From contig CM026425.1 of assembly GCA_014871385.1 (NCBI GenBank), positions 18,870,902 through 18,934,901 of the forward strand: DNA of 64,000 bases, in the 5' to 3' direction. The position numbers and the translations under genes are program-made. Below the pieces are notes generated by a model. That model made no database searches and had not been told where the DNA came from. It saw nothing but the letters and a program-made list of their open reading frames with translations. Source of the DNA: Ceratodon purpureus (lineage: Eukaryota > Streptophyta > Bryopsida > Pseudoditrichales > Ditrichaceae). Shown here in pieces: positions 1 through 64,000 of the stretch; the first letter of the stretch is position 1, and each line of letters starts with the position of its first letter.

Positions 1-2106
1 CAGCTCACCTTTCTTCCCTTGAAGCATTGGCAGGGATGGAGAGACCTTCAGGATAGTGACTGGGCAGAGCAGGTGGGTCTGGGGTCTTTTTATGAGTACA
101 CCTGGCCAGCACCACGCACAGAGCTGGTAGCAGACCTGGTGGAGGGGTTCCAGTACACCAAGGGGGAGAAGATTGAGTATTCCATGCCGATTCGGGCCAC
201 AGTGAGGGGTATTCCAGTGGAGATTACAGCATGGACCATACAGCAGGCTTTGGGGATTGAGGGGACCAGGACACCACCAGTTCCGAAGGGCGGCACTACC
301 CTGGAGAAGAAGTATATGACCATGTTTGGGTTGACCAGGGCAGACCACACCACTGATGGGACCAAGATCAGGGGGTTTGATGAGCAGTACCAGGAGCGGG
401 TCAAGGCACTGGTGGAGATCATGTGTGTGAAGAAGACTTCCCAGTATGCCAGCAATGAGCTGCTGGAGAACTTGTACCAGGCTGTGAGGAAGGGAGACCA
501 CAACTGGGCCCCCCTTATACTTTCCAGCTTGAGGAGGCTACTTATCCGGATCCACACCAGCCAGACCAGAGAGATCAAGGGGGCAGAGTTGATGGATGCA
601 CTGCTCCGAAACTGGTTCCCGGATGATGAGGAGTATGTGGATCCAGCCCCCCAGGTGAGCTCCAGTGAGGAGGAGGATGACAGTGCTGGACCACCAGATG
701 TGACACCAGACAGACCAGCAGGACTGCTACCACCAGATGTGGCCAGTGGAGAGGGGTTTGAGACTCAGCTGACCAGGCAGGAGGAGGACCAGGCCACTTC
801 AGTGGAGCGCCAGTCTTCATCTTCACCCGGGCAGAGGAAGGGCAAGAGGAAGGCTGTAGTATCACCAGGACCAGGAGAGCAGCCGGGCAGGTTCAAGAGG
901 CTGAGGAGGATGGGTAACAACCCCAGATACCGGGAGACCAGTCCAGACTCCTTAGAGCAGGGGGAGAGGTGTGTCACAACACCAGGAGGAGCCGGAGGAC
1001 ATCATGGCAGGAGGATGAGGGGCCAGGTAAGCAGTCCAGTACTGATCTCCAGTAGTCCAGAGTTGGTGTTGGTAGCGACACCCACCAGGGAGCAGCCAGT
1101 TTCAGAGGGCCAGCACCAGGACCAGTACGAGGACCAGCCCCAGGAACAGCCTCAGGACCAGTACCAGGACCAGCCCCAGGAGCAGCCTCAGGAGCAGCAC
1201 CAGGACCAGGATGTGGGGGACCAGGTACAGGGGCAGGATCCCATGGACCACCAGGATGAGCCACTTGTGGATTTTCCCACAGGCTCGGTAGGGACCAGGA
1301 TTCAGCCAGGACCAGCAGGGATGGGGGACCAGGATGATATCACCAAGGAGGTGGACCAGTTGGTCCAGCAGTTGCAGGTGGCATTGGCCCAAGCATCTCG
1401 GGTGCAGCTGTTACAGGGGCAGGAGGACAGGTCTGGACCAACTTACCAAGTGTTGTTGACCACCAGACAGGCCCAGGAGGAGCAGATTCAGCAGTTGACT
1501 AACCAGCTGCAGCAGGCCCAGCATCAGCTGGTAGTACTCCAGGAGGACCAGGACAGGGAGAGGCAGACTTGGGTGGATCAGGGGGTCCAGGCAGAGGCAG
1601 TCAGGGCCCGGAGATTGGAGTTGGAGGCCAGGACCAGTGCCAGGTTCAGGGATTTTGATCGGCTGGCCAGGGAGAACCAGCAGCTGAGGCAGAGGGTGGA
1701 GTTGGCTGAGGCCAGTTCTACTCAGGCTTCTAGGGGGTTGACCAGGCATCTGCTGTCTACCACCAAGAAGCAGGTACTGGACCAGATTCAGGCCTATTCA
1801 GAGGACCAGGCCAGGTACTCCAGGTATTTGATGAGGTTTGCTGAGGCTTACCCATCTTTTGTGTACTGGTCTGAGGATGACCAGGATGAGGGGGGACCGG
1901 AGATGCCTGATGGGGGGCAGTTTGCGGATGATGGAGGGGCTTCCAGTAGTGGCCTGGGGACCACTTCTGGTATTGGATCTCAGTCAGGTGATGGACCAGC
2001 AGGTACCGCTCCTGCTGTACCACCAGTACCAGCACCACCAGGACCAGAGGCAGCACCAGGGGGACCAGCATCAGCAGCAGGAGGGGCGGCACCAGTTAGT
2101 GGCTAG
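1..2106 (+). CDS. LTR-retrotransposon-associated protein, 5' truncated by window edge
   Basis: The frame is open from base 1 to a TAG at 2104-2106, giving 701 residues. No ATG is needed near the left edge (the codon at 19 is TTG), so the true start lies outside the window. Residues about 30-86 have the look of the 'putative plant transposon protein' domain (Transposase_32 type): a Pro/Arg motif, a 'VRGIPVEIT' strand and an 'IQQALGI' end. After it come acidic, Ser-rich and basic stretches. Residues about 370-412 are a Gln/Asp repeat (DQ, QEQP units). Residues about 445-575 are Gln-rich heptads that look like a coiled coil, and the tail is Gly/Pro/Ala-rich. I see no protease, reverse transcriptase or integrase. 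The ORF is followed within 130 bases by a polypurine tract and a candidate LTR in the same sense, so it is the last ORF of an LTR element, or the only ORF of a non-autonomous one. Function unknown; a structural (gag-like) or accessory role is inference. Confidence 0.65.
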   Translation, partial: QLTFLPLKHWQGWRDLQDSDWAEQVGLGSFYEYTWPAPRTELVADLVEGFQYTKGEKIEYSMPIRATVRGIPVEITAWTIQQALGIEGTRTPPVPKGGTTLEKKYMTMFGLTRADHTTDGTKIRGFDEQYQERVKALVEIMCVKKTSQYASNELLENLYQAVRKGDHNWAPLILSSLRRLLIRIHTSQTREIKGAELMDALLRNWFPDDEEYVDPAPQVSSSEEEDDSAGPPDVTPDRPAGLLPPDVASGEGFETQLTRQEEDQATSVERQSSSSPGQRKGKRKAVVSPGPGEQPGRFKRLRRMGNNPRYRETSPDSLEQGERCVTTPGGAGGHHGRRMRGQVSSPVLISSSPELVLVATPTREQPVSEGQHQDQYEDQPQEQPQDQYQDQPQEQPQEQHQDQDVGDQVQGQDPMDHQDEPLVDFPTGSVGTRIQPGPAGMGDQDDITKEVDQLVQQLQVALAQASRVQLLQGQEDRSGPTYQVLLTTRQAQEEQIQQLTNQLQQAQHQLVVLQEDQDRERQTWVDQGVQAEAVRARRLELEARTSARFRDFDRLARENQQLRQRVELAEASSTQASRGLTRHLLSTTKKQVLDQIQAYSEDQARYSRYLMRFAEAYPSFVYWSEDDQDEGGPEMPDGGQFADDGGASSSGLGTTSGIGSQSGDGPAGTAPAVPPVPAPPGPEAAPGGPASAAGGAAPVSG

Positions 2107-2234
2107 ACAGTAGGTGTAGGCCAGATTACTGGTAGGACCAGTAGGACTATCTTTTTTGATTTTTTTTGATACCTTAGTTTTTTTGGTTAACCCCATAAAA
2201 CTTAAAACCGAGCATCTGAGGGCAGATGCAGACT

Positions 2235-2244
2235 AAAAGGGGGA
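2235..2244 (+). other. Polypurine tract (plus-strand primer) of LTR retrotransposon
   Basis: AAAAGGGGGA lies three bases before the TG that opens the candidate 3' LTR. That is the standard place for the primer of plus-strand DNA synthesis, and it fixes the element's orientation as +. Confidence 0.6.
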
Positions 2245-2370
2245 TAATGTTAACTGGGGATTTAAGGTAGTAGAATAGAGGGGCAGTAAAACTGTAGGGG
2301 AGCAGTAAAACTGCAGTTACTGGGGGGGCAGTAAACTGTTAAGTTACTGTCCTGCCCTGTAGTTACTCTG

Positions 2371-2480
2371 TTGGATGAAAACTGCCTGTTTTGGATGAAA
2401 ACTGCCAGATGGATGAAAACTGTCAGATGGATGAAATCTGGTGGTTGGATGAAATCTGGTGGTCGGATGAAAACTGTTGG
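2371..2480 (+). repeat. 18-bp tandem repeat inside the LTR
   Basis: About six units of the form TGGATGAAAACTGYCWGR follow one another with small changes (later units read GGATGAAATCTGGTGG). Tandem units in LTR U3 regions often act as enhancers; that role is inference here. Confidence 0.7.
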
Positions 2481-2945
2481 CAGTTAGGGTTTTGGGGGTG
2501 GCGGCTAGGGTTTTGGATGGGGTTGTGGGAGAGGGGGCTGCGAAGCTCATTCTCTCTCTCTCTCTCTCAGTTCAGAGCTCTCAGATGGTAGTTTGTGTGT
2601 AGGACATGTTGTAGGACTGTAGGAGGATGCTGTTAGAGCAGTTTTCAGGACTCTGGGGGGTCCAGATAGTGATATCAGTAGGGAGCAGAATCATGTACGG
2701 ATTTACAGTGAGTAAAGGGAAGGAATTGATTACATTGGGTGTAAATGTCTGAAATTGCAGTTATGAGTGCTTGAGGGACCAGGTTAGTGGATTCACCTGG
2801 TGGGTCCAGTAGATCTGGTGTTTAAATGAGTGGGTATTGTAGATCAGACCAAGGAGAGTAGAAAAATGTATCAGATCTAGGAAAATACCATCAGGATTTG
2901 AGTAGATCTAAGTTGGCAGTTTCAGATCTAGGACCCGGATTTTGG

Positions 2946-2994
2946 ACAGTTTCAGGGCAGTTTCAGGGCAGTTTCAGGGCAGTTTCAGGGACAG
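2946..2994 (+). repeat. 12-bp tandem repeat GGCAGTTTCAGG, about 4 units
   Basis: The string CAGTTTCAGGG repeats in register four times near the end of the candidate LTR. It is simple sequence expansion with no other support for function. Confidence 0.7.
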
Positions 2995-3188
2995 TGCAGA
3001 ATTTTTCGTAGGATTTCAGAGAGCTTTAGGACAGTATTCATTTTTGAAGGAGTAAGAAAAATATTCCTTTCACAGGCAGCCCTTCACATTACTAGATCAC
3101 GCGGTTGTCAAGCCTTCTGGGTCCAGTGTGTATGTGAAGTGGTATTCCAATCTATTGAGGAAAAAAAATACAACCAAACCTGCTAACA

Positions 3189-4097
3189 AGGGCCCTTAGC
3201 TTTGTAGTTCATTGCAGAAGTAGCCTACAGTTCCCTACTTGCACACATAGAGTAGGAGCGACACTTCAAATTGCAACTCTATGTGTACACTGCAACAGCA
3301 GCTTCGTGGATCAATAGCAATCTTTGTCCACATTTACCCACTTCCAATCTCCATTCCAATATATTCTGAGCAGTGTTCTTGTTGAATCCCGAACTAGCCA
3401 ATACGCAGCGGCATTGGAAATACTCACCCGAAAGCCCACCGATACAATCGGCAAATCACGATTTTCCCACCCCCCCACGCATCCAATATCCACGAACACA
3501 ATACCCGCCCACTTGATATACCCGCCCGGCTTGAGAGTCGGTTGATGTACCCCCGAATCTTTGAATTCAGAGACCCTGTTGGATTTCGTCACGGACATCA
3601 GAACAAAGCGGATACGAGAAGCCGACCCAGTGAGATTAGGATATCAACAAATTAAATCCGGGTACAGGCGGGTATACCACGAGGTCATTCAAGGCGGACC
3701 GGATATCTGAAAAAAGTGCCTGATCGGTTCTGTGCCCCGGGTATACTCTCAGTAACTTCAACCCCATTAGTAATTCGTGAAAACACAATGGATGTAGTGG
3801 TAAACGAATAAATATGGACGGAACATCCGCCCCCTCAGTAAATGTGTACTATGATTTTCACATTCACCAATCTACCAGCTCAGTTCACATGCGCGACTCG
3901 TGGGCCACTGCCTGGCCCATAATGGCCCCGGTGGGGCCTGAGTTCGATTCTCATGGCCAACTATGAAGTTTCAGAACTAGCATGTCAGGGTGGCGAACTA
4001 CACCGGGAGGATTTCAATTACACCGCTCCCCATTTGCCTCATTTAGTTCTGAACCTGGTGTAAATCTCGGTGTAGTTGTCCATCGATTCTACTAGTG
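3189..4097 (+). mobile_element. Right end of a CACTA (En/Spm) element
   Basis: The segment ends ATTCTACTAGTG, the inverse of CACTAGTAGAAT, which is the same terminus as the complete CACTA element at 31309-34850. The bases after it (AAA at 4098-4100) begin a hAT-like sequence that is uninterrupted in its second copy around 12947, so the boundary is confirmed by an empty-site comparison. The last 130 bases carry repeated ACACC/GGTGT motifs in both orientations (near 4000, 4020, 4060 and 4070), as expected for CACTA subterminal repeats. No matching left end (CACTAGTAG) occurs upstream in the window, so the LTR element at 1-3188 probably sits inside this CACTA element, whose left end is outside. 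Confidence 0.6.
3311..3598 (-). pseudogene. Short ORF inside CACTA end, possible captured gene fragment
   Basis: An open stretch of 95 codons. It contains the string 'LKPGGYIKW', which recalls the 'LKPGG' turn of SAM-dependent methyltransferases, followed by Trp-rich sequence. The match is too short to name a family. Its position inside a CACTA element is where captured fragments are found. It could equally be a chance ORF. Confidence 0.2.
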
Positions 4098-5772
4098 AAA
4101 TACAAACACATACTTCATAGCCAAAAATTTATATTTGTTTATTTATTTATTTAAGTATTTAATTATTTTGTATTCTTTCCTTAGTCTCCAATTCTACCTT
4201 TTATTTTTATACTTTTTCCATTTGCCTTCCATTCTATCTTCTTGTTATTTTATTATTACACTATTATTCCATTCTATACTCTTAACTTTTTATTATTACA
4301 CTATTTTTCCATTCTATTGTCTCTTTAGTTTTTTATCTTAACATTATTCTTCCATTTTATCTTCTCATTTTCCTATCCTAACATTCCTCTCCCATCATCT
4401 ATTTATTTATTTCATATTCCTCTAATCTGTCTCCCATTCTATCTTTTTACTTTCGCCTATCGGAAGAAAGGAAAAATAAATAAAAGATTAGGGGATTATA
4501 TTATGTACAAGACAGTAATAAAAAACAGACAATTGAAATAAAATACAATATGACAGTAAATGAAACATAACAAATAACCGCGAGACAGACAAACTACAAT
4601 GGGGAAAGGTTTGAAGGATGTAGATGTGTATAGAGAAGATAGATATCAAGGGAAAAAACAAAAAATAAAAAAAGTACATGGGAGGTAATAATAAATCAAA
4701 AAGATAATTAGAATAAAAGATCAAATAAAAAATAATAATAATAATTGCAAGAGTGGAAATGACATACAAGAAGAAATGAGGAGTATGAAGTGAATAGAAA
4801 AAACCATGTCATGGTGATAACATTATGGCAAAAGAAGAAACTAAATAAAAATATCCAACTTAGAAAGGACTTTTTTCTTAAAGATTAAAGGATTAGATAA
4901 AGCACGAGACAATAATTGGAAAATAGTTAATTAAAATTACATAGAATAAAATGGTATTTGAAAACATAAGAAATAAGTTCAATAACACTAAGATATACAA
5001 ACTACAGTGGGCATAATTTTAAATACCCAAGAAAGCAATTAATTAGGAAAAGAGCATTTTCATGGAAAAAAGGATTTGTCTTGCCTTATAAAATTAAAGC
5101 CAAAAACATACAAACTTGTCATATTAATGTAAGAGAAATCCATATCGAGTTCTCCTTTAACTTTATTACCTAACGAAATAATGTCTACAAATAAAAAAAT
5201 ATTATTTTTTATTAGCTTCTCATTACCTTTTAAGTTGTACCACCCATTGTATACCTCCCTCTTCTATAGGCCCATGGGCCATAATTTCATTTCCAAAACA
5301 AATGTATTCTTCCTTCTAGACATTGAGATTATGTTTGCAAACCAAAGTAGAGCACCAACAATTGAACGGCATAAATATCTCCTTCTAAAGTATACCCCAA
5401 CATCAAGGGGAATCCCACAATCCCGATTACAAAATCTTTTGGACATTTTCCATGATTTCAGGGATATGTCTGAAATTTCTAATTCGGTATTGATTTTGTT
5501 TTTAGAGTATCTAGAAATAGAATTTTTCTGTCAAAGGTTGGACGAGGGGAGGAGGGGAGGGGAGGCCGTCTCTAGAGAAAACGCAAGAGAAGAAGGAAGG
5601 CCATGCGAGACCCCGCCTCCAAGCGGACGGGGGGCCGTCTCCGCGGCCGTCACTGTGGAGACGGCCGGCCGTCTCCACGGCCGTCAGCGGGGTCGCCCCC
5701 CCCCCCCCCCCCCCCCCCCCCTCGTCTCCGCCGACGGCCGACCCCTCAACTCCCCGAAATCTCCAAATTCCC

Positions 5773-5895
5773 GTAACTTCTTCAAAACTTGTCCAAATTG
5801 GACTTATGAGATGTTTATTGGCATCTACAGGAAATGTAGATGCCAGAAAACACCTCATAAGCCCGATTTGGATACGTATAGAAGAAGTAATGAAG
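5773..5895. repeat. Hairpin module A (about 120 bp imperfect palindrome)
   Basis: Two arms of about 50 nt are nearly complementary (arm one starts TAACTTCTTCAAAACTTG, arm two ends AAGAAGTAATGAAG). The core stem ATGAGRTGTTTWTTGGCATC pairs with its inverse, leaving a loop of about 12 nt (ACAGGAAATGT). It is one of four such modules in the hAT-like arms. Confidence 0.75.
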
Positions 5896-6047
5896 ATTTT
5901 AAGATTCGGGATTTTTTTTTTTTAATTTGCGGCCATCCCCGCGGCCGTCGCCGGGGACGGCCCGCCGTCTCCACGGCCGTCACCGGGGTCGGCCCCCCGT
6001 CCCCGCCGACGGCCGACCCCTCAACTTCCCGAAATCTCCAAATTCCC

Positions 6048-6170
6048 GTAACTTCTTCAAAACTTGTCCAAATTGGACTTATGAGATGTTTTTTGGCATC
6101 TACAGGAAATGAAGATGCCAAAAAACACCTCATAAGCCCAATTTGGAGACGTTTAGAAGAAGTTATGAAG
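6048..6170. repeat. Hairpin module B
   Basis: A second copy of the same palindrome, about 275 bp downstream of module A, with an intact core stem around 6080-6137. The intervening GACGGCC-rich sequence and the palindrome together form a tandem unit of about 275 bp. Confidence 0.75.
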
Positions 6171-6224
6171 ATTTTAAGATTCGGATTTTTTTTTTAAAAA
6201 AATTTGCGGCCGTCTCTGCAGCCG

Positions 6225-6365
6225 TCGCCGGGGCCGGCCTCCCCTCCGCGGCAACGGCAAGGGGCCGTCGCCGGGGACGGCCCCCCCACCGCGGCGATGG
6301 CAAGGGGCCGTCGCCGGGGACGGCCCCCCCACCGCGGCGACGGCCCCTCCTCCGCGGCGACGGCC
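6225..6365. repeat. GC-rich tandem repeat (GGCCGTCGCCGGGGACGGCC units)
   Basis: Units of about 43 bp combining CCGCGGCGAYGGC and GGGGCCGTCGCCGGGGACGG repeat about three times. The same units in inverse orientation lie at 11020-11190 in the other hAT-like element. Arrays of short subterminal motifs are typical transposase-binding regions in hAT elements; that role is inferred. Confidence 0.75.
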
Positions 6366-6614
6366 GCTTTCTGCTCCCGCAACCCCTCCCCCGCGTTCAA
6401 TGTGTGGTTTCACTTTGGGGTGAAACCTGTGTGGGTGATTTTTTTTTCTAAGTCACAGGACGTCCTGTGGCGCTGGCGGACGTCCGCTGACGTCCCCACG
6501 TCCCGAGCGTCCCGGACGTCCGTGACAACCCTGCTCTATACCGAACGAATGGATTGATGTTATAGCTAATATCGCAAAAATTGCTAACAAAGAAGTCAAG
6601 AAAATAACCACAAA

Positions 6615-9259
6615 AATACTCTAAAGATTGCATCCACAAAGCCGTATCAAAATATCAACAACTGTATGAAAAAAGCCCCAAGAAAGTAAATCAAAAAGTC
6701 TTCAAAAACTCTGAAACTTCACCTCTTGACTCTATAATGGATAGACAAAATAACATCTTAACTAGTCCGGAAGGTATTGCTCCAGAAATTTACATCCAAC
6801 AGTCTATTAGTAACTGGCCAACAGTCCCTACATGTCACTATCAAACTACACATCCTCCACAATGCCCATGCAGCGTTAGACAATACCCATGGTATGGCTT
6901 AGACGGATTCACAATTGATCAACGCGGAGAACCACAAATCCCCCTACACACATATTTTGATCAAGAAACTTATGATTTATGCCTCAAAAACCTAAGAAAT
7001 AACAAAGCCACAGGCCCAGACAAAATACCTAACTCTTTTCTGAGAAACATGCCTCCATGATTCCACAAACTACTATTTTTATTTTTTAAACACTCCTACA
7101 AACAAAAACAAATACCTGCAACACGGAAAACCAGTCTAACTGTCTTATTATATAAAAAAAGTGAACCATCCCAACTTACAAACCATAGACCTATCGCTTT
7201 AGCGAACACCATATACAAACTCTTTACTAGCACATTAACCTTTATCCTTTCCACTTATGATGAAAGACATCAAATTCTACATGACAGCCAAGAAGGATTC
7301 CGGGCAGAAAGAGGAACATCGAGACAACTTCAACTACTTATTGCAGCCTTAGAAGATGCAAGATTTACAAATCAAGATATATATATTCTCTACATTGACT
7401 TCAAAAATGCTTTTGGCTCCATTGACCATGCGAGACTCTTAGCCATAATGAAAGATCTCGGATATCCAACAGATGCCATAAACCTGATAGGAAATATATA
7501 CTCACAATCCTCTACTATATTTTCTGGAGAACACTTTGGTAAAACTCTACCTATTCCCATCCAAAGAGGAACAATACAAGGAGATACTCTTAGTCCATAT
7601 TTATTTATAATAATCTTAGAACCACTTCTTAGATGGTTACAACAAGGTGACAATGGATACACCATTGGTACATCCAAAGTTACAATCTCATCTGCAGCAT
7701 ATGCTGATGATTTAGTAGCTATTGCTAACAAATTAGCTTCACTACAAATACAACTAAATAAATTAGACAAATTCTGCGAATGGGCTGGAATGGACCTTGG
7801 TATATCTAAATGTGCAGTGACCGGTTGCCCAAATAAATCAAAAATGAACCCCATAGCATTCAAAGCACAGATCCAAGCCACTAATATAAACTACAGAAAC
7901 CAACCAACACCAGTTTTGGACCAACATGATCCATATACGTACCTTGGAATAAACCTCGCACCATCACTTAAATGGAAAACACAAATAAACACCACCACGG
8001 CTAAAGTCATCAAACAATGCCAAGCCTTAGGGGCTTGCCCAGCCACTATGAAACAAAAAATCAATATGGCCGATACAGTCATTTGGGCCGGTATAGCATA
8101 TAACTTCTACGCAGTACCATATTCTATGCCAGCCATTAGAAAACTTGACAAAAAGATCATAGCACTCCACAAAACAATATGTGGACTACCAAAAAGTACA
8201 TCTAATATTGCTACACAACTCCCACATGATCTATTTGAAATGGAAGCCTTTTCATTAAAAAATGCCTATCTACGATGTATAGGAGAACAATTACAAAATG
8301 CTCTCAATGACAAAGGCAGACTCGGTAAAATATACTTTGGCTTGACACAGTTCATACTTGCAAAATTTGGAGGCTCCGAAGAAATAGACCGCATCAAATA
8401 TCAAGATTGTGTGAGATCTCCTATTACAAGAACATTGTTTTTACTTAAACATGAAGCCGGAGTCCACCTTAAAAGCACAATAGAAAATTTTCTATTAAAC
8501 CCATCCCCACTCAAAATCGCATGGATGCAAGAAGCACAAAACCTACATGGCCTAAACCCCAAAACTTCTCTCAAACTACTACAAAAACTACTATTACATA
8601 ATATAATAAATTTAGAACAAATAACCATGCCTAACGGTACCACCCTAATGAATCCAGACAACTTTAATGTATACCACTCCAACCCCACAAAACTCATAAA
8701 AAGTGCACTAAATATTGCTAGTCAATTATTCTGTAAACCCACTTGCCATCAAAGATGCCAAATACCATGCCGATTTCGATTCCACTTCCCCCCAAGAACT
8801 CTAAAAAATGATTACATATTATTAAACCACAACATCCTACCACAACAACTGAACCCCCCAATATACCCCCCCAACCCTCCCATTCCCAAACTTCCTCCAC
8901 CTCCCAACAATATGCTTAAATACCCAAGACAATTCCCCATACACACAATACTAAACCACAAACAACATAAAATCAAAGCTCCAAATGGGATAATCTACAA
9001 AGATACAACATATTTATGCCAATGGACCACGCCAAATAATAACACATACAACAAATGGCGTAGTCAAAGCGAACTTTTCCCTTGGAGTGACAATAACACC
9101 TGTTTCCACAATACTGAATTACTTACCCAATACTACACTAAACAACAACATATACATTTTTTTAAACATCATCGAAAAACACTTCTCCATAGAACAACAA
9201 AAAGATACAAGATACGTTACTCCGGCCACAATTATTCCACTAGTCCATGTCTCTATTAA
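6615..9259 (+). pseudogene. LINE reverse transcriptase remnant (copy 1)
   Basis: The frame holds classical LINE RT blocks: 'NHRPIALANTIYKLF' (near 7180), 'DSQEGFRAERG', 'LYIDFKNAFGSIDH' (first catalytic Asp, near 7400), 'QRGTIQGDTLSP' (near 7560) and 'AAYADDL' (YADD box, near 7700). Thumb and connection sequence follows. There is a frame break near 6612 (an extra A relative to copy 2), an in-frame TGA at 7058-7060 where copy 2 has CGA, and an extra T in the run near 9158 that shifts the frame. CGA to TGA is what CpG deamination would produce. Apart from these the frame is open for more than 700 codons, so inactivation looks fairly recent. Confidence 0.85.
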
Positions 9260-10811
9260 TGAATGCAATCTAGAAAATGACATCGAAACGGACTCGAACA
9301 ATATCCAAACACAACATGACGTTGCACATATATACGAAGATAATGGCCGGCACCTCATCACCATCCCAAAAACTAGACTACTATGGCTATAGAAACAATA
9401 TCAACATGCAAAAAATACCCCACACGGCCTTGAGCCATCCATCTAATCATTTGAAACTGAAATTGTGTGGCTATATCAAAGATATAAATATTGTATTCCA
9501 AAAAATGATCCACTTAAATGTGCTCAATATACAATACCAACTGAAATACTAGACTTGTTAATAGCAACATTCAACATCCACCAATCTTACTTTTCATCAC
9601 CAGTTACATGCCCTACACAATTTACCCAATTTTACTCACCATTTTCACGAGATATAATATTTGGCTCCTTAGGGAAAGCATTTGATCATAAATGGAAAGG
9701 AATTGGCTACGCTCACCCCGACAATGAAACCGACTTACAATAAGCCATTCATTGGGCCCGCCTTGCGGCAAAAAATGACCCAAATACTATCACCATACTC
9801 ATCTCTCCCGACACTAACTGGTACCAAAACTTTAACCCTTACACCGGCCCATTCTCGGACTCACACATTATTGCCCATTTTGCTGCAGACACCATTACAT
9901 ATGAAGAGCCAACAATTCCCCCTGAACTTAAACTTGAAAGAAAAGAACTTTCTACGCTCCGAGTATTCTGTATCCACCATCAAAACAACAACATACGTAC
10001 TCACGAGCAAATAAATCAACTCGTTCACACAATTAACAATCTCCAAAAATTATAAACTCACACACAAATTGCATCTCCGACTCCCTTAAATACCCATGTC
10101 AATCCCAGTAAAAAGTGGTCCAAATTATATTATCCAAACACCCCCGCTAATAACTCAACACCTATCCCACAACTACCAAATTACCAAACAAATCTACCAC
10201 TAAAATTCCACCCCCAATTCAGTTATTACACAGATGGATCATTTAAACCCCCAAAAGAAATTGGCGACGGCAAATGGCGGAGAGAAAGAGCTGGATACGG
10301 TATTTACAGCCCCAAAGGCCTCAATATCCCCAAAAGACTCCACGGACACCAAAATATACTACGTGCAGAAATGATGGCAGTACACAAAACACTCAGAATT
10401 ATTAACACACAATTCCCCAACGAACCAGCATACATATTTACCGACTGTCTAAATGTACTTTATTTACTTAATACACAAATAAAACATCCCACACTACATA
10501 ATAGTCACCCCGATCAAACCACACTTGCCTCCATAGTAGAACTACTCCAACAAAGAACACAACCAATTTCACTATACAAAGTTAGAGCACACATCAACAT
10601 TTACGGCAACGAAGAAGCAGATTACTTAGCAAAACAAGGGCTATACCTAGCTCATAGAAAAGCCGAACACTCATACGAACACGCCCATGCCACTCCGTAC
10701 TACTTCCAAAAAGATAACTGGCCTTCGAGAAATAATGTTCCAGACAAAGGACCAGTTAGAATTCTAGAAAAAAAAATCAAGAAATATGACAGAGAAAACA
10801 ATCTAGAAATC
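9260..10811 (+). pseudogene. LINE linker and RNase H remnant (copy 1)
   Basis: The RNase H domain runs from about 10225 with 'YTDGSFKPP', then 'RAEMMAVHKTL', 'FTDCLNVLY' and 'GNEEADYLAKQG', supplying the four acidic catalytic residues D, E, D, D. It stays open to the hAT-like insertion at 10820. The linker upstream contains a TAA near 9740 and another near 10052. Both stops also occur in copy 2, so they predate or were copied between the two. Function is lost. Confidence 0.8.
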
Positions 10812-10819
10812 ATGGCCAC
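10812..10819. repeat. 8-bp target site duplication, left (ATGGCCAC)
   Basis: Matches 15155-15162 exactly and fits the hAT preference nTnnnnAn. LINE copy 2 has the unduplicated site (ATGGCCAT before ACAAACC). Confidence 0.85.
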
Positions 10820-11019
10820 CAGGGTTGTCACGGTCGTCCGGGACGCTCGGGACGTGGGGACGTCCGCGGACGTCCGCCAGCGCCAGAGGACGTCCTGTGA
10901 CTTAGAAAAAAAAAATCACCCGCATAGGTTTCACCCCGGGGTGAAACCACATCTTCTACGCGGCGGAGGGGTTGCGGGGGAGGGTGCGGCCGTCGCCGCG
11001 GAGCGGGGGGGGCCGTCGG

Positions 11020-11190
11020 ACGCGTCAGGAAGGGGCCGTCCCCGGCGACGGCCCCTTGCCGTCGCTGCGAAGGGGGGGGCCGTCCCCGGCGACGGCCCCT
11101 TGCCGTCGCCGCGGTGGGGGGGGGCCGTCCCCGGCGACGGCCCCTTGCCGTCGCCGCGGTGGGGGGCCGTCCCCGGCGACGGCCGCGGAG
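11020..11190. repeat. GC-rich tandem repeat in left arm of hAT-like element 2
   Basis: GGGGCCGTCCCCGGCGACGGCCCC-type units (about 43 bp, with CTTGCCGTCGCCGCGGTGG spacers) repeat three to four times. This is the inverse of the array at 6225-6365. Confidence 0.75.
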
Positions 11191-11234
11191 ACGGCCGCAA
11201 ATTTTAAAAAAAAAAATCCCGAATCATAAAATCT

Positions 11235-11355
11235 TCATAACTTCTTCAAAACGTCTCCAAATCGGGCTCATGAGGTGTTTTTTGGCATCAACATTTCCTG
11301 TAGATGCCAAAAAACATCTCATAAGTCCAATTTGGACAAGTTTTGAAGAAGTTAC
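11235..11355. repeat. Hairpin module C
   Basis: A third copy of the palindrome, in inverse orientation relative to modules A and B. Core stem ATGAGGTGTTTTTTGGCATC pairs with GATGCCAAAAAACATCTCAT around the loop near 11290-11302. Confidence 0.75.
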
Positions 11356-11511
11356 GGGAATTTGGAGATTTCGGGGAGTTGAGGGGTCGGCCGTCGGCGG
11401 GGACAGGGGGCCGACCCCCGGTGACGGCCGTGGGGACGGCCGGCCGTCCCCGGCGACGGCCGCGGGGAGGGCCGCAAATTAAAAAAAAAAAATCCCGAAT
11501 CTTAAAATCTT

Positions 11512-11631
11512 CATAACTTCTTCAAAACGTATCCAAATCAGGCTTATGAGGTGTTTTCTGGCATCTACATTTCCTGTAGATGCCAAAAAACATCTCATAA
11601 GTCCAATTCGGACAAGTTTTAAAGAAGTTAC
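11512..11631. repeat. Hairpin module D
   Basis: A fourth copy, about 277 bp after module C, so the paired-module arrangement of element 1 is preserved. The stem has a few mismatches but both arms are intact. Confidence 0.75.
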
Positions 11632-14400
11632 GGGAATTTGGAGATTTCGGGAAGTTGAGGGGTCGGCCGTCGGCGGGGACGGGGGGCCGACCCCGGTGAC
11701 GGCCGTGGGGACGGCCGGCCGTCCCCGGCGACGGCCGCCGGGACATCCCCCCGTTCGCTTGGAGGCGGGGTCTCGCATGGCCTTCCTTCTTCTCTTGCGT
11801 TTTCTCTAGAGACGGCCACCCCTCCCCTCCTCCCCTCGTCGAACCTTGACAAAAAAGTTCTATTTCTAGATACTCTAAAAACAAAATCAATACCGAATTA
11901 GAAATTTCAGACATATCCCTGAAATCATGGAAAATGTCCAAAAGATTTTGTAATCGGGATTGTGGGATCCACCTTGATGTTGGGGTATACTTTAGAAGGA
12001 GATATTTATGCCGTTCAATTGTTGGTACTCTACTATGGTTTGCAAACATAATCTCAATGTTTAGAAGGAAGAATTCATTTGTTTTGGAAATGAAATTATG
12101 GCCCATGGGCCCATAGACGAGGGAGGTATACGATGGGGGGTACAACTTAAAAGGTAATGAGAAGCTTATAAAAAATAATATTCTTTTATTTGAAGACATT
12201 ATTTCGTTAGGTAATAAAATTAAAAGAGAACTCGACATGGATTTCTCTTACATTAATATGACAAGTTTGTATGTTTTTGGCTTTAATTTTATATGGCAAG
12301 ACAAATCCCTTTTTCCATAAATGGAACATTGGAATTAAATAAAGGATAAACTTGAAATTTAGAAATGAATTTGATTGAGAGGATTTGGAAGGTATGTTGT
12401 AGAGGACGTAACACTTAGAAATTAGATTTCAAATCAAATTAGATAGAAGTTGAAATTGTGTGAAGGAGGTTGGTGGACACATTAAATAGAATTGAGGATT
12501 GTAAAGTTGAATTAGAAGTCGAAGATGGTGGACAAAAAATTCATTATAAGTGATAGAGGATAGAAATTTAAATACAACAAATTTTAGTTCTAATAATAAA
12601 TAAATTGATTAATTAATTAAAAAACCAAGCAATCTGACAAGGGTGGATGTTTAATTTTAAAAGGTGAGTGAATTTTGAAGGTTTGGGAGTTGACATTAAG
12701 AGAACTGTTTCTTGCTTTTGAAATGAAAGATATGCTAGTATTACATTTGAGTATTTGGGCAAGTGAATGCCACATTGCTTGCCTTCCATTCCTTTTAGAC
12801 AAACACCGAGTCTATATGGCTTAAAGTTTAACAAATCTCGTCAATTTTTTATTCTGAGACATATGATTTTTTTCCATCTTAAAGGTGATTCATAATCATT
12901 ATTTTTATGAATGAAAGACATAACATGTGGATTCATCTAAATGTGGAAATACAAACACATACTTCATAGCCAAAAATTTATATTTGTTTATTTATTTATT
13001 TAAGTATTTAATTATTTTGTATTCTTTCCTTAGTCTCCAATTCTACCTTTTATTTTTATACTTTTTCCGTTTGCCTTCCATTCTATCTTCTTGTTATTTT
13101 ATTATTACACTATTATTCCATTCTATACTCTTAACTTTTTATTATTACACTATTTTTCCATTCTATCGTCTCTTTAGTTTTTTATCTTAACATTATTCTT
13201 CCATTTTATATTCTCATTTTCCTATCCTTCCATTCCTCTCCCATCATCTATTTATTTATTTAAATTTTCTAATCTGTCTCCCATTCTATCTTTTTACTTT
13301 TGCCTATCGGAAGAAAGGAAAAATAAATAAAAGATTAGGGGATTATATTATGTACAAGACAATAATAAAAAACAGACAATTGAAATAAAATACAATATGA
13401 CAGTAAATGAAACATAACAAATAACCGCGAGACAGACAAACTACAATGGGAAAAGGTTTGAAGGAAATAGATGTGTATAGAGAAGATAGATATCAAGGGA
13501 AAAAACAAAAAATAAAAAAAGTACATGGGAGGTAATAATAAATCAAAAAGATAATTAGAATAAAAGATCAAATAAAAAAAAATAATAATAATTGCAAGAG
13601 TGGAAATGACATACAAGAAGAAATGAGGAGTATGAAGTGAATAGAAAAAACCATGTCATGGTGATAACATTATGGCAAAAGAAGAAACTAAATAAAAATA
13701 TCCAACTTAGAAAGGACTTTTTTCTTAAAGATTAAAGGATTAGATAAAGCACGAGACAATAATTGGAAAATAGTTAATTAAAATTACATAGAATAAAATG
13801 GTATTTGAAAACATAAGAAATAAGTTCAATAACACTAAGATATACAAACTACAGTGGGCATAATTTTAAATACCCAAGAAAGCAATTAATTAGGAAAAGA
13901 GCATTTTCATGGAAAAAAGGATTTGTCTTGCCTTATAAAATTAAAGCCAAAAACATACAAACTTGTCATATTAATGTAAGAGAAATCCATGTCGAGTTCT
14001 CCTTTAACTTTATTACCTAACGAAATAATGTCTTCAAATAAAAGAATATTATTTTTTATAAGCTTCTCATTACCTTTTAAGTTGTACCCCCCATCGTATA
14101 CCTCCCTCGTCTATGGGCCCATGGGCCATAATTTCATTTCCAAAACAAATGTATTCTTCCTTCTAGACATTGAGATTATGTTTGCAAACCATAGTAGAGT
14201 ACCAACAATTGAACGGCATAAATATCTCCTTCTAAAGTATACCCCAACATCAAGGTGGATCCCACAATCCCGATTACAAAATCTTTTGGACATTTTCCAT
14301 GATTTCAGGGATATGTCTGAAATTTCTAATTCGGTATTGATTTTGTTTTTAGAGTATCTAGAAATAGAACTTTTTTGTCAAGGTTCGACGAGGGGAGAAG

Positions 14401-15120
14401 GGGAGGGGTGGCCGTCTCTAGAGAAAACGCAAGAGAAGAAGGAAGGCCATGCGAGACCCCGCCTCCAAGCGGACGGGGGGCCGTCCCTGCGGCCGTCGCC
14501 GGGGACGGCCGGCCGTCCCCACGGCCGTAACGGGGGTCGGCTGCGTCTCTCCGCGGTCGGCAACCGCGACGGCCGCGGGATCGGACGGCCCTCCGCGGCC
14601 AACCATGCCGGCCGCGGGCCGTCCGATCCCGCGGTTGTCGCCGTTGCCGATCGCGGGGACGGCCACGGGGACGGCCGCGGGATCGGACGGCCCGCGGTCG
14701 GCCGCGTTGCTCGAGCGGTCCCCGATGGCCTGCGCCGGGGTCGATCCGGGCCGTCGTTTCCCGCGGCCGTCTCCGAGGCCGTCCCCGCGGTCGGCCAGGG
14801 CGACGGCCGTGGGATCCGACGGCCCAGGAGGGCCGCCCACATCCGACGGCCCGCGATGTGCCAGCACTGCCGCATCTTGGCCGTCGGATCGACGTGCGGC
14901 CGTCCCCAACGACCCCGCGGCCGTCTCCGCGGCCGTCCCCGCGGCCGTCCCCGCAAACGGACGGCCGAGATGGGGCGTGGTGGCGGGATCAGCCGATCGG
15001 ACGGCTGGGGAATGTTTTTATCCCTCCGGGGTCGCAAAATTATTACCGCGACGTAATTCTCGAGCGTCGGGGACGCCACGTCCGGGACGGGGGACGTCCG
15101 GGTCGGACGTCTTGACGTCC
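14401..15120. repeat. GC-rich right subterminal region of hAT-like element 2
   Basis: About 700 bp dense in GGCCGTC, GACGGCC and GATCGG/CCGATC words, grading into GACGTCC repeats over the last 100 bp. Unlike the left arm it lacks the hairpin modules, so the two arms share only their inner AT-rich part and tip. Confidence 0.65.
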
Positions 15121-15154
15121 GGAGCCGGGTCGGACGTCTATTTGAACAACCTTG

Positions 15155-15162
15155 ATGGCCAC
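15155..15162. repeat. 8-bp target site duplication, right (ATGGCCAC)
   Basis: Exact partner of 10812-10819. The interrupted LINE sequence resumes immediately after it. Confidence 0.85.
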
Positions 15163-16027
15163 ACAAACCCCCAACATTTGCAAATGGACGGGAAATGTAG
15201 ACATAGACAATGAACTTTCTAACGAAATTTGGGAAAATCCAGCCATCACTGAGAAACAGAAATCATGCCTCATAAAATTCCGTACGGGAACTTATATGGG
15301 CCAAGCTAGAAAACAAATGTTTCTCGGAAGAGAAAGATTTCCATCTATCACATGTCCCATTTGCAATTCACATGAACCGGATACATCGCTACATGTATTA
15401 TTCACATGCCAACAACAACATATACACTCCCTCCGAGTCAAAAGACACAACAAAGCAGTATGCGAAATTAGAAAACTACTAGTCTCATCCGAAAAATCTC
15501 GTTGTTTTATTCTAATGAATGCGGGCACCTTCAATGATAAACCCTCAAAAAATACCGTTCCCAGTTGGCTACTTCCATGCAGATGTGGCACACAAAGATG
15601 TCATTGTAACTCTAGATTTAGACAAGACATTCTTTGCGTCAAAGGTTTACCATACCAAAGCGATCCCCCTACAGAAATAAACCCAAACCTTACCATACAA
15701 TTCATTGAATTCACATACTGCAATGACAGATTCTCACCAGAAACATTTGAAGCTAAAACCAACAAATACAATCCATTAATTGCCAGTATTACGGCTAGAG
15801 GATGGAAAGTTGATCCCCTTCTTGTCATCACAGCATGCGCCAGAGCTACCACACACATTCCATCAATGAAACTACTTGTAGACAATTTCAAAATACCTAT
15901 GCCTACCATCAAAATCACCTTTAAAAACATGAACACTATTGCCGTACAATACGCCATGTCAATTCTTCTCCACAAAAGAAGAATAGAAAACCACCAACCA
16001 TTACCCAAAACATTAGATCCCTTATAG
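15155..16027 (+). pseudogene. LINE C-terminal Cys/His domain remnant (copy 1)
   Basis: An open frame of about 290 residues ends with a TAG at 16025-16027. It contains 'CPICNSHEPDTSLHVLFTC', the C-x2-C-x8-H-x4-C pattern that closes many plant LINE polyproteins (zf-RVT-like), followed by a longer Cys-rich segment 'CRCGTQRCHC'. It is the continuation of the RNase H frame across the hAT-like insertion. The corresponding sequence of copy 2 (26046-26777) is almost identical. Confidence 0.75.
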
Positions 16028-16065
16028 TCAAAATCCAAAATTATAATAAAATACAAATAAAAATT

Positions 16066-16399
16066 TTGGTAGCTAGAGCTACTTTATTTAAATTGTTAGC
16101 ATACGGGTGTCAAGTCTCTTGTCAACTTCTCGCAAAGGGGGCTGTTGGTTGGCACAACTCATCTACTGCCTGCGATCGCTCACTCAGCAGTACCAAGCCA
16201 CTTCATCCTCCACATCCACTCAAACGAGTCCATCAGGGTTCGAACCCGGGCGAGATAAATGAGACAAACGCTCACCTCCAACCAACTAATAAGCTCGTGG
16301 CTTGGTGTCCAAAATCGCAATCACATGAATCTTGAGAAGATAATCACTTCTATTACTTGTTACTTGTTACCAGTTACTGGTTACTGGTTACTTTGTGAC
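16066..16399 (-). repeat. LINE 3' UTR module with antisense tRNA-like segment and (GTTACTK) tail
   Basis: Read on the minus strand, 16230-16320 resembles the 5' part of a tRNA: an A-box-like GCTTATTAGTTGGTTGG, then GTGAGCGTTTGTCTCAT and a canonical B box GGTTCGAACCC (palindromic, 16238-16247). On the + strand the module closes with TTACTTGTTACTTG and TTACTGG units (16357-16392). The same module follows LINE copy 2 and, degraded, occurs at 41398-41580 and 42590-42740. Confidence 0.6.
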
Positions 16400-16611
16400 T
16401 AAAGTGTCTACTCTCGAAAGGGGGGAGTAGATCTTTACTTCCATACCTTTGTCCTGTGGGCATTGGCTTGGAGGTGGATCAAACAGACACTTAACTCACT
16501 TCGGTCTCCTCCGGAGACCGTAGTTTCTCTCTCTCTGGGGGTGGACCGAACAGACACTTAATTCACTTTGGTCTCCTCCAGAGACCGTAGTTTCTCTTCT
16601 TTCTTCTTCTT
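16400..16611 (+). repeat. LINE 3' terminus: hairpin plus CT tail, duplicated
   Basis: Contains CGGTCTCC-TCC-GGAGACCG, an 8-bp stem with a 3-nt loop, followed by GTAGTTTCTCTCTCTCT. A second version of the last 60 bp follows directly and ends in a TTCTTTCTTCTTCTT tail. The same terminus ends copy 2 (24681) and a short retrocopy at 45458-45577. Confidence 0.7.
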
Positions 16612-18040
16612 GTAAAGTCATTTTGTCTAGGTGAAGTTTAAGAAATCATAGTTTGATGATTTGATCACCCTGTATTCAACATTTAAATCAAATCATGTAT
16701 ACCAATCTATTTTAGAGTCATTCAACATCTTAAAAACTCTGCAAAGTCCAAGATTACTTATAAAAGTATACAAAATTACATTTAGTAGTGAATTCACATA
16801 TTCACCTATGTGGAATAACTTATATATTGGTTATTAGTGATCACTAGTTTTTCATTTTGAAAATTTATGGGAATTTTAATGTTGACTAATAAAATTTTGA
16901 ATTTAATAAAAATCTTCACGAACCTTATTTCCTTTAGGGGAAAATGTTTCTTTATTAATATTACTATTGTTTATAGATTAGAAAGGTGAAGTTATTAGTT
17001 ATAGACTCCTTGACATTTATTACTGTAATTCACTTGGCATTTGCAAGTATTGGCCAAACAATCCCTTGACAAAGAAGGTGAAGGTCACCCTGACAAAAGC
17101 ATCATTCTTTCTTGGCAACCCATGAAAGTTGAAACTGTCAAAACACAGAAAGTCCCTTAAAATTGATGTGCAAGCAACTTCAGCAACCATTACCAAGAAC
17201 ATCCCAACAACAGGTTATTGACAATTCAACATAAGTGATCAAGATCATCATGTAGGCATCAAATTGACTTGTCAACAAAATCTGCGAACCGAACACAACA
17301 GACTCCAGGTGGCAACCCACATAACCATACATAAACATAACTTGACTGAGCACTCTGAACTTCTGAAGCACCCTCCTCTTTCCAGGCTTTCAAGCCTCCC
17401 ACTTGAAAATCTCAACTTGGGGGCACAGCCAACGAGACACCAATTATGATCATGAACTCAAAAATTACTTGTGAACAGCAGCAGCTGCTGTAGTATAATG
17501 TAAAATCAACTAGATAGGGGGGAATTGTTGCAATGCTATCCACTTTCATTTCTACTTTGTTAAAAGTGACTATTCCACTGGATGTACTATACTGTAGTTG
17601 TACTGGGAAAAATATAATAAAACACATTTGTGCAGCTAAACCTCAAAGAGCAAAGGGCTGCACAATAAAAAAGAATGGGCTGACTCTGATCTTGTATAGG
17701 GTACTCTGCCGTAATACTTGAGAATAATTAGTGTCTGCTAGCTTCGTATCCATCCTAATTATGCAATGGCGAGAGTCTCCCTTACACCACAACTTACTCC
17801 CACATTTCGGAGAGGTGTCACATGAGTATGAAACAGGTATAATTGGTATCTTAATCAGGGAATTAAAGACGTAGTAGAAAATCCACTGTAGAATACCGTA
17901 TTCGAATGAAGCAGTGGAATGAGCTCCCACACAGCTTCAGTTAACTTATTCAGTAGAATTACCATAAGTTAGTGGAGGTATCAGCATGCATGCATAAAAT
18001 ACGAGGCACGTAGTGGCCAGGCAACTGATCGGGTTGGTAA
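16612..18040. other. No gene recognised; AT-rich spacer
   Basis: I see no ORF with family signature, no terminal repeats and no RNA gene. Short ORFs on either strand look like chance. Confidence 0.5.
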
Positions 18041-18086
18041 CTTGGGTTGGGTTGGGTTGGGTTGGGTTGCGTTGCGTTGCGTTGCG
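18041..18086 (+). repeat. Pentanucleotide microsatellite (TTGGG)n then (TTGCG)n
   Basis: Six TTGGG units are followed by four TTGCG units. The change of unit within one tract suggests expansion after a point mutation. It lies about 1.25 kb upstream of the kinase ORF. Confidence 0.85.
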
Positions 18087-19336
18087 CCAGAATCAACGCG
18101 CAATATGGCATGGCCCCGGACTCCGGAGCTCCACGAAATAAACTACTTAATTACTCCTAGCTAGGAGTGATCACGTCAACCCATGACTCGCGGAACCACG
18201 GAACCAGCCAGGCAGGCAGGCAGGCACGAATTGTTTTGTTTACTGACTTGTTCGCAGACTAGACTGACGATCGAGGATTGAGTTTATTAGATCGGCACAA
18301 GTCGATCTGGAAGACGTGATTGATTGATTGACCTGTGAGTCGTGACTCTTCAGCTGGCCTGGCCATGGTGGTTCCTCGGGATCGGTGCGCCACTGAGCTC
18401 ATCCACTGACTTGTTTGAATCTCCAGGAACAGTAGAGTGAGTGTATATATATGGTAGAATGACCGTAGGCCATGTTTCGATGACGATGACGACGACGACG
18501 ACGATGATGGTGACGATGGGTCATCGATCAGCAGTTGAAACGATCACTGATCAGACACTGATGGAAAGATTCACGGAAAGGAGAAGATGATGCAGAATTC
18601 GAATTCGTTGCGAGGGAGATCTGAGGTTGGGGAGAGGACCAATTCTGAATTTCTGATGTATGATGAGGGAGCAGAACGTATTTGTATCCTGTGAGGGTGC
18701 ATGCCCACTGCCGGCCTGGGCTAGGAAGGTGTAATTACTTAAGCCTGTAAGGTACTACAGTACAGTGCAAGCATGTTGGTGTGCGGGGAAGGAGGGGATG
18801 AGATCATGCTGTGACGAGGCAATGGCCATGTCAAGGAAGGCGTTACGCTTGACCTGTTCATGCCGATTCCGCGCCAGTTATTCGTCGTCCGTTGCTAATT
18901 AGTGCAACGACTGCGGCATCTTCCTCCTTCGCTCCGCCCCCGCAGCCGTCGTCTTCATGGCGTCCTGTGCTACTGTACATAGTTTTCGCAGCAACCTCCT
19001 GAGTCCTGGTTTCCACTTAGGGCGTGTTCCAGTTAGCTTCTAGCGAGTAGGTCCAAAGTTTGAACTCGGGTCACGGTGGTCAACCTGGAAGAGGATCCCA
19101 TTACGCAGGAGCGAGCTCAGTCCCACAACGCAGCAGCTGCTATGCTATCTTTGCGCGGAGTGGCAATCGTTCGTTCCGAAGTAGAGCACAGTTTTCATAC
19201 AATTAACTTAGGGTGAAGTGGGTGCAAGTAGTTGATGAGTATGGTTTGTCATGCGGGACCGGCCATGGTGTTGTGGGAACGAGTTGAAGGGGAGTAGAGG
19301 AATTCGAGAGGAAAGGGACGTGAGCTGACGATCGAG
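18087..19336 (+). promoter_or_regulatory. Upstream region of the kinase gene
   Basis: This stretch is GC-richer than the spacers on either side and free of recognisable transposons. It contains a GTATATATATGG stretch at 18440-18451, a GAC/GAT trinucleotide tract at 18480-18510 and a CT/GA-poor leader before the ATG at 19337. Which T/A-rich site is the TATA box cannot be decided by eye. A long 5' UTR is possible. Confidence 0.35.
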
Positions 19337-21782
19337 ATGATAGGATCGGTTTACGGCGCCAGGAGGAGGGTGCCGCGGTGTGAGGCCATGGAGGGAGAGG
19401 ACGTAGGGCTTCTTTCTGCGGGGAGGAGGTTCCTTCTGGTGAAGTCCAAGTGGGTGCAATGGCGCTGGGTGGGGCTGAACGCGTGTATGCTTGGAAGTGC
19501 CATGGCGATGGCGCACGTCAGTGGTGAAGCGCAGATGTTCGAGACCGATCCTTTGGAGATGGCGCCGCAGATGAGCAATCCGGTGCCTGGGGTTGCGAAG
19601 GTCGTGTGCGGGCGTTTTGGGGGTATGGGGGTTGATTCGGTGGGCACGCTCTGCTCCTTGTGCTTCATGTTCATTGTGGGTGTGAGCACGGGCTTCTTGT
19701 GGAAGGGCTCCCAGAAACCATCGCTTGCGGTTGAGCCGTCGTCATCTGGCTCGTCCTCGTTGCCGTCGTTGTCAACTGAGGGCGCAATGCGCACCAGGAA
19801 GAGCCTTAGGGTTCTCTCGACCGTGGGCTCCTTGAAGCAGTACCGGCTGAAGGAGATTGTTGATATTACAGAGCGTTTCAAGCTGGAGCTCGGTCGTGGC
19901 GGCCAGGGTGTTGTTTACTTCGCGTTACTGCCTGAAGGGCGCGGCAAGGCGGCGGTGAAGCGGCTCCAAAAGAAGGCGGGAAATATTGCGGTGAACGGCA
20001 ATCTGGTGGACAATCACAACCAGGAGGTAATCGAGAAGGAGTTTTGGGCGGAGCTGAAAACGATATCCAGATTGCACCATCGGAATCTTGTGGCGCTTTT
20101 GGGTTACTGCGTGGAGGAGGACGACTTGTTTCTTGTGTACGAGTTCATGGCGAAAGGCTCCCTGAGTCAGCACCTGCATCCCAGGACACCGGAGGACGGT
20201 GAGGGCATGGTGCTGGACTGGAAAGCGCGAATGCGTTGCGCTGTGGAAGTGGCGCAAGGGTTGGAGTATTTGCACAGTCACGCGAATCCTTCTCTGGTGC
20301 ACCGCGATATCAAGTCCGGGAACATCCTCTTCGATGATGAAATGAATGCAAAGATTGCAGACTTTGGCCTGAGCAAGCCTGTCATTTCGGGGCAAGAGCC
20401 CACCGTGTCCAAGCGCGTGCGCGGCACTCATGGATATGTGTAAGTGTTCCGAGCTCTCGATCTATTGACGCAGAGATTGATGCTTAATAATCCCACCATT
20501 ATGCTGAATGAGGCACTTCCTTTTTGTAAATTTGTTTGTTTGGAAACCCTCTTGAAATTGGTTGTACTCTGTGGATTGAGGTGGAGCAACCGAAGGATTA
20601 ATGAAGCCTAGGTACCGGAAACTCTAATGATTGAAGACGAGCACTCATTGGGAGCTGTTACATACTCTTCCTTTTTTGTGCAGGGATCCTGTGTACTTGC
20701 GGAATGGGCAACCCTGTGACAAGAATGATGTATACAGCTATGGTGTGGTACTGCTGGAGCTCATTACAGGCCGCCGTGCTATTCAGCAGAAACTCAGTCT
20801 GCTGGAATGGTGCAAAGATTTCCTGCACACAGAGGAGCATGTGATGCGTCATATCCTCCCGCGTGTTGTGGACAATCGAATGAACCCCTTGGAAGTCAAC
20901 TGGGACCAGGTCTTCGAAGTTGTGAAGATTGCTCGCAACTGCGTCCAGGAGAGGCAGGAGGGTCGGCCCAGCATGCAGGACGTGGTTGCTGGATTATATA
21001 ATGCCAACTGCAAGGAGAACACTTCGAGCTCTGAGTTTCCGTCCATTGAGGTAGTACAAAATCTGAGTATTTTGTTTTGGTATGTTATCCCCCATAATTT
21101 TGATGGAAGGTGAATTAATCAGAAGTTAATTTGTGCCATTGCAGGTGCCTTTGAATCGCTTTGGCAGCAATGGTGGCTGCTACGATTCGTTGAACAATTC
21201 AACCCAGCTCGGGAGCTGGTACACTTCATTCCTTAATGCACAAGCAGAGTGCTTTTATGTTTATGGAAAACTCTGAGATTACAAATTCGCGATATCTTAC
21301 ATCTGCCTTCGAAATAACCTCACTGATGCATAAATTACCCTTCATGGTTGTGCAGTTCACCTTCTTATGACATCAAGGAGAACAGCATTCGTGTCATATG
21401 CACCGTTGCAGGTTCCAGGATTGTACTGCGGTGCAAGATATGGCCAACACCCCGGAACTTTGGGTTGAATAAGGTGGAAGCCTCAATGAATGGCGCGATT
21501 ATGTGGAAAAAGGGGCTCTGGTGGTACAACGCAAAGAGCAGTCGTGAGTTCACAGTTGGTGATGACATTACGGTGACTGCCGAATGGCATGTTGCGCTAA
21601 GAACAAATTGGGATGCTTTGGCTCCGAATGACCCTCGAAGGAATCAAGGCCCATTCTGCATTGAGTATCTGGCTCTCAAGGATGAGAGAGGAAAGCCGCT
21701 GGTTGACTACAAGGGGGACAAATCGCCACTGATGGAGTCCACGGTATTTTACCCTTCAGCTTTTGAACAGCAAAATCAATGA
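19337..21782 (+). CDS. Receptor-like protein kinase with unusual C-terminal domain (4 exons)
   Basis: Exons 19337-20439, 20684-21050, 21145-21218 and 21356-21782 join in frame with GT-AG borders to give 656 residues ending in TGA. The N-terminus has a hydrophobic segment (residues about 43-61), a short loop, and a clear membrane span (about 101-121), then a Ser-rich juxtamembrane. The kinase domain shows a Gly loop LGRGGQGVVYF (about 184-194), the AVK lysine (about 205), HRDIKSGN (about 319), DFG (about 341) and GTHGYVDP across the first intron, ending near 'GRPSMQDVV'. All key residues are present, so activity is expected. The extracellular part is only about 40 residues with no LRR or lectin motif. 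After the kinase, about 190 residues include a Trp-rich beta-like domain (near 'MWKKGLWWYN' and 'TAEWHVALRTNWDAL') that I do not recognise. An alternative start is the ATG at 19388. The gene is intact and lies between two inverted LINE copies. Confidence 0.85.
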
Positions 21783-22676
21783 TGATAATTTGTTGAATCA
21801 TTTTATTCAAGTCGTAGTCGTGTTTTGTGAGTTTTGTGGAGCATGTCAAAGTTAGTAGTGTGGTCATCGTTGAGTTTATCATCACATTTAAGTGCTGATG
21901 TGACACGCAGAAACAAGAGCGGAAAGAAAGGAGAGAGAGTATCGGATCTGGGTCTGGTTCAGCAGGACGTCGCAAGAGCAATCATTTACGGGGTCCCAGA
22001 CGTTCCTCGAGTCCCAGTTAACATGTGCATCTCATCGTTGATGCACCCTGAAATTCGTTCTCCTCACCTTCAGGGACTGATCCCGCATGGCGTCCAGCTT
22101 CTCTAGATTGTGTGGCCTTCGGGTAAGACTTCACAATCCTTTCTTTTTTCTGAATGCTTGTTGATTCAGGCAATACGAAGTGCAAGAGAATGGGTCTTGT
22201 TTGAATTCGATAGCAAGAAGTCCTGTCGAGCAAAAGCTCACGTTTCAACCATATGAATTGACTGTTTGTTATCAGATCGAATGTATTAGACGTGAAGGAT
22301 ATCCAAGCAAACATGGAGAGGAGGCGCGAAGTCTTTTGTAAATCTTGACCCTTCCCTGCTGGGCTCTGCATTGATTTGCCAATTTTGAAGTTAGAGTTTG
22401 TACAGACATGTATTGACCAATGAGCATAGATGAAAGCTAGCCGCATCAGTCTGCATTCAAATGAATGCTTATGACTAATATCCTTCTGCTGTGTAACGTT
22501 GTGGTGGTTCAATTTTCCTTGAGAATTGCTCCAATTTTTTCGAACATATGTGAACGACTTTGGCTAAACCCGTTCAGTAGATTGAAAGTATTAAGAAACA
22601 GCACTGTTAAGTTTCAATTCCTGGCTGTGATTATGCAACTTGAACTATTATTTTTGTCTTCATGTTTCCTAACGTA
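21783..22676 (+). other. 3' flank of kinase gene
   Basis: Probably contains the 3' UTR. An ORF of 90 codons (21834-22106) has no recognisable features. No clear AATAAA signal is seen. Confidence 0.3.
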
Positions 22677-22682
22677 AACGAT

Positions 22683-23384
22683 CCCCGATGATAAACCTCG
22701 CTCTCGTCTTAATGACGAGCCCCCCCAACCAGGGCTTATATTGGGGGGCAAGGGCAAAAAGCCCCTTATAAATTGTTTGATGATGAAAAAATATTAATTT
22801 TTTTATTTTTAAAATAATTAAACTATCTAAAACTAATGTAGTGGGTTTCCTCAAACTAATTTGGGGTCTCTGAATCAATTAAAAATATAAAAATTATTAG
22901 AAAAGGCCAAATACTCCTTTAAATAGAATTAGGGCAGGAAGGAGGATGGAGAGGGCCTGCTTCATCATTAAGGTCATTAAGTTTATTCTCAAGCACTCAC
23001 CTATTTCTATCCCATATTAAACCAAGCATAATTCCACCTAAAGTGGAGCTCATAATTACTTGCCTTTTACACACTTGCTAGGTGCCTTTTTTTCATTGGG
23101 TGATTCTTGTTCGGAAATGGGTGGGTATGTGATGGAGAATAGAAAGGAAAGTAGACAGTTTCATGCTCCACCTATGTCTGATAATAAGCATTTACTTGTC
23201 CCCCACTTTGGAAATTCATAATAAATGGAGGTATAATTAGAAAATTATGATTCAACTTGGAATAATTTCTCACTCCTGTTGCTAGTACAATGAAAAAATT
23301 TGTAAAGAACTATAAGAATTCCTTAAATGCTCAAAAATAGGCATGTTGACCTTAAGACAAGGGCGAGGTTTATAGTCTAGGGTT
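22683..23384. mobile_element. MITE with about 35-bp terminal inverted repeats
   Basis: The left end has TAAACCTCGCTCTCGTCTTA and the right end inverted has TAAACCTCGCCCTTGTCTTA, both preceded by CCC-type tips. AACGAT flanks both sides (22677-22682 and 23385-23390) as a possible duplication. The interior is AT-rich and non-coding. Superfamily not assigned. Confidence 0.55.
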
Positions 23385-23390
23385 AACGAT

Positions 23391-24680
23391 GTTCGGATGC
23401 TGCCATTTACAGTGGCGGACAAATGATCCATGTTTGTCAAAACAAGTTGTATGGATGATGGTTAGATATTTATACTTTTGACTCAGTATAAATCTAGGGA
23501 GCAATAGATTGTTGTTTGCAAGAAACCGAAGTCTTATCCTGCAAGAGCAAGCAATGAAATAAAACTTGTCCAACTAGTGAGAACACTTGCCATGCAATTC
23601 CAACATGTATGGTAGTAGCACCTATTTTCGTACACTTAAGGAATTCACTATACTTGTAGAAATCGAATGAGTGGTTTACTATTTTTCGGTGATTAACAAT
23701 AAGAAAAGACGAAGTTTCTCCATTTTTAGGATATTTATAAGCACTTACAATAATAATTACAAATTTTAGAAGTGAACCTATTGCCGAACACTCTGCTGCA
23801 TGTACGCATGGGGTACCTGGTAGGTAATTACAAGGTGATCAAATCTCCAGTGGAACAAGAATTTGAGGTGTCCACCTTTAGGGGGGTCTGGGGATAGGTG
23901 CTTACATCATAACCATGATAATATTACCAAATTAAAGAACTGCCAATAAGTTGACACTACATCTATTATACCATTAATGAATGAATAAATATATGTAAAA
24001 TAAAGTATTTTTTTAGCAACACATGGCTGTATCTAGTGCTTAATTTGGCATAGAAATAAGAATAATAATTATTCGTCCTTTGTGATGGATTTAGTGTGAC
24101 AATGATATCTGTTAGTGATGGTAAGCAGATGTCGGCGTAACTGCTAGGGAGGTACTTGGTGAGTTTGTGCAATATCATGCACTTCATACTTACAGTTATC
24201 CTTGAGTTTTTAGAAATTTAAAAAGAAACTATAAATGCATTTATAGTATACATATAAGAGCATGCGATAAGAAAAGTGTTTTTAAAAATTTCATGAGTTT
24301 TGCATAATTGTAATATAATAATATTATTCTCTATGTGTAAGGAACTTGATGGTCTTTAAAACTAAGAAAATTATAATTTTGATGTTAATCCATTCTGGAA
24401 ACCAGTTTTCCTTGAATTTAGAGACTCTGAGTTCTTACATGTCAAATGTGTCACTTCCAACTTGGTGTTCTACATACTACATTTATCTCCAAAACTTTAT
24501 GAACTCCAACATTTATCTCCAAATTTAATGAATTCCAATGCACTTGAGTATTCATTGGGTATGCCCTCTTGATGGAGGATGTTTTTAACCATGTACATCT
24601 CAAAAGACCGCATTCTAGTTGTTCATGTGTCTCAAATACAAATATTATAAATTCATAATGAAGTTAGAAAATAATAAGAG
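23391..24680. other. AT-rich spacer without recognised features
   Basis: No ORF with family signature, RNA gene or terminal repeat was found. Confidence 0.5.
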
Positions 24681-24819
24681 AGAGAAATTACGGTCTCCGG
24701 AGGAGACCAAAGTGAATTAAGTGTCTGTTCGATCCACCTCCAATCCAATGCCCACACGACAAAGGTATGGAAGTAAAGATCTACTCCCCCCTTTCGAGAG
24801 TAGACACTTTAGTCACAAA

Positions 24820-25687
24820 TTAACCCCTAAAGTTCTGAGGGTATTTTTCATCAAAACTGCCTCAAAACAGCCCCTCTTCAAAGCAAGGTGGATTTTGCAA
24901 AGTTGAGGTCTTAATTTGTATATCTAACCGTAAGATCTTGTAGCTAACTTCTACGTCTACATGTCGACGAAATCATAGACACTCATTCCTCACCAATTGC
25001 AAGATCGTAACATTCAAAGTTGAAAAACAAGGTTTTTTTCCCTGCACAAAAAGGGAACAACAGAGTTTTGAAGGCCCAAAAAATCATTTTTTTGCATTAT
25101 GGATTTTGGGGATTTTGATGCACGTCAAAGAATACTGAGTTAACTAATTGCATAAAAAATAAATATTTAAAAAAGTTGTGGAAGGTTGCCAAAAAAATCA
25201 ATTTCTGCTAGGGGGTATACTGAAATTCTCAAACGAAGGCCGTTTTTTGACAATAAAAATAGCATATGAAAACAATTTGGATTAAAAATCCAAACGGTGG
25301 GAATATACTCTACTGCCTTTTCTACACATAGAAATTTTTATTTCTAAAAAATATTAAAATCTCAATATATGCTGAAATTTCAAAGTTTTGTCTTTGGGCA
25401 GATTTTGGCAGATTTTGGCAATTTTGGGCAGTTTTGGGCAGAATTTGCTGCATTCGCAGTGGCTGTGAGCTTGCCCGAAGTATGGCTGAATGCAGCTTTT
25501 GACATTCAAAACCCCGTAACTTTTTTTCAGTATGTTCAAAAAAAAAATAAAAAAAATCTACACAAACAACTCCAAAATGCCTACCTACATTATTTTTTTC
25601 AAAGATTTAGGAATTAAATTGAAATTCTAGGAACCTGCCCAAATTTTAAAAACGCCCATTCCAGGACTATTGTCCTTTAGGAGTTAA
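24820..25687. mobile_element. TTAA-flanked DNA element, copy A (868 bp)
   Basis: The element is bounded by TTAA on both sides, with termini CCCCTAAAG and CTTTAGGAG. LINE copy 1 is uninterrupted at the corresponding point (near 16390), so this is an insertion. The TTAA duplication with CCC...GGG ends is the piggyBac signature; PIF/Harbinger with TAA targets is the alternative. It is non-coding with repeated GGCAGATTTT/GGGCAGTTTT words near 25395-25440. A second copy lies at 50108-50981. Confidence 0.65.
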
Positions 25688-25689
25688 CC

Positions 25690-26030
25690 ACTAACAAGTG
25701 ATAATTACAAGTAACAAAAAACAGTAGTGACTATCTTCTCAAGATTCATTTGGATGTGACTTTGGACACCAAGCCACGAGCTCATTGTCGGTTGTAGGTG
25801 AGCGTTTGTCTCATTTATCTCGTCCGGGTTCGAACCCTAATGGACTCGTTTGAGTGGATGTAGAGGATGAAGTGGCTTGGTACTGCGGAGTGATCGATGG
25901 TAGGCAGGAAATGCGTTGTGCCAACCAACAGCCCCCTTTGCAAGAAGTGACAAGAGACTGGACACCCATATGCTAACAATTTAAATAAAGTAGCTCTAGC
26001 TACTAAAATTTTTATTTTTATTTATATTAT
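25690..26030 (+). repeat. LINE copy 2 3' UTR module with tRNA-like segment
   Basis: On the + strand, GAGCTCATTG (25779), GTGAGCGTTTGTCTCATTTA and GGGTTCGAACCC (25826-25837) mimic the D-arm, anticodon region and T-arm of a tRNA, with pol III A/B-box spacing. It is antisense to the LINE, as in copy 1. Confidence 0.55.
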
Positions 26031-26045
26031 AATTTTGGATTTTGA

Positions 26046-26777
26046 CTATAAGGGATCTAATGTTTTGGGTAATGGTTGGTGGTTTTCTATTCTTCTTTTG
26101 TGGAGAAGAATTGACATGGCGTATTGTACGGCAATAGTGTTCATGTTTTTAAAGGTGATTTTGATGGTAGGCATAGGTATTTTGAAATTGTCTACAAGTA
26201 GTTTCATTGATGGAATGTGTGTGGTAGCTCTGGCGCATGCTGTGATGACAAGAAGGGGATCAACTTTCCATCCTCTAGCCGTAATACTGGCAATTAATGG
26301 ATTGTATTTGTTGGTTTTAGCTTCAAATGTTTCTGGTGAGAATCTGTCATTGCAGTATGTGAATTCAATGAATTGTATGGTAAGATTGGGGTTTATTTCA
26401 GCAGGGGGATCGCATTGGTATGGTAAACCTTTAACGCAAAGAATGTCTAGTCTAAATCTAGAGTTGCAATGACATGTTTGTGTGCCACATGTGCATGGAA
26501 GTAGCCAATTAGGAACTGTATTTTTTGAGGGTTTATCATTGAAGGTGCCCGCATTCATTAGAATAAAACAATGAGATTTTTCGGATGAGACTAGTAGTTT
26601 TCTAATTTCCCATACTACTTTGTTGTGTCTTTTGACTCGGAGGGAGTGTATATGTTGTTGTTGGCATGTGAGTAATACATGTAGCGATGTATCCGGTTCA
26701 TGTGAATTGCAAATGGGACATGTGATAGATGGAAATCTTTCTCTTCCGAAAAACATTTGTTTTCTAGCTTGGCCCAT
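26046..26777 (-). pseudogene. LINE C-terminal Cys/His domain remnant (copy 2)
   Basis: An open frame of about 243 residues nearly identical to 15296-16027, with the same CPIC...H...C motif. The upstream join to RNase H is broken near 26790-26810. Confidence 0.75.
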
Positions 26778-26998
26778 ATAAGTTCCCGTACGGAATTTTA
26801 TGAGGCATGAATTTTATTTGTCTGTGATGGTTGGATTTTCCCAAATTTCATTACAAAGTTCATTGTCTATATCTGCATTTCCCATCCATTTCCAAATGTT
26901 GGAGGTTTGTATGGCCATGATTTCTAGATTGTTTTCTCTATCATTTTCTTGATTTGTTTTTCTAGAATTCTAACTTGTCCTTCGTCTGGAACATCTAT

Positions 26999-27560
26999 TC
27001 ACGAAGGCCAACTATCTTTTTGGAAGTAGTACGGAGTGGCATGGGCGTGTTCGTATGAGTGTTCGGCTTTTCTATGAGCTAGGTATAGCCCTTGTTTTGC
27101 TAAGTAATCTGCTTCTTCGTTGCCGTAAATGTTGATGTGTGCTCTAACTTTGTATAGTGAAATTGGTTGTGTTCTTTGTTGGAGTAGTTCTACTATGGAG
27201 GCAAGTGTGGTTTGATCGGGGTGACTATTATGTAGTGTGGGATGTTTTATTTGTGTATTAAGTAAATAAAGTACATTTAGACAGTCGGTAAATATGTATG
27301 CTGGTTCGTTGGGGAATTGTGTGTTAATAATTCTGAGTGTTTTGTGTACTGCCATCATTTCTGCACGTAGTATATTTTGGTGTCCTTGGAGTCTTTTGAC
27401 GATATTGAGGCCTTTGGGGCTGTAAATACCGTATCCAGCTCTTTCTCTCAACCATTTGCCGTCGCCAATTTCTTTTGGAGGTTTAAATGATCCATCTGTG
27501 TAATAACTGAATTGGGGGTGGAATTTTAGTGGTAGATTTGTTTGGTAATTTGGTAGTTGT
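26999..27560 (-). pseudogene. LINE RNase H remnant (copy 2)
   Basis: Catalytic motifs TDGS, RAEMMA, FTDC and GNEEAD are all present. Over the aligned 450 bp it is almost base-for-base identical to copy 1 (the one residue difference I noticed is near the end, S for N). It is followed by about 200 bp of diverged linker toward the C-terminal domain. Confidence 0.8.
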
Positions 27561-28485
27561 GGGATAGGTGTTGAGTTATTAGCGGGGGTGTTTGGATAAT
27601 ATAATTTGGACCACTTTTTACTGGGATTGACATGGGTATTTAAGGGAGTCGGAGATGCAATTTGTGTGTGAGTTTATAATTTTTGGAGATTGTTAATTGT
27701 GTGAACGAGTTGATTTATTTGCTCGTGAGTACGTATGTTGTTGTTTTGATGGTGGATACAGAATACTCGGAGCGTAGAAAGTTCTTTTCTTTCAAGTTTA
27801 AGTTCAGGGGGAATTGTTGGCTCTTCATATGTAATGGTGTCTGCAGCAAAATGGGCAATAATGTGTGAGTCCGAGAATGGGCCGGTGTAAGGGTTAAAGT
27901 TTTGGTACCAGTTAGTGTCGGGAGAGATGAGTATGGTGATAGTATTTGGGTCATTTTTTGCCGCAAGGCGGGCCCAATGAATGGCTTATTGTAAGTCGGT
28001 TTCATTGTCGGGGTGAGCGTAGCCAATTCCTTTCCATTTATGATCAAATGCTTTCCCTAAGGAGCCAAATATTATATCTCGTGAAAATGGTGAGTAAAAT
28101 TGGGTAAATTGTGTAGGGCATGTAACTGGTGATGAAAAGTAAGATTGGTGGATGTTGAATGTTGCTATTAACAAGTCTAGTATTTCAGTTGGTATTGTAT
28201 ATTGAGCACATTTAAGTGGATCATTTTTTGGAATACGATATTTATATCTTTGATATAGCCACACAATTTCAGTTTCAAATGATTAGATGGATGGCTCAAG
28301 GCCGTGTGGGGTATTTTTTGCATGTTGATATTGTTTCCATAGCCATAGTAGTCTAGTTTTTGGGATGGTGATGAGGTGCCGGCCATTATCTTCGTATATA
28401 TGTGCGACGTCATGTTGTGTTTGGATATTGTTCGAGTCCATTTCGATGTCATTTTCTAGATTGCATTCATTAATAGAGACATGGA

Positions 28486-31305
28486 CTAGTGGAATAATTG
28501 TGGAAGAGTAACGTATCTTGTATCTTTTTGTTGTTCTATGGAGAAGTGTTTTTCGATGATGTTTAAAAAATGTTTATGTTGTTGTTTAGTGTAGTATTGG
28601 GTAAGTAATTCAGTATTGTGGAGACAGGTGTTATTGTCACTCCAAGGGAGAAGTTCGCTTTGACTATGCCATTTGTTGTATGTGTTATTATTTGGCGTGG
28701 TCCATTGGCATAAATATGTTGTATCTTTGTAGATTATCCCATTTGGAGTTTTGATTTTATGTTGTTTGTGGTTTAGTATTGTGTGTATGGGGAATGGACT
28801 TGGATATTTAAGCATATTGTTGGGCGGGGGAGGGAGTTCCGGAATAGGGGGGTTCGGAGGGTGTATTGGGGGAATCAATTGTTGTAGTAGGATGTTGTGG
28901 TTTATCACTGTGTAATCATTTTTTAGAGTTTGTGGAGGGAAGTGGAATCGGAATCGGCATGGTATTTGGTATCTTTGATGGCAAGAGGGGTGACAAAATA
29001 ATTGATTAGCAATATTTAGTGCACTTTTAACGGGTTTTGTAGGGTTAGAGTGGTACATTTTAAAGTCATTTGGATTCATTTGAGTGATATCCTTAGGCAT
29101 GATTATTTGGTCTAATTTTAGTGAGTTATGTAATAGTAGTTTTTGTAGTAGTTTGAGAGAAGTTTTGGGGTTTAGGCCATGTAAATATTGTGCTTCTCGC
29201 GTCCAGACAGTTTCGAGTGGGGATGGGTTTAATAGAAAATTTTCTATTGTGCTTTTGAGGTGGACTCCAGCTTCATGTTTAAGTAAAAACAATGTTCTTG
29301 TAATAGGGGATCTCACACAGTCTTGGTATTTAATGCGGGTTATTTCTTCGGAGCCTCTATATTTTGCAAGTATAAATTGTATCAAACCAAAGTATATTTT
29401 GCCGAGTCTACCTTTATCATTGAGTGCATTTTGTAACTTTTCTCCGATACAACGTAAGTAGGCATTTTTTAATGAAAAGGCTTCCATTCCAAATAGATCA
29501 GGTGGGAGTTGTGTAGCAATGTTGGATGTGCATTTTGGTAGTCCGCATATTGTTTTATGGAGTGCTATGATCTTTTTGTCAAGTTTTATGATTGCCGGCA
29601 TAGAGTATGGTACTGCGTAGAAGTTGTATGCAATACCAGCACGTATGACTGTATCGGCCATATTAATTGTTTGTTTCGTAGTGGCTGGGCAGGCCACTAG
29701 GGCTTGGCATTGTTTAACAACTTTAGCTGTAGTAGTGTTTATTTGTGTTTTCCATTTAAGCGATGATGCGAGATTTATTCCTAGATATGTGTATGGGTCG
29801 TGTTGGTCTAGAACTTGTAATGGTTAATTTCTATAATTTATATTGGTGGCCTGAATCTGTGCTTTGAATGCTATGGGATTCATTTTTGATTTATTTGGGT
29901 ATCCGGTCACTGCACATTTAGGTATACCAAGATCCATTCCAGCCCATTCGCAGAATTTGTCTAATTTATTTAGTTGTTTTTGTAGTGATGCTAATTTGTT
30001 GGCAATAGCTGCTAAATCATGAGCATATGTTGCAGATGAGATTGTAACTTTGGATGTACCAAAGGTTTATCCATTGTCACCTTGTTGTAACCCTCTAAGA
30101 GTTGGTTCTATGAATATTATAAATAAACATGGACTAAGAGTATCTCCTTGTATTGTTCCTCTTTGGATGGGAATAGGTAGAGTTTTACCAAAGTGTTCTC
30201 CAGAAAATATAGTAGAGGATTGTGAGTATATATTTCCTATCAGGTTTATGGCATCGGTTGGGTATCCAAGATCTTTCATTACGGCTAAGAATCTCGTATG
30301 GTCAATGGAGCCAAAAGCATTTTCAAAGTCAATGTATAGAATGTATATATCTTGATTTGTAAATCTTGCATCTTCTAAGGCTGCAATGAGTAGTTGAAGT
30401 TGTCTCGATGTTCCTCTTTCTGCTTAGAATCCTTCTTGGCTGCCATGCAGAATTTGATATTTTTCACCGTAAGTGGAAAAGTTAAAGCATTAGGGGAAAA
30501 ATGGGATCTCCAACGGGCCTTGTAAGACAGCCCGAAGGTAGGTGAACTGCTGCCCGCTGACACTTCTCTACGAAATCTCATTGGTGGATATCCCGCCCGC
30601 TGACAACAAAATTTGCCCCGTTGACAACAGAATCCGCTACTGTCCAATAAAGTGACAGTAGTAGGCACACGCTCGTTGACAGTGTCATTAATGCTCGTAA
30701 TGTCCAATGGGGTGACATCAGTGGGCAACGCCTTCGCTGCAAGCGATTGGCTGGACCTCTCAAACGCCAATTTGGCGACCTGCTGGCACCATTGGTGCCA
30801 GTAGGTAAAGTGCACGGGCATGGCGAAATTTTGAGGTACGGATTCCGACCAAAGGCCCGTTGGAGACCCTATTTTTTCACATTAACGATTAATGTGTAGT
30901 AAAGAGTTTGTATATGGTGTTCGCTAAAGCGATAGGTCTATGGTTTGTAAGTTGTCATGGTTCACCTTTTTTATATAATAAGACAGTTAGACTGGTTTTC
31001 CATGTTGCCGGTATTTGTTTTTGTTTGTAGCAGTGTTTAAAAAATAGAAATAGTAATTTGTGGAATCGTGGAGGCATATTTTTCAGAATAGAGTTAGGTA
31101 TTTTGTCTGGGCCTGGGGCTTTGTTATTTCCTAGGTTTTTGAAGCATAAATCGTAAGTTTCTTGGTCAAAATATGTGTGTAGGGGGATTTGTGGTTCTCC
31201 GCGTTGATCAATTGTGAATCCGTCCAAGTCATTGTGGAGGGTGTGTAGTTTGAGGGTGACATGTAGGAACTGTTGGATGGTTACTGATAGATTGTTCAAT
31301 GTATA
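28486..31305 (-). pseudogene. LINE reverse transcriptase remnant (copy 2)
   Basis: The thumb/connection part is open at 28486-29697. The palm lies at about 29830-30480 and 30890-31305, split by a MITE. Motif 'QRGTIQGDTLSP' is intact, a stop follows 'GDNG' where copy 1 continues, and the catalytic box is YAHD. 'GPDKIPNSILKNMPP' precedes the palm. Confidence 0.8.
30488..30885. mobile_element. MITE in LINE copy 2 (CATTAGGRG family, about 390 bp)
   Basis: The left end has GGGATCTCCAACGGGCCTTG and the right end inverted has GGGTCTCCAACGGGCCTTTG, behind A-rich tips. The LINE reads through at this point in copy 1 (near 7245). The first 60 bp share several blocks with the MITE at 38502-38902, so they are one family. 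Inside is the palindrome CTGGCACCATTGGTGCCAG. Exact ends and target duplication are uncertain. Confidence 0.65.
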
Positions 31306-32259
31306 TTTCACTAGTAGGAATGTTGTTCTTTGAGGCAGACTAGTAAATGACAGGCTGTCCGTTTCTTGTTCTAAGTGACACAGAAAACAACGCCTTGAGA
31401 ATTCAGAATTTACCGGCTTATACTACAGTTACGTGTCAGTGCCTGGACATCTTCAAGGTAATTCCACTTTCAAAATTGCATGCATAGTTACCCGACAAAG
31501 TTTACCTCGATTTCGAACTCTACGCAAAGTCACCATAGTTCTGAAATCTTACATTTAATAAAGAGCAATGTTCCACAAACTTCTCGTAGATTTTCTGTAC
31601 AATCTTTGATGTGAATTTCATTTTCTCTAGAGCAGCCGCGCTAGTAGATGTTGTAGAACATAATCTTCGAAACCTAGTTCAACCGACACATGTTCACACA
31701 CAAAAGCGCAATTTTCGATAGATTTAAGTATGGAGTTCGACGGCGTTTGCTTTGGATTCTCTCCGTTCTGTAAGAACTAGGAAGGAACTCTTGAGATAAT
31801 TTATGCATCGCTCGTATTGCTCGCACTGAGTGAACGATCTTCTGTGTCGTCAAGCATTGCTTGATCTTCTAGTGAAATTGCAAAAATTGAATGAAAATTA
31901 CGGAACGAGGAGCATACTTCGAGAGCTGAGCACTCCATAGTTAGGGTTAGGAAAACTGGTGCGTTGTGCGTGGTGCGTTGGATTCTCTTCCGGAACCGGA
32001 GCGGCGGTGGGCAGAGGCTTTTGATCCTCCGGGGATTGGGGATTTTGTAGAGCTAATTTCATGGGAGTGTGGGGTTTGGGACGTGCACAGTGGAATTAGG
32101 GTTTGAGTCGAGTGTGTTTTCAGTCGCAGCGTCTAATGCATGAGTCTGGCGTGGAGTCGTCTGCCGACAATGAGGGCATGCCGCTTCCAGTGGGCAAGAG
32201 CCTATTCTTCCATGAAAGTTGGTTCTGAAAATGCTTACATGATTCTTGGACTGGAACAG

Positions 32260-32463
32260 GAGCGATACTCAACCAACGAGGTATGTATTAAGATGTTGAT
32301 TGAGAATAAGGTGGACTTGGAGAAGCATGAGCGGGTGGTGACGAAGAAGGAGGGGATTGCGTTCGCCAGACAGCACGGGTGTAGGCCGGTGCCAAGGCGA
32401 GCATCAACGGGGAGAGCTGCGTCCACGAGCTCGTGCAGAAGATTTTGGACACTCTCAGCTTGA
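32260..32463 (+). pseudogene. Captured RABC (Rab18-like) GTPase fragment
   Basis: The frame reads 'RYSTNEVCIKMLIENKVD' and then 'ERVVTKKEGIAFARQHGC', which are the G4 NKxD guanine-specificity motif and following helix of plant Rab18/RABC proteins. After a small deletion and frame change the sequence continues with 'AKASINGESCVHELVQKIL', matching the G5 SAK region and last helix. G1-G3 motifs are missing, so it is a partial, dead copy. Confidence 0.7.
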
Positions 32464-33098
32464 CTGCGGATACTGCGCAATTGACGAAGAATGTGCTCAA
32501 ACCAAGCGAGACCGTGGACTCGGGACCTGATCCTGGCGTTGGATGCAGCTGTTAATAAATTTGTTTGAGTGGAGGCTGTTGATCAATCAAGTTGGTTTGT
32601 TCACTCCACTTGCTTTGCCATTATTAGGTTTTTATCCTTTAGTACATGTGTAGGTTAATTTATCAGACATTTGACACTGTACCTGTAAATCATTTTTGTT
32701 ATGGCGAGTAATTATGTTTGGGCAAGCATGAGTTTCTGGTTTCTGGGCTTGTTGAAATCACTTGTGGTTCCCATAGTCGAGCTACACATGAAGTTTAATG
32801 TTTGGGCCTCATTGTGGCATGACTATGTTTTGGACCAAGAATGTTCGTGCAGCATTTTAGGAGCTAGCGAAAGCAACGCATCCGGATAAGCAACCCGGTG
32901 TTAGCGATGCCGCTTCAACTGCTCATCTTATATGTTTTGGCTACGTATCAGGCATGTGCCTATACCTTTCTCTATCGCAAATCTATCATATGGAGTGCAT
33001 GATTGTTCGTGCTCTTTCATTTCTTGCTAGTCTGAGGTTAGGCGTTTTCAATTGAATTTTCAATCGATAAATGTGTGTTCAAATGTATAATACACAGT

Positions 33099-33212
33099 TT
33101 AGGCCAAGAACTAGGGATGGCTGTGCGGCTATTCATGGAAGCAAAACGAAATGGCCATCGACCTAACACGTCTTTTTACAATGCGCTTGTAACTGCCCAC
33201 CTGCTACACTGG
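33099..33212 (+). pseudogene. Captured pentatricopeptide-repeat fragment
   Basis: One frame reads 'AVRLFMEAKRNGHRPNTSF' and then 'YNALVTAH', one near-complete PPR helix pair. It is a single motif in isolation, so a chance match is possible, but it lies among other captured pieces. Confidence 0.45.
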
Positions 33213-33545
33213 TTATCATTCAAGAATATCAGGTAGACTGTAACTTACTGCATCATGTTATCAGTATTCAATGCCTAACACTTGACTCTGAACATGGCTC
33301 TAGAATTGCATCCTAGAGGTCGCTGCTTTCAAGCCCTTATTTACTTATCATATGGTGGGAGGTTATAATGGAGAGTCTATGTTGTGATAGTGCTTGTAGC
33401 GAGTTGGAAACTGTAAAACATGCATTATATTATTCTTCCCAAAGCCTGAAATTAAAGTGCCGTGTCGAGGAAGGATGGTCAAAGTTGCTAAGTTGGAGTC
33501 TGAGTTCGATGCCTGACTGGGAGTTTTAAATCAAATTCACAACAG

Positions 33546-33599
33546 AGATTTCAAAAAGCCATGAAGGGGGCTACCAAGGCTATGGCTTCCATGAACAAG
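33546..33599 (+). pseudogene. Captured VPS2/CHMP2 exon, piece 1
   Basis: 'RFQKAMKGATKAMASMNK' sits exactly between an AG acceptor (33544-33545) and a GT donor (33600). This is the helix 'ATKAMxxMN' of ESCRT-III VPS2/CHMP2 proteins. Retained splice borders show capture at the DNA level. Confidence 0.6.
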
Positions 33600-33802
33600 G
33601 TAAAGTTCTCTATTATATTTTTGTCTAAATCGAACTACAATGGTACTATTAATTTGGAAGTCAACCTCAAGGTTCGACGGTATGTCCTGGTTTGTGCTTA
33701 AGCAGTTATTCCACTCCCATATTTGTGCTTGTCTTTATCTGCATTGTAGCTGTTCAGAACAATTTGGTGTTTATTTTTGTTCTGTGGACACCAAATGGAA
33801 CC

Positions 33803-33860
33803 TGCGAAGTTTACATTATGGAGGAGTTTCATAAGCAGTCCGCTGAAATGGATATGACGG
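33803..33860 (+). pseudogene. Captured VPS2/CHMP2 exon, piece 2
   Basis: 'IMEEFHKQSAEMDMT' matches the VPS2 segment that follows piece 1 in the protein ('IMxEFxKQ..xMDM'). It is followed by a GTGAAT donor-like site and a stop. Confidence 0.55.
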
Positions 33861-34040
33861 TGAATTGAATCAGGTTGTTGGAGTAGTTGATAAGTTAAAT
33901 GGGTCTCCTCGCGCTCAATGTTTACATAAAATGTTTCATACTTGTGCATCGTATGGTGTAACATGTGTGAATCCATATCTGCTCTATCTTAAAATGCATA
34001 TGTACCTCAGTGTGTGACAGCCCGGAATGATGTCTGATTC

Positions 34041-34091
34041 GAGCTGGATGACGATGAGGCTGAAGAAGAGACCGAGGAGCTGACCAACCAG
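34041..34091 (+). pseudogene. Captured VPS2/CHMP2 exon, piece 3
   Basis: 'ELDDDEAEEETEELTNQ' corresponds to the acidic C-terminal region of VPS2, just before the MIM helix, and ends at a GTAAGG donor. The three pieces are in the correct order, so a genomic segment of one gene was captured. Confidence 0.6.
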
Positions 34092-34853
34092 GTAAGGATA
34101 GTACTCTTATGATAGACTCTTATGATAGACTCAGCAATAGTGAAGTGGATGTTATATTCGCTAAGAAATACAGTTTAGGGAGTACGACGCTGAAGCAGAA
34201 GTGGTGATGGTTCCACATACTATGTAATGGATATACCTATTAATGAAACTGCATTTTAACCCTATGTCTTCTGAGAAAGTTTACAATGACCAAGACCTCC
34301 GTGCATATCATGTGTCCCAGTGAGGTACAACCACCTTACATAAGGATTTTTGAATACTTTAACAAATTGCGAATAAAATAGGACTGCTACAAGTGTCTTG
34401 CGATGACATGTCCACAGTAATTGCAACTAGTAGTGAAAAGTTCGAAAGAAAGTGCTGGGCAATGCCGCGTGTGCAGTGTTCGGTTTGTAAAAACCGACTA
34501 TTCAGTTCAGAAGTTTTAGTGTAGCATTGTTGTCTGGAAGATTTTGGCTCGGAGACAAACATTCTAGAAATGCTATTTGAATAAACATTTGAATAATGTC
34601 TGTAGCAGAGAGTTCTCAATCCATAAAATGAGGAATTGGATATGTTAACGACTGGAAGATTTGTGAAGTAGTTGTGCTCCCGAGAGTCTCAATTTACTCT
34701 CCGGGTAAAACGAGTCCAAAAGGACACAGACCAAAGAGCGACAGGTCCGTTTTGACACGAAAAGTCTATGTCGTTTTTTCTCCATTGTGTCCAAAGTGAC
34801 TGTTGGGGAAGTCATTAAACGCGTCCTTTAAACACAGAATTCTACTAGTGTTT

Positions 34854-35515
34854 CTTGGGCAATATCTTCAGGGCTAGTTGGTATGTTATTTTGTCTATCT
34901 ATTATAGAGTCCAGAGGTGAGGTTTCAGAGTTTTTGAAGACTTTTCTGTTTACTTTTTTGGGGCTTTTTTCATAAAGTTGTTGGTATTTTGATACAGCTT
35001 TGTGGATGCAGTCTTTAGTGTATTTTGTGGTTATTTTCCTGACTTCTTTGTTGGCATTTTTTGCAATATTAGCTATGACATCAATCCATTTGTTTGGTAT
35101 AAAGTCCGTTACTGGTGGATGTGGGATTTGTACGTATTGGTGGCTACGTATCTTGACCAGTATGGGGTGTGTGTGCCATTGTGGATTGTTTTTTGCGATG
35201 TATATAGTTTTTCTGATAAGATGATATGTGGCAAGATGTTTTTTCCACTCTTTGGCTAGTATTTGAGGTAAAAAGGCTCCTTGTTTCGTTGTTCTATTTG
35301 TGAGATGTGGCAGTGGGGTTGCGTTACAGGTTTTTTCGATGGTTTCTGAGATTTTTTCTACGATTTTGTCTAGGGATATACAAGCTTCTTGCCATAAAGC
35401 TGGGATAAGATGGTCATTATTTTCTAATAGGATGGTTAGTTCATTTATATGTGTAGAGTTTCTTTCAAAGAATTCAATCAATATAAGAATTCCGCGTTTT
35501 AGGTGACATTCTTCA
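34854..35515 (-). pseudogene. LINE copy 2, region upstream of reverse transcriptase
   Basis: The frame (about 217 residues) includes 'WKKHLATYHLIRKTIYIAKN' and 'KSPKKVNRKVFKNSE', resembling the linker ahead of RT in LINE ORF2. No endonuclease residues are recognised. It reads into the palm after removing the CACTA element. Confidence 0.65.
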
Positions 35516-37305
35516 AAAACATGGTTGTGTTTTTGTCATGTCTTTGTGTTAGTCATTCATGTCTAGGGGAACGTGAAGACGTTTACGCGTTTTTTGAGAT
35601 AAATTGGGCTTATGGTGCCCAAACACGGGCATGCTAGCCTGAAAACGCGAAGACGTTCAGAAACACGGTCGCGTCTATGGGGACATGGCGGAGGACATCC
35701 CTGGAAACGCGAAATTGCTACGTCGGCAAGGGCCTTGTTTTCATAGACGGTAAAAAGGATGCAAAATTACTGGGCTGCCATGTAACTTCCTGCCGATAGT
35801 AAAGAAAACCACAAGAAGGGAGGGTCAGCAAAGGGAGCAGAAAAAAGCCTAGAGAAATTGAAGAACCTATTTTTATTTTTTCTTTGTAAATGAATTTTAA
35901 AATATCAAATTTCTTCTCTATTTCTTTTTCGAAGATGTCCGCGTGTCTCGGAAGATGTCAACACAGACATCTGTCGAGACATGGTGACGTTCATTCATCC
36001 GTTTATCGTTCATTGGTGGCAACATTCATCCTTGGATTAGGGCTTTGAGCCTTGGTAGGTTTAGTGTGAGCCGCCACTTCAGCGGCTTCTAATCGTGTAT
36101 TTGAGAGCTTGTTTTTAAGCTTTTGGTGTTTCCTTCCTACTCCATGGAGTGACTCTCATTCTTTTCTTTATCAGTCCCTCGATTCTTGCCCAAGTAGAGT
36201 GAGATTTAACGTGGTTGTAGATCTCTTGTAGGGCTTTCCAATGGTAGTAAGTACGTCCAATTCCAATTTTAGGGAGTGAGATATTGCCTCCCGAAGTTGG
36301 GGTTGTTAAAGGAGTGCGGCTGGAGGAAGGGTCTTGGTTTTTTAGCAATCTGTCCTAGGATTTTGATCCAATGCTTCTGAGATTTTGATGGTAGATGCGC
36401 AATCAACTTAGTTTTCTAAAAAGCCAAGGCACGCCCCAATTCAAGGTAGGATGGAGAAATGGTGACCTAAAAACTGAGAGGTACTTTAAAAACATCCGAA
36501 GGGGGGGGGGGTCCTAACTTCATTCTTGTTCTCCATCTTCTTCTTGTCTTTTTTCCTCCCTTGTTCCTTTCTTCATGTGATCTTGTTTCCTTCACTTTCT
36601 TGTGATCAAATGCCACCTTCATGGTTGCAAAAACACCTTTGTGGCTGCAAAGACACCTTCATGTCTTTAAAAACAACTTCATGTCTGCAAAAACACTCGC
36701 ATGTCTACAAAATACACCCTCATGTCTGCAAAATCACATTCATCTCTGCAAAAACACCCTTCCACACATCCTTTAAACGTTGACATGGCCATGTCAACCA
36801 TGGCAAATTCTACAGCATGGAGATGTCCACTATAACAAATGTCGGACACAATTCATGTCCGCACAGACATCGGCGTGGACATCACACTGTCACCACATAG
36901 ACGTCTCGGAAACCACGGTGATGTCCCGGGTGACGTCAACAGTAACACAATTCCGACTTGAAAATCACCAAAAAATCTACTTACGTGGCATGCCACGTCA
37001 CTCCTTCGCGGCTGACACGTCAAAAAATGGCGGGTCCACGTGGTCCGCCACGTCACCATGGTAGTGATGACATCTTCATCCCATGTGGCACTGCCCAAAA
37101 AAAACTTTGTTGATGTGTCGTCAATGTGGCGTCCACGTTGCACACTTCACTGCCCTCCGAATTCACCCGGAGACGCGCATGCTAGGGGGATGTCTGCATG
37201 AATTCGTCAAATCACTTTCTATGCCCAATTTGATGCTGCATTTATTATTTACTGTTTTTGTCGCTTGAGTTAATGTGCAATCTCTAACCTCAACCTCTGT
37301 CTATG
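35516..37305. other. Repeat-derived spacer with CACGTC/GAAGACG words
   Basis: There is no recognisable gene. Short repeated words such as CGCGAAGACGTT (35550-35720) and CCACGTCA (36980-37060) suggest the subterminal region of a DNA transposon, possibly the hAT relic that follows. A 77-codon ORF at 36115-36348 (-) has no recognised domain. G-runs occur at 36500 and 37499. Confidence 0.35.
36616..36757 (+). repeat. 20-bp tandem repeat, about 7 units
   Basis: Units resemble CCTTCATGTCTGCAAAAACA with substitutions in each copy. Confidence 0.8.
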
Positions 37306-37309
37306 TGCA

Positions 37310-37990
37310 TCTTAGAGGCAGTTGAGAAGCTGATTGCAGAATTTGAGGGGCTATTCCCCTCATCATCCCTCATGAATGCATTCGGATTTGTGTACCCACA
37401 GTACTGGCTATAGGAGAATGCCGAAGCGGAATTTGACTAACACATTAGTGTAATCAAGGACCACTATGGGTTTATAAAAACCTACAACATTCCAAAGAGG
37501 GGGGGGGGGGCTCTTTGGGGCTAACATCCGAGGGAACACATGAAGCAGAGCCGGTTGCGGATTTTGTAACTTCCTGTCCAAAGTCTAAAGGAAAGGAGGC
37601 TCATCCGGTCCTGTCAGTCTCGAGGCTAGACGAACAAGTTTGCATGTTTAAAATCGCTATAAAAGCGAATTGTCATGCTGCCATGCAGGGGGATCTCCCC
37701 CTAAATCCCTTGACGCGCCTTTGGCGTCGCATTGAAGCCAACTCTTTACTCTAACACAAGCTGTCGGAGTATATGAAGGTTGTGGAACTTGCTGTAGTAA
37801 CTGTTCTTGGGAGTGTGGAAGACAAACGCACCTTCTCCACTCTCTCATTCATGAAAAATAAGCTTCGGAACCGCCTGTCCACACACCTACTCGTGGTTGG
37901 GATGCACGCTCAGCAGTTCTTTTCCCTTGAAGACTTTCTACACGATGTTGCGTATGATGAGTGGAAGAACTCGATGCGCAAGGGAGACTA
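37310..37990 (+). pseudogene. hAT transposase C-terminal relic
   Basis: One frame around 37370 reads 'MNAFGFVYPQYWL' then a stop, typical of the segment preceding the dimerisation domain. From 37773 the frame 'LGSVEDKRTFSTLSFMKNKL' and 'RNRLSTHLLVVGM' matches the hAT C-terminal dimerisation domain ('S..ER.FS....K.RNRL'). An in-frame TAA at 37755-37757 and other stops show that it is dead. It proves hAT transposases have been present in this genome and could relate to the source of the hAT-like elements at 4098-15154, which is inference. Confidence 0.7.
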
Positions 37991-38501
37991 ACATGTGTGT
38001 CGTGTTTTCAATTTTGTGGTTTTGCAGGCTCACAAGAAGGCGTCTCAATGATGAAACTCGGTAGGCCAGACGTCTGTTTGGCCTTCACCGTGGATGAAGT
38101 CGGTTCACCAGACCTTCCCCTCCTGAGTCCCAGTATGTCATGAGTCTGTCGTGAAGTGTTTGATTTAATTTTGTCGATGTCGAGTCTTGGCTCTTTACTG
38201 ATTTCCTTTTGTCAATGTTCACGAGTCTTATGGCTGCGACGGATTTCATTTTATTGATGTTGTTTCTGGTATACTCTCTTTTTAGCTTGCATTTGCTGGA
38301 TTGTTCGGGTCATTTGCTGGATTGTTCGGGTCCTTTGCTAGATTGTTCTTGCCTTTGCTAGATTGTTCTTGCCATTGCCTCGTGACTACACCATTTTCTA
38401 CATGTCTTGTGATAAATCTCAATGTCTCGCTTTCCTTGTCACTGCTCGATCATGCTTTCATTTGGTCGATGCTGATTGCCTAGCCTTGAGTCTACTTGCA
38501 G

Positions 38502-38902
38502 CATTAGGAGAAATTTGGAGTCATGAAAAGGCCGTGTAAGCCTGCCCTTTCTAGGTGAACTCCCTGCTGCCCCCCGCACTGTCGCTGGCAGCGGGTGCCA
38601 GAGTCGCTGCCCGCACATAACTGCGTGGCGCACTGTGATTAACGGTTCTCGGAATAATTCTTGAGACATGAACGACTTGTCTCGGGGTTTGGTCCCAAGT
38701 GGGCAGAAGGTGTCAGCCCGGCACTATAGATTGTGCCCTCCACACGCCTCGCTCGGAGGTCATTGGTTCGAGCCCCCGTGGCGGTTGCTGGCACCACGGT
38801 GGCACCGCACATGCCATGTCAAAAAGTACGCGGGCAGCGCCTGTTTTTTTCTCTCACGTGCCGCTTACACGGCCTTTTTGTGACCCAATTTTTCTCCTAA
38901 TG
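38502..38902. mobile_element. MITE (CATTAGGAG family, 401 bp)
   Basis: The ends are CATTAGGAGAAATTTGG and, inverted, CATTAGGAGAAAAATTGG, followed in both arms by AAAAGGCCGTGTAAGC, so terminal inverted repeats reach about 43 bp. The next block (TAGGTGAACT, CTGCTGCCC) is shared with the MITE at 30488. The possible target is TA. The interior includes GGTTCGAGCCC. Confidence 0.7.
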
Positions 38903-41397
38903 TCCTTGTTTTTTTAATTTTGTGAAGAACCCAGGTGGGAGATCATGAAGAATAGTGAACCGGCGCTGAGAGCCTTCATCGCCACCTTCCCCCCTCCCCT
39001 CCCAAATGCGATTTATTTGCCTAGGAGTCGGTTACTAAGCTCTTCAAATTTCTACAATGTCGCCTTAGGTTTCCTATGAAAATCACTTAGGTGCCACCTG
39101 GTGGCTCAAAAAAAAAAGTTGCTGTAGAGCTAGAAACGATGTATGATCTTTGTGATTTTTTATAAATAAATATAAAATTTCCCCTTAATAAAATGAGTGG
39201 AAGCCACTGATTTGCTCCACTCATTTCGCATGTGGCCATTAGTGCTCTAAAATAAAAATCACAAAAAAAACGCTGCTTAGGTTGGCTTTAGCACTCACTG
39301 GGTGTGCATAAGTTAGTTGTGTAGCTTGATGTGATTACCGGAATGATAGAGTTTGTCCTCGCATTTGGCAAAAATATGGACAACATAGTGACAGGATTTA
39401 TCATACCAATGCATGCCTGGCCAGGCCTATGAAGTTGGTCTACTTACATACATGGTGAGGATTTGAATAACTCACACTCCCCTTGGTGAATATTACTTAG
39501 TTGCTTGCAGGTCAAGCAGATTCCCACCACACCTATGTGATATCCCCAAGAAGGCACATTCTCATCACTATTTTTTTAAATAGATGTACTGTTTTCCATC
39601 ACTCTTCGAGAAATACAGGGTAGGACAATCCATAAGCATATCTTTAAAATGTATGAGCATTAATGCTTGATGTAGCGAAAGAAAAATAACAAACATGAAT
39701 AAGGTCGAGCCACCCATCACCAACCAGCACCATTGGCAGCATTCTAGCTACATGCTTCTGGCTAGATTTATACGTACTTCTAGATTATTTTACGTACTTG
39801 TAAATAACCATCATCAGAATATTCTAAATACTTTAGAAGTACAAAAAAATTGTATGTATGTGAAAGATTCTTGGAACAAATACAACATATTCTCTGTACT
39901 CCGGTAACCATGGGATACGAGCAATTTTTCACATAACTTTTTGAATAGTGGGAATAAAATCACATAACTTTTTGCATTCAACAAGAATCTTATCTTTGCA
40001 CACATGAAAAATTCTAACAAAATTATATACCTTAATATCATATGCTAAAAATCATAAGTGATTATAGGTGGTTATATGTGGCTCAACCTTAGCTAGTGAA
40101 GAAACAATTGAAAGAAAATTCTGGTATATGATTAACTTTTATTTTTATAGCAAGTTGTGCCATGGTAAGTAGAAATCATGCATTACTCAACTAGAAAAAT
40201 TATAAGACATGTGTGTCTTTAATGAATTTATTTTTAAGACCTTTTGTACAAAATAAATTTATATTCATTACCAAATAGATTATGCAGAGGTTCTGTCGAT
40301 CACCGCAAATCATGGATGCCTTACCTTATCATATGTATAATAGCTTATAGATCTATGAATCCACTATCTCAAGGTTTCTTTGCAATGATAAAGTAGTTTC
40401 AATTTCCAAGTAATGTACACTATAATAAAATCATAAACTTTGAAGATTTATATTTTTTTATTATTTCTTTTATTTTATTTTTGAAATAAATATATATTCT
40501 ATGACTAAGTGAAAACATGAATGCATGATCAAATGTAAATCTCATGAAAACACACACAAAAACATATCAGATTTTCGTACTATGCCAATTTTTTTTAAAT
40601 TCAAATTTTAATTCTTAAGATTTTCAATATTTTTAAAAGACACCGTCAATGCATGTTGCAAAGATATACACAAACATACAAAATGTAGTTTGGGTCAAAA
40701 TATGCATAAAAAATAACTTCACAATTTTAAACATTATATAAATATCTTTCATAAACTAAATATGACTATATGTTTTAAAAAAAACACATAAATTAAATTT
40801 CACGTAAGATTTATATTGAATTAGCGTGTTATTGAGAAACGAGACATGGTTTTTTTAAATAACATATATATATTTCCAGTATAAGGAGGATACATCATCT
40901 TTTTTAAGAAGCCAAAAATTAATTATAATACATCCAAATTGAGAATTTGAAGATGTAGTTAATTTGAACTATAATATTCATTTTCTAGCAAAAAATAAAT
41001 AATTATACACTTACTTACAAAGAGATTCTGTTATATTTTGTATAAAAACAACACTTTATTTATCCCATTTTCCAGGTGATTCTTTGCTCATATTTAGTGC
41101 ATAAAGGAAATCAAAAACTAAATCTGAAATTTAAAAAAATATTCTATTAGAATTTAGAAGGATAGAACCATTTCCAAGTTAGAAAGTAAAATTGGTTTCT
41201 TTTCAATCACACTCTTCTTAAAATAGCTCCACATGATTGCAAAGCTTTTTCAAAATCTTAACACTACTTTAGTTAAAAAATAGATTAAAAATCACTTCCT
41301 TCCATCATTTCTTGATGACTATTAATTGATTAATTCATTTTTAGTAGATAAGATTTAGTTAGAAATTTAGATATTATTATTATTAGCAATTGAAGCG
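38903..41397. other. AT-rich spacer, no gene recognised
   Basis: Short chance ORFs only. No terminal repeats were identified by eye. Confidence 0.5.
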
Positions 41398-41830
41398 CTT
41401 GTCTTTCAGCACAGTGCGGTTTTGGTTGGCACAATCTTTTTCTTACTTGTGATAGTGCACTTAGTAGTGTCAAGTCACTAAATTATACACACAAGCTCAA
41501 ATGAATTCATCTCGTTTCAAACCAAAACAAATTCCATGCGATAATGACTCCCTCTAATCAACATTTGAGTTCATGACTAGGTGAACGCATAAAAATAAAA
41601 CTAGCTAGTTATATTGCAACTTAAGATACAAATCTTTAATTTTTTATTTGATCATATAATGATCATTAAATATTGACCATTGAACTACCACCAAAATGTC
41701 TAAACTCAAAATGAGGGAGTAGTACTATACTGCTAATTTTTGTCATAGGTTCTATAGTGGAACAAATAGATTATAATCACCCTAGTTTCCTTGAAAGATT
41801 GTAGTTTCCTTATCTTTTATAAATTCACCT
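41398..41830 (+). repeat. Degraded 5'-truncated LINE 3' end (+)
   Basis: GGTTGGCACAATC, the 'GTCAAGTCAC' block and the terminal block (GGGAGTAGTA, then TCCTTGAAAGATTGTAGTTTCC) follow the order of 16110-16540 with many substitutions. Confidence 0.5.
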
Positions 41831-42024
41831 TTGAAAATTCACCATGAGTATAATTTTTATCTATAACATGTTGATTTTTTGAGAATAATTAAAATCATAA
41901 GATGTATCCAAAAAAATGCAAAAGGCACATTTTTCAAAACATTATTAGTTTCCTTATGAAGAAAGTTTTTACACATTGCAGTATTCAAGTTTGTTATTTA
42001 AATGATCCTAACTATTTTTTTTAA

Positions 42025-42033
42025 TACATATAC

Positions 42034-42064
<31 letters not shown>

Positions 42065-42098
42065 CATATATATATATAGATATATATATATATATATA
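42025..42098. repeat. (TA)n microsatellite
   Basis: An almost pure TA tract with a few C and G interruptions. Confidence 0.95.
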
Positions 42099-42439
42099 AT
42101 TAAATCAAAATCCCAAATAGTTCTTCAATATTACATGGTTAAAAATTGTTTTTAAATATTAATATATGGAGTGTGTTTTGTAGATATAAGAAGGTGATTT
42201 AAAAATTCAAAAAAGATAATTTTAAGTGTTTATATATAAATTCTATAAAAATTCTTTGAATATACTAAATATAAATTTTTGAATAAAAATATTATAAATT
42301 TTATATCATAAAAAAACCATGTTTTTTTGTTTATATGTTTGTTTGTACTTCATACAGCAATTTCTCAAAAACTAAATTCATGTGTCTTTTCAAAACACAC
42401 AATATTTTTTAGTACTTCAAAGTTTACTTCAATATATTT

Positions 42440-42740
42440 GTTCTATCTCTAGACTTATGCCCGCATTACAAAGGAATAGAAGTAAGAAGTACTCCTCCAT
42501 TTTGAAAATAGACACTATAGTCACAACTAACTAATAACAAAATTTAAAATCGACTCAACTAAGGATTTATTGCTATAAAACAAGTTTTCTTCAAACGTCT
42601 CAACGTCAAGCCATGAACTCATTGCTGGTTGGTTGAGCGTGTATCTCATATAATTGGTTTGGATTTGATCCTTGTTGGACTCAGATGATGATATAGGGGG
42701 AATATAGTGGCTTGACATGGGTGAGTGAGTGATCACATGG
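42440..42740 (-). repeat. Degraded 5'-truncated LINE 3' end (-)
   Basis: The inverse counterpart of the preceding fragment: a terminal block around 42470-42530, then the tRNA-like module (GTCAAGCCATGAACTCATTG, TTGGTTGAGCGTGTATCTCAT). Together with 41398-41830 it forms a tail-to-tail pair around about 600 bp. Confidence 0.5.
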
Positions 42741-42925
42741 ACGAATGCTCTTAGAAATTTATCTATGTATTATTAGAAATAATCTACATTTTATGAGTTG
42801 ATGTATATTTTCACACATTGTATGTTATAAATGCGTAATTTGAATTTTTTTGAATTTTTTGAAAATCTCAAGAATTAAAAAATAACAAATATTTCATGTT
42901 TTTAAGATATAGATTAAAATATAAA

Positions 42926-45115
42926 ATTTTGTCGACGAGGAACTCGGAGAGGGTTTTAACTCCGAAAAATATTGAAGAAAAATCATAGTCGACGTTATAA
43001 TCGTTATAGTTGTATATGGTCGTAAAAAGAAAGAAGAGATTAAAGTTGGAGTTGAAAACTTGAAAGATTGTTTGAAAGATTATATAGATTCTATAGATTA
43101 TATACATGGCTATTCAAAAGGTTTTGCAAGGTTGTGAAAAGAAAGAAGAGATCGAAGTTGGAGTTGAAAAATTGAAAAATTGTTTGAAAGGTTAAATAGA
43201 TTATAAAGATTGTATAGATGACTATTCAAAATGTTATTGCAAAATTTATTTAAAACAATATTGATAAAATCAATTGACATATTTTAACCCCTAACTTATC
43301 TTAAAAAACAAATTTAACAATCTTTTGTTGTTTCGGGAAGCCTAGGTTTTAGGATTAAAATTCATATTTTTGACTAAGATTTTTGCTGAGTGCTTCCTAT
43401 ACTACAAAGTATATGTGCAAAAAATTGCAAAGTCAAATTCAATTTTTAGATTTTTTAAATGCAAATTTTAGTTTTCAATGTTTAGGTGGGCAGGAAACAA
43501 AAAATTATGTTTAAGGTTTTTTCGATTTTTTTTAAAAAGCATGTTCTTAATCAAATCACTACTTGAGTTCTAAAGTGCCCAAAGTCAAAATGTATACCAA
43601 TTCTACAAGGGCAGCCTTCAAAATTAACAAGAGCAAGCTTTACAATTTATAGTAATTTAAAGATACCTATTTATTGTTCATTTCCCCCCTAAACCAAATT
43701 AAATTAATGTTATTCATGTTTTACCAAATCATTGTTTTTAAATTTTGTGCCTTTGTGTACAAAACAATTTTAGTTTTTGCCTTAGAAACATGGGGGAACT
43801 CTAAATTTTTGCACATACATGCCCAACTTGGTTATCTGCATGAAAAAAAACATGAACAAATTTTTTGGGGTAACAATCATCAACTTGCCATTGGGCCCAT
43901 TTGCACCATGCTTCCCGACCAATGCCCAAAAAAACTTTTGCTGCAACTTTAATTGTTATAATCTCACGAATGAAAAACATCTAATTGTCAATTTTTGGAA
44001 TAGTACCTAAAAACAGGGTTTGGTACAAGATCTTACAGTTGGAAATCTAATAAAAGGAATAAATATTTGAATTGTACCCGGGAAGTCCATAGAGGTTGAA
44101 AATTGTAGTTTTGAAGTTTTAAGCTCCCAAAAACACAAAGAAATTTACGGGTTAAAAACAAAAGCAAAGCTCAACTTCATTCATTTTTGGTGTAAATTTT
44201 ATCTTATTTCATTTTTATATGAACACCTTTTCCTTTCTTACATATTACTTTTGATTTTTATGGAATTTTTTTCACAAAGTGGTTTTCAAGCAATTTTCAA
44301 ATTTAGACACTATAAACCATCATTCAAAAACCAAGTGACTTTGTTTTTAACTTCAATTTAATTTTGTCGACAAGGTACTCGGAGAGGGTTTTCACCCGAG
44401 AAAATTCCAAAGGGAATTGGAAGGCGTAGGCATCGGCGTGGTCGTGATTGTCGTCAAACCTACCCTTGCTTACAACTTCTTAAATATACATCTAAATATA
44501 CATTTATTTATTTACTTCCTAAATGTAAGACTTCAAACTTCTCTCGCGAGTGCCGCAATAGAAACTTCATTGTCAAATATGTTAATTTATTTTTAAATTA
44601 AAAAATATGGAATTTGTACCAAATAGAATGATGGATTGTGATTTTTGTCGACGGTTGTGCATAGCATTGCGTAGCCTTAGTTTTCCTTTAATTTTAATAA
44701 AATATTTCTACATTGGAATTATTCATTAAGGCTATGCAATCCTACGTAAAATTGTCGATAAAAATTAATTTTAAAAAAAAATTGAATACAAAAAATCAAA
44801 GGTATTCAGGTAAAATAAAATAAAATAAAATACACAAAGAATGAATGAAGTTTAGTTTTGCTTTTGTTTTTAAAATATGTCAATTGATTTTTTAAATATT
44901 GTTTGAAATAAAATTTTCAATGACCTTTTGAAGAGCCATCTATATAATCTATATAACCTTTCAAACAACCTTTCAAGTCTTCAACTCCAACTTCAATCTC
45001 TTCTCTTTTCACGACCTTAGAAGACAAATAATACCAAAGGATATAACAATGACGACACTCATGACGATGATTTAGCTGGTGTAAAACTTTCTCCAAATTC
45101 CTCGTCGATAGAATT
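42926..45115. mobile_element. Element with inverted terminal regions (about 2.2 kb)
   Basis: The left end ATTTTGTCGACGAGGAACTC is inverted at the right end (AATTCTATCGACGAGGAATT), and about 200 bp inside each end match in inverse orientation (GAAGAGATYGAAGTTGGAGTT). A third copy of the left tip lies at 44362-44395, and the inner block is also tandemly duplicated at 43030-43230. No coding capacity is recognised. Superfamily unassigned. Confidence 0.5.
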
Positions 45116-45446
45116 AAAAAAGTTATTAAATACATTTTCAGAAATTTACATTCTAACTTACATTCCTATTTTTATTTTTTTCTTAAATACTTTTATTAAA
45201 CAGCTATGAATTTGTAATAATCAAACTACATTGTGCATTTAGACCACCACAAATTGGTGGCGCCTATGTATGATCACTCCATGTGCTATTATAAATCTAT
45301 AAAATTTGGAAAAAGAATAATTATCCATTACTTTGTCCATGTATTTTTGCAACAAAGAATAGTAAAAGCTTCCAAATGATTTATGTTACAATACCATTTT
45401 CTTTATTTTAATTGATGCATATGTTTTTTACTTCAAAATATTATAT

Positions 45447-45588
45447 GATTAAAAAACGAGGAGGGAGTAGATCTTTACTTCCATACCTTTGTCCTGTGGG
45501 CATTGGATTGGGGGCGGATCGAACTGACACTTAATTCACTTCGGTCTCCTCCGGAGACCGTAGTTCTCTCTCTCTCTGATTAAGAAAC
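45447..45588 (+). mobile_element. Short LINE 3'-end retrocopy with 11-bp target duplication
   Basis: Bases 45458-45577 are 120 bp of LINE 3' terminus (hairpin CGGTCTCC/GGAGACCG then CTCTCTCTCT). GATTAAAAAAC before it and GATTAAGAAAC after it match at 10 of 11 positions. This is a 5'-truncated insertion by target-primed reverse transcription. Confidence 0.8.
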
Positions 45589-48500
45589 AAAAAACACGAA
45601 TTTGTATTAGAATGTACTGTACATATCATGAAAATATACCAAAAATATATGAAATTATTACAATGTGCCAAAGTTATTTTATATTGACTACATTGGTCTT
45701 AGATTCAAATTTTACACTATAAAAAATATAAAGTACAAAAAAAAAAAAATTCATATTCAAGATTTATAGTATTTAAAAAAAAATAGATGAATGGAATATA
45801 TGAAGATATATACAAACAAATATAATGTCATTTCTTTTAAGAACACATGATAAATAACTGAAAAATTTGAAATGACACATAAAAAATCCTTTAAGTAGTA
45901 AAAAGGTCGTGTATTTTGGAAAAACACATAAATTAAGTTTTATGTCAGGTTTTTTGGGGAGTTTTTAACTTGCTGACGGGTGGATAAACATCATTACTTT
46001 AGAATATAAATAAAAAAACCAAATGTTATTAATTAAATTGTAAATAATTTAGAAACTATAAATCACTTTCTTGATGAAAAAACACCTAGCTATAATGGGT
46101 GTATATTTTTTTTATTATGTAGATTTGTAATGGCTTATTTAAATGACCATACATTGACGTTGTAAAAACCAATGATTTGCCATGGTCAATAAGTCACCAC
46201 ACAATCTAGTTTTATATAACCTCTTTTAATTTTTGAAATTTAGAATGGAAACTCAAGATATATAGTAGTAATTTTTATTTTTGTAGCTAATTAAATTTGA
46301 TATAATTAATCATAATTCGATTTTATAGGATATATTGAAAATTTTAATATATTTACGTAATATTATTTTTAATTAATTCATTATTACAAATTAGAATATC
46401 TTTATTTGTTTCACGAGTCTTGAAATCAAAGTTTATTACCAATATGATTTTGCATGCAAATATGATTCAGAAGAGAACAATAGGAAAGGAGCTTTACATA
46501 AGTAGATTAGTAGATCCAACAATGTCATCAAGCATTGCAACTTTGTAACTTTCTAGTAACTTAGGAAAAAGATGATAAATAGCCTTGATATTATTTAAAA
46601 ATATTAATTTAATATTTACAAAAAAAAAAAAAAAACAAAAAAAAAAAAAAAACCAATATTGTAAAGAAAACAATGCTTATTTTCTATCAATCAAACATCC
46701 ATACTACAAAGAACTTCTCATAAAAACTAACTTATGTATCTTTTTAAATATACAAGATTTTTTTACTAAAAGAGTTGCTTATAGATACTTCGATACTATT
46801 TAGACAATTTCTTGTGTGTCTTTTGACACAATTTAGAATTCATATGATCATGTATATTTTTTTATAAAATTCATTCATATATTCTTTTCTAAAACCTTTG
46901 AAATCTTTAAATTAAAAATAAATTTAATTTTTTGGTGTTTTAATTTTAATTTTGGTACTAAAAGTAAGATCTTTAATGCAAGAATACTTCAATATTTTGT
47001 GTGTGGAAACTTTATACAATTATGCATATAGTTTCAAGAAAATGCACATTTAACATGCACTCTTTTCCTTGATCATTGAAATTTTTAGATTAGATAAAAG
47101 AAAGATTCAAATTTATTTTGTAGCACCATATTAAGTTTGACATTCCTCAAGAAAAGATATATTTATTTTGAAAAAGAAACCTTTAAAAATTATTTATGTT
47201 TATTTTTATATTAACATGAAATCATTACAATTAACCTCACATGGCTCTAAAACTCTCAAAAAATGATTCATTAATTTATTTTTCCTTGTGAGCAAGACTT
47301 CTATGGTGATATGGTAATCTTGTCCAAAAGAAAATTAATTTGGAAGCTATAATTACTTCATTGATGCAAAAACACCTTGGTAGACTATGAATGTAATTTC
47401 ATTATAATGTGAATTATAATGGCTTTTAGAAATAATTGTGCATTAAAGCCAAAAGCACCAATGATTTGTGGTGGCCAATAGGCCATCCTACAATCTAGTT
47501 ACTTAAAAAAATATAAAAACACATTAATATTTTATTAGTTCAATACAAAAATAACATGCATTGCTAAGTCCTTTATCTTATTGGTTTTATTTTGAAACAC
47601 CTTTTTTTGGCAATATTAGAACAAAAGTACTTTGGCAAATGGTTTAAAATATAGAAAAATGAAAATAGAAATATTTTTCTTGAACTTCATATAATTTTTA
47701 GTTTAATTTGAAAATGACCAATTTCAGTACCACTCTTTGCATTTCCTAGTCATTTTTTTCAAAATGAAGAATTCTTGGGCCAAAAGGATGTGCTAGGAAG
47801 CTATGGTATTCACGCGTGCAGGCATACATACAAGGAAAGTGCTGGTAAGGTAGGAGGCTCAAATGTTGTAGGGCCATTTAGAACTGAGCCTATAAGAGGG
47901 CTATTAATTGTACCTTCTGAATTGCAAATCATTTTTGTAGGCAGCCAATGTGAGTATTTGAGCTTCTTTTCAGGAAATGGAAGTGTTCATAATACGTACT
48001 AGGATGAACATAATTAGGACTTACTCCGACACCAACCTAAGGTGCACATTCTGAATTAGCACTTACTCCGCCACCAACGGAACATAATTAGAATATAATT
48101 GGTGCACATTAAAAGGATCATATTTGTTTACTTTTTGAAGGGTTGTGTGTAATTCCAAGGCATGTTTAACTTTGTTTTAACTGTGCCTATGAGTGCAATT
48201 GGTGACCTACGACCTTTTCCCTTTGAAATTGATTATCTCATGTGATTTGACTCGGAAAATTCTGAAAAAAAAAGACAGAGCTTGCTTTCTTCTCTCTGCC
48301 TTTGTTCTATAAAGTTTAGCACATTTGGTTGCACCTACAACGCTACAGATGGTTCCTTCTGCTTAGATGGACAGGTTTTGAGCCTCCTACCTTAGGGGCT
48401 ACTGGAATTGTGAGTTAGGGGACTTAGGCCCCCTTCCCACCAAGAGGTTCAAGTTGGATTACTGCGAAGTCAGTGCAATGGTATGGAACAGGGGTTTCAC

Positions 48501-48926
48501 ATCATACACAATTGTTAGGTGCCAAACCTAGTCAACATCAGATGTGGCACACGGAGTTAACAACAGTGATAGTAGGGAGGTAGGACAGAGGCACAGAAGT
48601 GGTATGGAAAGTGGGAATTGTCCACAAATAGTAAAAAAAGGAGTTGGAGGCAGAGATTTGGAGAGGGCCAATTGGACAGCTATTAACTTTGAGCTGAACT
48701 TGCTACGAGAGTGCTCCATGTCCACTTCGCTGTGAATCCACAAGACCATGCCACCCCAGCACCGAGCCTGGCTCGTCCAGAAAACCCTCTTTCCAAACTC
48801 CCTAGTGTAAACATGTTCTGGATATTCTCTTGTGTACAGAGTTGAGCTGAAATTAGCCGTAGTTCTGTAACTACCGGTGCGAAGAGGGCAATTATACAGT
48901 TTGCAAGCATGCCCCTTGGTCAAGAT
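45589..48926. other. AT-rich spacer
   Basis: No gene was recognised. An A-run broken by a single C occurs at 46620-46652. A short imperfect duplication (ATTAGSACTTACTCCGMCACCAAC) occurs at 48013-48110. Confidence 0.5.
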
Positions 48927-48928
48927 TA

Positions 48929-49302
48929 AGGTAGTGCGCCCAAAAACCGTCCCGGCCCAAAAACCGTCCCATAGGCTTGACATAGGCTGTTCCTGAAACT
49001 GTGCAAAATCATTCTAATTCCGTCTATGGCTGCAGAAATTGAGTGCTTGTGATTGGTGCAGAAACGTCCTATTCTCAGAATCCAAGTGGTCATATTAACC
49101 ATGACTCTAGGGACGGTTAGTGGAGCACCTAGGGCTGAACATTCAAAAATTCATAGGAAATTGTAGACTTACTCAAAAAATGATTTTTTTTTTGGGATGG
49201 CTTTGCACTAGCTTTGCACTTCATCCAAAAATTATAAAAAAATTCCACCACTATTCCAAATGAGCAAACCTGAAATTCGGACGGTTTCTGGGACCATTAC
49301 CT
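48929..49302. mobile_element. TA-flanked MITE 1 (374 bp)
   Basis: Inverted ends AGGTAGTGCGCCCAAAAACC and AGGTAATGGTCCCAGAAACC are flanked by TA on both sides, as for Tc1/mariner-type MITEs. Non-coding. Confidence 0.65.
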
Positions 49303-49559
49303 TAATGTACTTTTGATGTTTCCAGTTCCTTTGAGGGTAGAACTGAAAGGATTGAATAGTATTGTGAGTACAGTACTGTACACTACAGTAGAGAGACTTG
49401 TTCAGTACATTCTCTGGAAGAACTTCTTACTGTGACTTACCATTGTGGCTTTTGGCTTCATGCAAGACATTTCCTCGGTTTATCTCAGATGCTTTTTCCA
49501 CATTAACTTGTGTGCAGACTGATCATTGGATTCCTAGTCCACATCTCTTGCAGTCCTTA

Positions 49560-49891
49560 AGGTAGCGTCACCCACTCCCGTGGGTGTCCCCACTGCCGTG
49601 CACTACAGTGGCACCCCATCCCGTTTTACTTTGAGTGGGCACACCAATCTGGTAGCGTGTAATGTGTGTCCTGTGCTCACAGGAGTGGCACCACTTTGAC
49701 ACGGTTAGGGGTGCCTCACCACTTTCCTGTTTGAGCGACCAAATTGTACTCAAATCCTTTGATATTTATGGATTTTTTCTCACGATCCTATTTGTTTTGT
49801 ATTCGCCTTCTTTCCTATCTGGTTGCAAATTGTTTCCTTATTCTACAACTGTGCAATTTCCTTATACCCACGAGAGTGGGTGCCGCTACCT
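49560..49891. mobile_element. TA-flanked MITE 2 (332 bp)
   Basis: Ends AGGTAGCGTCACCCACTCCC and, inverted, AGGTAGCGGCACCCACTCTC are flanked by TA. The tip is shared with MITE 1. Each end also holds its own small palindrome ACCCACTCCCGTGGGT. Confidence 0.7.
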
Positions 49892-50107
49892 TACACTGTG
49901 TAGAATAAGCCACATGCTGGTTGGAGGCTGAAAATTCACATGCTGGCTAGAGGCTGAAAATTCACATGCATACAGGCCACATGACTCTTGTTAGGTACCA
50001 TCACATTACAGAGGGTCAGGTCATTTATGTTTCCCAAGGGTCACACCAGAACTTTGAAGGAGGTGACCTCCAAGTGATATAAGGTAGAACCACCTATTTA
50101 CAAACAT

Positions 50108-50981
50108 TTAACCCCTAAACGCCCAAGGGTGTTTTTCATCAAAACTGCCTGAAAACAGCCCCTCTTCAAAGCAAGGTGGATTTTGCAAACTTGGGGTTTT
50201 AATTAGTACATCTAACCGTAAGATCTTGTAGCTAACTTCTATGTCTACATGTCCACCAAATCTTACACACTCATTCCTCACTAATTGCAAGATCATAAAG
50301 TTCAAAGTTGAAAAACAAGTTTTTTTTCCTGCGCAAAAAGGGATCAGCAGGGTTTTGAAGGCCCAAATAACCATTTTTTTGCATTATGAATTTTGGGGGT
50401 TTTGATGCACGTCAAAGAAGACTGAGTTAGCTAATTGTGTTAAAAAAACCATATTCAAAAAAGTTGTAAAAGGTTGCCCAAAAAAAAAATTCCGCTAGGG
50501 GGTATAATGAAATTTACAAACAAAGGCCGTTTTTTGACAATAAAATAGTATATGGAAAAAAATTGGATTAAAAATCGGAGAGGTGGGAACATGCTCTACT
50601 GCCTTCTCTATACATAGAAATTTTTATTTTTGAAAAATATCAAAATCTCAATTTTTGGTGGAATTTCAAAGTTTTGGCTTTGGGCAGATTTTGGCAGATT
50701 TTGGCAATTTGGGGCAGTTTTGGGCAGTTTTGGGCAGAATTTGCTGCATTGACAGTGGCTGTGAGCTTGCCCGAAGTTTGGCAAAATGCAGCTCTTGACA
50801 CTCAAAACCCCGTAACTTTTTATCAGTATGTTAAAAGTAAATAAATGAAATCTGCACAAACCTCTTCAAAATGCCTATCTAAATTATTTTTTTCAAAGAT
50901 TTAGGAATTAAATTGGAATTCTAGGAACCTGTCCAAATTTTAAAAAAGCCCATTTCAAGACAATGGGCCTTTAGGGGATAA
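50108..50981. mobile_element. TTAA-flanked DNA element, copy B (874 bp)
   Basis: The same element as 24820-25687, at roughly 85-90 percent identity by eye, starting TTAACCCCTAAA and ending TTTAGGGGATAA. Non-coding. Confidence 0.65.
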
Positions 50982-51369
50982 AAGGATATCCTTGATGCAA
51001 AGTTGTGCATGAGCTGAATTTTTTCCACAGATTAGCAAATAATGGGATATGAGAATTGAAGTGAAATTATATTATTCTCATTCTAAATAAATAAGTTATG
51101 AATTTTCAAAGTTTTGTATAGCTAAACATCTACTTATGTGCATAGATCCCTCCTAAAAGCGTGCACAAAGACAACTCACTTTTTGGTGACTTGTGCCAAT
51201 CAATGAGTGCCTCGTATTGGATTTGTTTTAGAAATAGAATCTTGCTTGCACTAAATAGGTGATGCATTGCTTGTGAATGCATGCATTTATAGGATACGAC
51301 TATGGGATGTTGTTTGCCAATAGGTGGTTTTACCTTATGGTTGGTTGTCCTAACACCACCCACTGCCCA

Positions 51370-51600
51370 AAAATCTATAAGTAGATTCTCCAAAACCGAT
51401 CAGTAAATTCTCCAAAACCGATTAGTAAATTTCCCAAAAACCGATCAGTAGATTCATCAAAACCGATCAGTAGATTCCTCAAACCTATCAGTAGATTCTC
51501 CAAAACCGATCAGTAGATTCCTCAAAACCGATCAGTAGATTCCCCAAAACCAATCAGTAGATTCCCCAAACCAATCAGTAAATTCTCCAAAACCGACTAA
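51370..51600 (+). repeat. 22-bp tandem repeat, about 10 units
   Basis: Units of CAGTAGATTCYCCAAAACCGAT follow each other with small variation. Confidence 0.9.
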
Positions 51601-51768
51601 GCCTAATTCCTAGATTGTGAAAAATAGATGTACCTCATTTGTACATTAAAGCATGTGATTGGTTTTGGGTCACATGTTACTTTGCACTTTGGAATTCTGT
51701 AGAAATTTAAGAAATGCATATTTCTTGTTGCATTTTTTTCCAATCCTTCTGAAATCCTATTTTGAAGA

Positions 51769-51772
<4 letters not shown>

Positions 51773-51818
<46 letters not shown>

Positions 51819-51819
51819 C
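51773..51819. repeat. T homopolymer (about 47 nt)
   Basis: A pure T tract, possibly the tail of a minus-strand retroposon. A C12 run follows at 51913-51926. Confidence 0.9.
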
Positions 51820-51929
51820 TGAATTTACCACTGCCCTAAACTGCTTCAGTTGGTGGTTTTAGGACATTCAACCATATTGCTGTTAAAATTGGGCAATTTC
51901 AGGGTCCATCCCTCCCCCCCCCCCCCAAA

Positions 51930-53659
51930 TTCCTGAAGGGATGCTCCATTCTGTAATTCTGCATTCCCAATCTTTCTGAAGTACTCTCCAATAAATTTGA
52001 TTAGTGACAGAGATATTATGCATGCCTACAGCATGTCCAAATACAGTGTTAGAAACACGTAATACCTTTTGGTGTATTTTGGAGTATAATACAGTATACG
52101 ACACCTTTAATTCAATCTTTTAAAGTACACAAAAATCTGCAGAAAATTTAGAGGACGTCCAGACAACCCCTTCACCAACGTCAGTTCAATACCCCATTCC
52201 ATTCTGTACATGACGCACTGTTCACATAAATATACAACCCTTTCAAACTTTAATAATTTGATTTATACTAAATAATATAAATAATACATTTCTATGAAAA
52301 ATAATCTACCCAAATGAAAAATATGGATGTTAATGTTCTGTAGCTTGAATCAACGAAATTTGTAGATGGGAGTATGAATGTAATAAATTCTAAAAACCCC
52401 AAATTCCAAACTTAAGTTTGCACATCAGTTAGATGATACTGATATTTTTACATATCAATAACATATGTGGCTCATGGGTAATTGACATTCGTTGTTCTTA
52501 TTCAACAATTTCATTAAAACATGACACGATGATAACATTATTGATTGAATATATATTTTGGATTAAAACTTATATAACTGATGATAATACATGTACATGT
52601 TGTTCAATGAAAACATGTAACATTGGTTTGAATGCATCCATGTCATGTTATATGATCCATATATATGATTGTTGTTGAATATATGTGAAAATAGTATAAA
52701 ACTTCAATTGAACGATTGAATAAATCCCTCTCACATTCATCCTTATATAATTGATATATGTGGTTGTCATCGAAAAATTGCGTCACTTAAATTAAAAACT
52801 TTACTTGTGTGGTTGGACACATTTCTTTGAAATGCTACCATTATTATTTGATCCATATGTATGGTTTTTGTTTAATAACTGTGATGATTACAAAATGTTA
52901 TGTATGTTATTGAACATGTTTGTTTAAGATTTCATTTATATATAATTGGTACATGTGGCCAACCTGGTTATAATAGAGTCCTTTGAAATATTATTGTTAT
53001 TCGATGATTAACACAAATGGTTATCAATGAGATGGAATATAGAATATATGTATATAATCAAACATATTTCTTATTAAATCTTATTATATCATTAATTATT
53101 GATAACATTCTTTGAGGATAACGAACTTTTGATATTTTCAAATGAGAGTTTCATGTATTAAATTGAAATTTTAAATGAATTTAATATACATTTTATTGTC
53201 TTGATAGATCCATGTGAAATAAAGTTATTGGGTAGGTGACTAACATGCATGTTTATATTACAATTATTGTAAAAAAAGAATCAAATATTAAATTATTATT
53301 ATATCAATAAAATTAACAAGAAATTTCCTTTGACACATGACTAATGTGCTTGACCAGTACATAATGTTAATATTGAAGACTAAATGAATTCACGTGGGAT
53401 GTTGTCATTTTTATACATTTTACACATACATTCATCTTCAAATATCCATTAAATATGAAAAAACTTGGTGTTCTATAAATTCAAGATCAAACTAACTTTA
53501 TTTCCCTTAAAAGTTTTATCAAGAATTTGCAAAATGTACCATGAGATTTTGATATTATTTTCTTACTTTTGGCTTACTTTTTGAACTAAGTCGGACTTGA
53601 AATATTTTTCAATATAACACTTCCATTTTGAACATTACATACCATAATTATGTTTGGAT
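51930..53659. other. AT-rich spacer
   Basis: No gene or terminal repeat was recognised. Composition changes sharply near 53680. Confidence 0.5.
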
Positions 53660-54279
53660 GTGTGGGGGCTCAAATCAGTGTAAATTCAGTGGTCCTAGCA
53701 CCCCTGACTATAATCCTCGCCCACGTCTTAATGGCATTCGCTATTTCTGTTCCCTTCCGCGGCGGTCCCGCGAGACAGGGCCCACGGCGCGAGACCCTTC
53801 TTTCGCTCCAGAATTCTTTCCGTCGCTCCCCCCCTCTCGCGAGCCGTGCCCGGGCTCGGGATGCCACGTCGGACCCCGTCTCGAAACCCTCCCTGCCACG
53901 TCCGCATCCTCCACCCTGTCTCGTCTCGGAACCCAGAAAGACGAGACACCCCATGCATGGGCTGTCTCGCGAGACAGCCTCATGGCACCATGGCCCATGG
54001 GCATGCATGGAGATTTTCATCCATCCGAGACGGACAGAATTCGTCACGTCCTGTCGAATGACCTTCCACGTTTTAGGGTATGATGTCTCATTTTCGTGGG
54101 TGTCACTTCTGCTTTCTCCTGTCACTTCTGCTTTCAGTCTGTCTCGTCGGAGCTGTTTCGGGTGTTGAGGTGATGATGGGGTTCTGTGGGTGGAGATCAT
54201 GCGCCGTCTCTTGCAGCCTTTTCCTCGATTTTGATTTCTGAGGTTTTGTAGGTGTGATGATGGCGTCTCCCCCCTGCTC

Positions 54280-54290
54280 CCTGTATAAAT
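54280..54290 (+). promoter_or_regulatory. Candidate TATA box for the C48-like gene
   Basis: CTGTATAAATT lies about 940 bp upstream of the ATG at 55226. Transcription would start near 54315. A donor-like GTATGT at 54679 and an acceptor at 55207-55208 could remove an intron from the 5' UTR. Short upstream ORFs (54342, 54404) would lie in the leader. Confidence 0.4.
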
Positions 54291-55225
54291 TGGCAGCCTC
54301 CTGGAAAAACGGACTCATTTGATGCCATTGCCTGAGGAGAGTTGCGAGAGTTGTCTCGTGGGGTGGTGAGAGTGTTCCCTCGAGAGGAGGTGCGAGGGTT
54401 TATATGCGCGCGTTGTCAAAGTTTGCTAATTTCTCTGCCAATTTCTCTCCGTTTCCTTCTCCGCTGTCTCGCGCCATTGTTAGATGTGTTACGCTGCGTG
54501 TTTGTGAGGTGGAGAGTGTTGTGCGAGAGGCGCTTTCATGGGCGGAGAGTGTTGTGATAGAGTTTGAGAGTGTTGTGAGAACTGAGGAGTCGGAGTCTGT
54601 TGCTGGAGCCGCGATCGAGGAGTTTGTGCGATTTGGTCGGAGGAGGAGTGCAGAGGCGATTTCGCAGAGACAATCGAGGTATGTATACGTTCATCATCTT
54701 CTATGTGTTTCTTTTTATGGTGTTCCGGAGAGACGATAGCGATTTTGTTGCCGGAGTTTGTCACAGAGATTAGTTTTAGGGTTTAGTAGTCATACGTCAC
54801 GACGTTCTGGGGTTTAGGGTTTAGGATAGACATGTCTCGTGGAATACTGTTCAGGTGTATCTTGTCTGCGGTCGTTGTCGGTGGCCTCACTGCTATTGTC
54901 GAAATCAAATGAGGACGACGATGTCGCCCCCGTTACAGGAGTGTCTCGCGTTGGAATTGGGAGGGAGTTCTTGAGTATACCAATTTTGTGCATAGAATCT
55001 TAATTTCTGTTCCGATTCGTCGTTCATGTTTCGCCGAGACAAAGATCCGTCGTAGAGGCTCCTTCCTGTCGTCCACAGTTCCTGCCGAATTTGATGTGCA
55101 CGGTTTTTGCTTCGCAGCTGTCTCGCAGTCTCGGCGCTGTGTCTGTGTCTCGGAAGGTCTTATAAACTTCGCATCCAGGTTACTAACCTCCGCCCCTGTT
55201 TGTAATAGGTTCAAGTTAGCGAGAC

Positions 55226-58200
55226 ATGGCTCCCGAGTACAGGAGGAACCTCCAGATCACGGACGACGGCGTCACGGAGGTCCACGAAAGCGACAAGAAG
55301 TTGTTCACGGAACACTACACATGGGAAGAGTGGAAGAATTTGCTCCTGGAGTGTCATAGCGCGCCGGTGATGTTAGGACGTCGATTGTTCTGCTGCAAGC
55401 ACAAATGCCGTGGCAAGAATGGGGAGCCCATGTGTGCTCAGAAGGCGCGTCTAAATACTCATAGATGGCACGGGTGCCCCCTAAATGTCGACGCGAACGG
55501 TTTCGTCATCCCGGAGAAGATGTACCCGAATCTGCTTGAGAAGAACGTTACCATTGACAAGCTGCAAGCGGGTGTCTCGCCCCAGAAGTTGGTGAGGGAC
55601 TACGTGAACGAGACACAGGCTATGTTGCGGCGAGGGGAGCCGGTCAAATTCCAACAAGGCGTCCCTGCGATTCGTGGTCCGAGTGATAGATCGCCGAAGA
55701 AGCAGACGAAGAAACCCATGAAGGCCGAGAGAAAATCTGTCCCTGATAGGTTGGCTGTCAGGACTTTGGAAATGGTGCTGAGCAGTTCAGATTCCGAGGC
55801 AGAGGCAGACAGTGATTTTGTGGCCTCGGACTCGCCCGTGGTGGAGCGAAGACCGTTCATCCCCAATCCCGAGACGGCACCGACGCCTGCTGTTGTCCCT
55901 ATCATTCTCTCACCGCCCCGGCGAGACACATCTGCAGGCGAAGAGGACGCCACGGGAGCTGTACCTGATACGTTCATCGTTCTTCCTCGGGCAGGACTCA
56001 CTCCTCGACAGCGAGACAAGAAAGGACGAGACATTGAAGTGAAGGCTTCCAAGCCGGAGGAGGAACCCGAGGAGAGGGAGTTTTACTCTCGGAAAAACAA
56101 ACGCAAGACCACCCCGGCACAGAGGGTCCCAGCGGCAAGGAGCGAGACAAACACGACGGCAGCGAAGCGACCGAAACCATCGGACGAGAAACCGCCATCC
56201 CCAATCCGGGACGAGACAGCCGGGTACGCCTCGGATACGTCTCGGATACGTCCCGGGGACGGCTCTGATATGGCCGTCTCCACTCCCACTGTCCACACAG
56301 AGGACACTGGAGCGGTGGCTATGGTGGTCGACGAGGCCCCGATGGACGTTCCCCTGAGCCCAATGTCCGCCTTAATGCGAGACAAGGAGAAGGTTGTGGA
56401 GGAGGCTCAAGAGGCAGCGGAGTCCCTGTTTACAATAGATCCAATTCGCCAGCCCGAGACACGCTTGGGACACACGGGCCTCACCATCCTAATGGATTAT
56501 GGGCTTTTTGGGGAGGAGAGGGAGTTCCACACGTGGGACAGGGGAACTCTTCGGACCAGACTGGGGGAGTTCTTGAAGAAGGAGGGGCGCGAGACAATCA
56601 TCTCGCTTACCTACTTCCGATTCCAGAAGTTGAATCGAAAGGTACGACATCTCCTCCCTGGAGTTCTCAACTTCATTATTTTATAATAACTTGTACTTGT
56701 CGTGAATATGTTGCGATATTTTAATTCATTTCCGTCTATCTTTCATACTTGTCTCGCACTTCAATCTGTGCCTCAAGGTTGCTAACGGGGGAGGACTGCC
56801 GTACCCTCTGAATTGCAGAATTCTCTATACTCCGAGAGAGATAGCGGTCTAGCGGCAGATCTTTCTGAAGTGTTGGACACCGGGGAAATGTCCGAGACAG
56901 AGATGGATCGTCTCGCGAACGCCTGCATGGACTACTACGTCAATGTCCACGACTGGAAGAAACACGAGGAGGCCGTAGATGCCCAGCGCCTTCATAACGC
57001 CAGACTGAAGGAGAAATTCATCGCGGACAGGGTTGCAGCGTGGGAGGAGTCCAAGGCTGGGGAGTTGGAGGAAGTGTCATGGGGTTGGAATCCCCTGTAC
57101 CACATATGCGCGAAGAACCCCGCTGTCTCGGAGAGGCTACCTCCCATGCCCTGGAAGCACAACGAAACGGAGGCGCGAGACGTGGTCAAGGCACTCGGTA
57201 CGAGACGGACGCTGCCAGTCGGAGCAGGTCTGGAGGCAAAGATCATTCGCGTTTTCCTCCTCGTCCACAATATTCGGTACAGGTCAGTATTGTGTACTTG
57301 TTTATTTTTATTTTTTCCTCCTGAGGTACTTTATTCAATTCAACATAATTTAAAATAAAAAAAAAACCGTCACGGGCCCCTCATATTTTCCTCGTGCTCT
57401 GGTATAACAGCTCAGCGGACCCACTGCAAGGAGCACTGGACAAGAGTGTCCAGGAGAAGATCTCTTCGCCTGGAGCTCTAGACACAGCGAGGTGTCTCGT
57501 TCAGGCCGCTGGGAGTACACTGTTCGGTGCTGATCCAAACGCCGAGACGGAGACGTCGGACGCCATTACAGCAGCATGCATGTCCCTCCACAGCGGTGTC
57601 TCGGATGACCTGCAGGCGTGGCTCCTTTCAGTCCAGGCTCGGGCACTGGAGGACTTTGCATCTTCCGAGACGGAATCCTTCATGACGGCGTGGCAGTTGA
57701 CGGCGCCCGTCTCGGAAGAGGTATTCCCAGAGTGCTTGAAGATTTTGCGGCAAGCATTAACTCGACGGGAGGACCTAGATCTCCGTTGGATCCCTCTCGC
57801 GGATGGTAAGTTCATATCCGACACAGAGGCCATGTTTTGATGTCTTGTAGTAAGAATGTCTCGGAAATAGTTCATGCGTTCCGAAGCTAACGGCTTGGAC
57901 CTTCTTTGCAGAGCCGGCCTGGGCCTCTGGTTTGCGCAGTGCGTTGTCAGTGCGCACTTTCTTGAATGGTGTCGCTCGAGACCGGTGGTCCGCTGCCGAG
58001 ACCGCTGTTGACGGGGTTTCGCGAGACAGGTTGGTGTACGGGCACTTGAACGTCCATGGTCACGCGATACCTGTCGACGAACCTGCACAAGACTCGGAAG
58101 GGACCGAGACAGCGAGCCCTTCATCCCCATTTCACAACGAAATGAATGAGGTTGTTGACATTGCCTCCGTGGATTCGCCTCGCCGGTACGAGAGTCCGCG

Positions 58201-59992
58201 AAAGGAGGCTGCCTCATTGGAGACAGTGGCAGCCGCGAAACCCAGAGGTGAGTGTCCCGGAACATGGACCCAAGAATTGCGAGACGGGTTCAGTTCCCTG
58301 CCATTGGGCAATGGCATTCCCTCTGCATCCCAGATGGACTGTTTCGGATTCTCGCAATTACTTTCTTGCACACCAACTCATCATACAGTGTCCAGAGGGA
58401 CATTAATTAACGGGGGTTGCAATATTGTGTCTTTACTAGACGCAGTGGCGGCGTCCGAGACAGTGGTCGAGGAGGACAAGGAGCCGGAGTCAGACGAGGG
58501 ACAGTCCTCTGGAATTGGGTCACGAGAGGAAGGACTCAAGATTTGGGACCTCGACTTTGGCGCACCAATACCGCCGAGTAAATTGAAACCGGGGAGCCAC
58601 TGGATTTTTAAATTCATGGACCCTGCCACGCCTGTTCCGAACACATTGGAGCCCCCGAAGGATTTCAAGACGGAGCTTGTCTCGGAGGGAGTACAGATGG
58701 ATTGGAAGGCAGTGCTTGGGGTATTGATGATTCCATTCCACGTTGGCTGCTTCAAGTAAGTTCTTAAGTTCGTGAATGGCATGTTTTATTACTCATGGTA
58801 TGTTTAGGCTCGTTGTGTCCATGTTTTTTATTCTTGAAAATGTTTCGCGGTGTCCCGATATCATGTTCCCATAGCGCTGTCCAGGTTCTACCCTGTCTCG
58901 GATCTAACATTATCACTGTCTCCTATTTCAGGCAAGGGCATGTGGCCGAGACGGAGTACGAGGATTACATCATCTACTTTGGTAACGACCCCCGGATTGC
59001 CGTGAAGATCCCTGTCCTGGTCCAAGAGTGGGAGTGCGTACTCAGACCACAGGCGTGCATGATTGGGCCATTCGTGGACCTCCTCCTGCGGCACTTGGTT
59101 CTGAGATCGCCGGACCACGTCGCGAGACAGTATGTGGTGGCAGAATCCAACGTCAATACTGTCTTGGATGCGCACATCCTGGAGTGCAACGGGGACTGGG
59201 AATGGCTGGGGAGTTTCGGAATCCGGTGGCTCTCAGGTTGCAATGGCCGGGAGAACACGTTGGTGATCCCTTATTGCGATAAGGATCACTGGACCCCTTT
59301 TTGTTGTGGAGCTTGACACGACATATCACCTTGGATCCCTCCTCCACATACACGACACGGAGGCTCGAGACAACTTCGTCACGTTGGTGCACATCGCGTG
59401 GGCGAGCTCCAGGGGAATTGTTCCGGGATCGCAGGACTGGTGGAAGGTAGTGTCTCGCGGATGTGTCTCGCTCAAGGCCCCGAACCAGAAGGAGTCATGG
59501 GAGTGCGGATACGCGATGAGTTTCCAGTTCTGGCAGTACATGGTCACTCGTGGATATGGTTGTCGTTTCCCGAAGCCTGCGGAGAAAATGAAGAAGAAGC
59601 GGTGGTTGAAATGGACTGGGCAGCAAATGCAGTTGTGGTTCTTGGAGCAGCTGTACATCGAGACAGCCCGTGCGGACGACAGATTACCAAGACCGAGGAT
59701 CTGCGGGACTGGACTGAATGACTTGCCTAACCTGATGGAGGGGGATATCGTTGTCCCGGACTACGTCACAGTAAAAGGCGGGGTCCAAGTGTTCGGTATT
59801 TCGCCAGCGATGTCTCGGACCGGGTACAAGGTTGATGCGTTCCACATCCGTGAACCACGAGCACCAGGTTCTGAGGAGGAGGAAGACACAAAGGCGAGGC
59901 TCGGAAGCGCCACCAAGTCCAGGAAGTCTAAGCGTGAGAAATTCGAGAAGATGGTGCACTCTCCTTCAGGCTCGGCGAGACGACGGCTGTAG
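55226..59992 (+). CDS. MULE-borne C48 (Ulp1-like) cysteine protease-like protein, one frameshift
   Basis: Five exons (55226-56641, 56819-57282, 57411-57805, 57912-58755, 58932-59992) join in phase with GT-AG borders, about 1390 codons. The N-terminal 120 residues include a Cys/His cluster (CCKHKC, C, HRWHGC). A long charged, Ser/Pro-rich middle follows with no recognised domain. The last exon has the order of C48 peptidases: 'CDKDHWTPF' (His), 'LHIHDTEA' (Asp), 'QKESWECGYAM' (oxyanion Gln and catalytic Cys). A run of five T near 59298-59302 puts the sequence out of frame straight after the His. With one base fewer the frames join, so this is either a recent null mutation or an assembly error. 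Many plant MULEs (Kaonashi type) carry C48 genes. A role in desumoylation or in countering silencing is inference. It is convergent with the transposase gene. Confidence 0.65.
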
Positions 59993-60447
59993 ACTGCGTT
60001 TTTGTTTTGGGGCGAGACAGGCAGGAGACTTGTACAGGACTGCTCAGTACATAGTACCAGTTTTGGGGATGGGAGGGAGACGTACAGTAGTAGAGATGTA
60101 GTGCATAGTTGAAGGACACAATGACAGTGTATAGATGAATGGTATAGTCCGAGACAGTCCAAGGAAGGGAAGTGACTGTCTCGCCTCTCGTTTGTAGTGG
60201 ACTCCCTGTGACTAGTTCAGAGCTCAGTGTCTCGTATGTGGGATGCTTGGCTCCCAGGGGTCGGAGAGGAAAGAAGAAATTTTTTTGTACAAAATTTTCC
60301 ATGGGAAACCGTGTGACGTATAATTAGAAAACGGAAGATTCTTTTATATCCGATACTTGTCTACATTGAGCATAAAAGAGTATCGATAATTCCCAGGCTA
60401 CAATCCGAGACAGAACTTCAATAAATTCGCTACAACACAATCTAGAG

Positions 60448-60834
60448 CTACAGTTTACCGAATGCTGATGGTCCTAACATCCTCCTTGACCTAGTGGGGT
60501 TCCAAGGGGTGAGACACATGCCTACGTACGTAAGGGACTCGTAGTCGACCCCGTCTCGCCTCGAGACAGTTCGTGTTCGGGACTGCCCGCCAAGGTATTG
60601 TCTCGGTATACGGTACACGTCCACTGGATTCCGTTTCGCAGAGCTCATTCTCCGAGACGATAACGCTATATCATATGATGCCTCCAAGAACAATTGCTCC
60701 AGTACCTCTAAAGCGTCGGCCTCCAATTCCTGGAGATCACAGCAGCCTGTGGCACCCGAGACAGGCCCCTCCGGATAGACTCCCGGGACCGTGTCCTCCC
60801 CCCCATTGAAGAAGTTAACGTTCATGGACTCCAT
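60448..60834 (-). CDS. Small hypothetical protein downstream of the transposase
   Basis: An ATG-started frame of 128 codons on the transposase strand, 187 bp after the transposase stop. It has an acidic first half with 'DLQELEADALEVLEQLF' (helical) and a basic second half. No family is recognised. It could be a third MULE gene, an exon of a longer transcript or chance; the GC-rich context makes long ORFs easy. Confidence 0.3.
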   Translation of the reverse strand: MESMNVNFFNGGEDTVPGVYPEGPVSGATGCCDLQELEADALEVLEQLFLEASYDIALSSRRMSSAKRNPVDVYRIPRQYLGGQSRTRTVSRRDGVDYESLTYVGMCLTPWNPTRSRRMLGPSAFGKL

Positions 60835-61020
60835 TCTGCGAACCCAATTGAACGCCAAACGGGAACTACGGAAACTGGTACCCCGTGATTATGAATCCCA
60901 CTCAACACTTGCAGAAATAAAAAGAAAGTACGAGTCGTGGCGGGTGTACTTATAGGTAGAGTTCCCGCTGTCTCGATCCGAGACACATCGAATATAGAAA
61001 TCCGAGACAGGGACGTGGGG

Positions 61021-64000
61021 TCACTCCTGCGTGGATCTGGGCGGACGTCCGACGCGTCCCCCGTCGAGGAAATCCCTATTCCGTTTCAGCGAGTTGGGCT
61101 TGTTCGGGTCATTCCTCTCAAATCTTGGGGCGTCTCGCTCCGTTGGATGAAGGAGACCGGCTAGAATCCTCGTTTCCATGGCAGCGTGTCTCGTATTCAT
61201 CTCTGCCAATTCCGCCGCCAGGTGCTTCTGAATGACGTAGTGTCTCGCAGCTCGTTCCGTGATTTCTCTTCCCGTCTGGTCTATGACGCGCTTCATTCTT
61301 GCCACCTCGTCTTCTTGACTCGGTGGAGGGTCGACCGTGGGCACATCCTGTGTCTCGCTGTTGGCATTCCAGTCTTCGGGGACATCCTGCGACGGTCCGG
61401 TTTCAGTCTCGCTTGGAATTCCCGGTCCCGGGGGATTTAGGAGAGCCGAGACACCGCCTAGCTTGGTACCGTACAGTGTCCCGCAGACCTTCACAATCGT
61501 CCCGTCGGCAAGGTCAGGCCTCATTAGACGAAGAACCTTCAGCTGATGTTTGCAAAGATTTCCTTTCTGGGCCCATACACATTCGCAAACAGCCCACTCG
61601 GTATCGGGATTGTACACGGCGTATCTAATGTGGGCTCGCTTGGACGACGTGACTATGGCGGGGTCACCGGGTCGAGACGGCAGCGAGACAGAGGAGTCCG
61701 GGATCTTGTTCGCCGATATAATGGAGTTTCTAACGATCTGCTCTGCCTTCTTGTTTGTTATGAAGCCATTCTCCTTCATGTATTGGTTGTAGTCGTATTT
61801 CGTTACGACGTCGTTTGTGAGCTCGTGAATGAGCCAATCGAGACGCCTTCCATCCAACCAACTCTTCTCGGCCTTCAGAGTGGCCTTTGTGTGTCCATGA
61901 TATGACTCAATTCCTGCGTTCGTGTCTTGACCAGCATGTGGTATGTGCCTGTTCCCTGTCACCCACATTTCGGGCTTTATCATCCAGTACTTTTCAATGT
62001 ACGCCCAGAAAGCAGCAGCGCCGGACACTAATGTCTTCAGTCTCGCGAACCTAGCCTTCACGTAGTCCAAGACAGACAACCTCGAATCGGGGGACTCCTC
62101 GATGTACATGAGCGCTCCCATTTCCCGCAGCGCCCACGCTCTGGTGATTATTCCTTTAATTTTGGCACAGGCGTTCTTTTGCCAGGCCCGCCTCACATGC
62201 CAGAGGCATAGGAATACTTTAATCTTGGGCCATACCAACCTATGAAACGCACGAGACATATCAGGGGTACAGAAGTGGAGGTGCAGTATGCGTGGTGGGG
62301 AATCACGAGACAGTGTGCGGAACGGTATGTCACGAGACAGCTTGCGAGTCGGCAAATCACGAGACAGTACGCAGAGAGAGATATCAGAATACGTACATTA
62401 TGGCGTTAATCTCAGCTAATGCATCATCGACAATGAATGCACTCGGTAGCCACTCTGGCATCTTTGAAACTAGCTTCTGCTTGATTGCGGTGAGCCAGGG
62501 AGTGATGTCTTTCTCTTTTGCGGATTGCGCGATAATGAAAGCAACAGGGACTCCATTCCGCCACTTGTCGAACACCATCACAGTGTACAGGGGATACTGC
62601 AAGAGCGAGACAGATGTGAATGTCTCGAAAAACGAAATGAGTACTGAACGAGACAAAGTCGAAATATATGGGCCTCACCTTCCAGTGATTTGTTCCGAAC
62701 GTAGCGTCCATCGAGACAATACTTTCGTGGCCGTGCTGTAGCATCATCTTGAACTGGAACTCGTTTTGGATGCCGATGACAAACGGCAAATTCGCAGACG
62801 TGAGAGTTCCCGAGACAGTGCCTTTCTTAACGAGACGGTAGAAAAAAACATCGTCCGGGTTAGCCTCCACCCACATCTTCACGGATTCGGCGTCGTTGTC
62901 GTCTCTCTGATACTCTGTTTTCCTCAATTCCTTGGCGATGTTTCGGACATCCCACTCCCGTAGAAAGTGACATCGTTCAGGCGGAACACCCTCGGCTACG
63001 AGACGCATCACCTCGGCACGGTGGGTAGAAAGAATCTTGTTACTGGAAACGCCAGACCGGAGGCTCGACAGTACCCAATTCCGGAGCTCCGTCGGGATTT
63101 GTTTTTCGAAACGACCACGCTCGCCGGGTAGGACGGCGCCGTGGACCACTAGCGATGCAGGATTTTCGTGTCTCGGGTTATAATATACAATCTCGACCAC
63201 GTCTCGGAGATAGTAGAGCTGCTTCACCTGGAATCTGCACACGCATCCTCTCTTGATGCTCATTCCAGTCGCAGCAGCGCCAATTCTGGGCCTCCCCTTC
63301 CCACGCCCGTTGGGAATCAACTTGCCCTTGACGTTGTATTTCGGTTTCTTCGTCTCCATCTCGGGAGTAATTGTGAGGACCTTGTCGGACAAGTCCTTCG
63401 GCCCGTACTGGCACTCGTACCTGTGCCGAAAATACAATACTAAGTTAGCGAGCCGTTATCGACTGTCTCGGAACCCGTTTCGCGAATGCTGTCTCGTTAT
63501 CGAAGAACATCGGGACACGGACATCACGTATAAACAAATAGAAGAACATACAAAACGTTACCCAGAAGTATTCGGTTTCGGAAATGAACTAACCAGAAAG
63601 TATGAAGGCCAGTATTGTGTCTCGGCTCGTGACCAGGCGGCTTCCCCTTGGGTCGTTTCAAGAATCTTGTCTGGACATCGGACCTTCGTTTGCTTTCGCC
63701 TTCGACGAAGTCCTCCACTCTTTCCCACGGAATGTAAGCAACATGATACCTTTTCTCCGAGACATCACCCTCGGAGCGCCCGATTCCAAGCCCGGACTCC
63801 GGGACGTTCCGTCTACAGTATTCGACAACATCAGGATACGAATTCGGTTGGCGGAAGTCCCACTTGATGTCTTTGAACGTGAAGGGACCGCGAGGTGGGA
63901 ACTGTACCGCGTCTCGGTATCCCTGCAGAATGTGACCGTTCTTCTGCATGTAGATTGTCTCCCACGGTCCAATCCAGGAGGTGTCTACCTCCACCTTCAC
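61021..64000 (-). CDS. MULE transposase, 5' end outside window (4 exons visible)
   Basis: Read on the minus strand, exons 64000-63594, 63420-62679, 62596-62397 and 62239-61021 join in phase with GT-AG borders, about 855 residues ending in TGA. The N-terminal part contains a Cys/His region ('ECQYGP', 'GCVCRFQVKQLYYL') like the FAR1/WRKY-type zinc finger of MULEs. The DDE core has 'SMDATFGTNHWKYPL' (first Asp), 'FIVDDALAEINAIM' (second Asp), 'FLCLWHVRRAW' (C-x2-H) and 'NAGIESYHG' (Glu). A SWIM zinc finger 'CECVWAQKGNLCKH' follows, then a Pro-rich tail with a helical segment. Every expected catalytic residue is present and no stop interrupts, so the protein is likely functional. It would cut and paste the element by binding terminal repeats in the nucleus. 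Confidence 0.85.

Follow-up and report, generated by a model that had tools for sequence, protein, structure and literature searches.

A MULE filled with the word CGAGACA, exons included, may mark itself for a self-encoded VANC-like protein

The window—the whole 64-kb stretch of DNA that was analysed—ends in a MULE whose DNA is filled with one short word, read as CGAGACA on one strand and TGTCTCG on the other. At the left edge of the element GC jumps from 0.33 (53601-53700) to 0.62 (53701-53800). The right end lies outside the window, so the 10 kb given by the initial annotation holds as the length inside the window and only as a minimum for the element. Beside its transposase the element carries a second gene, and its parts are as follows.

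53660..64000, no strand: motif-saturated MULE; left edge ~53660-53700, right end outside the window
53700..55225, no strand: left noncoding flank; 13 complete words against 0.36 expected
53960..53979, no strand: 20-bp perfect palindrome with TGTCTCG and CGAGACA (element positions 301-320, 100% inverted match)
55226..59995, plus strand: second gene; six exons by a hand-made splice model, 24 exonic words
59996..61020, no strand: intergenic region between both genes; 11 words against 0.20 expected
60969..60985, no strand: close inverted pair TGTCTCG...CGAGACA
61021..64000, minus strand: MULE transposase gene; N-terminus truncated by the window end, 10 exonic words
62240..62396, minus strand: transposase intron; 4 words, three at 27-bp spacing (62306, 62333, 62360)

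The palindrome is exact over all 20 bp, as first described, and the inverted pair, earlier placed at 60963-60985, is present with its words at 60969 and 60979.

The transposase exons (63594-64000, 62679-63420, 62397-62596 and 61021-62239) are open over 855 codons in our model. Their product matches the Pfam MULE domain PF10551 (E 4.8e-10; 40.2 bits against a cut-off of 27.6), and by this domain the element is a MULE, in agreement with its first reading; a SWIM match (E 0.097) stays under the cut-off for SWIM. We found 58 protein relatives, 20 of which carry a precomputed PF10551 assignment.

The second gene, again modelled by hand, has exons at 55226-56641, 56819-57282, 57411-57805, 57912-58247, 58440-58755 and 58932-59995. 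Its frame is broken near 59303 in this copy; P0059 (98% identity), one of its protein relatives P0059-P0062, reads through. The product is large; its N-terminal stretch is rich in Cys and His, and its C-terminus weakly resembles Ulp1 proteases: a profile search of PDB with E up to 10 gave one match, 6dg4, a Ulp1-like SUMO protease (E 0.27; 1.8 for the domain alone), with HWTL and CG aligned. Pfam at E up to 10 gave no DUF1985, DUF287 or peptidase C48 for the second gene—divergence could mask DUF1985 and DUF287—and zero matches for its 1099-aa spliced first part; P0059-P0062 likewise lack these three families in Pfam. The Cys/His N-terminal region, searched against PDB, gave nothing credible (best E 0.32), and two AlphaFold models from shallow alignments have pLDDT values too low to use (37.0 and 35.6).

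An exact count gives 71 words in 53660-64000 (39 CGAGACA and 32 TGTCTCG), the first at 53771 and the last at 63758. The initial annotation had counted about 70 by hand between 53770 and 63766, and about ten in the preceding 53 kb; in the rest of the window (1-53659, 53.7 kb) we count 12, four of which belong to two copies of a single repeat (4581/13428 and 4905/13752), and CGAGACA is absent between 40840 and 53771. The enrichment contrast is drawn inside the 64-kb window, between the element and these remaining 53.7 kb. The early estimate of one or two words by chance was also close: shuffling the 10,341 bp with dinucleotide composition kept yields a mean of 2.22 (sd 1.51, max 7, n=300), so that the element holds about 30 times the chance number, and no 7-mer of any kind exceeded a count of 12 in 50 shuffles. 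Chance and base composition are ruled out as the source of the word by these nulls.

The word is sharply defined. Its core, CGAGAC, occurs 100 times in the element, and in the fuller word the next base is A (71) or G (23), with T disfavoured immediately 5' of the core; the CGAGACA first reported is the commoner of two forms. Only CGAGACG is clearly raised among the 21 one-letter neighbours of CGAGACA (23 against 2.5 expected), and the remaining 20 total 35 against 35.6±6.0 in shuffles, which leaves no halo of decayed sites. The bases flanking the word are near random, both strands are used and the orientations of neighbouring words are mixed (33/23/22/21); helical phasing at 10.5 bp was looked for in the element and not seen, and masking CGAGACA revealed no second word of comparable enrichment there. 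Taken together, these properties argue that each word is a double-stranded site in its own right and neither part of a copied block nor of an RNA element. An RNA-level signal is rejected since the words lie on both strands and alike in introns and intergenic DNA. Tandem duplication as a general cause is rejected by the random flanks and by the single word-bearing array, an imperfect tandem repeat in the transposase intron (TRF 62301-62368, 2.5 copies). The words lie 143 bp apart on average and are spaced more regularly than random placement would give (CV 0.78 vs 0.98; p 0.017 in a single, uncorrected test), and successive kilobases hold 8, 8, 8, 5, 4, 7, 8, 8, 8 and 6 words, with 1 in the last 341 bp.

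The words fall in exons, introns, flanks and intergenic DNA alike, as had been claimed: 34 of the 71 are exonic and 37 noncoding, at 5.2 and 9.9 per kb respectively (binomial p 0.0066, on splice models made by hand). Protein constraint had been judged insufficient to explain them, a view that the codon-preserving null proposed at the time upholds—in 1000 synonymous-codon shuffles of each frame, the second gene up to its frame break has 19 words against 2.14 (max 8), its last part 5 against 0.61 (max 3) and the transposase 10 against 0.82 (max 4). The proteins permit the CGAGAC core at 98 places and 55 of these are used; by frame, in the same order, the used sites number 30, 6 and 19, with 7.4, 1.5 and 2.8 in synonymous shuffles. 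The first frame also offers 57 permitted core sites against 32.5±5.8 in 150 residue shuffles (max 52), exceeding every shuffle; this amino-acid excess is weak in the second gene's last part (12 sites against 6.3, max 14) and in the transposase (29 against 19.9, with the maximum of 29 reached). Protein constraint alone is rejected as the cause by the synonymous and residue shuffles and by six control words. The word is dense, sharp and spread over the whole element, and it has bent codon choice; the earlier impression of DNA selected to carry a site is matched by sharp edges, random flanks and mixed orientation.

The amino-acid sequence itself appears, more weakly, to have been bent by the word, and this seems to persist in close relatives, which were compared as proteins and serve as a proxy for DNA copies. 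Five protein relatives (70-98% identity) share a matching amino-acid bias with z of 1.8-3.8 (P0001 3.8, P0061 2.4, P0062 1.9, P0059 and P0060 1.8); 49 distant relatives are without it (mean z -0.62, max 1.29). Core retention at aligned sites in the close relatives is slightly over background (7/10 vs 0.56, 7/10 vs 0.58, 6/6 vs 0.96, 5/6 vs 0.64 and 9/10 vs 0.82). Searches of IMG/VR (queries: transposase and P0059) and of prokaryote genomes gave no related DNA. In a triple-word scan of IMG/VR, covering at least 120 stretches, the best among the matches listed had 0.69 words/kb on its poorer strand; the element's own figure for the poorer strand is 3.1 (32 in 10.3 kb).

The closest parallels come from Arabidopsis VANDAL MULEs. 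In the excerpted text of two papers (PMC5735166, PMC10398659), VANC21 of VANDAL21 binds YAGTATTAY, and VANC motifs are mainly noncoding, in a single orientation and often tandem, with exon probes bound much less. The excerpts also give the VANC6 motifs as AGTTGTCC/AGTTGTAC, report that motif density matters for VANC targeting, and record the VANC authors' view that simple base substitution does not readily account for motif build-up; an excerpt of the 2023 VANC paper calls gene-body hypomethylation by VANC enigmatic. As far as these excerpts go, VANDAL21 and our element are both MULEs with extra gene(s) beside the transposase, and both carry a short element-specific word at high density—here 71 against 2.2, with specificity judged within the window—to which, in VANDAL21, family specificity is attributed as YAGTATTAY. 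Unlike VANDAL21 as excerpted, our element has 34 of its 71 words in exons, mixed orientation and one short tandem array with the 7-mer, and neither DUF1985 nor DUF287 was detected in its second gene. Excerpts of a review (PMC13317346) describe a Ulp1 domain in some VANC genes (KIU/Kaonashi) of VANDAL MULEs and report that KIU recognises motifs of its own family in noncoding regions. The MULE-borne second gene, if its weakly matching C-terminus (E 0.27) is of Ulp1 type, would resemble KIU/Kaonashi so described; unlike the KIU motifs, the words of our element fill exons as well. The VANC parallel drawn by the initial annotation gains from the weak Ulp1-like match, and its interpretation as a whole is partly supported. 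Searches by title, with subscription papers mostly outside them, gave nothing on such a word as CGAGACA in transposons and, for motifs in transposon coding DNA, only VANC work among the matches listed.

We put at about one in two the probability that the whole MULE has been selected to carry CGAGACA for a self-encoded, VANC-like anti-silencing binder. Selection would act on the whole DNA of the element, exons included, for a short double-stranded site, CGAGACA, with CGAGACG tolerated. The site would be the target of a sequence-specific DNA-binding protein, most likely encoded by the element; the second gene (55226-59995) encodes the favoured candidate, a protein that might act like the Arabidopsis VANC/KIU proteins. 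Such a binder would coat DNA of its own family only, through many sites, and the coating would remove or block silencing marks across the entire element, gene bodies too. We infer that the word is bound by a protein, that the element itself encodes this protein, from which of its genes the protein comes, and that the purpose is anti-silencing.

Binding by the transposase would account for the sharpness of the word equally well. The word would then be the transposase's own site, spread element-wide, and would help in synapsis, cis-preference or titration, not in anti-silencing. The repeated or subterminal binding sites of DNA transposases are placed at ends or in inverted repeats and are not known to run through exons. 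Transposases that bind such sites have been described, and our element shares with these sites several copies of one short word, the binder here being putative; the end blocks of a hAT-like element in the same window carry that element's own word, GACGGCC, and five words lie in the first 300 bp of the MULE (53701-54000). However, the visible end is not special, given the even counts per kilobase and equal 300-bp densities inside the element, at 60960 and 62560; deep exonic sites, moreover, have no obvious role in transposition, and we hold this explanation to be unlikely. The element might instead have loaded host-factor sites of ARF type to gain expression or open chromatin, which we consider improbable. 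The classical auxin response element reads TGTCTC; ARF sites are built on a TGTC core, with TGTCGG as the strong, favoured variant. All 71 words contain TGTCTC, six bases in common, and the host appears to be a plant (the kinase ORF 19337-20443 matches plant receptor kinases best). Yet the element's word needs a following G and tolerates C for the first T: of the element's 77 TGTCTC copies 71 have that G and only 6 lack it, CGTCTCG is raised too (23), and TGTCGG shows no enrichment, with 3 copies in the element and 12 elsewhere in the window. The auxin response element as such is rejected on the required G and on TGTCGG; a host activator would presumably not need exonic sites either, and our search, with subscription papers mostly outside it, found no literature linking TGTCTCG to the auxin response element.

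A functionless word might also have been seeded without selection, by biased mutation, gene conversion or short-patch copying. Copying does contribute locally, as the three words in the 27-bp tandem repeat of one transposase intron indicate. Against it as a wider cause, bases adjoining the core are near random, one-letter neighbours show no excess, and the core is favoured by codon choice and, in the first frame, by amino acids; core sites in second-gene alignments are gap-free in 10 of 12 cases for P0061 and 6 of 6 for P0060, which fits substitution rather than insertion. We think seeding of this kind distinctly improbable. Very improbable indeed is that the word belongs to GC-rich or genic DNA of the host genome and not to the element: four other ORFs of the window (three with GC 0.57-0.59), where the counter-indication named by the initial annotation, enrichment in unrelated GC-rich genes, was sought, have CGAGAC core counts of 0-1 and lack CGAGACA, other 10-kb stretches have different top words, and CGAGACA is missing between 40840 and 53771.

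Under the self-encoded, VANC-like reading, what is new is not anti-silencing of the VANC type, already known from noncoding and often tandem sites, but the many uncopied-looking sites in coding DNA; their number there, with no sign of copying, implies that selection on the site as such has been strong and sustained. A self-address would then have arisen by a second route, one that is largely non-tandem. It is possible, at somewhat short of even chances, that this transposon wrote its own protein's docking site throughout its DNA, bending codons and partly amino acids into chromatin address labels, so that gene bodies too are marked as 'self' for anti-silencing. If true, the marking of a long target and of gene bodies by a silencing-resistant element would become directly testable—and the element would be unusual in that a signal in its DNA competes along its length with the coding of protein.

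A partial Mutator-like transposon (MULE) fills 10.3 kb at the right of the window (53660-64000); its surroundings are AT-rich, and GC per 100 bp rises from 0.33 (53601-53700) to 0.62 (53701-53800). The element carries a convergent gene pair:

Stop at 61021, start beyond the window, minus strand: MULE transposase gene, four-exon model made by hand
55226-59995, plus strand: second gene, six exons, hand-made splice model

With this hand-made splicing, the transposase model runs for 855 codons without interruption and gives a Pfam MULE match (E 4.8e-10); its main exon has 58 protein matches, the closest at 91% identity. The second gene of the window copy is open up to about 59303, where its frame is broken. 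One relative, P0059 (98% identity over the last part), is uninterrupted across this point, and intact copies of the gene therefore exist. The other second-gene relatives, at two per query piece, are P0060 (78%), P0061 (72%), and P0062 (70%)—the last two came from scoring among the 7992 candidates with the most shared words.

The initial annotation had counted by hand about 70 copies of the word CGAGACA/TGTCTCG in the element and about ten before it; exact counts are 71 in the element and 12 in the other 53.7 kb of the window. Dinucleotide shuffles of the element hold a mean of 2.2 words (maximum 7 in 300 shuffles), and in 50 such shuffles the commonest 7-mer of any kind does not exceed 12. Among the 21 one-letter neighbours of the word, CGAGACG alone is clearly raised (23 vs 2.5 expected); the remaining 20 total 35 against 35.6±6.0 (200 shuffles), with CGGGACA and CGAAACA leading at 5 each against 1.8. 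The core, CGAGAC, occurs 100 times in the element, with T scarce just before it (10/100) and G favoured at the eighth position of the site (49/100). Bases farther from the core are close to random. The sites therefore mostly appear to stand alone instead of deriving from duplication of a longer unit; a 27-bp intron array with three words is the exception seen. With the core masked, GGA/CTCC-type runs lead and no 7-mer exceeds 11.

Along the element, successive 1-kb intervals hold 8, 8, 8, 5, 4, 7, 8, 8, 8, and 6 words, and the final 341 bp hold 1. At least one word falls in 9 of 10 exons and 8 of 10 noncoding segments. Exons hold 34 of the 71 words and noncoding DNA the other 37, at densities of 5.2 and 9.9 per kb, respectively (p 0.0066, on hand-made splice models). 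Five words within 300 bp are seen at the visible end and also at two internal places, so the visible end is not special. Adjacent core pairs occur in all orientations (33/23/22/21); helical phasing of neighbouring cores was not seen across the element, and spacing is somewhat more even than random (CV 0.78 vs 0.98, p 0.017 in a single uncorrected test). Words also lie inside an intergenic ORF (60448-60858), whose minus-strand 128-codon stretch (60451-60834), between both genes and in the transposase orientation, has no match in Pfam and is a possible third gene of the element.

Element-specific words are not unique to the MULE in the window, given a second word-rich element:

About 10819-15154: GACGGCC element, a 4.3-kb insertion in a LINE (uninterrupted LINE copy at 30487-25685)
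4097-6533: related copy of the GACGGCC element

Within 5564-14960 lie 63 of the 64 window copies of GACGGCC; the element has 45 (shuffle mean 0.51, maximum 4 in 200). ATGGCCA(C), a 7-8 bp duplication, stands at both edges, and the inverted arms (11686-12321 / 14541-13906) are 98% identical—presumably a non-autonomous hAT-type element. Its words cluster in GC-rich end blocks, some in tandem arrays, as expected of subterminal repeats; the MULE stands out by the even, exon-wide spread of its word. Elsewhere in the window, CTGGTCC occurs 22 times in 1-10341, perhaps because ORF 19-2106 has Gln/Asp-rich repeats; the best matches of a kinase ORF (19337-20443) are plant receptor kinases, a sign that the host is probably a plant; and 51366-51596 is a tandem array with the 22-bp unit AGTAGATTCTCCAAAACCGATC.

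The coding DNA of the MULE is bent towards the word. The codon-preserving null named in the initial annotation bears out the excess: the second gene up to its frame break (the first frame), its last part, and the transposase hold 19, 5, and 10 words, against 2.14, 0.61, and 0.82 in synonymous-codon shuffles, which keep the protein and permute its codons. Amino acids permit the core at 57, 12, and 29 places; the element writes it at 30, 6, and 19 of them, against 7.4, 1.5, and 2.8 in synonymous shuffles (maxima 16, 5, and 8 in 500). Glu-Thr is spelled with C-GAG-AC in 16/23 cases, Arg-Asp as CGA-GAC in 11/17, and Val-Ser as T-GTC-TCG in 10/18. For six control words of like composition, 17 of the 18 combinations of word and frame show usage close to the synonymous-shuffle expectation; the deviating one is GAGCAC in the last part, which is short (1 use against 0.05). 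The permitted places are themselves in excess over residue shuffles, clearly in the first frame (32.5±5.8, maximum 52 in 150) and weakly in the last part (6.3±2.7, maximum 14) and the transposase (19.9±4.2, maximum 29). One control, GAGACC, overlaps the word; its permitted places are likewise raised in the second gene before the frame break (40 against 24.1), but it is used at only two of them.

Relatives were compared at the protein level, by setting permitted core places against each protein's own residue shuffles. The resulting z is 3.8 for the transposase relative P0001 (91%), 2.4 for P0061, 1.9 for P0062, and 1.8 for both P0059 and P0060. It is 0.6 for the transposase relatives P0002 (57%) and P0003 (62%), 0.06 to 1.65 for six JGI proteins, and on average -0.62 (maximum 1.29) for 49 other relatives. 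Glu-Thr dipeptides in P0061 and P0062 together (17 vs 7.4) agree with the excess; Arg-Asp (2 vs 4.3) and Val-Ser (5 vs 4.5) do not. In relatives of 74-98% aligned identity, aligned window sites are still core-encodable in 7/10, 7/10, 6/6, 5/6, and 9/10 cases (background, in the same order, 0.56, 0.58, 0.96, 0.64, and 0.82). P0002, P0003, and three picked distant relatives (43-61%) give 2/10, 3/10, 1/10, 1/9, and 0/9 (background 0.34, 0.39, 0.28, 0.21, and 0.20). These small numbers, from non-independent relatives, suggest a gain of the word within this clade, followed by its retention over about a quarter amino-acid divergence.

The word is double-stranded, strand-blind, sharp, element-wide, and, within the window, nearly confined to the element; its best reading is a binding site for a protein, kept by selection. 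Work on Arabidopsis reports that VANC21 binds YAGTATTAY, that the VANC6 motifs are AGTTGTCC/AGTTGTAC, that motif density is important, and that methylation is lost across the whole element (PMC5735166); a review places an Ulp1 domain in some VANC genes (PMC13317346). The C-terminal stretch of the second gene has one PDB match at E up to 10 (177,635 sequences), the Ulp1-like SUMO protease 6dg4 (E 0.27), and the alignment pairs HWTL and CG with the gene's end—suggestive, not proof, of an Ulp1-like end. Part of the N-terminus, as its sequence shows, is rich in Cys and His and could bind DNA, a role that no family supports. The CpG o/e of the element (0.99; 0.91 core-masked) would fit low methylation or youth; eleven 5-kb blocks of 1-55000 span 0.29-1.14, so the ratio decides nothing on either. 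In VANDALs, binding is described in noncoding DNA, and coding-region hypomethylation is called enigmatic (PMC10398659). In the MULE here, by contrast, sites lie in the coding regions themselves, and the second-gene protein would coat the whole element.
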